Shown piece by piece: positions 1 through 64,000 of a stretch of 64,000 bases of DNA (positions are counted from its first letter, which is position 1; each line of letters opens with the position of its first letter). The stretch spans positions 434,001 through 498,000 of the forward strand of contig JAMSLZ010000019.1 of the NCBI GenBank assembly GCA_026027325.1, written 5' to 3'. Below the pieces are notes generated by a model that saw only the letters and a program-made list of their open reading frames with translations, did not search any database and was not told the DNA's origin. Source of the DNA: Actinomucor elegans. Taxonomy: Eukaryota; Mucoromycota; Mucoromycetes; Mucorales; Mucoraceae. The translations under genes were made by a program, and so were the position numbers.

Positions 1-969
1 CGATTCTTGGATATCAATATTTGTAAAAAGTAAGCATGAGCAGCCTGTTGTATGATATGAATGCTCACCATTCTTCTAGTCAAGGCCAGATTGTACTTTG
101 TTCAAGCTATGATGCTACACCTTCCACAACGCCCTTCTCAGAAGTATTAAGCAAGGTCCTTGAATTTTCGAGAAATAGCGTTCAACAGATCATTGTGCTT
201 CATTTAAAATCAGAAAATGTTGGAGAAGCTGCTGATACACAATCAATTGAAAGCACTATTGACGAATTATGCAGAATCCATTCTGATCTAACTTTGGGTA
301 CAGACGTGTATGAAGACAAACAGGTAAATGATTAGTTGAGGGGAAAATCCATATAGCAGTAGTACTTATAGTGATTTCAAGTGCCCTTTTATCTATACAT
401 ATGTGGCAGGAAAGGGAGCTTGGCCTTCTATGGGTGAATTGATCAACTATGATCCTGAAATGTCACAATGGGTTGGCGATGGTGAAAATGTTGGTGTGCG
501 TACCAAATTCTTGGTAACAGTCGCTGATAACATTGTTCCAACAGCAGGATACAGTTCGGCCTACATCTCGCCTACTTTTTGGCGATCATTGCACAAGTCA
601 CCGATTCAATCGTTCGATGATTTCAAACAAAGCTTGAAAAAAGAATGTCGTGTACCTGCAGGTGGCATTGGCTTGGAAGCCTATGTCTCTCAACCTTCTT
701 GTCCCGACAATCAACAACTGTTTAATCCCGAGGACTTGGAAGATGCACTCTTGAGTAGATCAGGCTGTAATATCAATGATACACCACTCAACGCCTTTTT
801 TAATATGATCTCAGTTGATTATTACGAAAAGCATCTGCTTTATCTAATAGAACTGGAAGAGCGTATGATGGAACTCAACTATGCAAAGTGGAGTGGTAAT
901 TATGGGTTGATCTCCCCTTCTTTATTAGTTACTTCTGAGAAAAAACAAATCCAAAGAGATGAACTTTAA
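1..969 (+). CDS. PI-PLC X-domain-like phosphodiesterase, 5' partial
   Basis: Exons 1-29, 80-323 and 382-969 join in frame; introns are 30-79 (GTAAGC..TAG) and 324-381 (GTAAAT..AAG). The joined protein starts mid-domain with RFLDINICKN, continues with IVLCSSYDATPSTTPFSEVL, then has WPSMGELI. This order (strand with LDI, a short catalytic-loop segment, then a W-P-x-x-G-E-x-I block) is typical of PLC-like phosphodiesterases with a single PI-PLC X domain, which cleave phosphoinositide- or glycerophosphodiester-type substrates. No C2 or Y domain follows; the chain ends soon after a coiled tail at 969. The N-terminus, including the first catalytic His region and any signal peptide, lies left of the window, so localisation is unknown. 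It converges with the RING gene at 1110. Family assignment is fairly sure; substrate is not. Confidence 0.75.
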
Positions 970-1109
970 TAAAGATAATATATGATATGTATGAAGACAA
1001 GAAAACTGGTATGAAAAAAAAATGTGTATGTATGTATAGACACTAGAACCAATCATTTAGTTCTATTCACAACCATTGTTAGTCGTAAAAGCTTGATGAA
1101 CTGTTTTTT

Positions 1110-2750
1110 TTAATCAAAGGCATGTCTCAATCTTTCAGCATGGGCTATACAATATTGAAATCGATGAAAAATGATTGATATTACATTCTAATATAAAATA
1201 CGTACTTTCTGTTCGCCATTGGGTTTCACATTGTATACCTCTGGGACAAATTTCTCGGGTGCCTATAGAAATACAAGTTGGTTCTATGCTTGTCATTGGC
1301 ATATATGCATCTTACAATTTGCTAATCCATTATCAAGTATAGTTTTCCAATATCCGAAGAACTGGCCATTCACCAAGGTGACTAAACAAGAGTAGCAAGC
1401 TCTTAAATGATGAGAAGGAAGTACGCCTTCCTCTTGAATACGATCATAATATTCGTCCTCTTCGTCTTCTGAGGTTTGATCATGGTTTGGCAGTCTACGC
1501 GTATTATAAATCTGATGTGCTAATGGCGTCATTCGTCTTGCGATAGCTATGTATTCTTATCTTAGTAACTTGTAGGCTATGGCTGTTTTGATGGCTTACA
1601 TGTAGTATAGAAATTCTCATCCAAGTCCGTTAAACAAGAATTCCACGCTTCTCTCCAAGATATGCCACATCTCTCCAAATATTCACCTAGATACATGATT
1701 TCTGATAGGTTTAGATGACCATCCTCTTTTGTTTCAATCAAATCTACGTCCGTTAGTAACTGAACAATGTTTGATATTTCTAAAGAAATCATCAGTTAGT
1801 TAGAAAATAAGGGCAAAATAGTTTGCATACCACTTAGAATGTACAATTTGGCTGAGGCCGATCTGCTTTTACATTGCCAATATTCATCGCAAGCAACTAC
1901 TCCACAAAAACTGCAACATTGATTCAAAGCAGGTTCATTTCCACCAACTCCGCGGGCAGGCAAGTACTCCAAACAGTATACGCACAAGATATGGCCGAAC
2001 CCATCCTGCCGTTCATCTGTAATAGGCGTAAAGCATGTATGCCCAGTTCTATTCCCCGGAATGCATGAACGGCAAGGTTTTTTCGTATTGCTGAAACTAG
2101 AAAAAAAAGGGCAGTTGTTAGGCTTAGATTGTTTTAATCTATGCGTATCAGTACTTTATCACAGACTGATAGAATGAATCTGTAGACACGATAGATGAAG
2201 ATTCTGCTTGAAGGTAATCATTTGTTTCGTTAGGTATTTCTACTTGGTTTAAATCTGTTTGTGGTGCATCCAAGGGGTTCTCACCACCGCTGCTACTGCT
2301 ACTGCTACTGCTACTGCTACTACTACTATTACTACTACTACTACCGGTTTTGCTATCAGACTCAAGCAAGCTGATGTTTTCCAGTATATTAATAAAGTTT
2401 TGAATTGAAAAGTTATTTGAAAAAGTGCTAGCGAGACTTCGGCAGATTGGACAAGTGAACCTGTCTTGGTCATCTCTCGAGATACAGGTAACACAGTTCA
2501 AACAGAAAGTATGAAGGCAAGGTATAAGCGCCTGAGGCTTGTCATATAGATCTTGACATAAAGCTACCATAGAATTATAAGCAATTCTCTTTCCTTTTTT
2601 CTATTTGGCAGTGCATACCACAGGTTAATTCATCTCTCAAAGCCAACTATGCATGCAAATAAGTAACTATTTAATAAAACCGGAATTTCCCTTTTATTCT
2701 TTATACTTGTTTTCATATACCGTAATAGTGCTAGGTTGTTTCTCTGTCAT
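1110..2750 (-). CDS. CHFR-like RING E3 ubiquitin ligase without FHA domain
   Basis: Eight exons join in one frame (2750-2721, 2646-2619, 2563-2155, 2096-1831, 1779-1600, 1546-1316, 1262-1206, 1144-1110), giving 411 aa. Residues about 18-58 form a C3HC4 RING: CALC, then PCLHTFCLNC, then CPIC; its first Cys pair is completed only by splicing 2619 to 2563. A low-complexity tract of about 15 Ser follows (2289-2343). The C-terminal half carries the CHFR-type cysteine-rich region: CCSFCGVVACDEYWQC, a block resembling the CHFR LATRGLTW segment, then CPRGIQCETQWR and a final HAERLRH like the CHFR poly(ADP-ribose)-binding zinc finger. CHFR is a mitotic-checkpoint ubiquitin ligase. Here the start codon sits just before the RING, so the N-terminal FHA domain of animal CHFR is absent. 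Splice sites are inferred by eye. Confidence 0.75.
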
Positions 2751-2902
2751 TTCTGACTTATTAATCTAAATCTCTCTTAGTAAGAGGCTGCAAGACAAGG
2801 AAACCAAGCAAGTCTTGTGAACCTATTTTGCCCTAAAAAGGATACAACAATACACGTGACATGTTTAGTTTCAGAAGGTCTGTTGCTTGTGTTTTGAATT
2901 AG

Positions 2903-3068
2903 TGGAGACTTAGATGCGCCAAGTGTAACAAAGAAATGAAGGCTTTGGCTTTACGTTTGTCTAATGGTAATTACAAATAGAATAAAAAAGCATCTAATAA
3001 TCCGACCAAAATATTCATATCCAACAGAGGCTTTACTAGATGCATTTCTTTTTGAACATGAACTTTGA
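2903..3068 (+). CDS. Possible small gene or 3' exons with a CxxC motif
   Basis: Two segments, 2903-2966 and 3028-3068, join through a GTAATT..CAG intron into an open frame with CAKCNKEMKALAL, ending LLDAFLFEHEL and a stop. Splicing keeps the frame open, which is the only support. I could not find a convincing first exon: the ATG at 2862 meets an in-frame stop at 2901. No family is recognised. It could be the tail of a small zinc-binding protein or chance. Confidence 0.25.
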
Positions 3069-3238
3069 ATCAAAAAACGCGACATTGAACCGAGATTGGC
3101 GAAGAGATTTAGGAATGATTACTCCTTATTTTAAAGGAACTGGATTTAGAGAAATCATCAGGAAACATTCTTAATCTAAAATGGATGATGGTGGTGGAGT
3201 TTGATCTATTTATTCTCAGTTGACAAATGAAATAGTTT

Positions 3239-4835
3239 CTACAGTTGAAGTTTGACAGTACTATAATCGTTTCTAGTTCGATCAATGGTAATAAGATCCT
3301 GTCCTACAAGTTTAAATATACTTTTAACAGCATCTTTTTCTTCAAAGCCAATTTTCTTAGCATAGTCTTGTGCAAAAATCGTTAGGCTTTCTAGTGTCAT
3401 TTCTTCTTTTTGATTGTATAACTTCATTAGTATACTTGTACAGACGTTGGTTTCATTTGATATTTTGAAAAAGCTTGTATCTTTTGGTATATCGCTACTT
3501 CCTGGAAATAATTGATCGAGGTTTACTGTAGAAGCACTTTCGTTATTGTGATGTAAAATAAAGTCAAGTAATCGAGCATAAATCGTTCTAAGAAAGAGAT
3601 AAATATTCTTGTTACTCTGCTAGGTCATTTGTATATCTACCTTATTGTGGATTCGTGCTCTTCTTTAGTATGAACGTTTTGCAAATAAGTTAGGAATGAC
3701 TGCAAAGCATTTTCAGTGGATTGAAATGACTTGATCAACTCGTTGAATTCCTCTATCATAGGCTTTGTTGATTGATCATTGCTGTTGAATAGCTTGTCAA
3801 TCCTTGCTTTTAGGCCAGTGTTTAACTCTTTGATTGAAGTACTGGTTGAGGTGTTGTTATTGCTTGACAGAAGTCTTGCTTTTGATTCAATTTCAACCTG
3901 TATCAGGTCCATGTTGGTATCCTGCTCTATGATGGATTGCTTCAACAATAAGATCTCTTTTTCTAGAGCATCCAATTCTGCATCTTCTGCTGTTTTGATA
4001 ACATTTGATTGTGCTTTCTCCTGTAGCTTTATCAAATCATCTTTGATATTACTATGCTCCATCTTTCTCTTTTGTATCATTTTGCTCTACAATACAAACG
4101 TTTGAAAAGAGGATTCCTCTTGGCCACATGTATACATTCATACCTGAGTTTTTCTCTGCTGTAGTTCTCGCTCGTATCGCTGTATGGCCGCTTCCTCTTC
4201 GCGTATCTTTTGCTCTGTTTCATCTAGATCCATATATATCGGCTCTTCATTTGATAATTGATCTAATTCCGCATCGTTCTATCATGCATGATGTATGGTC
4301 AATACAAGGATGATATATACTTTAAGTGATGTACCTTTCTGTACGCTTCGTAAAGATAATCAAGATTGGTCTGTCGATCTTCATGAATATGAGCCAGCTC
4401 TTCAATCTTTTCTTTCATACCCGGAAAATTACTACGAAGATATGTTCCATTAAATAAACAGATATAATAATGCCAACTATTTACTGATTTACCACATTTG
4501 ATTTAAAGTATTAGCTGCTCTTAGAATACGCTCTACGTCTTCCCGTTTCGTACCACTGATCCCGTTCACATCAGTGCGCTCTTGTAACTGCCTAGAATAT
4601 ACAACTAATTAATTGGTTTGTACTAGATGCGATTCTTTTGATCTCACCTTTTCGTGTTAGGATCGCCAGCACAAAATGCAGCAAGTTTTACTTCGTGCGG
4701 CTCTGCGTCACGTATCAGTTTTCTTTCTCGTGATAAAAGATCCAGGGTCACATCGCTAGTTCCATTTTGAAATTCGGTCAATGCAATGCTTTTTGAATAT
4801 TGTAAGAGAGAATTAAAGTGTTCCTCTAGAGACAT
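3239..4835 (-). CDS. Coiled-coil protein, unrecognised, possible C-terminal winged helix
   Basis: Six exons join without frame breaks: 4835-4648, 4591-4493, 4431-4335, 4278-4144, 4086-3641 and 3587-3239 (437 aa). All introns are 42-60 nt with GT..AG ends. The first 100 residues are globular (ERKLIRDAEPHEVKLAAF, then EDVERILRAANTLNQM). Residues about 110-290 are rich in heptad-like Leu/Ile/Glu/Lys and should be coiled coil (EEEAAIQRYERELQQRK; ELDALEKEILLLKQ). The last 70 residues (LTIFAQDYAKKIGF..KSIFKLVGQDLITID) read like a small winged-helix fold. This architecture would suit a kinetochore, centrosomal or tethering complex subunit, but I do not recognise the family and assign no function. 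It is divergent from the MAPKK gene at 5152. Confidence 0.65.
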
Positions 4836-5151
4836 GTCACTAATAAGACTAATATTCAGGTCATGAAAAAAGAGACGTTGGGGATACCAAATTTCATAGA
4901 AAAGAAAATTGAAAATTTATATTTATATATTTTTGATTGGATGTTGCTGTTTAGAAAATATGAATAGCAAATGGTTGGTGGACGGAGATAAGAGAATACT
5001 CAGTAACAAAATGATTGGTCAATTGTTGATTACCATACGTCACTTTTGAATTTTATATCAAACTCGAACTGTATAATATGCCTTTTTCTCTTTCTCCTCT
5101 AATTACCAACAGTAGCAAGACATTAAAGAATTTAAGAATAAGAAAAAAAGA
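4836..5151. promoter_or_regulatory. Divergent intergenic promoter region
   Basis: A 316-bp gap between two divergently transcribed genes. It has A+T-rich stretches (around 4910-4935) and a pyrimidine-rich run just before 5100 (TTTTTCTCTTTCTCCTC) that resembles a fungal transcription-start-proximal CT block. No specific operator is recognised. Confidence 0.4.
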
Positions 5152-6696
5152 ATGGATCTCGATAAATCTCTTTCAGCCATGTCACTAAATAACCAAGATG
5201 TTGCCGAAGATAATAAACCGCCTACCCGAGTTATGCCACCTAGACCAATGCCACCTAGAATGCCAGGACGTTCTGTATTGCCACCAATGAGTCGGCCCGG
5301 AGTGCTTCCTCCCATGTCAGGCACACCTAGTCCAGGTCGAAGCCCTGTACCTGGCTCTTCTTCTGGCGGTGGTATGCGTAATCGACCTGGTATGGGCCGT
5401 ATGGGCAAACCAGGTTTAAACTTATCTCAACTTGGTCTATCGCCTAAGCCAGAACAAACACCTTTTGCCAACTTTTCTAAATATGTGTAAAGTAGTTTTA
5501 TTCATGTAAAAAGTCTTAGAGAATATTAATTCGAAAACTTGACAGTGATCCTTCTGGCAAATTGAATTTTTCTGGTAAAGCTATTATTCATGCTGATGGC
5601 GTTGATTTCAGTAATGGCAATAGTTTTGCCATTAAAATGGACGATCTTATACTACAAGAAGAACTTGGCAAAGGACAATACGGCACTGTACAGAAAGTGA
5701 AGCATCGTGTGACTAATGTCACTATGGCCATGAAGGTACTATTTACTGGAAAGTTTCGAGTTTTTTTTAAAAAAAAAATCATGGGTTTGCCATTAGGAAA
5801 TTCGGTTAGAATTAGATGAAACCAAGCTACATCAAATTTTAATGGAGTTGGATATTCTACACAAGAGCTCTGGTGAATTTATTGTCGAATTTTATGGTGC
5901 ATTCTTTATCGAATCATGTGTGTACTATTGTATGGAATATATGGATGCAGGCTCGCTTGACAAGTTGTATGGAGAAGGTGTCCCTGAAGACGTCTTGGCA
6001 AAGATTGCTACTTCTGTAAGTTATAACTTTTATACCTTTACATGTATATACAGCTAATGTATTATATGTAGATGCTGAAAGGCTTAAAGTTCCTCAAAGA
6101 TGAACTCTCAATTATTCATAGAGGTATAAGAAAAAAATAGCGTTTGAACCATGATACTTACTATATCGGTGTTATAGATGTGAAGCCAACCAATGTGCTT
6201 GCGAACTTAAGTGGACAGGTCAAGCTGTGCGATTTTGGAGTGTCTGGTCAATTAGAAAAGTCATTAGCAAAAACGAATATTGGATGTCAAAGTTATATGG
6301 CAGTAAGTCTTGCTTTTGCGCTCAATTAATTCATTGATATTTACCTTTGCAATTTAGCCTGAACGTATTAGAGCAGCTAATACTTACTCTGTATCATCCG
6401 ATGTTTGGTCTTTAGGTATCTCACTTGTTGAAATAGCTATTGGGCGTTATCCATACAAATACGATAATATGTTTGCGCAATTGAAAGCGATTATTGATGA
6501 CGAGCCACCAAGTTTACCAGCAGATACTTTCTCGGAAGAAGCACTCGATTTTGTAGCTTCATGTCTTCAAAAAGACCCTATGAAACGACCCACGTATGCT
6601 GATTTATTGGAGCATCCCTTCATTACAAAATACGAGGATGTTGAAGTTGATATGGCTAAATGGGCGACTGAAGCGTTTGCATCAAGAAAGCCATAG
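5152..6696 (+). CDS. PBS2: MAP kinase kinase, Pbs2/Wis1 type
   Basis: Exons 5152-5486, 5546-5735, 5797-6015, 6072-6123, 6178-6302 and 6358-6696 join to 419 aa. The N-terminus (about 110 aa) is a Pro/Gly/Met/Arg-rich disordered region. The kinase domain follows: glycine loop GKGQYGTV, catalytic Lys in TMAMK, HRDVKP (the HRD Asp spans the 6123/6178 splice), CDFGVSG, and an activation loop with [16 protein letters not shown], where Ser/Thr in the S-x-A-K-T pattern are the expected phosphorylation sites. The GCQSYMAPER form and the lead-in [13 protein letters not shown] match the osmostress branch (yeast Pbs2, fission yeast Wis1), which phosphorylates the Hog1/p38 MAPK. It is shorter than yeast Pbs2 because the N-terminal extension is short. 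The family is sure; orthology to Pbs2 rather than another fungal MAPKK is likely. Confidence 0.9.
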
Positions 6697-6941
6697 TTCA
6701 AATATTTTGGAACAAAGTAAATATTCTATTCCCATCAACCAATAAAGTTTTTGCATGAAACAGTTGCTGCCTAGCAATTTTTAATCTCAACTCTGAATTT
6801 CAACCTTTTTTTTTTTTTTTTTTTTTTTGATCCTCGAGCTCCAATGAAAAAGTGTATTAAATTCAAACACCTCTCCTGCCTCTATACATCAAGTGGTTTC
6901 TTCATTTTTTCTTTCTTTTTTCCCTCATCTTGAAAGCAATT

Positions 6942-7925
<984 letters not shown>

Positions 7926-8070
7926 CATATTCGCTAAGATATCCCTGTCCTTATTTTTTTATTTTATTATCGCCTTTCTTAATTAACTAGATTTCTTATC
8001 AATAAAATCGTAATGTAATCCCGAAAGTCTCCCTTTTTTGAGGCTTTTTGACAGTTACTTGATAGTAATA

Positions 8071-9221
8071 ATGAAAGTTTTGATATCAAATGATGATGGT
8101 ATAAAGGCATCTGGACGATTTCTTGTGCTCACTATGTTGTAATATCGAATGTAGGACCACCCAGCCATCAGGAATCGCCTTTTATTCTACCTTTTATCGA
8201 ACATTTAGAGAATCTGGGTTGGGATGTCAGGTAAAGTAGATACATTCATGATCATGGTGTATACATGACTGATGTCAATCATAGAGTATGTTTACCAGAT
8301 AGCCAAAAAAGTTGGATAGCAAAGTCTTTTATGATAAAGGATGAAATACAGCTACGTTATTTTGATAGAAAGACCAAGCAGATTACTACCGAGAAACAAA
8401 ATGAGAATGACTTGTATTTGGTAAGAACTTTTCAAAACCTACTGATCTGTATTGTGCTTACAAGTATTCTAGCTGAGTGGAACCCCAGCCACATGTATCA
8501 ATATAGCATTGAATCATCTATTCAAAGATCAAGAGTTTGATTTGATCATTGGTGGGCCAAACTATGGTAGAAACATATCCACGTAAACATTTCCGTTTGT
8601 ACTAGTCAATCTACTACGTATTCACCTTGTTATCTATAGCATTTTTACACTTGCATCAGGAACAGTAGGCGCTGCCATGTAATGTATATATAATTTCTGC
8701 TCTCAATATATTTTCTCACAGCGTCTTGTAGGGAAGCTGTATTAAACAAAAAAAAAGCTATTTCCATCTCATTTTGCTTTTGTAATCAAAAGCCTGAATG
8801 CATCAAGAATTGCTGTGAAACTGCCAGTGACCTAGTTCACCATTTGTGCCATAATGATATACCTTGGCCAGAGAATGGCATGTTCAATATTAATATACCA
8901 ATGCTAGACTATCGCTGTCCAATTCATTTGACTGAGTTTCATAAAGCAAGCTATGGCTCTTTGTTCAAACAAGTAGATAAGCAAGGCTCTCGATTTACAT
9001 TCTCGCCAGATTTTAGCGCTATTAACCAAGATAAAGACGGTTTACCTGGTACAGACAAATGGGCTCTTATGAATCATTGTGTATCAGGTATTATTTGCTA
9101 TTCATATCAAACGAGTCCTCACTAATCAGTATTCATAGTGACACCGGTAGTTGCAGCTTATCAAACGGCTGTAGTGAAAGACTTGGATTACAACTTCGAA
9201 GCCTTGGTAAACCAATCGTAA
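8071..9221 (+). CDS. SurE-family acid phosphatase/nucleotidase (Pby1 type)
   Basis: Seven exons: 8071-8098, 8155-8230, 8285-8420, 8473-8582, 8640-8678, 8732-9087 and 9139-9221. The N-terminus MKVLISNDDG is the SurE metal-binding motif. PPSHQESPFILPF and VCLPDSQKSWIAK follow the fungal Pby1-like variant rather than the bacterial NDDGxxxxG form. SGTPATCINIAL, GGPNYGRNI and SGTVGAAMEA are the other conserved blocks. The protein is a stand-alone hydrolase, without the tubulin-tyrosine-ligase domain fused in yeast Pby1. The 3' end is uncertain: translation stops at 9221, but a short extra exon could continue to about 9292 with a DEFEKWGRFM-like tail if an unusually small intron is used. Confidence 0.78.
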
Positions 9222-9421
9222 ACTCGGTACATTGTCTTTATTTGCGGTAGATGAATTTGAAAAATGGGGTCGCTTTATGAGTAAACAATAGCTTCTTTAC
9301 TTCCTCCTTTCTTTCTTATATAAATCACTCTTTACCTTTTTTTTAAAAAAACTGGATTTGGAAGCTATTATCAGTAGACCGCTATAAAGATAGATAAAAG
9401 CTATAGATTATTGTACTAAAC

Positions 9422-10875
9422 ATGGGAAATCCAGATGAATGGTTAGAAACGGTTCGCAAATGTGAATATTTGCCTGAACAAGATATCAAAAAATTATGTG
9501 AAATGGTAACTCCATGTTCTTATAAAACAAATCTTGAATGGATCCACGCGTCATCTTGTACTGGGCCCGTCTATATGATTATTGAGTTCGGGTGCTGAAT
9601 GCAAATGAAGAGCGAGATGAAATTCTAGTAACTAGTTTATTGAAATTTCCGTTCTAATCAAAAGAATTATTAGGTAAAAGAATTACTCATGGAAGAATCG
9701 AATATTCAGCCTGTTCAATCTCCAGTTACTGTTTGTGGTGATATACATGGTACTTACTCTCCTATTCATACCCCTTTTGTACGATTACTAATGTAAATCT
9801 TTGTATAGGTCAATTTTATGATCTGTTAGAGCTGTTTAATGTCGGTGGGGATGTCAAGGATACAAACTATATCTTCATGGCAAGTAAATATATTCAACTG
9901 AACAAGTGAAACGCCTAGTATGAAGGCTAATTTTTTTAATATTAGGGTGATTATGTTGATCGTGGTTACTTTAGTTTAGAAACCTTTACGTTGTTGATGG
10001 TTTTGAAAGCAAAGTAAGTTCAAATAGTTGGCGCAAAACCTTTTCTTTCACTTATCCATTAGTAGATATCCAGATAAGATCACTTTATTGAGAGGAAATC
10101 ATGAAAGCAGACAGATTACACAAGTATATGGTTTTTATGGTATGGCACAAGGTTCTAAAGGATTATAGCCATCTAACACATATATTAGATGAATGTCAAA
10201 CAAAATACGGCAATGCTAATGTTTGGAAGTACTGCTGCTCAGTATTCGACTATTTAACTTTGGCTGCAGTAAAGTAATCCTAGTGTATACGCCAAGGATA
10301 TTCAATTGACTTACTTGATAGATTATTGATGGATCTATCCTATGTGTTCATGGTGGACTATCACCAGATATCAAAGCACTCGATCAAATGAGAACAATTC
10401 ATCGTTTACAAGAGATTCCTCATGAAGGTTCATTTTGTGATTTGATGTGGTCTGATCCTGAGGATATAGATACATGGGCCGTGAGTCCTCGAGGCGCTGG
10501 TTGGCTATTTGGCGGGAAAGTGACAAGCGAGGTATATGTAGTTTTATCTATACATTATCCAAGCCTACTTATACATTTATATAGTTTAATCATATCAATG
10601 GGTTGTCATTAATTGCAAGAGCACATCAATTGGTACAAGAAGGTTATAAATACATGTTCCCCAATGATGAACTGGTTACTGTCTGGTCTGCACCTAATTA
10701 TTGTTATCGATGTGGCAATGTTGCCTCAATCATGGAAGTGACTGATAATGAAACCAAGTTTAAAATATTTGATGCTGTACCAGATCAAGACCGTTTTGCT
10801 CCATTTTCCGTTAGAAATGGTATGAGCGGTGGTGGATCAAAGATGGGTGGCACTGGGGGTCAATACTTTGTATAA
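9422..10875 (+). CDS. SIT4: Ser/Thr protein phosphatase PP6 catalytic subunit (Sit4/Ppe1)
   Basis: Eight exons (9422-9505, 9674-9749, 9809-9879, 9946-10013, 10066-10139, 10189-10268, 10322-10531, 10585-10875) join to 317 aa. PPP metal-binding signatures are complete: GDIHGQ, GDYVDRG, RGNHESR, and HGGLSPD. PP6-specific residues are [34 protein letters not shown] and AGWLFGGKV. The protein would act with Sit4-associated/SAPS subunits in growth and cell-cycle signalling. The C-terminus has a Gly/Ser-rich insert before the final YFV, in place of the usual YFL. The third intron (9880-9945) starts GCAAGT rather than GT, a GC-AG intron supported by the MGDYVDRG join. The first intron is long for this locus (168 nt). 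Confidence 0.92.
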
Positions 10876-11250
10876 ATAATCTTTATTCTCTTTTATAATA
10901 TAACACTCTCTTTTGGTTATAAACAATACTATATTTGAAAATTCATTTGACTATAGAACATATTCACTATACACCAACGCCAAAGCACTTACTTTTATAT
11001 AATTATTAATGTATTTTTTATTTATTTATCTCTTTGATTAACTCCCAACTCTATATACTAGCCTTTATCAATAAAGAAATCTATTTGTTTGCTACCAAAA
11101 TCTGATTATTTATAGCAAACATAAAGGCCTCAAGCAAGCTGCCCTAACACTTATGACAGGCACAGACAAATTGCCTTTACAGCCGACATTATCGGAAGAC
11201 TTTTGGTTGTAACGCAATAGTCAATATGCAAGCCACTGATTTATTTAGAC
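10876..11250. other. Intergenic, 3' flank of PP6 gene
   Basis: 375 bp, A+T-rich, with several TTTATAATAT-like runs consistent with polyadenylation of the PP6 gene. A 19-codon remnant ending at about 11210 probably belongs to the decayed LINE downstream. Nothing else seen. Confidence 0.4.
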
Positions 11251-12785
11251 ATGTTTCATCCACATAAAAATCGCATCACAAGCTCCATTGCCATGGCAGA
11301 GATGAAAGCTCCTAATCAAGCTCTTAACTTCTGGACCAAGCATCGCATTGGTCGAGAGAATGCCAACCGTTCATTCACGCCGACGTTTGTTCAAGTACCA
11401 ACCTCTAAAGAAGCTTCAGCTCCCTCTAACAGTAACTCTGAATTTTCGGGAACTACTCCATCGCTCGACTCATCAGCCACGAAAACTCAATTAACACGAT
11501 CTTACCTCAAGGGTTTGGAAGAAAACAGTGCTTTTATTGATAGTGTAATGTTTGTAAGGTATGAAATGTATAACTAGAGCAAGTCTTTGATAAACCAAGT
11601 AGGCTTCTAGTTTATTGATTATAAGATAGTTTTCTAGCTATGAGTTTTACTCTGTATTTATATGTTTTCTAGCTTAGATCATTTGCAATAGCGAATGTAT
11701 CTTAGTGGTTAGATTATGTAGGATATAATTGATTCATGGCCTTGTTCTCTATATTCATGCCAAGATAACCATGGCTAAGCATTTCTTGTTCTTGATCTTG
11801 GTTAGTGTCAATCACTAATTGCCTAGTACCTTAATGCGGAAGGTTTATATATTATACTAGTCTAGAGCTGAAGATCAATGGTCGCCTTTTACGGCTGAGT
11901 TAGTTAATCGGGGTATCAATATCATGTAAGGTCTATAATCACTACAGATAGAACAGATATAAAAGACCCTGAAGCAGCACAGGCAGCCTTTTATGAATTT
12001 AATAAGGAAGATGACGGTCTTGAAGATTATTATGGATGCCTGACCATCATCCGTAAATATCTCGGCCGTTCTTTCATTGAGACATCGTGGGTCCCGGGAA
12101 GCATTGGTCGAAAGACTATTCTGGAGGAAGGCATTACGTTAAGAGATGAGACATTCATTAAACGGTTTCCTTCCCTCCTAGCGGATGCACAAATTGTTCA
12201 TGTAAAATTGGAAAGACTTCCGTTTATGCCTTCACGTCTATTGAAAGCAGACTTAGAAAAGCGCCTTTCGGACTATGGACAAGTATTGGACCTTGGATTA
12301 ACCCTGTCTTGTAGATACTATACAGGCAGAGCTTATGCCACGTTGAAATTTGATACCTATGAAACCTGAAGACCCAGATTACGAACCGCTTCAACGCGTT
12401 ATTTCTTGGATCGAAGACTCAGGCAGAGAACGCGATGTATATCTCCAGTGGGATAACATTCCCAACTTCTGCCGCAATTGTCAAGCAGCTGACCACTGCC
12501 AAGCAGACTACCCGAAATGGGGAGCAGCATTGAAATGCTATAATCGTAATGAAACTGGACATATTAGTAGACAATGCCCCCTCGAAACAATGTCATTTCG
12601 CCTATCACTCCCCACGTAAAAAGCGTGCTATGGTAGTGGCTCCAGTGAAAGGGAGAAAGATACCTGGCGAAGCCGTAATTACAATGATGAAAGGAACTAT
12701 GGATTCAACAACTGTGTCGGAAAATAAGCCTACCGAAAAGGCCCAGGAGTCAAAGCCTAAATGTAATGGATGTTATCATGGCTGA
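11251..12785 (+). pseudogene. Decayed non-LTR retrotransposon ORF1 (gag-like)
   Basis: Open frames at 11251-11577 and from about 11940 to 12785 are broken by stops and frameshifts but read as one ORF1-like protein. The order is a Ser/Thr-rich head, an RRM-like stretch (IVHVKLERLPFMPSRLLKADLEKRL) and two degenerate zinc knuckles at about 12465-12580. In the first knuckle (CRNCQAADH) the last Cys is replaced; in the second (CYNRNETGHISRQC) one Cys is replaced by Arg. This arrangement is typical of ORF1 of Tad/L1-like LINEs. It is distinct from LINE-1/LINE-2 in the cluster. The stretch 11578-11940 holds no clear coding sequence. Confidence 0.6.
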
Positions 12786-13149
12786 TGTAGAGCAACAACA
12801 GGGCCGAGAAAAAAATGAAATATTATCGGTAAATGAGGGCCATGCGAATAAAAGAACCAAAATTGAATTAGTATCCGACATTAGCACTTTCTAACATCCA
12901 GAAAACCGAATTGATGCAGAGGGCCGTATAGTAACCTTTGACCATAACACAGACCAATATTTCGTCACAGTCATTGATGAAAATGTACAGCATATCACGA
13001 AAGATAATATAGGAAATATTATGAGGTTAAATGATATTTACACAGCCAAAGTCTGACACCAGTAACTGGTGCTACTGGATCCCAATAATCCCACTTTTTA
13101 ACATGAATATGAACAACAACAAAAACACTACAGAAAAACTATAAAATCG

Positions 13150-13990
13150 AGATTGCTACCCTCTAAACTGTCGCGGTCCTAAGAAAACCAATGAAAAACA
13201 AAAATGACAATAATTTATTCGTTTCCTACGCTTATCAGATTGCGATATTTTATTGTTACAAGAAACTAATGCTACTGATTCAAAAATCATCGATCAGTTT
13301 AATATGCAATTTCAAACTAAATCCTAGGTTTGGACAAAACGCTATGGTATAATATCCTTGAATCCTAAATTTATAAACTTACATTACTGGCATCCGACCT
13401 AGAGGAAGGGCGCTAAATATAATGGTGGAAGTGCAGCGATACACTCCAATGCACCATCTACTAATACTTCCACAGAACATAGCCACACTACTTAATGTAT
13501 ATGGACCAGCTTCCAACAAATCCAAAAAAAAAGAGTTTTATCACACGTTGATGGAAGATGAAACGCTGCAACAACGTCTTGTTGATCTTAACAGTAATTC
13601 GATTATCATGTGTGATTTTAATTACAGATATGAAAAGATGAATAATAAAGGCACTCACTATTCCTGAAATACCTACAGAATGGATTGAAATGATACATAC
13701 CAACTTCCAAGGTTGCTTTCAAAACGATGAACTTCCTACCTGATATAGTGGAAACAAGTCTACTATCATCGATTACATATACTGCCACAATAATATCTAC
13801 TCCAACATCATGAGAGATAAACAATCCTTCTTGTCTAAATAATGGTGTCGTATACACGCTTATATTCACAGGCTATACATACGACATGTCTCAATTAAAG
13901 CTATCTAACTGCGTAACTGATTGACCCGACAAACAGGTTTCACCAATCAAGCAATCACGCATAATCAATTAAGCTTCTAGATCGATTCAT
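13150..13990 (+). pseudogene. Decayed LINE endonuclease remnant
   Basis: Broken frames read as the N-terminal apurinic-type endonuclease of a LINE ORF2: an ILLLQETNA-like strand near 13250, LLNVYGPASNKSKKKEFYHTL at about 13490-13545, and IIMCDFNYRYEK at about 13605-13640. It follows the ORF1 remnant in the right order. No reverse transcriptase part is visible, so the copy is truncated at its 3' side as well as mutated. Confidence 0.6.
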
Positions 13991-15188
13991 CATCATTTGT
14001 CATTAACATTACTCATCAGTAATAATACAAGAACCAATACAAGAACAGTACGTTTACTTGTATAAACTAATTCTACCGTAACTTGCAAGTAATCGGCTAA
14101 ACATGAATTATTGTTTCATTCATTCATTCTCAGCAGTACCTGTCAATCGGTTAAACATAAGACCTTTAACTAATATAAATACATCTTCATTTTATGATCG
14201 AAATAAAGAATTAATAACTATCTTATTACCAATCAGTAATCTGATTACATATACAAGTCTTATTATTATTATTACGTGAATCTTTGGTCTTTAGCTACTT
14301 CGGATTCAACAAATGGGCTAATCATGTTATGCTACTACGAATAATAGAACTCACTTATACAACGTACAATGAATGTTATATCTCCGGTACTAAAGACGAA
14401 GGATATAATTTAAAATACAATAATAAAAGTGTTGTAAAGGTGGTAGATGGAGATTTTGAAAGATAGAAATACTTTTAAAACTGTGGATAGTTTTTATTAT
14501 AGATCAAGAATTGATTTTCTGGTCAAAAGGTGATAAAACGCATCTCTTATATACTTTTTCACGATCGGCGCTTAGTTCTAAATTCATATTACGATTTGCC
14601 AGGAACAAGGTTGGACTGCGTATAATGAAGACCAGGGATAATAACCAAATGAACGGACCAAGATTAGCGGCAAGGAGTGTCGGGATCATTATATTCAAAG
14701 GTAATAGTATTGGATGTAATATTTGGTGTGAGAGATAGTATTTATCAATTAGCGTCTACTTGCTCAGAGTGATATATAAATAAAGATATTTTAATATAAT
14801 CGAATACAGTCATTTACATTCTGGTTCTTGGTAATAATGCTTAATACACTTCTGCAGCTATACATAAGAAGGATATCTATACGATTTTATATCTGTATAG
14901 TATTCTCTTATTAATATAATCATGAGTGTTTACAACATTGATAATATGCCTTTACGCTGTGAAGCTGCCATTGAAGCGAAAGGCCGCTGGACCGATTATT
15001 AAAGCAGATTTATTAATAAACAAATTATGTGAACCTCTGCTCACAATACTGTCCGCATGATGTTCTTTTTTTAAACGATTATGAAAGCCATATGATCCGA
15101 GGTTTCAATTAATTGTAGTGATTTTGTTGGGCTTTCGAGTGATATTATTTTTATATTTTTGCAGTCACTATCGAGTGAGTAATGATAA
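13991..15188. other. Gene-poor A+T-rich stretch
   Basis: No gene is supported. It holds a piece of TE-B-type LTR (listed separately) and small open frames without family resemblance, such as a 26-codon frame from about 14922. Confidence 0.4.
14374..14427 (-). repeat. Fragment of TE-B-type LTR (3' end)
   Basis: On the minus strand this piece matches the last 55 bp of the TE-B LTR (29168-29222), including ATCCTTCGTCTTTAGYACCGG, with a few mismatches. Only this end is recognisable, so it is an old truncated LTR of the same family. Confidence 0.7.
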
Positions 15189-15557
15189 TGTCAGGTACAC
15201 ACAGACTTGTGTGTTACCTTCAATCGATTATAAATATCAAATGAAATGGAAAACAATAAAAGACATCCTTTTATCCCATATATAATATTTTGTATAAACT
15301 TATTTCAATCTACTTTAAAAGTATATAGCTCTGCACACGACAATAATTTGAAGCCAAAATTGCAAAACATGCGCACAGCATTGTAAGTCACTGTACATTT
15401 GATACTTATACTAATGTCGTGAGCAGAGATGTATATTTTAGTGTAGATTTATATAAAAGTGTAATTAAGAGATAAAAGATGATCTTTATTCATTTAGCAT
15501 TCTGTTTGATATTTATACTAATTAAAAGGTTACGCACAAATCTGTGTGTACCTGACA
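15189..15557. mobile_element. Foldback MITE (369 bp)
   Basis: Ends are inverted: TGTCAGGTACACACAGA at 15189 and the reverse complement closing at 15557. The inverted match continues inward over most of the element (for example 15229-15290 against 15465-15525, and an inner pair around 15340 and 15430 containing GCTCTGC and GCAGAG). So it is one long imperfect palindrome with no coding capacity. No clear target duplication was identified. Confidence 0.7.
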
Positions 15558-15640
15558 CTAATTAAAAAGGTTGCACACAAAGACCGTGTGTACCTGACAA
15601 CCTGACAACGCACAAATCTGTGTATATCTGACAAAATTTT
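15558..15640. repeat. Extra partial copies of the MITE end
   Basis: The MITE terminal motif recurs twice more in the same orientation right after the element: AAAAAGGTTGCACACAAAG with GTGTGTACCTGACA, then CGCACAAATCTGTGTATATC with TGACA. It looks like end duplications or serial partial insertions. Confidence 0.6.
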
Positions 15641-15667
15641 CAAAAATTAAACCCTTAAGGTCATACT

Positions 15668-15740
15668 TGGAGACGCCGGGGATTGAACCCGGGGCCTTTC
15701 GCATGCAAAGCGAATGTGATAGCCACTACACTACATCCCC
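15668..15740 (-). tRNA. tRNA-Ala (anticodon UGC)
   Basis: 73 nt reading GGGGATG on the minus strand through to CGTCTCC plus discriminator A. The acceptor stem pairs with a G-U at position 3:70, the classical alanine identity element. The anticodon stem TTCGC/GCGAA encloses a TTTGCAT loop with anticodon TGC. The T arm has GGTTCAATCCC and the A-box region is TAGTGTAGTGG. No intron. The 5' end abuts LINE-1. Confidence 0.93.
15726..15740. repeat. Target-site repeat, LINE-1 5' side
   Basis: CTACACTACATCCCC, the first 15 nt of the tRNA-Ala gene (opposite strand), recurs at 48783-48797 between LINE-1 and LINE-2. It is the likely target-site duplication of LINE-1. Confidence 0.75.
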
Positions 15741-15755
15741 ACTTCTCTTTCACTT

Positions 15756-16132
15756 TGTCAAGTTGTAAACTAGTATTCCGGACCTCTTGTAATATCTATA
15801 GTGAGTGTAACGTCAATAACTAAATATGGAAGATGTAAGGGATAAAGGATATAATTATATTATAAAAGATTGCTTGACCTCTTTATTGAATAAAGCTTAT
15901 CTTGTATTTATACTTATTAATAAAAGGGTCTAAAGGAAGGCTTATGTGGTATGATATCATAAAGAAGGTTCTTGAATGTCTTGGCTTAGAACTTGCTAGA
16001 ATTCATTTTATATCATATTAGTGAAGCTTATTCCTTTTGTTCGACCTTCCAGAAGGTACCGTAGGGTTAAATCTCCGCTTAGTCCGAGATGCGGTTCGAA
16101 CCTCTGGAATGGGTTTCGAGCTAAGCTGTACA
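15756..16132 (-). repeat. TE-A 3' LTR
   Basis: 377 bp, TGTCAAG to CTGTACA, identical by eye to 26631-27007. It contains the last codons and stop (16018) of the TE-A polyprotein. A 13-nt purine-rich tract, AAGGGGGATAA in minus sense, lies just inside it (16133-16145) and serves as the polypurine tract. Confidence 0.92.
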
Positions 16133-16510
16133 TTATCCCCCTTCCAGCCTGGTGTTCGACTCTGAACACTAATAGGCGAAATTGCTTGCGGAATCGTAAT
16201 AGTGGGAGGATCGCTCATAGGGGTATCTTCAATTGTAGGCGTAGAATTTGTACCTTGGATGTCTTCTTCAATGGGTGGTTTATCATGATCTTGCATTAAT
16301 TTGTCGGGTGTAGTGTCATTAGATAGAGGGTATTTTGTTTGACTAAAATCATGCGCTTGTGAAGGGCTCGTATCTGTTTGATCAATGGATGCAGCAGGAT
16401 TTAATACGGATGCAGTGGCTTTGGAAAGCGTTTCGGGGTTTTTATCTGGGTTGGTTAGGGTCGAGCCAGATTCTATTGGGGGGTGATTACCAAACGAGGT
16501 CTCAGATTTA
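16018..16510 (-). CDS. TE-A pol C-terminal tail (separated by Merlin insertion)
   Basis: An open frame reading SETSFGNHPPIESG down to a basic end (RTKRRFNPTVPSGRSNKRNKL) and stop at 16018. It is Ser/Thr/Pro-rich, like a disordered integrase tail. It shares the reading frame (position modulo 3) with the main pol ORF, from which it is split by the Merlin element. It reads through the polypurine tract into the 3' LTR. Confidence 0.7.
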
Positions 16511-16982
16511 ATTTATACTAATAATACATAATATTTTATTTTACACTTCATAGGGAAATGCTTAACATTTTTTGTTTTTTAAGCTTTTAATATGACCAAT
16601 AAATATATCAAAAAGTATTTAAATAATTACTATTACTAATTTCTAAAATAATTCTTTTTTTCATATTTTTATCATAAATTCTACTTTTTCCTTTATTTTC
16701 AATATTTTATTTTGTTTTTCTATTAAAACTATTTAATTTTATATATCAAGTAATAGATAATAAAAATATTAATTAAAAATATATAATAACAATAAAATTA
16801 TATTTAAAGTGTTTCTCATATGATGAATATAATGAAAATTTATTAGAAATAGATATTGTGAAGGAAGAAATAAAAAACTTAGAAAATAAAAATTTAATTT
16901 AGATAATAATTATCAGCATGATATAAATGTTAAAATTAATGGAATATATATTGAAAAATTTAATTTAGAAAATATATTTAAA

Positions 16983-17279
16983 TTATAATTTAAGTTTTTT
17001 CATGATGGGTGCGATTTCATCAAGTATCATATTATTCTTATTATCTAATGTTTTTCTTTTTATACCTTTGTTTTTATCTTTATTATATGTCTTAAATTCA
17101 TATACTTTTCTTAATCTTTTATTTGAACCATTTTTTTTCATGTAGATTTCATAACACCCATCTTTTTGCTTTATTTTGTATTCTGCTAAATCATATTTTT
17201 TCATATCTTTTATAATTATACTTCGTTTAATATTGTATTTATATTTATCATCTACAATAATATTAAATATTTCATCCAT
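16983..17279 (-). CDS. Hypothetical 98-aa protein inside the Merlin element
   Basis: Lys/Asn/Ile-rich ORF with a basic C-terminus (KRKTL..KKLKL). No family recognised. It lies downstream of the Merlin transposase on the same strand and shares its extreme A+T-rich codon use. Facing it on the plus strand, 16808-16989 reads like a broken gene end (YDEYNENLLEIDIVKEEIK, then after a frame change INVKINGIYIEKFNL). So the element may once have carried extra genes. Confidence 0.4.
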   Translation of the reverse strand: MDEIFNIIVDDKYKYNIKRSIIIKDMKKYDLAEYKIKQKDGCYEIYMKKNGSNKRLRKVYEFKTYNKDKNKGIKRKTLDNKNNMILDEIAPIMKKLKL

Positions 17280-17550
17280 TTCTTTTTTATATTATTACTT
17301 TTTCAATTTTTTTTATTTTTTTATAATAGATATATTTAATCCCACTCATAATGTAATACCCAATTGTCTCTGATCTATTACATAATCATTGTGTCTTAAA
17401 TAGGCTAGTTTACTGACTTAGTCAGGTCCTTGTAATAAGAATAATGAATATCAAATATGCATTTCACATTTATAACTATCAATATATTTTCTATCATATT
17501 TTTAATAAATATAAAAATTCAATTTTTTGCATTTTTTATGTAAATTAAAA

Positions 17551-18432
17551 TTAATCCTTTAAAAACTTTTTCCATACGTTATACTCTCTATTTTTCTTAC
17601 GCCATTGATATTCTTTTAAATACAATACTATATCTTTTTTATTTCTATTTCGTGGTATTATACTTTGCTTTAAGCCATTCCATGTGCCTTCAATTGTATT
17701 TGTATGCACACCTGTATTTGGATCTTTAAAATGCTTTGAATGATTTACAGTTAAATGTTTGTATCCTATATTTTTCAAGTTATTATACCCTTTCCATAAA
17801 TCCGTATATATTGTTGTACCTTTTTTTACATATCTTTTTATAATTAAATCAATATTATCAACATTTCTTTCTTCAATGGGTAATAAAAACATTTTTTTGT
17901 TTTCATTTTTTATTTTATTTTTTAGCATACTTCTTTCGATACCACCAATTACCCAAGCACCTTCTACCTTATGCCCCTTATTATATTTTCTTTTTGCAAT
18001 TTTACTTTCATCGATTTCTACAATTTTATTTCTACCTCCAATTTTAATATTTCTGTTACCTAACAATTGTTTATTTTTCAAGTATTTTCTGAATATTTTA
18101 TTGTATGATGACACTGTATTTTTGCTAATTTGCAAACTTGATGCTATAAAGGAAGAAGGTGCTTTTCCAAGAAAAAGATATAATATGTGTAATTGAGTAT
18201 TTAAAGGTAAAGTTAAATTATTAAAAATTGTTCCTTTCAATGGTGATATTGCTTTCCTACATTTATAATATCTACAAACATATAATTTTTTATTTAAGTT
18301 TAATTTAGTTTCATGTTCACATTTATTACACTTTATATGTTTATTAACGTAATCATTACTAATTAAATATAATAGTGCTTCTTTTTCATCGTCGAATATT
18401 TTTTTTAAAGATTTATATGGTTCTATAAACAT
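17551..18432 (-). CDS. Merlin/ISXO2-like (IS1595 family) transposase
   Basis: 293 aa from the Met at 18432. An N-terminal zinc ribbon (CNKCEHETKLN..CRYYKCRK) is followed by a helix-turn-helix-like SSLQISKNTVSSYNKIF. The DDE domain follows: VEIDESKIAKRKYNKG with first Asp, GTTIYTDLWKGY with second Asp, and HTNTIEGTWNGLK with the Glu. These are the signature blocks of IS1595/ISXO2 and eukaryotic Merlin transposases, so the enzyme looks intact. Its frame is continuous with the upstream TE-A pol, giving one 1,443-codon open frame. Family certainty is high. Confidence 0.85.
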   Translation of the reverse strand: MFIEPYKSLKKIFDDEKEALLYLISNDYVNKHIKCNKCEHETKLNLNKKLYVCRYYKCRKAISPLKGTIFNNLTLPLNTQLHILYLFLGKAPSSFIASSLQISKNTVSSYNKIFRKYLKNKQLLGNRNIKIGGRNKIVEIDESKIAKRKYNKGHKVEGAWVIGGIERSMLKNKIKNENKKMFLLPIEERNVDNIDLIIKRYVKKGTTIYTDLWKGYNNLKNIGYKHLTVNHSKHFKDPNTGVHTNTIEGTWNGLKQSIIPRNRNKKDIVLYLKEYQWRKKNREYNVWKKFLKD

Positions 18433-18528
18433 CTGCAATTTTATTAAATCCTTTTTATTTTTAATTTTAATTTGTAAAAAAAATTCAATTTTTTCATATA
18501 ACAATAAAATTTGTGGTAGTAGGAGTTT

Positions 18529-21500
18529 CAATATGGACCTGAGAGTTCCTTTGGGATACATCCCTATTGGGTCAATAGGGTCCGCGATTTGATCCTCAGT
18601 GAAAAAGGGTACGCCGAATTCGTTCTTTTTTAGAGGTTCTTTGTTTTTCGAAACATTGCTAGGAATCGTGGAAAAACCTTTCGCTGCTGTGGAAATGACG
18701 TTACTAGACTTACCGTTTGCGTTATCCTTAATAGCAGCACGCCATTCTCGTCGGCTTATAGTTGGATTATACCATGGAGTAACAGGTATTGAACCATGAG
18801 CTGCTTTTAATCGATCAACATGGACTAATGATTTGAGTGGTTCACCAGTAACTGTCTGAAGCTTGTAGGTACCATATTCGGGGAAACTTTCAATTACCAC
18901 AAAAGGTCCTTTAAACCGAGGTTCAAGACCGAGTCGACCTTCATGAGTAAGTAAAACTAGATCACCAGGTTCAAAAGAGATTTTCTTAATGGCAGCGTCC
19001 CATTTCGCTTTGTCTTTAGCAGCCATTGCACGCATGCGAGCCTCAGCAGCAGCACGATTTTGGCCTAAATTGGCGAGTTCACGAGCAGTAAAATCAGCAA
19101 TGGTGCGAGGGTCATTAGCAGCTGTTTTATCGATATACGGTATCATCACATCCCCAGGAAGACGAGGTTCGCGACCGTAAGTGAGGTAAAATGGACTATA
19201 ACCTGTAGTGGAGTGAACACGAATACGACAAGCCCAGGTAGCAGCATTTAAAAAGTCATCCCACCTATGAATAGCACCATTTACGTATTTTCGGAGCATA
19301 GGTTTGAGAATGCCATTGAAACGTTCGACTTTGGAGTTAGTTCGAGGGTGAAAAGCTGAGGTTAGTTTGTGGGAGATCTTCACACGTTTCATATATTGAC
19401 GAAGCAGTTCGCTACAGAATTGTGCGCCACGATCAGTGCAGATTTCTGAAGGACAGCCAAAATTCATTACGATTTCTTCATATAAAAAGTCGGCAACAGC
19501 GGTTTCTGAAGCAACAGGTACTGCACGAGTGATTGGCCAGTTTGTAGCGGTGTCTACTGCTACAAGAATCCAACGATTTCCTCGCAATGTGGTAGGTAAC
19601 TCACCTATGAAATCTAAATGCCATCGTTCAAAAGCAGAAGGTATGTTTAGTGGATGCATTACGTCTTGGTGTTTGTGGGAGTGATTGGCATTAACTTGAC
19701 AAGCAGGACAGAGTCGTAGCCATGTCTTGATATCAGTTTTCAGTGAGGGCCACCATCCACGCGGTGTTAATAGATTCACTAGAGTAGAATAACCGCAATG
19801 TCCGAAACTTTCATGGTATTTCGTAACGAAATCCGCGCGTTCAACAAAAGGAATAAAAGGGACCAAACGAATGTTTGAACCGTCACCGTGAATATCCACT
19901 TTTCGGTAAACTTTGCCATCTGATACTTCAAAGAAGGAGCGTTCCTTAGCTAATTTGGTTTTTAGTTGTAAGGAAGAGACCTTTTCATAGTGATTATCGA
20001 GGTAAAATAAAGGCCAGTCGGACTTTACAGCAGGAGATAAACCAGCAAGAGGGTCAATGGCATAGATAAACTCAGGTTCCATCGAAGTAGGAGCAGGGGC
20101 ACAGTTAGGACCATCACGCCGGGATAAGGCGTCAGCAACCACCTGGAGATTGCCTTGTTTGTATTGTATATCTGGGTTATACATTTCCAATTCTGATATC
20201 CATCGAGTTAACCGAGGAGTCGGGTGTTCTTGAGTACGAAAGTATTTTAGTGGCAAATGGTCCGTGTACACCGTATAACCGGCAGCACAACCGTCTATCA
20301 AATGTCTCCACGCACGAAGGGCCATTAGAATAGCGGCCAGTTCACGTTCTTGAGCTGGGTATTTACGTTCGCGATCTGACAACTTCTTTGATTCGAACGC
20401 AATAGGATGCCAAGTGTTGGGATCATTTCGATCTGGTTGTAACAAACAGGCACCGGTGGCATAATCACTGCTATCGCATTCGATTCTATATGGCAAGTCG
20501 GGTGCGGGCATGGCAAGACAAGGGGCAGAAGTAAGTAGTTTTTTAACTTTATCGAAGCTTTCTTGGCATTCTTGAGTCCATTCAATTGATCGTTTTTTGT
20601 GACCTGTACCACGGGTTAAATTTGTCAAAGGTGTTACTACTCCAGCAAAACCCGGGCAAAACTTGCGAAAATATTGAGCTAGCCCCACAAACTGTCTGAC
20701 TTCTTGTACATTCGAGGGACGAGGCCAATCACGGATCGCTTTGATTTTATTGTCGTCAGGTAATATGCCAGCATAACTAATTCGGAAACCAAGATAAGAT
20801 GTTTCGCGTTTAGCTATAGAACATTTCTTCAGATTGCAAATCAATTGGTTTTTGCGCAATAAATCAAGTACATGACGTACGTGTTTTCGATGTTCTTCTT
20901 CGGTTTTCGAGAAAATGAGTACATCATCCAGATAGACCAGAGCGAATTTGTTTAAGCAATCATCCAATACACGATTCATTAGGGATTGAAACACCATTGG
21001 ACAGCAGGATAGTCCAAAGGGGGCAACCAACCATTCGAACTTTCCCATACGCGTATTAAAACTTGACTTGGGAATGTCGTCAGGGTGTAATCTCATTTGG
21101 TGATAACCACTCTTTAGATCTAATGTGGTGAAGAAGGATGCGCCTTGTAATCGTTCCAAACTTTCGTCAATATTTGGTATGCCGTATGCTTTCTTTACAC
21201 TTATACGATTGAGGGCTCGGTAGTCTATGCACATACGCAGTGAGCCATCTTTTTTGCGAACAAAGAGTACTGGAGCACCCCATGGACTGGAGCTGGGGCG
21301 AATGAGACCGAGGTTAAGCAGTTCAGTTAATTGTCGACGCAATTCATCACTCTCAGCAGGGCTCATTTTGTAAGGTGGACGATTTATAGGTCGGGCATCA
21401 CCAGTGTCAATCATAATTGGATCGTTACGAGCAGGAGGTAAACCAGGTAGAGTGTCACGAAAGACATCAGGATATTCAGAAATTAAGTTTTTCCAAAATG

Positions 21501-21888
21501 TTGTAGATGAATCGGTTGTAGTATCAGTCTCTAATGCTAATAATTCAAGGGCGTTTTTTAAGACAATATTGTCGTCGGGGTTGTCTATGAACATAAGGCA
21601 AAATTCGGCACCATGTTTACGAATAAGGCGGTCCGCTTGTTTAGGGGTTATCAAATAGTTCAAAGATACACCAGTATTCATCCGAGTAGTGCGTTCCATG
21701 TCGCCAGTTGAGCTAGAAGTATTACCGACAGTGTCAAGATCAGAATGAGATTTATCGAGATCACCAGAAGGTAGAGTTTGTTCATTCATATTCGTATTTA
21801 TAATTGGCTGTGTATCACATACTGTATTAGAATCAGTCGATACGTTTTGGAGTCTATTCTGATTATAGGGGTATATCGTCACTGTTCT
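18529..21888 (-). CDS. TE-A pol: reverse transcriptase, RNase H and integrase
   Basis: Continuation of the pro-pol frame beyond element D. Residues counted from the Met at 21882: RT with FVRKKDGSLRMCIDYRALN (about 207) and YLDD (317-320); RNase H with IECDSSDYATG (about 470) and YTDHLPLKYF; integrase with the zinc-binding HCGY..CPACQ region (about 690-725) and core blocks LDFIGELP, TDRGAQF and HPRTNSKVERFNG (D, D, E). A GPFVVIESFPEYGTYKL block and a Ser/Lys-rich tail follow. No chromodomain is visible. It is cut at its C-terminus by the Merlin element. Confidence 0.9.
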
Positions 21889-22038
21889 GGAAAATATACA
21901 TGCTATTCATATACCTATGTATCTTTAAAAAATATTCGTAAAATTTATAATCATATATATATATATAAAACAAAAAAAAATTACAAAATCTTTTTTATTT
22001 TTTAAGTCATGTGACATCATGATACGTATCCCTTAAGT

Positions 22039-23442
22039 TTAAAGGTTATCTAACCCAGCATGATATTCATCAATTATTTCTCTATCATTAAATGCGTCTT
22101 CCCATATCCAACTATTGTAGCTATCATCATAATTTTTCCATTTAATAAAATATTTTGTTCTTTTTTTATATTTTCTATGATTTAATATTTTTTCTATTTC
22201 ATATGAATCATTTTCTATGTATTCTATATTTTCGTCAATTATCATTTCACTTTTATTTAGCATATCATTAATAAATGAGTTTTGTTTATTTCTCATATTA
22301 ATGACTCTACAATATTCAAAAGTTTCAGTAAATGCATCTTCATTATGATTTTTGTTACTTGGATAATTAAATTTATCTTGTATCCATAATCCATAATAAT
22401 CTTTAATTGGAATATTTTGAAGCTCAACAAATTTTTGGATGTTACTTAATAATAATGCCATTTTTAACTGTAAATTATATATTCTTATATTATCAATTTT
22501 AAGAACTTTATTACTATTATCAAATCTTTGGAATTTATCACCTAATCGTCCAAATTTATTTTCAATGATGCTTCTAAAACTTCCAAAAGTATTATTGAAT
22601 TCAATTTCATTATCACTTAACTTAATTCCTTTTTTTTTTCTAAATGGAAATATAAAATTATCGTTATTGATTTTATCATTTCCATATTTACTACAATTCT
22701 CTAAGAAGTCTTCTATAAATAAATTATAACCTCCATCAACTGCTATACAATCATTTTCATTTAATTTATTTTCTAGTTTCATTGCTAAAAACATTTTACC
22801 ATCATTATATTTTTTACATGGTAAACTATCTGATACATAAATAGCTATTTCATTAACATCAATTATTACTTGGGTTCTAAATCCTGATTTTTTAAATTTA
22901 TATGAATACATATCTTTACTTTTAATTTTCAAATCTGTATAGTTAACTCTACTATCATGTCCATCCAAAAGTAAAGTAACATGCTTAAAATGCTCAGGAT
23001 TAAGTCTATTAGCATAATATATTCTTAATAAAATTGTGCTAAACATATTTTCTAATAGTTTATTACATGTTTTATGTAGCTCATTTAAGTTTACATCCCA
23101 GAAACTTTTATATATTTCATGAAATGATGAATAGGGTATGTAATCATTCATTTCTCTTATGCTTTTACCTGTAATTAAGTGATATATTATTAGTAATCCT
23201 TTTTCAATATCTCTATATGGAGTTTTATATTTATAATTTACAAATATATTATTTAAAAAGAAAAATATAGGTATTATGCCTAATTTGTTTTGTAATTCAA
23301 CCTTAATTTCTTCAATATTTTTTACATCTTTTAGTTCTGTTCTATGTTTATACTCATCTTCTTTTATTTTCCATTCCTCATCTAAAAAATTCCAGTAACT
23401 ATGTTTTATTTTATTTAATTCTTCGTATATAAGTTTATCCAT
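22039..23442 (-). CDS. DDE (PIF/Harbinger, IS5-like) transposase with C-terminal chromodomain, copy 1
   Basis: 467 aa, Asn/Lys/Ile-rich. The DDE core has LLLDGHD (D160), CIAVDGGYNLF (D236) and FRSIIENKFGRL (E294), the DDE_Tnp_4/HARBI1 pattern. After a linker, residues about 414-462 form a chromodomain: YEIEKILNHRKY, YFIKWKNY, SWIWEDAF, with all three cage aromatics (Y414, W435, Y438). Chromodomains read methylated histone H3, so targeting to heterochromatin is the natural inference. The last 19 codons lie inside the 207-bp inverted repeat, so the same tail is also encoded on the plus strand at 23488-23544. Intact, no introns. Confidence 0.85.
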   Translation of the reverse strand: MDKLIYEELNKIKHSYWNFLDEEWKIKEDEYKHRTELKDVKNIEEIKVELQNKLGIIPIFFFLNNIFVNYKYKTPYRDIEKGLLIIYHLITGKSIREMNDYIPYSSFHEIYKSFWDVNLNELHKTCNKLLENMFSTILLRIYYANRLNPEHFKHVTLLLDGHDSRVNYTDLKIKSKDMYSYKFKKSGFRTQVIIDVNEIAIYVSDSLPCKKYNDGKMFLAMKLENKLNENDCIAVDGGYNLFIEDFLENCSKYGNDKINNDNFIFPFRKKKGIKLSDNEIEFNNTFGSFRSIIENKFGRLGDKFQRFDNSNKVLKIDNIRIYNLQLKMALLLSNIQKFVELQNIPIKDYYGLWIQDKFNYPSNKNHNEDAFTETFEYCRVINMRNKQNSFINDMLNKSEMIIDENIEYIENDSYEIEKILNHRKYKKRTKYFIKWKNYDDSYNSWIWEDAFNDREIIDEYHAGLDNL

Positions 23443-24058
23443 TTTATGTTTTTTATATATGTTTTTTTCAATTTTTATTTCATTTTAGCATTTAATGATA
23501 GAGAAATAATTGATGAATATCATGCTGGGTTAGATAACCTTTAAACTTAAGGGATACGTATCATGATGTCACATGACTTAAAAAATAAAAAAGATTTTGT
23601 AATTTTTTTTTGTTTTATATATATATATATGATTATAAATTTTACGAATATTTTTTAAAGATACATAGGTATATGAATAGCATGTATATTTTCCTTATAA
23701 TAATAACAGTCAAATTTACTGTAATACTTATTAAGGAGAACATGTTTGTGCATTTAAGCATAAAAATTTAACAATTTACATAGATTTCATGAATTATATA
23801 AATGTTAGGGTTAATTTTAAAATCACGTGATTGTTAAAATGCCCCTAAATTTATGAATTTCATTTTTTTCAGCTTTTTTTTAGAATACCAAGACATTTTT
23901 AGAAATCACATGATATGATAGCTATAAAACATACTAATTCATTTTACTATCATTATATGTTTAATGGATAGGGATGTATTATATTAAGAGTCTCGTATTT
24001 TATTATTAATTAAATAAAAGGATTCAAAAAATTATTTATATTAAAATATATATTGACT

Positions 24059-24643
24059 TTATTTAATATTTAATTTATTAAATATATTAATAGCATCATC
24101 ATAATTTATATCCTCATCTTTTATCTCGTTATTTATTTTAATAAAACCTGTTTTAATTGTAAAATTTATATATATCTTACCATTACTAATATTTATAGAT
24201 GGTGAAAATAATGATGGATAAATAGAAAAACATTTATTTTTAATATCATCAATACTTAAATTTTGATTATTTTCTATATTTTTAAATTTGGATATATTAG
24301 TTAATACCAAATACATAATTTTTGTATTTTCTTTTGAATTCGATTCTATTAAAGGATTTAATAATTCTACATTCATAATTTTATTTCTTCTACAATACAT
24401 ATTTATTTCATTTATTAAAACATTTATAAAACTTTCAAAATCAATATGTTCATTACTAGTAATGTCTAAATCTATCTTTATTTTATATGGTTTTTTTTCA
24501 ATCCATAATTGACTATCTTCAAATGCAATCTTTGTATCAATTATGAAATTATGACCATTATACAATACATTGTATTTGTCATCCTTAAATTTCTCTATTA
24601 AAAAAGCATTTTTATCATATTCTGTTAATGTTATTACAGGCAT
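24059..24643 (-). CDS. Unrecognised 194-aa protein of element D, copy 1
   Basis: Single-exon ORF between the 202-bp inverted repeats of module two; starts MPVITLTEYDKNAFLIEKF and ends NIFNKLNIK. Alternating hydrophobic and charged residues suggest a folded alpha/beta protein. No Myb/SANT, zinc or catalytic motif is seen. PIF/Harbinger elements normally carry a second, DNA-binding (Myb-like) protein, so this may be a functional analogue, but there is no sequence evidence for that. Identical in the second copy. Confidence 0.6.
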   Translation of the reverse strand: MPVITLTEYDKNAFLIEKFKDDKYNVLYNGHNFIIDTKIAFEDSQLWIEKKPYKIKIDLDITSNEHIDFESFINVLINEINMYCRRNKIMNVELLNPLIESNSKENTKIMYLVLTNISKFKNIENNQNLSIDDIKNKCFSIYPSLFSPSINISNGKIYINFTIKTGFIKINNEIKDEDINYDDAINIFNKLNIK

Positions 24644-24956
24644 ATTTATTTTAATGTATGTTTTTCAATTTATGTTAAATAAATTAAAATTGGAAATATA
24701 AGAGTAATCTAGTTTTTATACATATATTAATTGGATGACATTGTTGTTATATAGTATGTTTTATAGCTATCATATCATGTGATTTCTAAAAATGTCTTGG
24801 TATTCTAAAAAAAAGCTGAAAAAAATGAAATTCATAAATTTAGGGGCATTTTAACAATCACGTGATTTTAAAATTAACCCTAACATTTATATAATTCATG
24901 AAATCTATGTAAATTGTTAAATTTTTATGCTTAAATGCACAAACATGTTCTCCTCT

Positions 24957-25570
24957 ACCAGACGTCAAAGGTAAGGTCCATGAATCAGAAAACCAATCAG
25001 GAGTGGGTTTGCATTGTTTCAACCAAGTTCTGCCTAAAATCAGATCAAATTTTGTTGGAAACACAAAAGCAGAAATATAACCAGAGTAATCACCAATAGT
25101 AAAATTCATATTCAGGTATTTGTTAATGTTCGTTGTTTCGCCATCGGCCGTTTCAACTTGTCTGTCCATGATAGTGTAGATATCTTTTAAAGGTGTATGT
25201 TTGATCAAACTTGGAGAGGCGTAATTGCAACTAGCTCCACTGTCAATTAAAATGGATATAGGTTGACCGTGATACTTGCCTCGGTATAGTGGTAATCGTG
25301 TTGCAATCGTGTTCAATTCCACCAGATACTTGGCGTCTTTCGACAAGATGGGCAGTTTTTCAAGTGCAATTACAGAAGTACAGTTGTTATTTTTTATGGG
25401 GTCATTATCAGAGTAAGGTATTAAAGTGGCATTTTTATTGGTAACAGTAGGTTTAGCAGGACGGATAGTGTGTGTAATATGGTTCGGATCATCAGTTAAG
25501 TCAATCAATGGTTGTTCAGGAAGACTTTGAGGATCACGTAGCTGTGCTTCCTTAATATCAGCTACGTTTA
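24957..25570 (-). CDS. TE-A protease region (start of pro-pol)
   Basis: Open in the -1 frame relative to gag and overlapping the gag end, so it is probably made by frameshifting. It contains the aspartic protease motif ILIDSGASCNY and the flap-distal LILGRTWL block typical of Ty3-like proteases. The frame runs into element D at 24953. After excision of D and one TCT repeat it continues in frame with pol at 21885. Confidence 0.8.
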
Positions 25571-26512
25571 ACGAAAATCCTGGATATTATTATTGCGGTT
25601 AATTCTTTGTTGTCTATGCGGTTCGTCAACCAAGCGTCGGATAGCATCTTGACGGTGTCGACAATCAACCATATAATGTCCTGGTTTTCCACAAAAGTAA
25701 CACGTAACTAAGCGAGAACTATTGGTGCGAGGAGTATAACCACCGCGATTAATACGTGGTAATCCATGACGACGGTTACTTCCTTTACGCGTGTCACGGG
25801 GGCGTCCAAGGTTATCAATTGCATCGACTTCCATTGGGTCATCTATCATGTTTTGTTGTGAACTTCCAAAAGCAGGGGAAGTCGAGGTTATATGTCCAGT
25901 TTCAAAGCGAGCACTATCAAACGCCATGGCAGAGTGGATTGCGTCTTTCATGGATATGGGATCCATTTGTCGCACATGGGCCCGAAGATCACGATCGCGT
26001 AGACCACGTACGAACTTATCGATGGCCTCTTCATCTGTCATATTAGGGATTTCCAACTTAAGATTCATAAAGCCATTAATATATTCCATCAGATCACCAG
26101 TTTGTACAAAGACAGCAATACGATCTCGTGCAAGTCGAGTAGCGTTATCAGGACGGAAAAAGGCAATCAATTCGCGTTTCAAACGTAACCAGCTTGTGGG
26201 TGAAGTCATCTCACCTTCGGCAGCTTCAGTCGATCTATACCAAGCATCAGCACGGCCTCGAAGAAGAGTAAGAGCCAAAAGTCCAGTGCGGGCATCGTCC
26301 AAATTATAAAAGGCAGAATATCTTTCAATTGATTTGACCCAACCATCAATGATTGAAGCGTTTCTTGTACCATCGTAAGTATCGGGTTCTTTTATTCTGA
26401 TTTCAGTGGTTTTTCTGGCATTCAAAGCTTCTGTAAGACGTGCAATTAGGGTAGCCATGTTCAATTCAGTTGTAGTGTCAGTCGTGTTCTTGTCAGTAGA
26501 GTACGTGGCCAT
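25568..26512 (-). CDS. TE-A gag
   Basis: 314 aa capsid/nucleocapsid protein. Residues about 55-150 match the retrotransposon gag domain (GWVKSIERYSAFY, LRGRADAWYR, FFRPDNATRLARD). A CCHC zinc knuckle CYFCGKPGHYMVDC sits near residue 278, followed by a basic tail. Intact. Confidence 0.88.
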   Translation of the reverse strand: MATYSTDKNTTDTTTELNMATLIARLTEALNARKTTEIRIKEPDTYDGTRNASIIDGWVKSIERYSAFYNLDDARTGLLALTLLRGRADAWYRSTEAAEGEMTSPTSWLRLKRELIAFFRPDNATRLARDRIAVFVQTGDLMEYINGFMNLKLEIPNMTDEEAIDKFVRGLRDRDLRAHVRQMDPISMKDAIHSAMAFDSARFETGHITSTSPAFGSSQQNMIDDPMEVDAIDNLGRPRDTRKGSNRRHGLPRINRGGYTPRTNSSRLVTCYFCGKPGHYMVDCRHRQDAIRRLVDEPHRQQRINRNNNIQDFR

Positions 26513-26614
26513 TGTAATAATGTTCCAGTAAGTTTCAATTCAATGTATCCGATTTTTTTTTTTTTTTTTTTTTTTTTTTATCTTTTCAAAGTTCCTTGAT
26601 CTGTTTTAGATTTA

Positions 26615-26628
26615 CCCTGATGCTACCA
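26615..26628 (-). promoter_or_regulatory. TE-A primer-binding site candidate
   Basis: Two bases inside the 5' LTR the minus strand reads TGGTAGCATCAGGG. TGGTAGC complements the CCA-bearing 3' end of fungal initiator tRNA-Met, the usual Ty3-family primer. The exact tRNA was not verified. Confidence 0.5.
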
Positions 26629-26630
26629 AA

Positions 26631-27007
26631 TGTCAAGTTGTAAACTAGTATTCCGGACCTCTTGTAATATCTATAGTGAGTGTAACGTCAATAACTAAAT
26701 ATGGAAGATGTAAGGGATAAAGGATATAATTATATTATAAAAGATTGCTTGACCTCTTTATTGAATAAAGCTTATCTTGTATTTATACTTATTAATAAAA
26801 GGGTCTAAAGGAAGGCTTATGTGGTATGATATCATAAAGAAGGTTCTTGAATGTCTTGGCTTAGAACTTGCTAGAATTCATTTTATATCATATTAGTGAA
26901 GCTTATTCCTTTTGTTCGACCTTCCAGAAGGTACCGTAGGGTTAAATCTCCGCTTAGTCCGAGATGCGGTTCGAACCTCTGGAATGGGTTTCGAGCTAAG
27001 CTGTACA
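26631..27007 (-). repeat. TE-A 5' LTR
   Basis: 377 bp, identical by eye to 15756-16132; followed by the target repeat ACTT at 27008-27011. It should carry the TE-A promoter (minus-strand transcription). A long T run (26553-26579) lies in the leader beyond it. Confidence 0.92.
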
Positions 27008-27011
27008 ACTT

Positions 27012-27357
27012 CTTGATCACTTTTTTCGGTTTCAAACTCCGAAAACGTAAAAAGCTCAAGAACTGCAATAATAACCTACACTTTCACCTATATAAAACGA
27101 TAAAACAAACTCTTCCGGACATTTTGATACCACTCTCGAATCATTTGGACAAAATTTCGTCAAACTCGAACGCAATTACGCCAGATTTTACAAAACTCAT
27201 CTCGCAATCTCCAACAATTAGTTCATCTGGGAACATTGAACTGCAAAACAAAGCTGAAACTTTGAACAACGATACTCCTGGCGATAACAAACCACTTGAA
27301 GTGAACTATAGAACATCTTCTAAACGTCCTATAACAGTTTTGACACCTTCTTCTTCT
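27012..27357 (+). promoter_or_regulatory. LINE-1 5' leader
   Basis: No in-frame ATG before 27358. The region is open in the ORF1 frame in this copy, but LINE-2 differs by two bases here (CTCTGGG against CTGGG near 49027), which would shift the frame. It is therefore taken as untranslated leader, probably with the internal promoter expected of LINEs. Confidence 0.5.
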
Positions 27358-28533
27358 ATGACCAGTAGAACGAAAAAACTATTACGTGGTCCCCCTGCCA
27401 GTGGTAAGCCTAGCCGTGGTGTCAATAGCCAAAAAACTGACCTGCCTGCACTTGGTATCGAACTTCCAACCCTAACAAGGGATATAGATATGAACTTTAC
27501 TAATGCATCTGACCTTGAGGTGGGTCCTTCTACTAGTACAACGGATCTTTTTACATTCATGGAAAGAAAATTTCGCGGATATGATCAACGGTTCAACCAG
27601 CTAGAATCATTGGTTGCTGAAAATGCAACGCTTAAGAAGGATCTTGCTGCAGCACGCGCTGAAATCGCCGAACTAAAACGCCAAGTTTCCTCAAACATCT
27701 CCCCTTCCCCATCTTGGGGTGGTAAAGGGACTGATTCAATTCGCGAACCTGGCGATTTCTCATTTACATTACCAGGTAATTCTCAACTTTCGTTGCCATC
27801 TTGTGGAGGCACTGAAGCATCCAAGTGGGCCCCTACTGGTATCAAGACTGGTACTCCAAGTTCTAAGCTTACCTTTTCACAAGTTGCGGCAATCAAGGTT
27901 CCAGCAAAGAAAGGCAAAAAGAAGATTTCGCTACAGTCAGTCAAAAGATATTTTGAATCACCTCGTGCTTTGCCTACACCTGGTTCACCAGAGGAACCAC
28001 AGTACGAATATGTTTATGTACCAAGCAAATACCGTGAGCGTATCTCCAAGTTTCGTGCCAAGTTACGCCGCATTAATATTGATAGTGGTCGTGTATTGGA
28101 TGTTCACTATCCTGCCCGTGGTGTTGCTGCTTTCTTGATCCATAGAGGCTATTCCCAGGAAGTTCATGACATCCTGAAAAAAGAACAAATCATGGTGGTT
28201 ACCGACTTTGACCAATTCGCTGCTACCAATGTGGATAACCCTACGTATGTATCCCTTGACAACCAAGCACGTGTGGAAAAGGCTCGTGAGCTCCAACAAG
28301 CCCGTCTTGCTCGAGGTCTCAAATACATCCGTTCACATGTACGAGGTTCGATAGCACATGATTTTGTGCTTCAAGGTTTCTTGACTCTTGAACAGGTGAA
28401 GGTACTTTTGGCTGGTGGTTCCCTGGAGGATGTCCCCAACGAAGATGACGCTATGTCAGAAGGTGATGACATTGCTTCTTCTCTTGGATCTATGCCCTTA
28501 ACTGGTGGTGGTGAACCAGTTAACATTGAATAA
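27358..28533 (+). CDS. LINE-1 ORF1 protein
   Basis: 391 aa from the first ATG. A Ser/Lys-rich head is followed by a coiled-coil segment (about residues 75-110, FNQLESLVAENATLKKDLAAARAEIAELKRQV), then a folded part with YVPSKYRERISKFRAKLRRI and VAAFLIHRGYSQEV, and an acidic tail. No zinc knuckles are seen. ORF1 proteins of LINEs form RNA-binding multimers with the element RNA. The stop overlaps the ORF2 start as TAATG (28531-28535). Confidence 0.75.
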   Translation: MTSRTKKLLRGPPASGKPSRGVNSQKTDLPALGIELPTLTRDIDMNFTNASDLEVGPSTSTTDLFTFMERKFRGYDQRFNQLESLVAENATLKKDLAAARAEIAELKRQVSSNISPSPSWGGKGTDSIREPGDFSFTLPGNSQLSLPSCGGTEASKWAPTGIKTGTPSSKLTFSQVAAIKVPAKKGKKKISLQSVKRYFESPRALPTPGSPEEPQYEYVYVPSKYRERISKFRAKLRRINIDSGRVLDVHYPARGVAAFLIHRGYSQEVHDILKKEQIMVVTDFDQFAATNVDNPTYVSLDNQARVEKARELQQARLARGLKYIRSHVRGSIAHDFVLQGFLTLEQVKVLLAGGSLEDVPNEDDAMSEGDDIASSLGSMPLTGGGEPVNIE

Positions 28534-31500
28534 TGAGTGAGTCACTGGATGACCGCTCTTATGAAACCCATTCCGCTCCTTTTACTCCTTGCGCCAACTC
28601 TCTCTCCTTAACCATATGGAACGCTAATGGTATGGCTCGTCAAGCCATTTCTACAGTTACCGATTACCTCTATGACTCTTCACTCATTTTTATTACCGAA
28701 ACCTGGCTTCTCCCTCCTTGTTGTATTCCACCTACTATTTTGCATCGACATAATAGTAAGGAATCAACTGTTCATTTATGTCATACACGGACTCTATCTG
28801 ATAACCCAATCAGATTAACGAGGCCTGCATAAATACAAGCGATGTGTCATCCTTAGAACTATTAGCCAATAATCCTTACAAGAAACACGCGGCATCATAC
28901 TATCGAGTAGTATCGAGTGTATCTCAAGATAAGACCTGAATATCGAATAACGCGTGGGTTATACAATTACAACAATGCATGGTTGAAAGGCTTATTAGTG
29001 GCTGCTGGGATTGGACTCCGTTGTACGGCCATGCGTGCTGATAGATATTGAATGCTACACTATTAAGCTCTGATGAAATGTATATAAAGAAGACTTGATT
29101 TTGAATTGTGAATAAAACATTAGAATAACTTTTACTATCAGGATAGCTGATTCCATTTACTGTCTATTCTTTTATTATTGTATTTTAAATTATATCCTTC
29201 GTCTTTAGCACCGGATATAACATTTTTTGAATCAAGCTTTTTCCAACAATTACAATCTTATTACCAATGTCTTCTCCTGCTGCCTCCATTCACTCTGGTG
29301 AACCTACTGTTTCTGTTGCTCAAGCCAACTTACCTAGTCTTGATACATCCATGGAAGAATCTTCTGGTTCTGCTGCTTCTTTTGTTGATCGACAAGTACA
29401 AGCTGAAGAATCTCTCCGTAGTATGCAAGATACTATCAATCAACTCACTATTGAGTTAACCATTCTTGCTGCTCGTCTCTCGTCTCCTTTGTCTGGTGAT
29501 AATCTCGATGATTTCCAGGCTGAATACTTGCAGAAGGATAGTGTTCTTAAGGCTGTTATCGCTACCAAAGCCTTAATTGAGAAATCCAATGCTGACTCTG
29601 TCAAGTATGCTCGCGCTGTTGTTGATCCCAAGGCACCCATCAAGGTTTCTAGTGTGTGTCCCAACAACATGCCTTATCTTCAATGGGTTGGTGAAGTTCA
29701 TGAGCCTAACGCTCATATTTTTATCGATGCTGCTGCTTGTTTGACACGTTTTCAAAACGTAATGTATGCTCATCGTTTGGACTTCGACACCAACTATGAA
29801 CGATTAGTGTTGTCTCAAATGTCGCAAGCTCAACTTACCTGGTATGAAGTTGAGTTCCATCAGAACGCTCGTGCCGCTGGTATTGCTTCTCCTACGTGGC
29901 TCATGTTCAAGAATGAGTTCCTCTCTCGGTTTGGTACAACCGTTGATGAAGATCGTGCTGCCTGTGCTCGCTCTCTTGTTGACATCAAGTTAGCCAAAGG
30001 TGAATCTCTTTTTGCTTTCATTGATCGCTTCAATGATCTCCGTCGTCGTGCTGTTGACCAGTGCTTACCTGCCTCCATTCTTGTGGATAAGTTTTTACAC
30101 GCTTTGCCCACTGAATTTGCTGACAAGGTCATTACTTCGCGTCTTTCCTTACCAAAGGATCAAAAGTCGAATGTGGATGTAGTGATGCGTCTTGCTCGTG
30201 AACTGTACAATGACTTGTACAAAGAGAAAGGTCTTCCTGGTGTCTCTGCTTCTGTTTCTTCTGCTTCTGGTTCTTCTTCGCGTGTGTCAAACATACCTTC
30301 TGCTGCCAACTATGTGCACCGTGAAAGTGACAAGTCTCGTCACGCTGTTCCTTCTTCTCTTGGTGTTGCCTCTTCTGCCATGTCTATTGGTAAGGTTGCC
30401 AAACGTTCTTCCTCTACTGCTTCCACTGGGAAATATTGTTCTTTTCACAAAGTCAATACCCATGATACTGCCAATTGTAAGGCTATCTCTCGTGCGTCAT
30501 CTGTTATTGCTAACCAGCAACCTCTTGCTGCTGCTTCCGGTTCTTTGCCTTCTTCAAGTCAAGTTCCCATTAACAATCGTACTTGTCATTCGTGTGGAGC
30601 TCCTGGTTGGACACGCCAGCATCGTTGCAATACTGCTGTGCGTAACGATCCCAATCAAGGACCAACTCATCGTTTTGGGATGATGAGTATTGCAGGTGCT
30701 GCTTCTCGTGCCTTTGGTTCTTCTGGTGCTATTGCATCATCTTCTGCTTCGTTGGCTCCGGCCTCGAACCTATCGACAGTTGCTCCCCACTATGGCGAAA
30801 ATATTGTGTGCTACCCATAATATTATGTGGTAAAACGACGATTTTATTATCATTTACCTACTAATACTATAGATTTACCTACTAATAATAATCTGCGAAC
30901 CAATGAAATTAGAGCAATTATTTTCTATGGCTGCGCAATTAACAGTGCTTTGCTCATTTATTAGTGGTTACTCCTAATATTAGTGGAAAGCAGACAATAA
31001 TGTTATGGGTTTAGTCAATATTATAACATAAATTGACAATAAGAAAGAAAAGCCTGAACTCCATTTTATTTGCAAACAATTTTTATGTATTCTTGTCTTT
31101 TGCCGATGAAAGCCAAATCTTGCAAACTTCTTATAAATGAGTACATGAAATTCTGATGCTTGTACGCAACAACATAATCCTCGTTTATTTTATTTACTAA
31201 AATGAACTCTGCTTTTCGTTTCAACGATCTTTTATGTAAATTCCTAGAAACGTTTAATTTCAACGTTTGTCAAAATAATGTTGAACAATTGTCTTTCAAA
31301 TGCGTTTATTATTCGTTGAAAAGTCTCTTATACAGGTCAGGTTGCAAAAAATTCTCTTGTAAATTACTCTTTTGGAAACAAGAACGAATCGCTAGTTCCA
31401 TTTAATAAGCTGAGCACTTTCATTGCCGTGATTTAGCCTTTGGCTAATAGCTGTGTATTTAAAATGCTGAATGACATTAAGAATGAGCTGCCATTAAGTG

Positions 31501-34500
31501 TCTAATTTACTCAATTTTATGTTTAGTAAAATTATAGAATAAAGAAAGAAAGAAAGAAAAAAAGAAAATACATTGCGTTAAAAAAAAAGAAATACATTGC
31601 GTAAAAAAAAGAAATATATTGCGTAAAAAAAGAGATAAATTATTGTGTAAAAAAAAAATAGGTCAAGTAGCGATTATTAATTGCCAGTAATCTTAGTCAT
31701 TATTGCTAGGCGGTTATTTAACTAGATGATTTATTGTCAAAATCATATATCCACTTCTCAAACTACAAAAAAACGCGTTCGTTTTTGGACTTTCGAGTAA
31801 TTGATGATTATGATAGAATTCTTAATGACGATCGAAAGCTTCAAAAACATGCACGTTTTTTTAGGTGCTAGAAAACTACAATCGATGAACATTTTTGCTG
31901 TCTGTTGGAAAATTAATCCGCATTGCTTGATAATAAACTAATTTTACTATAAAGATAAACAAGAGCATTAATCATATTTTACATTTGGTTTTAAAGATTA
32001 ACTGGAGCAACTAAATAGTCAATTAACATTATTGAATGATGAATATAGAACTGTATAACTTGGGTTATCCTGGTTCTATATTTCTGATATTATGAAATAA
32101 TTTCTTAAACATCAGGGAAATGGGTTAAATTTTTGATTAAGAAATGTTTTTACATTCTGTTGCAAGATTGCTAATACCTTTCTCTCGAATTAATAACATG
32201 ATATATAAAAACGAGTTAAATTATCTATAGTTTATATCTACTACAGAAAGTGTAAATACCTATTTTACTTTTGCTATATTATGATGAAGTCCTTTTGGAG
32301 GGAAGCTTTATATTATTTTCGGTGGTTTAAATACATAATCAATTCAGAGAACAATTTTATTTCAAAATAAAACGCTTTTTGCTCTTGTCTTCATGCTATT
32401 TACAAACGACTTAATATGCCAGCATTTTGCTCTAGATCTTGTTTAAATATATGATGAGAGATGATCTTGAACTCTTTCTCATTAGATTCACTTGAACGCA
32501 CAAGACCTACACTGGCAACAATATCTTCAAACCGACAGACAGCGTAACTGTGTGCACCGCTACTGTGCAGCTCAACCAAAGCAATAGTCTTGTCATATTT
32601 GGTAGTTGCATTCTTTTTCGCTAAATCAACCAAAGCCAAATACTGTGGTCTACCATTGAATGAATGCTCGAAAAAGAAAACGATAGAACCAATGAACCAG
32701 CTTTCACGAATGGAATTATTTCGACTATTAACAAAGGTTGGTTAATCAAAGAGGTTTTTGTTCTTGAGCTAATTACTTACTTCAAGTAGCTGGCAGTGAT
32801 CATCACGTAATTGTTTCCTCGACGATATTCATTTATATGGCTTTTATACATGGTAGACGTATATACATTGCCATATGCCCAGGCACGACCAGCGATGGAA
32901 ATACTATTCAACGAATCAATTTCAGCAATATTTACACCATTTGCTTCAGTACGGCGATAGTAATGCAATAGCGCCTTCAAAAAAGTTTGAGTGGAGACAC
33001 CAAAGGGAAGAGTATCCACTGAAATATTACTAAAGGGAGCCCATAATTGTGGATCACTAGCATCACCAGAAGGGTTATTCCTGAAAGTGGATTCGCTGTA
33101 TTTTCGAGGAGTGATCAGGTCAAGCTCAGTATGAACATCCCAAGTCTGGCTGTTTATATGATTACGCGTTATGAGTCTTTCCAAGATATTACCAGCGTTT
33201 GCGCCAGCATCAACCTTTGACTTGATGAGCTTTTTGTATTTTCCGATGCTTCTTTCCATTGATCGGGCGGAATATGCTCTCAACACACCTTGTTGTTTGA
33301 TCATATAGACTATATGCGAAAGGTAGTGTTGAACAGGCTTGAATACACCGGAATGAATACGCTTTGCCTTGATTTCTGCCAACAAAAATTCTTGCCATTC
33401 TTTGATATATCTTTGGAAAGTATGTAAGTAAACTAGATTTATGAGTACAAAAAAATATATTTACCTTTCCATCAGAATAAGGTCTTCAATAGAAAGTTCC
33501 CATTTAAGAGCCAATGCGACAGCTTTTGTCAGATGAATCAATGGTTTCTTAGCGGATTCTTGAATCAATTCAGGAACGAACAAGGTGGGAATCATATATA
33601 AGAAAATATCAATCCAGTCAACAGCACGTTTGCCACCACTCTTGATAATTGGATCTTCCCATTTGGATGAAAAGGATGTCGGTACAGTGGCTCTAGAAGC
33701 TTCAACAAGTTTACCAATTTTGATGAGCGATAATTTTGGAATATAGAAAGTATACGGCCATTCATCAGCAGACTTCAATCGGGCATCACTCAATTCATCT
33801 TCATTGGGCTTATATCGAGTTTTTCTTGCTGCATTGTACTCTTTACCCATGTCGACTGTCAGCATATTGAATACGTGTTGAGCGATACCTTGTCCGAGAA
33901 GATGCATTTCGTCTAAACCAAAAAAAGTAGCGCCAGTAAAACTGGGAAGTATTGCAAATGGTGTTGCAGACTTGATACTGTAGCTCTATGAGGTAAAAAG
34001 AAAAAGAAATGTTAAAAACTTGTAAAGATTAATGCTGATTATAGTACTTACATTCGCTGCATCTGGGGAAATGAAATCGTTTCTGCTTCTGATCTCATTG
34101 TCGATCGTTAAAAAACAATTATGATAATCATGACGTTCAGCTTGGACACGACAAATACGGCAACCAAACGTAGCCATATGACCAATATGATTTGCAAGCT
34201 CAGCTGCAGCAGGAAGATCACCAGTAGCCATCACCAAGTTGACTTTAGCTTGACAAACAATTACACCATCCTTTTGTACAAGCATGCCTTTGGTAGACAG
34301 AGCATGAAACTCATCAATAATAGGCTTTAAAAAGGTATGCATGTACTTTGGGTAGTTTGGACCTGGCAAGATCGCCAATTGAAGCATGTATTCGTCTTGG
34401 TAGCGGTATTCTGGGGGAATGTTCATATTCAAGAGATGGATGATTGTTAACTTGTCCCCTTTATGATTCTTGCTAGTACAGAAACCATCGACAAAAAGAA

Positions 34501-37500
34501 CCATTGCGACATCATCTTCACCGGAAAACAGAATGCTATTATCCTTAAAGTACTTGTATGCTGCACCATCAAAGTAATCTTTATATTCACCGTCAGTTGA
34601 TTTATAGTTGTAGCGGTATTTCATCAAGTCTCTTGTCTTTGCATTCGCAAGCATTTGAGCGACTTGTTCACCAATAGGAAGCATCTTCATAGAGCGACGA
34701 GGTTTACCATGATCATCAAAGCGATTTTCTTTACAAGCAGGGTTTTTACATTGAATAGTCTCTATATCTTCCTTTTCAAACAGCATGCAACCATTGACGC
34801 AGACATCATGAAAATGACATTGAATATTGGTTTTTGCTTTAAGAGTACGATCCAAGGTATCAGGGAACATGAGAGTGGATGGTAGGTAACCTATATATAA
34901 TGGGAATAAAAGCTGATAAGTACTTTTTTTTTAACTCTATTTGAATAGATACATACCCAATCCATCGGTTTTACGGCTCTCTTCATTGTTTTTGATTATG
35001 GTACGCATTAGATAGACAAGTTCTCTTTGAGCCTCTCGAGGAATACCATACGTGTCGCAAATATCTCTCAATTGGATGCTATTTAATTCCGTATTGGTGA
35101 AAAGGTTTTGATCCGAGGATTTGACGTTGTAAGCAATTGGAGTAGGCTCTATTTCAAACAAGGTATATTGTTAAATTAAAAGCTTTAGTAATATATCTGT
35201 TAACTCACCTTGGACAGGAATGCTAGCTTCTTGCGTTTGGACGACCCTTTGTTTTCTATGATCACGATTATGGCTATAGTGATTACTCCTAGCTTTAACA
35301 GTTTTGAATGGCCTCAAACAAGTAGCGCAAGTATATTTATATGGTGTAGCAGAAGAGGAAACTTTGCCCATTTAAAGATAAGTAAAAACAAGTAAATATA
35401 TCGAATTAATGAATAGCGGTTTTGTTGTTTAGAAAAAGCAGGTCTTAAATACGTTTGCTTGGTCTACAATTGACAGAGTTCTCAATGGTAATTCATTGTT
35501 TTAGGCTGTTGAATCCTTTGAACTAATCAGCTTTTCATATTACTCAGCCTTCCAGATTATTCAGATATCGAATACATTTTAATGGATCCTTATGATTTCT
35601 AATCAAGCTAATTCCTTTCCAAGTCAGTCATACCTGTCAGTAAGCTTACTTTCCAGAAAGCTCTTTGGACATTAGTAAGGATTACTAATGGATAAATGGT
35701 AAAGTACGCTTATAAAACAGTTAAATAGCTCAAATCATTCAATCACTTTTCTTTATAATATATTTACTTTATAGCTATGTCAAACAACAACAACAATAAT
35801 TGGAGCGTCTACTTTGAGAAGATTGAACAAGAAATCTTAATCAACCGTCGTTTAATTCAAGATTTGATCCAAATATTAGCACCTCTATTTCCTCGAGAAG
35901 CTTCGAGGGTTTCATCTAACGAAGAAATTGAACAAGCACTTGACGATGGTACAATCATATCTGAAGCATGTTACTACATTCAGTTTTATTAACCTCTTAG
36001 CTTGTCATATATAGCTGAACGAGAAGCAATTGCAAATGCTTTGAATCCTAATTTACGTAGTAAACGGTCAATCCCAAAAGTGCTAGAAGAAGCAAAAGTG
36101 CGTTATCAACAAAAGGCAACCAAGACAAATGTCACCCCTTCTGCACCATTAAGGTTATATGCCCTCTTGAAACACCTCAAGTATATAAAAGGCCAACAAA
36201 ATGAACTGACCGATGATGATGTTCAACCGCAATACAATACGTTGAAATACTTGGCAAGAGATGTCTTGAAAGACATGGAAAGGGCAAATATAAATATTGT
36301 TGGTAAAACTTGGAGTGAAATTGGCGAAGAGGATACCAGCATTCAAGAACGTTATGCTTTGCTTTTAGAGAAACGTGCTTTAGATGTGGGCTTGCATCTG
36401 CATCTCTGTGTAGAGATGTGGGCTGCCAAGTTACTTTTATCTGAAGCACTCAAAAACAAGAAGACTGTACGTACCAGAAGTAATTCTGCTGAAGAAGGTG
36501 AAAGTCAACAAAATCAAGAATCTGTTGAAGACAATGAGATTGAATCGTTCTTCAGGTTAGATGCTTTTTTATTTCTGTTTTTATATCTTTATTAATATGC
36601 TTGTTATGCAAATAGTGTGGATAATCAGCATATCCTTGTTGATCGTCTAGCTACTTCTGTTGCTCCAGTTGGTCTTGCATCTCCAATTGCTAGCTTGTTG
36701 GATCTACATTCTGCTCGCTCATCAACGAAAAGAAAAGCCATTACGGTTCAACCTGACGTTGGTGAAGATGAGGAGGCTGGATCTGACAATCGTTCCAAAG
36801 AAGCGGATTCCAATAAGCGTAAACCACGCTCTAAGAAAAATACAAAAAAAACGAAATAAATATAGACGTTTTTTTATTGGTTTAAGTAGCTGACGTAGCA
36901 TTTTTCTGCGGCTTTTCAGTATTAAGAAAAACTTTTTTACACCAATCTTGAGTTTCTTTCTTTTTTTTCGTTTGCTAAATTGGCACATTAAACGTAAGGT
37001 TTCTTGACATTTGTCACTCTTATTGCGCACAACACTTTAACTGAAGCTTCTGTATAATAGGAATTAACCTCAATGTCAGCTTGTAATTGTGTTTTTTTTT
37101 CCAAGCTTTCGAATATTTCCCTCGTTCTTAATGTCGTAATTATCTATAAATACGTCGTCATTCATACTGCTTATATTCTTATACTGACTTGTATTCTTAA
37201 ATACTTATACCACTTCAGTAATACTTATAGCCAGTAATGCCATATAGCTTTTGAACCTTTACTATTAGTTTTAAAGCTAATAACCATTAAGTAAGTGCAA
37301 TGATTACTAATCCATTAATTTCTTTGTATATTAATCTAATACTGTTATAATAGATTTAGTTGTGTATATATACAAGACGAAGACTATTAAAACTGTAGCC
37401 CAGTGAATTATAATTGATTGTGTCTGATATAGTGTTGGTAAGTCTGTAGCAATAGCGAGTTTCATTCAAGAATCTAATCATTACTTACTTTAGGAAAAGA

Positions 37501-40500
37501 TGATTAAAATATGCTATTATACAAGCGTGGGCCATTCTTCTAAAGGTTAGTTCAAATATACTCTTAAAATATTGTTTCATCAACGATAACTGACATTATT
37601 TATACAGTTATTTGCTTAATTCATTTACCTGTTACTTGCCAGTGGGACATAAATTCTTTTATACTTGTATGACAATAAGGTAAGTTAAATACTGTTCGTG
37701 TGTGATAGAAAGCTGGTTATTGTATATTCAGCTATTGAAGGCTAGTGTGTATTAGAGTAATATCTGTTGAAGTTATATATTATATAAATAAAAAAAATAG
37801 CAATTAAATTATTATCTGAATAACCAAAATGACTATAATATTATTAGTAGTGTATTGTGAATATATGATAGAAAACTAATAATAATATTGATTATAAATC
37901 ATCAATATGGAGGGATTAATCCATACTATTATTGACTGGAAACCACTACTATTATACAATTTACCCATAATAATATTGAAGGAAAACCCTTAATATTATA
38001 GTATTTACCCATAATATTATCGAATAAGAGTCACTAATATTATCAACCGCCGAAAAAACACTGCCTAGAAATTGACAATAATTATTAGCAGAACTATAGT
38101 CGATTTTACCCCTAATATTATCAACTTTTGGGCAAAAACCGACAATATTTTCGCCATAGTGTCCCGCAGTAACTCCATTCAATTCCGAAGTTAGCTCTTC
38201 ATCTTCTGCTGTTCCTGTTCAGGAACACATGAATATCGATGAACACGCAGCCGTCCAGGCACAACTTTGTAAGTCAAACATATTTTCAAATTTACCCAAA
38301 CAAAGATCTAATGCGATTCTTTTACCTATTGTTGTGCAGAACATTCGCGTCTACGCATACTTGGATACAGGCTGTACGTTCAGCATATGTTCTCCTCGCT
38401 TCTTTCGTTCTCTTGGTGTTGGCTTTACGCCTTCATCTGGTACGGTTCAGCTTGGTCATGTTAACACGCAACAACCTAGGATTGGTTATACTTCTTTGAA
38501 CATTTTGTACAATAAAATACAATTGAAGCATAAATTTGAATTGTTTGATTTCTATACAGAGGACGATAGTGCGCCTATTTTATTTGGTCTTGACATTATG
38601 CCTCTTCTTAACATCGCTATCACTGGGTTGGTATCAACTTGGGATGATCATACTGGTCCTGCATTGCCATCACCAATCGATCCTGAAGATATCAAACCTA
38701 ATAATAGTCCTTTTGGTACTGCTGATGAACGCCAATTGATGCAATCTAAACTTAAACCACTGTTAGCTGCAAACGCTAATATCGATTTGAAGAATACCTA
38801 CTGCAATTTGCCTGGTGCAATAGTACAATTGGAAACGCAACCCGGTAAAGTAGCTTACCGTAAGCCATACCCAATTCCTATTGCCTACAAGCAATCCGTA
38901 TTAGATCAAATTGAAACTTGGAAAAATGAAGGTGTAATAGAAATTGCACAAAGCCACACCGGCTTTAATTCTCCCCTTCTATGTGTTAGTAAGAAAAATG
39001 CTGATGGTATCTATTCGTTTAAGAAGCCTAGAGTAGTAGCTGACGTTCGTGAGTTAAACTCGATTCTTATTAGTACGGATAAGTACAATATACCTCTCAT
39101 TTCGGACATCCATGAACGCTTAAGTAATGCCAAAATCATTACTAGTATCGATATCCATTCTTGCTTCACTAGCTTCCTCGTTGACCCTGCTCACAAAAGC
39201 AAGTTAAACTTTATGTGTCCTTTTACTAACTTGCAATATACTTTTCGCAAAGTATGTTTCGGTGTGTCCTTTATTGCTAATTTGGTACAAAGGACCTTAA
39301 CTAACTTGTTCAGTGACCTTCCTTACGTAACGATCTATATCGATGACATTTGCATCAGTACCAATGATTCTCTAGCACATCATACTGATTGTGTAGCCGA
39401 AGTTATCCGTCGCCTCACAAACGCAAATCTTCAACTTTCTCCAGAAAAGATTGTACTTGCTCAGAAAAGTATTCACATTTTGGGTTGGTCAATTGTAGAT
39501 GGTAAATTGATGCCTGATCCAAGAAAAGTATCAAATGTACACACCTGGCCTCTTCCTCAGACGGGTAAAGACATTATGCGATACTTGGGTTACTTCAATT
39601 ACTTTCGTTCTGCGATTCCTGGATACAGTCGTTTAGCAGCTCCACTTGATGAGTTACGCAGTAGTAAATCACTTGCAGCTATATGGTCTGACAAACACAC
39701 GCAAGCTTTTCGCAACTTGCAAGCAGCCTTGTCGTCTGCTCTCGTGTTATCTCCTCCTGACTTTCGTTACCGTTTCCATGTCGCAACTGACGCGTCTAAA
39801 ACTGGTATTGGTGGAGTCATTTACTATATCAAAAATGATACGGTTCATTATGTGACTATGGCTTCTCGCAAGCTATCTACCTCCGAAATGAATTACAGTA
39901 CAACAAAACGAGAATTACTTGCTATTGTCTACATGTTGACTAAGTATCATAAATGGTTATTCGGTATTAAATTCACTTTGCATACTGATCATAAAAGCCT
40001 TATCTTTTTACATGATCAAAGCACCCCCAACACCTTGATGCTGACTTGGTGGGACACTATTTTTTCTTTTACGTTCGATGTTGTTCATATTCCTGGAATT
40101 AAGAACATCATTCCCGATACTCTTAGTCGACTGTTTTCTGATGACGAACCCAACAGTCTGGAGGAGGGTGGAAATATTGTTAACCATCAAAACATATTTG
40201 AGAACCATAAGAAAAGATATAATACCACGCGTTCTGAACGTAAACTGCAAATACGGTATCCTACAGATAAAAACAAGTCACGCAAAAGAATACTATCTGC
40301 TAGAAACGGGACTGAAAATAAAACAAAAGGAAATTACGCCTTTTCATCTTTCCCAACAGTTTCTACAAACTACGATGATAATACCAATACATCATCCAAC
40401 CACATTGACTCATCCAATACTACATCGTTCGATAGTTACAATAAGACACCTCTTATTTCTCGCGCAATGCAATATGCTGATTATATGACACCACCTGAAA

Positions 40501-43500
40501 AGGATCGCGTTTCTATTATTATGAAAGCACACTTGCTTGGCCATTTTGGCGTAAATGCAATTGAGAAAACTATTCACAATGATTACAAATTACATTGGAC
40601 TAATTTGCGACAAGACATTCAAAGAGTTATCAATGATTGTGAAGCTTGCCAAGCACATGGCATCTATCGAGTTGGTTATCACCCTCCTAGAAGCGTGTTG
40701 CCTGACGGTGTCTTCGATCATATCTGTATAGATCTCGGTGATTTCAATACTACATCATCTCGTGGTAATAACTTTATGTTAGTTGTAGTAGATTACTTTA
40801 GTCGATTTACAATTCTACGTGCACTCCCTGACAAGAGTAGTTACAGTGTAGCAAAAGAATTACTTCACATATGCTGTCAGTTCGGATTCCCTCGGATCAT
40901 CACGCATGACAATGGTATGGAATTTGTGAATGAAGTGGTTAAACAATTTATACAAATGAGTGGCATGGATAGACGGCTTAGCTTGCCCTATACTCCTACT
41001 GGAAACAGTGTAGTAGAAAGCTATGTTGGCATCTGTAAACGTAGTATCATCAAAGCGTTAACTGCTAATGCTGTTGAACCTGAATCTTGGGATTTGTATT
41101 TAGACGTGATCCAATACTCTGTCAATTGTCAGTATTCGCGATTGCATAAATCTCGTCCTTTTGCGGTTATGTTCAATAGACAGCCTAATGACTTTATCGA
41201 CTACACGGATGTAAAACCTACCATCAATATCGAGAAATCTGATAGTAAACTCATTGATAAGAAGCTGAAATATGTCAAAGATGTCATTATTCCTTCTATT
41301 GCTAAACGCATTAAAGAGACACAATTAAACGATCATTTAAAATTCCAAAAGAATAACAAGATCATTGAAACAAAGTACCCTCTTAATTCTAAAGTTATGA
41401 TCGTGAACGTACTCAAATCATCTAAACTGCAACCCAGATGGTTAGGTCCTTTTATCATTAAAGGCTACACCAAGCATGGTAGTTACATTTTAGAAGATCT
41501 CACTGGCTCTTTATTATCTCGTGATGTACCTACGCATCAGATAAGACTGATTCAATCAGGAGATCAACGATCTGAAAGCGAACTTAACGAGAAACATTAT
41601 GAGGTACAAGCAATTGTAAACCATCGACTCTTGCCAGACGGTGAATACGAGTATTACGTGCATTGGGTTGGATACGATGACCAAGAAAAATACAATACTT
41701 GGCAGACGGTTGATACCTTCGATTCGAAGAAACCTATTCAAGACTATTGGACACGTCGTCAAGCAACCATTGCAAGCACAACAGGTAGATCCCTGCCTAA
41801 TACTATCAACAAGCGAAGAATACCTGCTCGTAATAAACACAGCAGATCGTTTGTACCTAAAGCATATAATACAAGATCTTGAGTTGCTTAATTGCACTCT
41901 GCAAGTGTAATTGTCTTTTCCCTTATGTTACTTTTTTCCTATAATGGTTTTTTACAAGGTTTTTTATGACAGTTTACATTACACACGATCTTACATCTAA
42001 CACAATGCTTACATCCTATCCTTTCGTTCTTATGATTATTACATCTTTAATACAAAGATACTTCTAAGGTGATGACCTCATCTGGAAGGGGGCAATGTTG
42101 TATTCCACCTACTATTTTGCATCGACATAATAGTAAGGAATCAACTGTTCATTTATGTCATACACGGACTCTATCTGATAACCCAATCAGATTAACGAGG
42201 CCTGCATAAATACAAGCGATGTGTCATCCTTAGAACTATTAGCCAATAATCCTTACAAGAAACACGCGGCATCATACTATCGAGTAGTATCGAGTGTATC
42301 TCAAGATAAGACCTGAATATCGAATAACGCGTGGGTTATACAATTACAACAATGCATGGTTGAAAGGCTTATTAGTGGCTGCTGGGATTGGACTCCGTTG
42401 TACGGCCATGCGTGCTGATAGATATTGAATGCTACACTATTAAGCTCTGATGAAATGTATATAAAGAAGACTTGATTTTGAATTGTGAATAAAACATTAG
42501 AATAACTTTTACTATCAGGATAGCTGATTCCATTTACTGTCTATTCTTTTATTATTGTATTTTAAATTATATCCTTCGTCTTTAGCACCGGATATAACAC
42601 TCCTTTACGATTCCCTACCAGCTGGCAACAATTCCATACTTATGGTGAAAAAGTCGCTGGTTCTTATAGAGGTAAGATGGGTATTACATTATTGGTCAAT
42701 CCCTCGTGTCCATACCCTGTAATTCCTATCCCCTCGGGTTCTCCCTATGTCTTCTCTTGCCAAGTCTCTTCTCTCCTGATTCATTGTGTCTATGCTCCTC
42801 CTTCCCTGACCGATGACGAATTTATGTCTCTCATTACCGCACTACCTATGCAAACTCATCCCTCTCAGAAAAATGCTATTCTTTGTGGTGATCTGAATGC
42901 GCGCAGTGTATCTCTTCTTGGTGATACTCGTACCAACACGCGTGGCAGCCGTCTTGGTGAGTGGATCGAAGAAGCTGGTCTCTTTTGCTGGAATGCTCTG
43001 TTAGCTAGAGGTGTACCTACTCTCAGTTCTCAAAGTCGTTTAGCAAACTCTCAACCTGGTCATACCTCTTGGAACAGTGTTATTGACTTGTTCATTAGCT
43101 ACTCTGATTTGGTAAATACTTCCCTGGTGATTCGCGAGAATAGCCTTGGCTCTGATCATGTCCCTGTCACCTTGACGTGTTCTTTACAAGATGCTCCTCC
43201 ACCTCCAGTGGCTCATCCTCGTGTTCTTTGGAAAATGTCTGTGTTAGATGAACACAAGAGTGCTGAGCTTTATAAGTCTCTTTTTCGGGTGAAGGTTTCA
43301 CCAATCAAAAATGCACTCTTGGCAGAAGTTAAGTATTCACTAGAACTATATGCACGCAATAACAGTCGCACCTCTACTCACGCTATTCCTTTTCAACATA
43401 ATAGAGAACCTCCTGATGTTGATAGGCTAGCTGATAGACTCACTGAGATCATCCACTACTGTCTGGACCACTCTGTCGGTAGAAAGAAGCCCCCTCGTCC

Positions 43501-46500
43501 ACCTGGCAATGCTCGGTTCTGGACTGATCGTCTTCAATCTTTGGTTGATTCTCGTGAGGATACCAGAAGGGCTTGGAAACGAGCGCCTGATGGTGTTGGT
43601 AAAGCTGTATTCTGGAAAGAATATGTGGCTGCATGTGATGCTTTTACCTGTGAACTGAAACGCCGGCGTCGTGAGACTTGGAAACAGTTCTGTGATAAGC
43701 TATCCAATGGTGATTTTGCTGAGACGACCACTATTATCAAGCGTATGCGCCGTAATCGTACGATGTCTCCTGGGTTTTCGCACCCTGAAGGTCCTGCTAC
43801 TGCTGCTACTGTGATGTCAAGTCATCTTCGTTCAGTCTTTGCTGGTGATCAGCTTCCTGATCTTCGACCTTCTGCTCCTCCTCTACCGAATGGCCCTTGT
43901 CTTACACGTCATGATATCCTATATCTCTGCTCAACTTTTGATATTACTGTTGATAGCTTGGTTAGCCACCCTATTGATAAGAGTGAACTCATGGATAATA
44001 TATCAGATTCTGATTGCCCATTCTCAGTGGAATTGGTTACCTTGGTAATAATCAAGAGATTAGCACGTCGCAAAGCGCCTGGTGTTGACCACATTCGTAC
44101 TGAAATGCTACTACCAATCTTGAATGATTTGGCCCCAGTGTTGGTGCTGCTCTTTTCTCTGTGTTGGATCTGGTCTCGGGTTCCTAAAACTTGGTGTACT
44201 GCCCAGGTGATCCCTATCTTCAAGAAAGGTGATCCACTAGACGCTGCTAACTATAGACCCATTAGTTTGACATCAGTCATGCGTAAGGTTATGGAACTAT
44301 GCCTATATCCTGGTCTACTAGATTCTGCTCCTACACATGATATTGTACAAGGTGGATTTCGTGCAAATCGCGGTACATTGGATCAAGCTTTAGCTCTACA
44401 TGAGATCTGTCGTCAACATACAATAGATCATATGGGGGAACCTCCTGTACTATGCTTTCTGGACATCAAACAAGCCTATGATAGTGTTGATCGTAATATC
44501 ATTTGGCGTGCTCTTGAAACACATGTACCTGATGCTCTACTTGGTATTCTACAATGCCTCTTTGACAATGTTCGAATTGAAGCTTTGGTATCTGGTGCTC
44601 GCTCTCCTACTTTTTGGCCTGGAACGGGAGTACTACAAGGATCTATCCTCTCACCATTTTTATACTCTGTATATATCAACTCGTTACCTGCTGCTCTTAG
44701 AGCAACGTTAAAAATAAAAAAAAATAAAAATTAGTTTTTAAATTAAATAGTGTTTTTTGTAATTATATTTTTTTTTGTTTAACACTTTTTTATTGTAATT
44801 TTTGAAAGTTTGGTAATTAACGTAAAAATAAGAAATTGCAATAATTATGCAAAACTTATAAAGATTAAACTTTTATATTACTTTTCAATACAATTAAACT
44901 TTTTTTTTTCATAATATTTCACACCAGATCGAAACCCTGTTGTGCGACAATTTTTTTCTTTTAAAATTGATTAAAAAGCACGTCGTAAGTTTTTTAGCAA
45001 CTTACAACTTGATAAATAAAGAAAACTATATAATTTTAATTTAATAATATAAAAATAATTATAATATATATATTAATTATTAATGGTATGTAATGTAGCT
45101 CTTATATAAAAATTGCTCTTTGTTTTTGATTCATAGTATCAATTTTTATTTTATTTTTTGCCAAATGTTTGAATGTTTAATATTAAAATAATTATAATTA
45201 TAATCATTTCTGTAACATTAATTCAAACTCAATTACTTTTTTCTAAAAAATTGAATTATTATATAAATAAAAATAAGAACATCTTATGACAATTGAAATA
45301 GAGGAACTATTAGAAAATGAATATGAAGAGATTAAAACAAATTATTGGAAATTTTTAGATAATACATATAAATCTAATATTGAAAAACAATATCATAGAA
45401 GTAAAATAGGAAATTTTATTAACATTCAAAATATAAAAAAAGAATTATATGAACTATTAGGTGCAATTCCTATATTTGTATTTTTAACAGAAATTTGTAG
45501 TAAAATTAAAATGCCATCACCAGTATATAATGTAGAAAAAGGAATTTTGATTTTAAAATTATTAGTAGATGGTTGTTCCATTAATGATATGAAAATTTAT
45601 GATGAGAATGATTCTTTTTATAGAATTTATAAATCTGTTTTTATTGATAATATAGATTTTTTAGAAAATTGGGTTAATAATACGATGTTTTATTGTTTTA
45701 GCAACAGCATTACTAGATTATTATATAGTAAATTATACAATCCTAAAAATTTTGAACATTGTACATTACTTTTAGATGGAAGACATAATAGAATAGTAAT
45801 TGAAGATATTGATTTAAATAAAAAAGATTTATATTCTTATAAATTAAAGAAAAATGCATTAAACACCCAATTTATTATAGATTCAGCAGGATATATCATC
45901 TATGTTTCAGAATCATTACCATGTAAATTTAATAATGACGATAATATGTTTATTAATAATATAAATTTAATGAAATTTTTTAAACTGACAGATTGTTTAT
46001 GCTATGATGGATTATATGAAATGTATTAGATGAAATTTTAAAAAAATATAATAATGTAGGATTACATATTACAGAAAATAACTTTTGTTTTCCAATAAAA
46101 AAAGAAAAAAATATTGATTTAGATGTTGATGAATTAAATTTTAATAAACAATTAGGATCATATAGAAGTACCATTGAAACTTTTTTTGCAAAATTTTCAA
46201 ATATATTCAAAAGATTTAGCTACAAAGCCAATGCAAGAATTACAAAAGAAAAAACATATAACATTCAGATTAAATTAGCATTAGTTTTATTTAATATCAA
46301 AAACTTTGTAGAAAAAAATAATATAGAAGAAAAATCTTATTATAAACTATGGATGGAAAAAGATTTTGATTTTTTTGATACTATTAAGGATTTTAATATC
46401 GAAACTAAATCAATAAAGGCGGTATATAAAAAAGAAAATATAATGAATATGAAAAGTTTACAGGATGATCTTCTAAATAAACTTTTATCTGATAATAATT

Positions 46501-48559
46501 TTAAAATCAGCTTAACTAAAAATAAAATGCAAATTGATAATGATGATAATAATACTAGTACTGATAAAAATGTATATGAGATACAATATATAATACAACA
46601 TAGAAAAATAAATAATGAATATGAATATGAGGTAAAATGGAGAAATTATAAAAAACAAGTAAACAGTTGGATTAAAGAAAGTGACTTTCAAACAAAAGAT
46701 ATTCTAAAGAATTATTGGGATTCTATCAATGTCTAAGAGCAACGTTAAAAATAAAAAAAAATAAAAATTAGTTTTTAAATTAAATAGTGTTTTTTGTAAT
46801 TATATTTTTTTTTGTTTAACACTTTTTTATTGTAATTTTTGAAAGTTTGGTAATTAACGTAAAAATAAGAAATTGCAATAATTATGCAAAACTTATAAAG
46901 ATTAAACTTTTATATTACTTTTCAATACAATTAAACTTTTTTTTTTCATAATATTTCACACCAGATCGAAACCCTGTTGTGCGACAATTTTTTTCTTTTA
47001 AAATTGATTAAAAAGCACGTCGTAAGTTTTTTAGCAACTTACAACTTGATAAATAAAGAAAACTATATAATTTTAATTTAATAATATAAAAATAATTATA
47101 ATATATATATTAATTATTAATGGTATGTAATGTAGCTCTTAGATCTATATCTATGCCCTCCTCTCGAGTTTTTGGTACTATGCCACAACGCAAGTATAAT
47201 GGCCTCTGGATTAACTCACTTTTGTACGCAGACGATGTAGTCCTGATTGGCACTGCTGAAACCATGCCTAGATTGCTCAAGAAAGCAGAAGAACATTCCC
47301 TAACTCTTGGTTATAGGTGGAACCCTCTCAAGTCTGTGGTTGTCAATGCACCATTGTATACTGGTCGGGCAACGCCTCTTAGGCTTTATGGCTCAAATCT
47401 TCCGACTGCCGATTCCTTTATTTATTTGGGTCTCCCTTTTAACACTAAAGGTCAATTAGATACTTCTCTACTGGTCCAACGAAATGCACGGTCAACACTG
47501 GTGGCTATGCGCTCTGGTATCCAACCATTTGGTTTCCACTCGCCTAGTTTTTCAAGACTAACATCTGCTCGGATTTACACTACATTCATCCGCCCAAAAT
47601 TAGAATATGGTCTCGCTATCTCGACATTTCTGGTTAAGGATCATAAGGTGATTGAGAAAGCTCAAGATCAATGCCTCCGTCTCTGTTTTGGTGGCCATTC
47701 TAAAGCTTCTACCATGGTATTCAAACACATGACTGGTTTACCATCGATGCGTGAACGTATTGAAACCCTTGGCTTCAAGATGCTGGTTCGCATGAATCAT
47801 CTACCTGCTGATACCCTAATTGGTTCACTGCTTCCCCATCTCAAAACTTCCCCAGTTCAATCTCGGTTTCGTTGGCCTGCATTGATCAAGTCTAATAAGA
47901 TATGGCATATGCTCTGTTTCCCTGCTGGTGCACCTCCCATCCCAGTATATCGGACTATTGAACATTGGATCTCTTCTTCTGGTGATGTCAAAATATCCAA
48001 GATCATCTTCCAGTATCGACAAATGAATCTTCGTGATACTCTAGCCAAAGTCGATGCTCCTGTTCTGCTACGTGCTTGTCGCCCTGTACTAGGAATTGAT
48101 CCAATACTGACATTGCCAATGACCGTCTTCGAACGTAGTCGTCTATTAAGATGGCGTATGGGTTGGCTTCCTGCTCGTCCTGTTGCTTGTAGTCGGTGTG
48201 GTGCCTCACATGCATCTCGAAACCACCTGATAGCATGCCTATCGGTTGCAAATAGGCTAGGTATATCTGCCGACACTAAACCAAATCCTTTGGACTATGT
48301 GATCAACCAACTACCTGTACTAAAAGAAGCTCCCTCTTTCAATGACCAACGATATGCCAAATCTTTAGTTCGATGGTCTAATTGGTGGCCAGTCCTGTGC
48401 TCTATTATGGTTGAAATGGATATGATATGCCTCCCTGGAGAAGAATTCTCTGAACTAGCTTGCGATTCCTCCGGTTCTACATTTCTAGAATGGTTACTGC
48501 CTATATACTATCTACCTGTTGCTCTGGCGATTAATTCTTCTCTATACAACTATGTCTAA
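28533..48559 (+). CDS. LINE-1 ORF2: endonuclease and reverse transcriptase, split by TE-B and E
   Basis: Three segments, 28533-28718, 42605-44699 and 47142-48559, join to 1,232 aa without a frame break. The apurinic-type endonuclease has IWNANGMA, ITETWLL, CGDLNARS and GSDHVPVTL. RT has RRKAPGVDHIRTEMLL, IPIFKKGDPLDAANYRPISL, FLDIKQAYDSVDR and YADDVVLIG. A C-terminal CCHC knuckle is CSRCGASHASRNHLIAC. Organisation (EN, RT, CCHC, no RNase H seen) fits an L1/R1-like lineage. TE-B cuts the endonuclease (after WLLPP) and E cuts RT just before the YADD motif. Confidence 0.88.
28719..29222 (+). repeat. TE-B 5' LTR
   Basis: 504 bp, TGTTGTATTCC to CCGGATATAACA; contains a TATATAAAG-like element near 29085 that could be the promoter. 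It is followed by a leader of 44 bp before the gag ATG. Confidence 0.9.
29267..30787 (+). CDS. TE-B gag portion of a single gag-pol ORF
   Basis: 507 codons before the CACTA insertion. A Ser/Ala-rich head is followed by the gag domain (LSQMSQAQLTWYEVEFHQNARAAG is in its middle; FLSRFGTTVDEDRAACARSL and FIDRFNDLRRRAVD follow) and a cysteine-histidine motif CHSCGAPGWTRQHRC near residue 445. Joining GCT CCC (ending 30787) to GCA at 38166 keeps the frame into pol, so gag and pol are one ORF of about 1,745 codons. Confidence 0.82.
31540..31660. repeat. Tandem repeat in CACTA copy 1
   Basis: GAAA microsatellite followed by four diverging units of about 20 nt with core ACATTGCGTAAAAAAAAGAA. The second CACTA copy has five units (50871-51010), so the array has changed length. 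The rest of 30900-32399 shows no supported gene; a 65-codon minus ORF at 31066-31263 is conserved only because the copies are near-identical. Confidence 0.7.
32400..35371 (-). CDS. CACTA transposase (Tnp2-like), copy 1
   Basis: Six exons (35371-35209, 35148-34957, 34890-34052, 33985-33465, 33410-32781, 32724-32400) join to 889 aa with GT..AG introns. The N-terminus has a C2H2-like zinc finger (CATCLRPF..HYSHNRDH). The middle matches Tnp2 transposases: FVDGFCTSKNHKGDKLTIIH, LAILPGPNYPKYMHTFLKP, ATGDLPAAAELANHIGH followed by FGCRICRV, and GLDEMHLLGQG. These include the expected acidic catalytic residues. No frameshift in either copy, so probably functional. Confidence 0.82.
35372..35776. promoter_or_regulatory. 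Divergent promoter inside CACTA copy 1
   Basis: 405 bp between the transposase start (minus) and the second gene (plus). No coding sequence. A TTTATAATATATTTAC stretch lies about 25 bp before the plus-strand ATG. It presumably drives both element genes. Confidence 0.45.
35777..36859 (+). CDS. CACTA second gene product, unrecognised, copy 1
   Basis: Three exons (35777-35969, 36015-36555, 36616-36859) give 325 aa. The Asn-rich start is followed by a predicted helix (WSVYFEKIEQEILINRRLIQDLI), a helical middle, and a strongly basic C-terminus (KRKPRSKKNTKKTK) that looks like a nuclear signal. Plant CACTA elements encode a second, TnpA-like DNA-binding protein that binds subterminal repeats. Position and basic tail would suit such a role, but no homology is recognised. 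Confidence 0.6.
36860..38161. repeat. CACTA copy 1 right subterminal region
   Basis: Non-coding 1.3 kb. Short motifs such as ACCCATAATATTAT, CTAATATTATCAAC and AATAATATTG recur many times in both orientations between 37830 and 38140. It includes the site where element D is inserted in copy 2 (position equivalent to about 37412). Confidence 0.65.
38166..41882 (+). CDS. TE-B pol with integrase chromodomain
   Basis: Continues gag in frame. Protease: AYLDTGCTFSICSP and APILFGLDIM. RT: IDIHSCFTSFLVDP and YIDDICIS (the usual YLDD/YVDD box). RNase H: HVATDASKTGIGG and HTDHKSLIFL. Integrase: HH-CC region HLLGHFGVNAIE..CEACQ, and core D/D/E blocks IDLGDF, THDNGMEFV and TPTGNSVVESYVG. The C-terminus carries a chromodomain (YEVQAIVNHRLLPDGEYEYY, HWVGYDDQE, NTWQTVDTF) with cage aromatics present, then a basic tail. 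This makes TE-B a chromovirus-type element. Intact apart from the CACTA insertion. Confidence 0.88.
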   Translation, partial: AVTPFNSEVSSSSSAVPVQEHMNIDEHAAVQAQLCKSNIFSNLPKQRSNAILLPIVVQNIRVYAYLDTGCTFSICSPRFFRSLGVGFTPSSGTVQLGHVNTQQPRIGYTSLNILYNKIQLKHKFELFDFYTEDDSAPILFGLDIMPLLNIAITGLVSTWDDHTGPALPSPIDPEDIKPNNSPFGTADERQLMQSKLKPLLAANANIDLKNTYCNLPGAIVQLETQPGKVAYRKPYPIPIAYKQSVLDQIETWKNEGVIEIAQSHTGFNSPLLCVSKKNADGIYSFKKPRVVADVRELNSILISTDKYNIPLISDIHERLSNAKIITSIDIHSCFTSFLVDPAHKSKLNFMCPFTNLQYTFRKVCFGVSFIANLVQRTLTNLFSDLPYVTIYIDDICISTNDSLAHHTDCVAEVIRRLTNANLQLSPEKIVLAQKSIHILGWSIVDGKLMPDPRKVSNVHTWPLPQTGKDIMRYLGYFNYFRSAIPGYSRLAAPLDELRSSKSLAAIWSDKHTQAFRNLQAALSSALVLSPPDFRYRFHVATDASKTGIGGVIYYIKNDTVHYVTMASRKLSTSEMNYSTTKRELLAIVYMLTKYHKWLFGIKFTLHTDHKSLIFLHDQSTPNTLMLTWWDTIFSFTFDVVHIPGIKNIIPDTLSRLFSDDEPNSLEEGGNIVNHQNIFENHKKRYNTTRSERKLQIRYPTDKNKSRKRILSARNGTENKTKGNYAFSSFPTVSTNYDDNTNTSSNHIDSSNTTSFDSYNKTPLISRAMQYADYMTPPEKDRVSIIMKAHLLGHFGVNAIEKTIHNDYKLHWTNLRQDIQRVINDCEACQAHGIYRVGYHPPRSVLPDGVFDHICIDLGDFNTTSSRGNNFMLVVVDYFSRFTILRALPDKSSYSVAKELLHICCQFGFPRIITHDNGMEFVNEVVKQFIQMSGMDRRLSLPYTPTGNSVVESYVGICKRSIIKALTANAVEPESWDLYLDVIQYSVNCQYSRLHKSRPFAVMFNRQPNDFIDYTDVKPTINIEKSDSKLIDKKLKYVKDVIIPSIAKRIKETQLNDHLKFQKNNKIIETKYPLNSKVMIVNVLKSSKLQPRWLGPFIIKGYTKHGSYILEDLTGSLLSRDVPTHQIRLIQSGDQRSESELNEKHYEVQAIVNHRLLPDGEYEYYVHWVGYDDQEKYNTWQTVDTFDSKKPIQDYWTRRQATIASTTGRSLPNTINKRRIPARNKHSRSFVPKAYNTRS
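42096..42599 (+). repeat. TE-B 3' LTR
   Basis: 504 bp, identical by eye to 28719-29222; polypurine tract at about 42082-42095 and target repeat CTCCT after it. The interval 41883-42095 is non-coding 3' leader. Confidence 0.92.
44700..45101. repeat. Element E left direct repeat
   Basis: 402 bp, non-coding, A+T-rich; GAGC..GCTC ends; flanked by TTA on both sides as if it were itself a solo element. Contains a GTAAGTT..AACTTAC hairpin near 44990. Confidence 0.8.
45286..46736 (+). pseudogene. Element E transposase with chromodomain, one frameshift
   Basis: Homologous along its length to the element D transposase. It has LLLDGRHNR (first Asp), CLCYDGLYE (second Asp) and SYRSTIETFFAKF (Glu), and ends with a chromodomain (YEIQYIIQHRK, YEVKWRNY, NSWIKESDF) with cage Tyr, Trp and Tyr. 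The first frame stops at 46029. The homologous protein continues in another frame from about 46020 (NVLDEILKKYNN) to the stop at 46734-46736. So one small indel breaks it, unless it is a sequencing error in the A-run nearby. The stop codon TAA abuts the right direct repeat. Confidence 0.8.
46737..47138. repeat. Element E right direct repeat
   Basis: 402 bp, same sequence and orientation as 44700-45101. Flanked by TAA (the transposase stop codon) on the left and TTA on the right. Confidence 0.8.
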
Positions 48560-48782
48560 CATAAGTCTGAACGCTTTTAACTAATTGTAGTTACTGATTA
48601 AGTCTTTTTTTCCCTATCTCTACTTTTATTTTTATATTCACCATTACCTTTCACTGTAGTTATAGTTTTTTTTTATTCCAACTATCGTGTTTGCCGTCTG
48701 TAAACACGCTTGAATTTTTAGATTAGACATTTGCCCCAAAGGGATCAGTCTATTATAATCTATTATTTAAATAAATCTTTGT
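48560..48782 (+). other. LINE-1 3' UTR
   Basis: 220 bp after ORF2 with several T-rich runs and a final TTTAAATAAATCTTTG. There is no long poly(A); the element ends directly at the tRNA-derived repeat. Confidence 0.6.
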
Positions 48783-48797
48783 CTACACTACATCCCC
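48783..48797. repeat. Target-site repeat between LINE-1 and LINE-2
   Basis: CTACACTACATCCCC, identical to the 5' 15 nt of the tRNA-Ala gene at 15726-15740. It ends exactly where LINE-2 sequence (ACTTCTCTTTCAC..) begins. Confidence 0.75.
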
Positions 48798-51746
48798 ACT
48801 TCTCTTTCACTTCTTGATCACTTTTTTCGGTTTCAAACTCCGAAAACGTGAAAAGCTCAAGAACTGCAATAATAACCTACACTTTCACCTATATAAAACG
48901 ATAAAACAAACTCTTCCGGACATTTTGATACCACTCTCGAATCATTTGGACAAAATTTCGTCAAACTCGAACGCAATTACGCCAGATTTTACAAAACTCA
49001 TCTCGCAATCTCCAACAATTAGTTCATCTCTGGGAACATTGAACTGCAAAACAAAGCTGAAACTTTGAACAACGATACTCCTGGCGATAACAAACCACTT
49101 GAAGTGAACTATAGAACATCTTCTAAACGTCCTATAACAGTTTTGACACCTTCTTCTTCTATGACCAGTAGAACGAAAAAACTATTACGTGGTCCCCCTG
49201 CCAGTGGTAAGCCTAGCCGTGGTGTCAATAGCCAAAAAACTGACCTGCCTGCACTTGGTATCGAACTTCCAACCCTAACAAGGGATATAGATATGAACTT
49301 TACTAATGCATCTGACCTTGAGGTGGGTCCTTCTACTAGTACAACGGATCTTTTTACATTCATGGAAAGAAAATTTCGCGGATATGATCAACGGTTCAAC
49401 CAGCTAGAATCATTGGTTGCTGAAAATGCAACGCTTAAGAAGGATCTTGCTGCAGCACGCGCTGAAATCGCCGAACTAAAACGACAAGTTTCCTCAAACA
49501 TCTCCCCTTCCCCATCTTGGGGTGGTAAAGGGACTGATTCAATTCGCGAACCTGGCGATTTCTCATTTACATTACCAGGTAATTCTCAACTTTCGTTGCC
49601 ATCTTGTGGAGGCACTGAAGCGTCCAAGTGGGCCCCTACTGGTATCAAGACTGGTACTCCAAGTTCTAAGCTTACCTTTTCACAAGTTGCGGCAATCAAG
49701 GTTCCAGCAAAGAAAGGCAAAAAGAAGATTTCGCTACAGTCAGTCAAAAGATATTTTGAATCACCTCGTGCTTTGCCTACACCTGGTTCACCAGAGGAAC
49801 CACAGTATGAATATATTTATGTACCAAGCAAATACCGTGAGCGTATCTCCAAGTTTCGTGCCAAGTTACGCCGCATTAATATTGATAGTGGTCGTGTATT
49901 GGATGTTCACTATCCTGCCCGTGGTGTTGCTGCTTTCTTGATCCATAGAGGCTATTCCCAGGAAGTTCATGACATCCTGAAAAAAGAACAAATCATGGTG
50001 GTTACCGACTTTGACCAATTCGCTGCTACCAATGTGGATAACCCTACGTATGCATCCCTTGACAACCAAGCACGTGTGGAAAAGGCTCGTGAGCTCCAAC
50101 AAGCCCGTCCACTATGGCGAAAATATTGTGTGCTACCCATAATATTATGTGGTAAAACGACGATTTTATTATCATTTACCTACTAATACTATAGATTTAC
50201 CTACTAATAATAATCTGCGAACCAATGAAATTAGAGCAATTATTTTCTATGGCTGCGCAATTAACAGTGCTTTGCTCATTTATTAGTGGTTACTCCTAAT
50301 ATTAGTGGAAAGCAGACAATAATGTTATGGGTTTAGTCAATATTATAACATAAATTGACAATAAGAAAGAAAAGCCTGAACTCCATTTTATTTGCAAACA
50401 ATTTTTATGTATTCTTGTCTTTTGCCGATGAAAGCCAAATCTTGCAAACTTCTTATAAATGAGTACATGAAATTCTGATGCTTGTACGCAACAACATAAT
50501 CCTCGTTTATTTTATTTACTAAAATGAACTCTGCTTTTCGTTTCAACGATCTTTTATGTAAATTCCTAGAAACGTTTAATTTCAACGTTTGTCAAAATAA
50601 TGTTGAACAATTGTCTTTCAAATGCGTTTATTATTCGTTGAAAAGTCTCTTATACAGGTCAGGTTGCAAAAAATTCTCTTGTAAATTACTCTTTTGGAAA
50701 CAAGAACGAATCGCTAGTTCCATTTAATAAGCTGAGCACTTTCATTGCCGTGATTTAGCCTTTGGCTAATAGCTGTGTATTTAAAATGCTGAATGACATT
50801 AAGAATGAGCTGCCATTAAGTGTCTAATTTACTCAATTTTATGTTTAGTAAAATTATAGAATAAAGAAAGAAAGAAAGAAAAAAAGAAAATACATTGCGT
50901 TAAAAAAAAAAAGAAATACATTGCGTAAAAAAAAAGAAATACATTGCGTAAAAAAAAGAAATATATTGCGTAAAAAAAGAGATAAATTATTGTGTAAAAA
51001 AAAAATAGGTCAAGTAGCGATTATTAATTGCCAGTAATCTTAGTCATTATTGCTAGGCGGTTATTTAACTAGATGATTTATTGTCAAAATCATATATCCA
51101 CTTCTCAAACTACAAAAAAACGCGTTCGTTTTTGGACTTTCGAGTAATTGATGATTATGATAGAATTCTTAATGACGATCGAAAGCTTCAAAAACATGCA
51201 CGTTTTTTTAGGTGCTAGAAAACTACAATCGATGAACATTTTTGCTGTCTGTTGGAAAATTAATCCGCATTGCTTGATAATAAACTAATTTTACTATAAA
51301 GATAAACAAGAGCATTAATCATATTTTACATTTGGTTTTAAAGATTAACTGGAGCAACTAAATAGTCAATTAACATTATTGAATGATGAATATAGAACTG
51401 TATAACTTGGGTTATCCTGGTTCTATATTTCTGATATTATGAAATAATTTCTTAAACATCAGGGAAATGGGTTAAATTTTTGATTAAGAAATGTTTTTAC
51501 ATTCTGTTGCAAGATTGCTAATACCTTTCTCTCGAATTAATAACATGATATATAAAAACGAGTTAAATTATCTATAGTTTATATCTACTACAGAAAGTGT
51601 AAATACCTATTTTACTTTTGCTATATTATGATGAAGTCCTTTTGGAGGGAAGCTTTATATTATTTTCGGTGGTTTAAATACATAATCAATTCAGAGAACA
51701 ATTTTATTTCAAAATAAAACGCTTTTTGCTCTTGTCTTCATGCTAT

Positions 51747-54720
51747 TTACAAACGACTTAATATGCCAGCATTTTGCTCTAGATCTTGTTTAAATATATG
51801 ATGAGAGATGATCTTGAACTCTTTCTCATTAGATTCACTTGAACGCACAAGACCTACACTGGCAACAATATCTTCAAACCGACAGACAGCGTAACTGTGT
51901 GCACCGCTACTGTGCAGCTCAACCAAAGCAATAGTCTTGTCATATTTGGTAGTTGCATTTTTTTTCGCTAAATCAACCAAAGCCAAATACTGTGGTCTAC
52001 CATTGAATGAATGCTCGAAAAAGAAAACGATAGAACCAATGAACCAGCTTTCACGAATGGAATTATTTCGACTATTAACAAAGGTTGGTTAATCAAAGAG
52101 GTTTTTGTTCTTGAGCTAATTACTTACTTCAAGTAGCTGGCAGTGATCATCACGTAATTGTTTCCTCGACGATATTCATTTATATGGCTTTTATACATGG
52201 TAGACGTATATACATTGCCATATGCCCAGGCACGACCAGCGATGGAAATACTATTCAACGAATCAATTTCAGCAATATTTACACCATTTGCTTCAGTACG
52301 GCGATAGTAATGCAATAGCGCCTTCAAAAAAGTTTGAGTGGAGACACCAAAGGGAAGAGTATCCACTGAAATATTACTAAAGGGAGCCCATAATTGTGGA
52401 TCACTAGCATCACCAGAAGGGTTATTCCTGAAAGTGGATTCGCTGTATTTTCGAGGAGTGATCAGGTCAAGCTCAGTATGAACATCCCAAGTCTGGCTGT
52501 TTATATGATTACGCGTTATGAGTCTTTCCAAGATATTACCAGCGTTTGCGCCAGCATCAACCTTTGACTTGATGAGCTTTTTGTATTTTCCGATGCTTCT
52601 TTCCATTGATCGGGCGGAATATGCTCTCAACACACCTTGTTGTTTGATCATATAGACTATATGCGAAAGGTAGTGTTGAACAGGCTTGAATACACCGGAA
52701 TGAATACGCTTTGCCTTGATTTCTGCCAACAAAAATTCTTGCCATTCTTTGATATATCTTTGGAAAGTATGTAAGTAAACTAGATTTATGAGTACAAAAA
52801 AAAATATATTTACCTTTCCATCAGAATAAGGTCTTCAATAGAAAGTTCCCATTTAAGAGCCAATGCGACAGCTTTTGTCAGATGAATCAATGGTTTCTTA
52901 GCGGATTCTTGAATCAATTCAGGAACGAACAAGGTGGGAATCATATATAAGAAAATATCAATCCAGTCAACAGCACGTTTGCCACCACTCTTGATAATTG
53001 GATCTTCCCATTTGGATGAAAAGGATGTCGGTACAGTGGCTCTAGAAGCTTCAACAAGTTTACCAATTTTGATGAGCGATAATTTTGGAATATAGAAAGT
53101 ATACGGCCATTCATCAGCAGACTTCAATCGGGCATCACTCAATTCATCTTCATTGGGCTTATATCGAGTTTTTCTTGCTGCATTGTACTCTTTACCCATG
53201 TCGACTGTCAGCATATTGAATACGTGTTGAGCGATACCTTGTCCGAGAAGATGCATTTCGTCTAAACCAAAAAAAGTAGCGCCAGTAAAACTGGGAAGTA
53301 TTGCAAATGGTGTTGCAGACTTGATACTGTAGCTCTATGAGGTAAAAAGAAAAAGAAATGTTAAAAACTTGTAAAGATTAATGCTGATTATAGTACTTAC
53401 ATTCGCTGCATCTGGGGAAATGAAATCGTTTCTGCTTCTGATCTCATTGTCGATCGTTAAAAAACAATTATGATAATCATGACGTTCAGCTTGGACACGA
53501 CAAATACGGCAACCAAACGTAGCCATATGACCAATATGATTTGCAAGCTCAGCTGCAGCAGGAAGATCACCAGTAGCCATCACCAAGTTGACTTTAGCTT
53601 GACAAACAATTACACCATCCTTTTGTACAAGCATGCCTTTGGTAGACAGAGCATGAAACTCATCAATAATAGGCTTTAAAAAGGTATGCATGTACTTTGG
53701 GTAGTTTGGACCTGGCAAGATCGCCAATTGAAGCATGTATTCGTCTTGGTAGCGGTATTCTGGGGGAATGTTCATATTCAAGAGATGGATGATTGTTAAC
53801 TTGTCCCCTTTATGATTCTTGCTAGTACAGAAACCATCGACAAAAAGAACCATTGCGACATCATCTTCACCGGAAAACAGAATGCTATTATCCTTAAAGT
53901 ACTTGTATGCTGCACCATCAAAGTAATCTTTATATTCACCGTCAGTTGATTTATAGTTGTAGCGGTATTTCATCAAGTCTCTTGTCTTTGCATTCGCAAG
54001 CATTTGAGCGACTTGTTCACCAATAGGAAGCATCTTCATAGAGCGACGAGGTTTACCATGATCATCAAAGCGATTTTCTTTACAAGCAGGGTTTTTACAT
54101 TGAATAGTCTCTATATCTTCCTTTTCAAACAGCATGCAACCATTGACGCAGACATCATGAAAATGACATTGAATATTGGTTTTTGCTTTAAGAGTACGAT
54201 CCAAGGTATCAGGGAACATGAGAGTGGATGGTAGGTAACCTATATATAATGGGAATAAAAGCTGATAAGTACTTTTTTTTTAACTCTATTTGAATAGATA
54301 CATACCCAATCCATCGGTTTTACGGCTCTCTTCATTGTTTTTGATTATGGTACGCATTAGATAGACAAGTTCTCTTTGAGCCTCTCGAGGAATACCATAC
54401 GTGTCGCAAATATCTCTCAATTGGATGCTATTTAATTCCGTATTGGTGAAAAGGTTTTGATCCGAGGATTTGACGTTGTAAGCAATTGGAGTAGGCTCTA
54501 TTTCAAACAAGGTATATTGTTAAATTAAAAGCTTTAGTAATATATCTGTTAACTCACCTTGGACAGGAATGCTAGCTTCTTGCGTTTGGACGACCCTTTG
54601 TTTTCTATGATCACGATTATGGCTATAGTGATTACTCCTAGCTTTAACAGTTTTGAATGGCCTCAAACAAGTAGCGCAAGTATATTTATATGGTGTAGCA
54701 GAAGAGGAAACTTTGCCCAT
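51747..54720 (-). CDS. CACTA transposase (Tnp2-like), copy 2
   Basis: Same six-exon structure and protein as copy 1 at 32400-35371 (889 aa): zinc finger CATCLRPF.., VDGFCTSKNHKGDKL, GDLPAAAELANHIGH. Exonic differences from copy 1 are few and silent or conservative by eye. Open throughout. Confidence 0.82.
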
Positions 54721-55125
54721 TTAAAGATAAGTAAAAACAAGTAAATATATCGAATTAATGAATAGCGGTTTTGTTGTTTAGAAAAAGCAGGTCTTAAATA
54801 CGTTTGCTTGGTCTACAATTGACAGAGTTCTCAATGGTAATTCATTGTTTTAGGCTGTTGAATCCTTTGAACTAATCGGCTTTTCATATTACTCAGCCTT
54901 CCAGATTATTCAGATATCGAATATATTTTAATGGATCCTTATGATTTCTAATCAAGCTAATTCCTTTCCAAGTCAGTCATACCTGTCAGTAAGCTTACTT
55001 TCCAGAAAGCTCTTTGGACATTAGTAAGGATTACTAATGGATAAATGGTAAAGTACGCTTATAAAACAGTTAAATAGCTCAAATCATTCAATCACTTTTC
55101 TTTATAATATATTTACTTTATAGCT

Positions 55126-56208
55126 ATGTCAAACAACAACAACAATAATTGGAGCGTCTACTTTGAGAAGATTGAACAAGAAATCTTAATCAACCGTCGT
55201 TTAATTCAAGATTTGATCCAAATATTAGCACCTCTATTTCCTCGAGAAGCTTCGAGGGTTTCATCTAACGAAGAAATTGAACAAGCACTTGACGATGGTA
55301 CAATCATATCTGAAGCATGTTACTACATTCAGTTTTATTAACCTCTTAGCTTGTCATATATAGCTGAACGAGAAGCAATTGCAAATGCTTTGAATCCTAA
55401 TTTACGTAGTAAACGGTCAATCCCAAAAGTGCTAGAAGAAGCAAAAGTGCGTTATCAACAAAAGGCAACCAAGACAAATGTCACCCCTTCTGCACCATTA
55501 AGGTTGTATGCCCTCTTGAAACACCTCAAGTATATAAAAGGCCAACAAAATGAACTGACCGATGATGATGTTCAACCGCAATACAATACGTTGAAATACT
55601 TGGCAAGAGATGTCTTGAAAGACATGGAAAGGGCAAATATAAATATTGTTGGTAAAACTTGGAGTGAAATTGGCGAAGAGGATACCAGCATTCAAGAACG
55701 TTATGCTTTGCTTTTGGAGAAACGTGCTTTAGATGTGGGCTTGCATCTGCATCTCTGTGTAGAGATGTGGGCTGCCAAGTTACTTTTATCTGAAGCACTC
55801 AAAAACAAGAAGACTGTACGTACCAGAAGTAATTCTGCTGAAGAAGGTGAAAGTCAACAAAATCAAGAATCTGTTGAAGACAATGAGATTGAATCGTTCT
55901 TCAGGTTAGATGCTTTTTTATTTCTGTTTTTATATCTTTATTAATATGCTTGTTATGCAAATAGTGTGGATAATCAGCATATCCTTGTTGATCGTCTAGC
56001 TACTTCTGTTGCTCCAGTTGGTCTTGCATCTCCAATCACTAGCTTGTTGGATCTACATTCTGCTCGCTCATCAACGAAAAGAAAAGCCATTACGGTTCAA
56101 CCTGACGTTGGTGAAGATGAGGAGGCTGGATCTGACAATCGTTCCAAAGAAGCGGATTCCAATAAGCGTAAACCACGCTCTAAGAAAAATACAAAAAAAA
56201 CGAAATAA
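55126..56208 (+). CDS. CACTA second gene product, copy 2
   Basis: Same three-exon gene as 35777-36859 (325 aa), with one visible amino-acid change (Ala to Thr in the SPIASLL segment). Function unrecognised; basic C-terminus retained. Confidence 0.6.
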
Positions 56209-56914
56209 ATATAGATGTTTTTTTATTGGTTTAAGTAGCTGACGTAGCATTTTTCTGCGGCTTTTCAGTATTAAGAAAAACTTTTTTACACCAATCTTGA
56301 GTTTCTTTCTTTTTTTTCGTTTGCTAAATTGGCACATTAAACGTAAGGTTTCTTGACATTTGTCACTCTTATTGCGCACAACACTTTAACTGAAGCTTCT
56401 GTATAATAGGAATTAACCTCAATGTCAGCTTGTAATTGTGTTTTTTTTTCCAAGCTTTCGAATATCTCCCTCGTTCTTAATGTCGTAATTATCTATAAAT
56501 ACGTCGTCATTCATACTGCTTATGTTCTTATACTGACTTGTATTCTTAAATACTTATACCACTTCAGTAATACTTATAGCCAGTAATGCCATATGGCTTT
56601 TGAACCTTTACTATTAGTTTTAAAACTAATAACCATTAAGTAAGTGCAATGATTACTAATCCATTAATTTCTTTGTATATTAATCTAATACTGTTATAAT
56701 AGATTTAGTTGTATATATATACAAGACGAAGACTATTAAAACTGTAGCCCAGTGAATTATAATTGGAAAATATACATGCTATTCATATACCTATGTATCT
56801 TTAAAAAATATTCGTAAAATTTATAATCATATATATATATATAAAACAAAAAAAAATTACAAAATCTTTTTTATTTTTTAAGTCATGTGACATCATGATA
56901 CGTATCCCTTAAGT

Positions 56915-58318
56915 TTAAAGGTTATCTAACCCAGCATGATATTCATCAATTATTTCTCTATCATTAAATGCGTCTTCCCATATCCAACTATTGTAGCTAT
57001 CATCATAATTTTTCCATTTAATAAAATATTTTGTTCTTTTTTTATATTTTCTATGATTTAATATTTTTTCTATTTCATATGAATCATTTTCTATGTATTC
57101 TATATTTTCGTCAATTATCATTTCACTTTTATTTAGCATATCATTAATAAATGAGTTTTGTTTATTTCTCATATTAATGACTCTACAATATTCAAAAGTT
57201 TCAGTAAATGCATCTTCATTATGATTTTTGTTACTTGGATAATTAAATTTATCTTGTATCCATAATCCATAATAATCTTTAATTGGAATATTTTGAAGCT
57301 CAACAAATTTTTGGATGTTACTTAATAATAATGCCATTTTTAACTGTAAATTATATATTCTTATATTATCAATTTTAAGAACTTTATTACTATTATCAAA
57401 TCTTTGGAATTTATCACCTAATCGTCCAAATTTATTTTCAATGATGCTTCTAAAACTTCCAAAAGTATTATTGAATTCAATTTCATTATCACTTAACTTA
57501 ATTCCTTTTTTTTTTCTAAATGGAAATATAAAATTATCGTTATTGATTTTATCATTTCCATATTTACTACAATTCTCTAAGAAGTCTTCTATAAATAAAT
57601 TATAACCTCCATCAACTGCTATACAATCATTTTCATTTAATTTATTTTCTAGTTTCATTGCTAAAAACATTTTACCATCATTATATTTTTTACATGGTAA
57701 ACTATCTGATACATAAATAGCTATTTCATTAACATCAATTATTACTTGGGTTCTAAATCCTGATTTTTTAAATTTATATGAATACATATCTTTACTTTTA
57801 ATTTTCAAATCTGTATAGTTAACTCTACTATCATGTCCATCCAAAAGTAAAGTAACATGCTTAAAATGCTCAGGATTAAGTCTATTAGCATAATATATTC
57901 TTAATAAAATTGTGCTAAACATATTTTCTAATAGTTTATTACATGTTTTATGTAGCTCATTTAAGTTTACATCCCAGAAACTTTTATATATTTCATGAAA
58001 TGATGAATAGGGTATGTAATCATTCATTTCTCTTATGCTTTTACCTGTAATTAAGTGATATATTATTAGTAATCCTTTTTCAATATCTCTATATGGAGTT
58101 TTATATTTATAATTTACAAATATATTATTTAAAAAGAAAAATATAGGTATTATGCCTAATTTGTTTTGTAATTCAACCTTAATTTCTTCAATATTTTTTA
58201 CATCTTTTAGTTCTGTTCTATGTTTATACTCATCTTCTTTTATTTTCCATTCCTCATCTAAAAAATTCCAGTAACTATGTTTTATTTTATTTAATTCTTC
58301 GTATATAAGTTTATCCAT
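56915..58318 (-). CDS. DDE transposase with C-terminal chromodomain, copy 2
   Basis: 467 aa, identical by eye to 22039-23442: LLLDGHD, CIAVDGGYN, SIIENKFGRL, then the chromodomain with Y414, W435 and Y438. Intact, so both D copies could supply transposase. Confidence 0.85.
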   Translation of the reverse strand: MDKLIYEELNKIKHSYWNFLDEEWKIKEDEYKHRTELKDVKNIEEIKVELQNKLGIIPIFFFLNNIFVNYKYKTPYRDIEKGLLIIYHLITGKSIREMNDYIPYSSFHEIYKSFWDVNLNELHKTCNKLLENMFSTILLRIYYANRLNPEHFKHVTLLLDGHDSRVNYTDLKIKSKDMYSYKFKKSGFRTQVIIDVNEIAIYVSDSLPCKKYNDGKMFLAMKLENKLNENDCIAVDGGYNLFIEDFLENCSKYGNDKINNDNFIFPFRKKKGIKLSDNEIEFNNTFGSFRSIIENKFGRLGDKFQRFDNSNKVLKIDNIRIYNLQLKMALLLSNIQKFVELQNIPIKDYYGLWIQDKFNYPSNKNHNEDAFTETFEYCRVINMRNKQNSFINDMLNKSEMIIDENIEYIENDSYEIEKILNHRKYKKRTKYFIKWKNYDDSYNSWIWEDAFNDREIIDEYHAGLDNL

Positions 58319-58933
58319 TTTATGTTTTTTATATATGTTTTTTTCAATTTTTATTTCATTTTAGCATTTAATGATAGAGAAATAATTGATGAATATCATG
58401 CTGGGTTAGATAACCTTTAAACTTAAGGGATACGTATCATGATGTCACATGACTTAAAAAATAAAAAAGATTTTGTAATTTTTTTTTGTTTTATATATAT
58501 ATATATGATTATAAATTTTACGAATATTTTTAAAGATACATAGGTATATGAATAGCATGTATATTTTCCTTATAATAATAACAGTCAAATTTACTGTAAT
58601 ACTTATTAAGGAGAACATGTTTGTGCATTTAAGCATAAAAATTTAACAATTTACATAGATTTCATGAATTATATAAATGTTAGGGTTAATTTTAAAATCA
58701 CGTGATTGTTAAAATGCCCCTAAATTTATGAATTTCATTTTTTTCAGCTTTTTTTTAGAATACCAAGACATTTTTAGAAATCACATGATATGATAGCTAT
58801 AAAACATACTAATTCATTTTACTATCATTATATGTTTAATGGATAGGGATGTATTATATTAAGAGTCTCGTATTTTATTATTAATTAAATAAAAGGATTC
58901 AAAAAATTATTTATATTAAAATATATATTGACT

Positions 58934-59518
58934 TTATTTAATATTTAATTTATTAAATATATTAATAGCATCATCATAATTTATATCCTCATCTTTTATC
59001 TCGTTATTTATTTTAATAAAACCTGTTTTAATTGTAAAATTTATATATATCTTACCATTACTAATATTTATAGATGGTGAAAATAATGATGGATAAATAG
59101 AAAAACATTTATTTTTAATATCATCAATACTTAAATTTTGATTATTTTCTATATTTTTAAATTTGGATATATTAGTTAATACCAAATACATAATTTTTGT
59201 ATTTTCTTTTGAATTCGATTCTATTAAAGGATTTAATAATTCTACATTCATAATTTTATTTCTTCTACAATACATATTTATTTCATTTATTAAAACATTT
59301 ATAAAACTTTCAAAATCAATATGTTCATTACTAGTAATGTCTAAATCTATCTTTATTTTATATGGTTTTTTTTCAATCCATAATTGACTATCTTCAAATG
59401 CAATCTTTGTATCAATTATGAAATTATGACCATTATACAATACATTGTATTTGTCATCCTTAAATTTCTCTATTAAAAAAGCATTTTTATCATATTCTGT
59501 TAATGTTATTACAGGCAT
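58934..59518 (-). CDS. Unrecognised 194-aa protein of element D, copy 2
   Basis: Identical by eye to 24059-24643. Lies between the 202-bp inverted repeats of module two. Confidence 0.6.
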   Translation of the reverse strand: MPVITLTEYDKNAFLIEKFKDDKYNVLYNGHNFIIDTKIAFEDSQLWIEKKPYKIKIDLDITSNEHIDFESFINVLINEINMYCRRNKIMNVELLNPLIESNSKENTKIMYLVLTNISKFKNIENNQNLSIDDIKNKCFSIYPSLFSPSINISNGKIYINFTIKTGFIKINNEIKDEDINYDDAINIFNKLNIK

Positions 59519-60805
59519 ATTTATTTTAATGTATGTTTTTCAATTTATGTTAAATAAATTAAAATTGGAAATATAAGAGTAATCTAGTTTTTATACATAT
59601 ATTAATTGGATGACATTGTTGTTATATAGTATGTTTTATAGCTATCATATCATGTGATTTCTAAAAATGTCTTGGTATTCTAAAAAAAAGCTGAAAAAAA
59701 TGAAATTCATAAATTTAGGGGCATTTTAACAATCACGTGATTTTAAAATTAACCCTAACATTTATATAATTCATGAAATCTATGTAAATTGTTAAATTTT
59801 TATGCTTAAATGCACAAACATGTTCTCCATTGATTGTGTCTGATATAGTGTTGGTAAGTCTGTAGCAATAGCGAGTTTCATTCAAGAATCTAATCATTAC
59901 TTTAGGAAAAGATGATTAAAATATACTATTATACAAGCTCGTGGGCCATTCTTCTAAAGGTTAGTTCAAATATAGTCTTGAAATATTGTTTCATCAACGA
60001 TAACTGACATTATTTATACAGTTATTTGCTTAATTCATTTACCTGTTACTTGCCAGTGGGACATAAATTATTTTATACTTGTATGACAATAAGGTAAGTT
60101 AAATACTGTTCGTGTGTGATAGAAAGCTGGTTATTGTACATTCAGCTATTGAAGGCTAGTGTGTATTAGAGTAATATCTGTTGAAGTTATATATTATATA
60201 AATAAAAAAAATAGCAATTAAATTATTATCTGAATAACCAAAATGACTATAATATTATTAGTAGTGTATTGTGAATATATGATAGAAAACTAATAATAAT
60301 ATTGATTATAAATCATCAATATGGAGGGATTAATCCATACTATTATTGACTGGAAACCACTACTATTATACAATTTACCCATAATAATATTGAAGGAAAA
60401 CCCCTAATACTATAGTATTTACCCATAATATTATCGAATAAGAGTCACTAATATTATCAACCGCCGAAAAAACACTGCCTAGAAATTGACAATAATTATT
60501 AGCAGAACTATAGTCGATTTTACCCCTAATATTATCAACTTTTGGGCAAAAAACCGACAATATTTTCGCCATAGTGGTCTTGCTCGAGGTCTCAAATACA
60601 TCCGTTCACATGTACGAGGTTCGATAGCACATGATTTTGTGCTTCAAGGTTTCTTGACTCTTGAACAGGTGAAGGTACTTTTGGCTGGTGGTTCCCTGGA
60701 GGATGTCCCCAACGAAGATGACGCTATGTCAGAAGGTGATGACATTGCTTCTTCTCTTGGATCTATGCCCTTAACTGGTGGTGGTGAACCAGTTAACATT
60801 GAATA

Positions 60806-61091
60806 ATGAGTGAGTCACTGGATGACCGCTCTTATGAAACCCATTCCGCTCCTTTTACTCCTTGCGCCAACTCTCTCTCCTTAACCATATGGAACGCTAA
60901 TGGTATGGCTCGTCAAGCCATTTCTACAGTTACCGATTACCTCTATGACTCTTCACTCATTTTTATTACCGAAACCTGGCTTCTCCCTCCTTTACGATTC
61001 CCTACCAGCTGGCAACAATTCCATACTTATGGTGAAAAAGTCGCTGGTTCTTATAGAGGTAAGATGGGTATTACATGACCAACGATATGCC
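60806..61091 (+). pseudogene. LINE-2 ORF2 remnant (endonuclease start)
   Basis: Starts MSESLDDRSYETHSAPF and runs through the uninterrupted TE-B target site (WLLPPLRFPTSWQQF) to GKMGIT, then meets the deletion junction and a stop at 61076-61078. Only the N-terminal part of the endonuclease is left. Confidence 0.8.
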
Positions 61092-61515
61092 TGTTGTAAA
61101 CATGACTTGTTCAGTGTCCGTCACCAATCAGGTCAATGTTCGACAATGCTTATACTCAGCTTGTGCTTTGACAGCTTTGTAACGTCGGTTAAGAGATATA
61201 TATGGAAATCAATGCTTAGTGCAACTAACCTTCATAAACTATCTATCACCGAATATAAAGTCGTACTAGAATGGGTTACTATAAATCCTTGTTAACTCCA
61301 TGAGCGCAGTCTTTGACTAACTCAATCGTCTATAATATCAAGTTAAATCCGAACTTCAATTTTGTATAAATAGCTCATCATTTTAATGCTTTAATAAATC
61401 AATTCGTTTTATCAGTCTGGTTATTTCTACAGTCTTTATTATATTCGATATAACATAAATGAACAGTTGATTCCTTACTATTATGTCGATGCAAAATAGT
61501 AGGTGGAATACAACA
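61092..61515 (-). repeat. Solo LTR related to TE-B, inverted
   Basis: 424 bp starting TGTTG and ending CAACA. On the minus strand the first about 62 bp match the TE-B LTR start (TGTTGTATTCCACCTACTAT..); the rest does not. The flanks (ATGCC and GTGGC) do not match, so it is not a simple solo LTR. It is either a recombined LTR or one edge of a deletion. Confidence 0.6.
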
Positions 61516-62124
61516 GTGGCATTCTTACGTCCTTCGAATTTACAGCGAATCCCTCTCAACTCTATTAGTATCAATCCATCATCCGGTATTCTCTCGTTTG
61601 TAGTTGTGGCTCCCAAGGAACGTAGACAACAGGTCCGAATCGTCAAACCTTTTACTGTTCATCCGCACCCGAATAAGCGAATTTGTCCAGTTCATTATTT
61701 GCAGAGCATTCTATCACACTCGTCCTACCATCAGCGTGATGGTAACTATCTTTTCATCAAGCAGTACCAACCTTCCGAACCGGTTCGTCCATCTACTATA
61801 AGCTCCTGGCTCCGCCGTTTAATTAAGCTTAGTACCAATGAACCTCGTGTCTCCGTCCGTTCTCACAAACTTGGTTCGTCTCAAGCTCTTCGTCAAGGTA
61901 TTTCGGTTGAGGATATTGTCACTCTGGGTAATTGGAGGTCCAGCGAAACCTTCCATAATCACCATAGAAGGGAACGCATGTCCATGGTCGACTTTACAAC
62001 AGCCGTTCTTAACACAGCAAGCGCCACGGTACAAATCACTAACATCCCAGAGTTTGACACTGAAGAAGACAATGATGATGCACAAGAAGTACTTCCGGAT
62101 GTCTCTGCGGTAAAAATTAAATAA
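61516..62124 (+). pseudogene. Tyrosine recombinase (DIRS-like) C-terminal part
   Basis: About 200 codons, cut at the 5' side by the solo LTR. FLRPSNLQRI holds the first catalytic Arg. RSHKLGSSQALRQGISVEDIVTLGNWRSSETFHNHHRRE is the HxxR..W..Y region. Two catalytic positions are altered: the Arg of HxxR is Gly and the nucleophile Tyr position reads His. DIRS-type tyrosine recombinases integrate circular intermediates. This copy is truncated and probably inactive. Confidence 0.65.
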
Positions 62125-62412
62125 AAGCGAGTGAATCAGTTAGAACCGTTTTATGGGGTTTTATTGATTCAAAGTGAGTTAAGTTTTTTCTATCTAGCTT
62201 GTATCTCTTGTATTTATACTTCAAAGGAAATGGTCTCTTAGTAACAATCAAAGGTCTTTTTAATCTATGTTCATTCTTCATTAATTGTATTTTCAGCGGT
62301 GATTCAAAACTCCCTCTTTTGATGGATAGTTATTAAATGAATGCCGTCTTTTTAATATACTGTATGCGAAAAGAGGGTTTCAATGTTTTCCAATTTTGAA
62401 TATTTCATCATA
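62125..62412. other. Intergenic
   Basis: About 290 bp of A+T-rich DNA between two mobile remnants. Nothing recognised. Confidence 0.4.
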
Positions 62413-62414
62413 TA

Positions 62415-64000
62415 CAGTGGGTGGAAAAATGGTTCGGGTGTTTTCCAAAATTTTACAAAAAAAGGAATATACAGGGAACTACGAATCCTATCAACGCCAA
62501 ACTAGCTTTATTAGAAAGCACAAACTATTATTAATATATTTTCTTAATTTTGTACTGATTGGATAACTGAGTTTGTATATATCAGAGAGTAAAAATATAA
62601 GGTACACCCGAACCATTTTTCAGGGTCAAGCTTAGAAATCGAAACTTCTAGAAATCTCAGGATAAAAAGGCCCCAATGGATTACTAATTAATATTTGTGA
62701 TTAATAATCACTATGTTGCGTCTCAAATTTAAAAAAAAGTATAAAAAGAAGCGTTTTTGCTGAGAGATAAGCTCACCAATTTTCAATTTTTTCATTTTTC
62801 AACTATGACACGCTGCATTCCCAAAGATACTCAAAACAACATCAAAAACTTGTTGGAATCTGGCTATTCTTACTCCCAAATCATGAAGCGTATCCCTGGA
62901 GTCAAAAAAACTACGATCAATAGTTATAAACGCAAGTGGTTTCCAGATATGAAGCCATTGCCATCTGGTCGTCATGCCATTGTAAATGCTACAAGTCGCA
63001 ATTACATTCGCAGGAAGTTTATACTTGGAACTTTTAAAACTTTCAAGGATGTAGAAAGGCATCTTGATGATCTGGGAATGAAAATAAGCTACTCTGGATA
63101 CTTGAAGTTGCTCAGATCGATGCATTTCCAAGCCGAGATTAAAAAAAAAACCTTTCCTTAGCAAAAAGCACATGGTTCGAAGGTTAAACTGGGCCAAAGC
63201 CCATAGAAGTTGGACTAGCGATGACTGGAGGCGAATGGTTTTCTCCGACGAGACCAAGATCAATGTTTGGGGCTCCGACAGCTGCAAGTATTTCTGGAGA
63301 AGACCTGATGATAAGCTCCAGTTCCATCATTTGGATCTTACTGTGAAGCATGGTGGTGGAAGCTTAATGATGTGAGGATGCATCACTTACGATGGTCCTG
63401 GATATGCCTGCCAGATATTTGATGGTACTATGAAGAAGGAGGACTACATCCATATCCTAGAGACAATTTTAAAGGATGCCATGGAGTGGTATGGATATGA
63501 CCCAAAGAAGTCTACTTCCCCAACAAAACAAGGACCCAAAGCATACTGCCAAGGCTACAAAGCATCAATGGTTCAAGGACCGGTGGTTTTAACCTTGATT
63601 GGACATATAGTCGGCCACCCCAAAGCCCTAATTTAAACCCAATCGAGCATGTTTTGCATCACCTAAAGCTCAAACTTAGCGCTTGTCCGGATAGGGCCAA
63701 AGGAGTCCATAATTTGTGGGAAAGAGTTAAAAAAGAATGGGATACTTTTACAAAAGAGGATTGCCGAAATTATATTTATAGTATGCCAAAAAGAATCGAA
63801 GCAGTTATTAAAGCAAAATGTGGATATACTAAGTACTAGCTATGATTAGCATCGACCCTGAAAAATGGTTCGGGTGCATACTATTTTTTTAATCTCAATT
63901 TAAATAAACCTCCGCTAATATAGGGCTATCATATTCCGACATACAATTGATATTGACTTCAGCTTTCTAACAAAGTTAGTTTTACATTGATCAGATTAGT
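62415..64000 (+). mobile_element. Tc1/mariner element with long inverted repeats, runs off window
   Basis: Left end TA then CAGTGGGTGGAAAAATGGTT at 62413. The first 213 bp (62415-62627) end in CACCCGAACC..CAGGGTC and are inverted at 63854-64000, where only the inner part of the right repeat is in the window (shared GCTTTCTAA and GTTTTACATTGAT-like blocks, diverged). The TIR therefore has an internal sub-repeat (GAAAAATGGTTCGGGTG twice). A transposase pseudogene lies between. Confidence 0.78.
62805..63838 (+). pseudogene. Tc1/mariner transposase, broken
   Basis: From the Met at 62805 (MTRCIPKDTQNNIKNLLESG) a helix-turn-helix (YSQIMKRIPGVKKTTINSYKR) precedes the DDE domain: VFSDETKINVWGSDS, a QDNDPKHTAK-like segment near 63520-63550 and PNLNPIEHVLHHLKL near 63625-63670. 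These are hallmarks of Tc1-type DD34E transposases. It is broken by a frameshift after about 63160, a TGA at 63373-63375 where Trp is usual (MVWGC), and another frameshift around 63520-63640. Confidence 0.8.

Follow-up and report, generated by a model that had tools for sequence, protein, structure and literature searches.

Does a cut-and-paste transposon of Actinomucor elegans carry a reader of histone marks on its transposase, and is that reader used to choose where the element inserts? For chromoviral retrotransposons, guidance of integration by chromatin is well established; cut-and-paste transposons are mostly thought to choose their sites by DNA sequence or accessibility. The locus that raises the question lies within a 64,000-nucleotide stretch of contig JAMSLZ010000019.1, the whole of which is called the window here, and a preliminary description had proposed that its HARBI1-like transposase is fused to a chromodomain and that a choice of targets by histone marks would help to explain nesting in other transposons. 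The features discussed are listed in Table 1.

The transposase and its C-terminal domain

The transposase gene is open from its ATG to the stop, and both of the domains proposed for its product score above the curated Pfam cut-offs, with 41.5 bits for Chromo (E 1.3e-10, cut-off 25.1) and 38.4 bits for DDE_Tnp_4 (cut-off 24.8). Pfam finds no further domain in the protein, neither a reverse transcriptase nor an rve integrase, and in a viral fold library the DDE part resembles giant-virus transposases. The catalytic residues D160, D236, and E294 were assigned from the alignment, and the triad is intact in 62 of 63 aligned relatives.

In the AlphaFold2 model the C-terminus has the three-stranded sheet and C-terminal helix of the Chromo fold, and superposes onto H3K9me3-bound chromodomains at 1.3-1.5 A; Polycomb-type chromodomains fit the model about equally well. 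A PDB sequence search with the transposase has HP1 as its best match (2.4e-6), and a profile of the 63 sequences matches CBX5 at 1.5e-13. The three residues earlier named as the aromatic cage pair in the PDB-search alignment with the HP1 cage positions, which we take to be Y24, W45, and Y48 in HP1 numbering; all three positions are aromatic in 59 of the 63 relatives, and conservation of the chromodomain is well above that of the linker. The HP1 residues E52, E56, and N60, which help to hold H3, correspond to Y, I, and A in the transposase and are variable across the family, and because these non-cage contacts both differ and vary, the histone ligand is not readable from the sequence. On the profile matches and the predicted fold, the C-terminal domain is a genuine chromodomain fused to a cut-and-paste DDE transposase, as the preliminary description had it.

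A junction of this kind could arise artefactually, by chance run-on of open reading frames or in assembly. In the 36.5-Mb genome, which is in 27 contigs, the transposase has at least 94 matches (of 435 candidates, 91 were scored), and among the matches listed at least nine full-length copies, on six contigs, encode a 100% identical protein; these identical copies, together with independent two-domain homologs in named fungi and metagenomes, refute an artefact.

Table 1. Positions of the features in the window (position 1 is its first nucleotide).
Feature	Position	Strand	Remarks
DDE transposase with C-terminal chromodomain	22039..23442	-	467 aa; Pfam, AlphaFold2 model
DDE_Tnp_4 match	22441..22923	-	residues 174-334, Pfam 1.2e-9
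Chromodomain	22060..22203	-	residues 414-461; aromatic cage Y414/W435/Y438
Complete transposon copy 1, ends GGAAAATATACATG...CATGTTCTCC	21889..24953	-	3,065 bp; both outer ends and 3-bp target site duplication (TSD)
TSD TCT, left copy	21886..21888	.	
TSD TCT, right copy	24954..24956	.	
Inverted-repeat arm a, outer, 207 bp	21889..22095	+	100% complementary to 23488-23694
Inverted-repeat arm a, inner, 207 bp	23488..23694	-	
40-bp imperfectly palindromic spacer between gene units	23695..23734	.	
Inverted-repeat arm b, inner, 202 bp	23735..23936	+	exact reverse complement of 24752-24953
Inverted-repeat arm b, outer, 202 bp	24752..24953	-	
194-aa companion protein	24059..24643	-	no match in PHROG, and none close to the cut-off in Pfam
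Second whole copy, 3,064 bp, TSD ATT	56765..59828	-	TSD; related empty site at window 37266-37565
Chromovirus-type polyprotein, 1,217 aa, RT, RNase H, rve integrase and C-terminal Chromo	38229..41882	+	outside the element
Element E, diverged broken relative, its DDE and chromodomain halves lying in different frames	45277..46733	+	open stretches 45277-46026 and 46020-46733

A two-gene element resembling Harbingers

The transposon to which this gene belongs, family A, consists of two genes, each within its own inverted repeats of about 200 bp, with a 40-bp spacer between them. Its second half, from about 23734 to 24954, had been described as a separate, nested transposon. The transposase unit (21889-23694) and the unit with the 194-aa frame (23735-24953) are joined by the spacer in 14 of 14 loci with a family A end, and genome-wide the 14 transposase loci among the matches listed pair one to one with 14 companion loci, pieces of one copy having been merged by hand in these counts. 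Among the genome matches listed the companion occurs only beside the family A transposase, and it has one relative in the protein database, at 99%. Both outer ends were located in 12 of the 14 loci (L009 and L022 have no recognisable outer right end), and they lie 3,059-3,065 bp apart save in two copies that span 5,408 and 5,571 bp, into which another element has inserted. An exact 3-bp target duplication flanks all 12 copies with both ends (AAT/ATT in six, TAT in two, GTA/TAC in two, and TTA and TCT in one each; the two window copies are counted once). The joined flanks of six of these 12 match an uninterrupted, related empty site at 89.6-100% identity over 106-302 bp; no such site for the other six was seen in the small set of fetched sequences. 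Since the loci pair one to one, and the TSDs and related empty sites fit the joint unit only, 23734-24954 is rejected as an independent transposon; the pairing and the junctions demonstrate, at the level of sequence comparison, that the whole 3,065 bp, with both genes, is mobilised as a single unit.

The outer ends of the element are alike over a few bases only. The inner and outer arms b are perfect complements in 11 of 12 copies, and those of arm a match at 98-100% in gapped alignment. The two copies in the window differ by one gap and no mismatch over 3,065 bp, and the second encodes an identical transposase (56915-58318). We regard the element as a cut-and-paste DNA transposon that has been active recently and belongs to a PIF/Harbinger-like lineage.

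According to passages in PMC9710019 and PMC9179366, PIF/Harbinger elements have two genes, one for the transposase and one for a Myb-like protein; passages in the former give 3-bp target duplications as typical, and passages in PMC12477816 give TNA (classic) or ANT (Pangu group) as targets. The present element is similar in its DDE_Tnp_4 transposase (467 aa, within about 400-500), in its two genes, and in its 3-bp TSDs, but these TSDs are not strictly TNA, each gene of family A lies inside long inverted repeats of its own, the transposase has a C-terminal chromodomain, and in the companions no Myb, SANT, or MADF domain was found. For four companion proteins no Pfam match to these domains is listed at E up to 10, and the model of the type D companion is alpha/beta with no trihelix. 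Because a Myb partner was not found, we call the element Harbinger-like and not a member; the earlier label HARBI1-like stands for the DDE domain, for the 3-bp duplications, and for the presence of two genes, with no Myb/SANT partner found among the four companions searched.

A chromodomain at the C-terminus of a DNA-joining enzyme is shared with the chromoviruses, one of whose polyproteins lies in the window, and with Maverick/Polinton elements, which are large and self-synthesising with a retroviral-type integrase. Chromoviruses are, however, LTR retrotransposons with an rve-type integrase, whereas the present element is a small, two-gene, cut-and-paste transposon with a DDE_Tnp_4 transposase and inverted-repeat ends. 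Passages in PMC10799480 and PMC3248453 describe C-terminal integrase chromodomains in chromoviruses and Mavericks, and passages in PMC12477816 do so for brown-algal Gypsy lineages. Ginger1 elements are likewise cut-and-paste, and their transposases carry Ulp1, OTU, or PHD additions according to passages in PMC2836005, the PHD finger being an added domain of chromatin type, but the Ginger1 transposase is of the Gypsy-integrase type; the main text of that paper has no term beginning with 'chromo'. We found no description of a DDE_Tnp_4-chromodomain fusion in the portions of the literature that were searched, a scope that leaves outside it Repbase and the fungal survey 10.1093/gbe/evx261. For the copy in L016, the related empty site is formed by the 3' part of the chromovirus-type polyprotein gene in the window. 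Elsewhere in the window (17551-21882, reverse strand) a Gypsy pol frame continues into an IS1595-type transposase domain at residues 1282-1428, which is probably a further insertion read in frame.

Age of the fusion and use of the chromodomain

A search of 5.8 billion proteins returned 167 homologs, and among the best 120 of the 167, precomputed annotation places a Chromo domain in 84 and the pair of domains in 82. Fusion homologs among the matches listed come from Mucor hiemalis, Circinella minor, Entomortierella, and Dissophora, as well as from metagenomes and unnamed sources, and so the fusion occurs in at least two fungal phyla, Mucoromycota and Mortierellomycota. Among the matches listed the pairing is visible as domain annotation only, as in the Circinella minor homolog, which is annotated 'Chromo domain-containing protein'. 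In a quick tree of the DDE part, built from 108 homologs together with the window protein (109 rows; 12 truncated or doubtful homologs excluded), the chromodomain is present in 83 rows and absent in 26; this label changes seven times, and at least five of the changes are forced by well-supported branches. For a sample drawn from the best 120 of 167 matches to a chromodomain-bearing query, and with an arbitrary root, the simplest reading is one early gain of the chromodomain followed by several losses.

Within the genome, nine of the ten transposase types whose open frames were scanned have both DDE_Tnp_4 and Chromo above cut-off, the exception being family C (L041), in which the chromodomain is absent; two copies of this family are among the matches listed (one of them read), both within transposon islands, and its protein is identical to the homolog P0077 at 420 of 422 residues. 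Element E (45286-46736, forward strand), which the preliminary description credited with a diverged version of the fusion protein, does carry this fusion, although its copy in the window is split between two frames; an open 483-aa relative at L028:6526-7977 matches DDE_Tnp_4 at 2e-9 and Chromo at 9.1e-6. These comparisons support the view, also put forward earlier, that the fusion looks old and is a maintained trait. A single transposase family contains lineages that retain the reader domain and, in the simplest reading, several that have lost it, so that related enzymes of both kinds can be compared directly. We note also that some chromodomain-less transposases (P0061 and P0063, for example) end in lysine/arginine-rich tails, which are perhaps a substitute DNA- or chromatin-contact.

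The presence of several lineages without the domain, together with the variation of residues beyond the cage, would fit a chromodomain that is a passenger, its ligand weak or lost and its role mainly in protein stability or dimerisation. We regard this as unlikely, given that the three cage positions have stayed aromatic in nearly all relatives and that the domain is so much better conserved than the linker.

If the domain is used, its likeliest use is in the choice of targets. The transposase would pair the element ends, cut by means of D160-D236-E294, and join them to the target with a 3-bp stagger, a chemistry that we infer from knowledge of the family; the triad, the TSDs, and the empty sites are seen in the sequence itself. 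The chromodomain, on a flexible linker, would bind a methylated H3 tail, probably H3K9me2/3, and tether the complex to heterochromatin, which would bias insertion toward other transposons, where new copies are largely harmless. The product of the second gene is probably a helper, in the role played by Myb-like proteins in known Harbingers. We consider this targeting model plausible, with a probability of about 0.55, and if it holds the enzyme would be a small, naturally occurring transposase directed to silent chromatin.

A Pre-SET domain, of the type found in H3K9 methyltransferases, is encoded in the genome, and the same search gave no match in any control genome; searches for VEFS-box and Chromo_shadow gave no match here and none in the control genomes, and are therefore uninformative. 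According to passages in PMC12863538, H3K9me2 lies on transposon repeats and transposon-rich regions in four Mucor species. For seven of the 12 insertions, repeats cover 44-100% of each of the two 600-bp flanks, as measured with a biased library made from other fetched loci and no random control, and the surroundings of the element are thus probably silenced.

The preliminary description held that targeting would help to explain nesting inside other transposons; as evidence for targeting by the chromodomain we reject both nesting and clustering. Transposon islands hold 76 of 88 transposase-family copies, 91 of 108 Tc1/mariner copies, and 55 of 81 chromodomain-bearing polyproteins, and because the elements counted also served to define the islands, the shares show similarity only. 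(The sets comprise 88 of at least 94 transposase rows and 108 of 121 mariner rows, with pieces merged; the polyproteins, 81 of 150 Chromo rows, are hand-picked long non-transposase frames, not fully consistent, and thus a rough comparator.) The Tc1/mariner query protein, the one member scanned, has no Chromo match, and since its copies share the islands, clustering and nesting are no evidence on the role of the chromodomain. Distances were taken on the 14 contigs of known length, for 81 transposase, 95 mariner, and 67 polyprotein copies: 70% of the transposase copies lie within 50 kb of a chromodomain-bearing polyprotein, as do 61% of the mariners and 15% of 2,000 random points.

The same observations bear on the possibility that the chromodomain is used for something other than target choice, such as finding or cutting the element's own heterochromatic copies or linking the transposase to a host protein, with the islands reflecting selection against insertions in genes. 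The conserved cage and the probably silenced surroundings suit such a use as well, as does the accumulation of Tc1/mariner copies in the same islands. On the other side, chromoviral integrase chromodomains are said, in work by Gao from 2008, to direct integration, and the domain's location at the corresponding end of a different DDE enzyme points to a shared use; we hold the alternative to be possible, if somewhat doubtful. Counting against the targeting model itself are the mariners in the same islands, polyproteins that are no more clustered, and the persistence of chromodomain-less clades. The position of copies near contig ends leans toward the prediction of the targeting model: 38 of 81 transposase copies lie there as against 25 of 95 mariners (p 0.007, for copies that are not independent), and the share is 33% for the 67 polyproteins and 10% for random points.

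Related families and their companion genes

Target duplications of 3 bp recur in the related families, in three of five copies of family F and two of two each in families G and I (judged by eye), and in the one family D copy examined, a 2,504-bp element with TSD AAA that lies inside a family A copy. The companion differs strongly between subfamilies, being 194 aa long in family A, 122-124 aa in families D and C (L019:3924-4292 and L041:257-631), and 556 aa in family B. The type C/D companion is modelled as a ferredoxin-like alpha/beta fold with invariant N60, H62, and N64 (NxHxN), and may be a degenerate Rep/HUH relative.

The 122-aa family D companion has 63 matches, of which 38, the query included, are full-length and identical. 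We also observed, in 16 places, a 70%-identical companion-like frame with one stop over the same stretch, and at 15 of these there is no transposase among the matches listed within 5 kb; they are possibly a non-autonomous family.

The 556-aa companion (L028:2204-3874) belongs to the long form of family B, with 18 matches in the genome, and is absent from shorter copies of that family. It has no Pfam, PHROG, or PDB match, and by eye it recalls plasmid rolling-circle initiators. Family B (L023:3479-5877, L025-L028) additionally has 67-bp inverted repeats beside its 209-bp arms, which give it palindromic ends.
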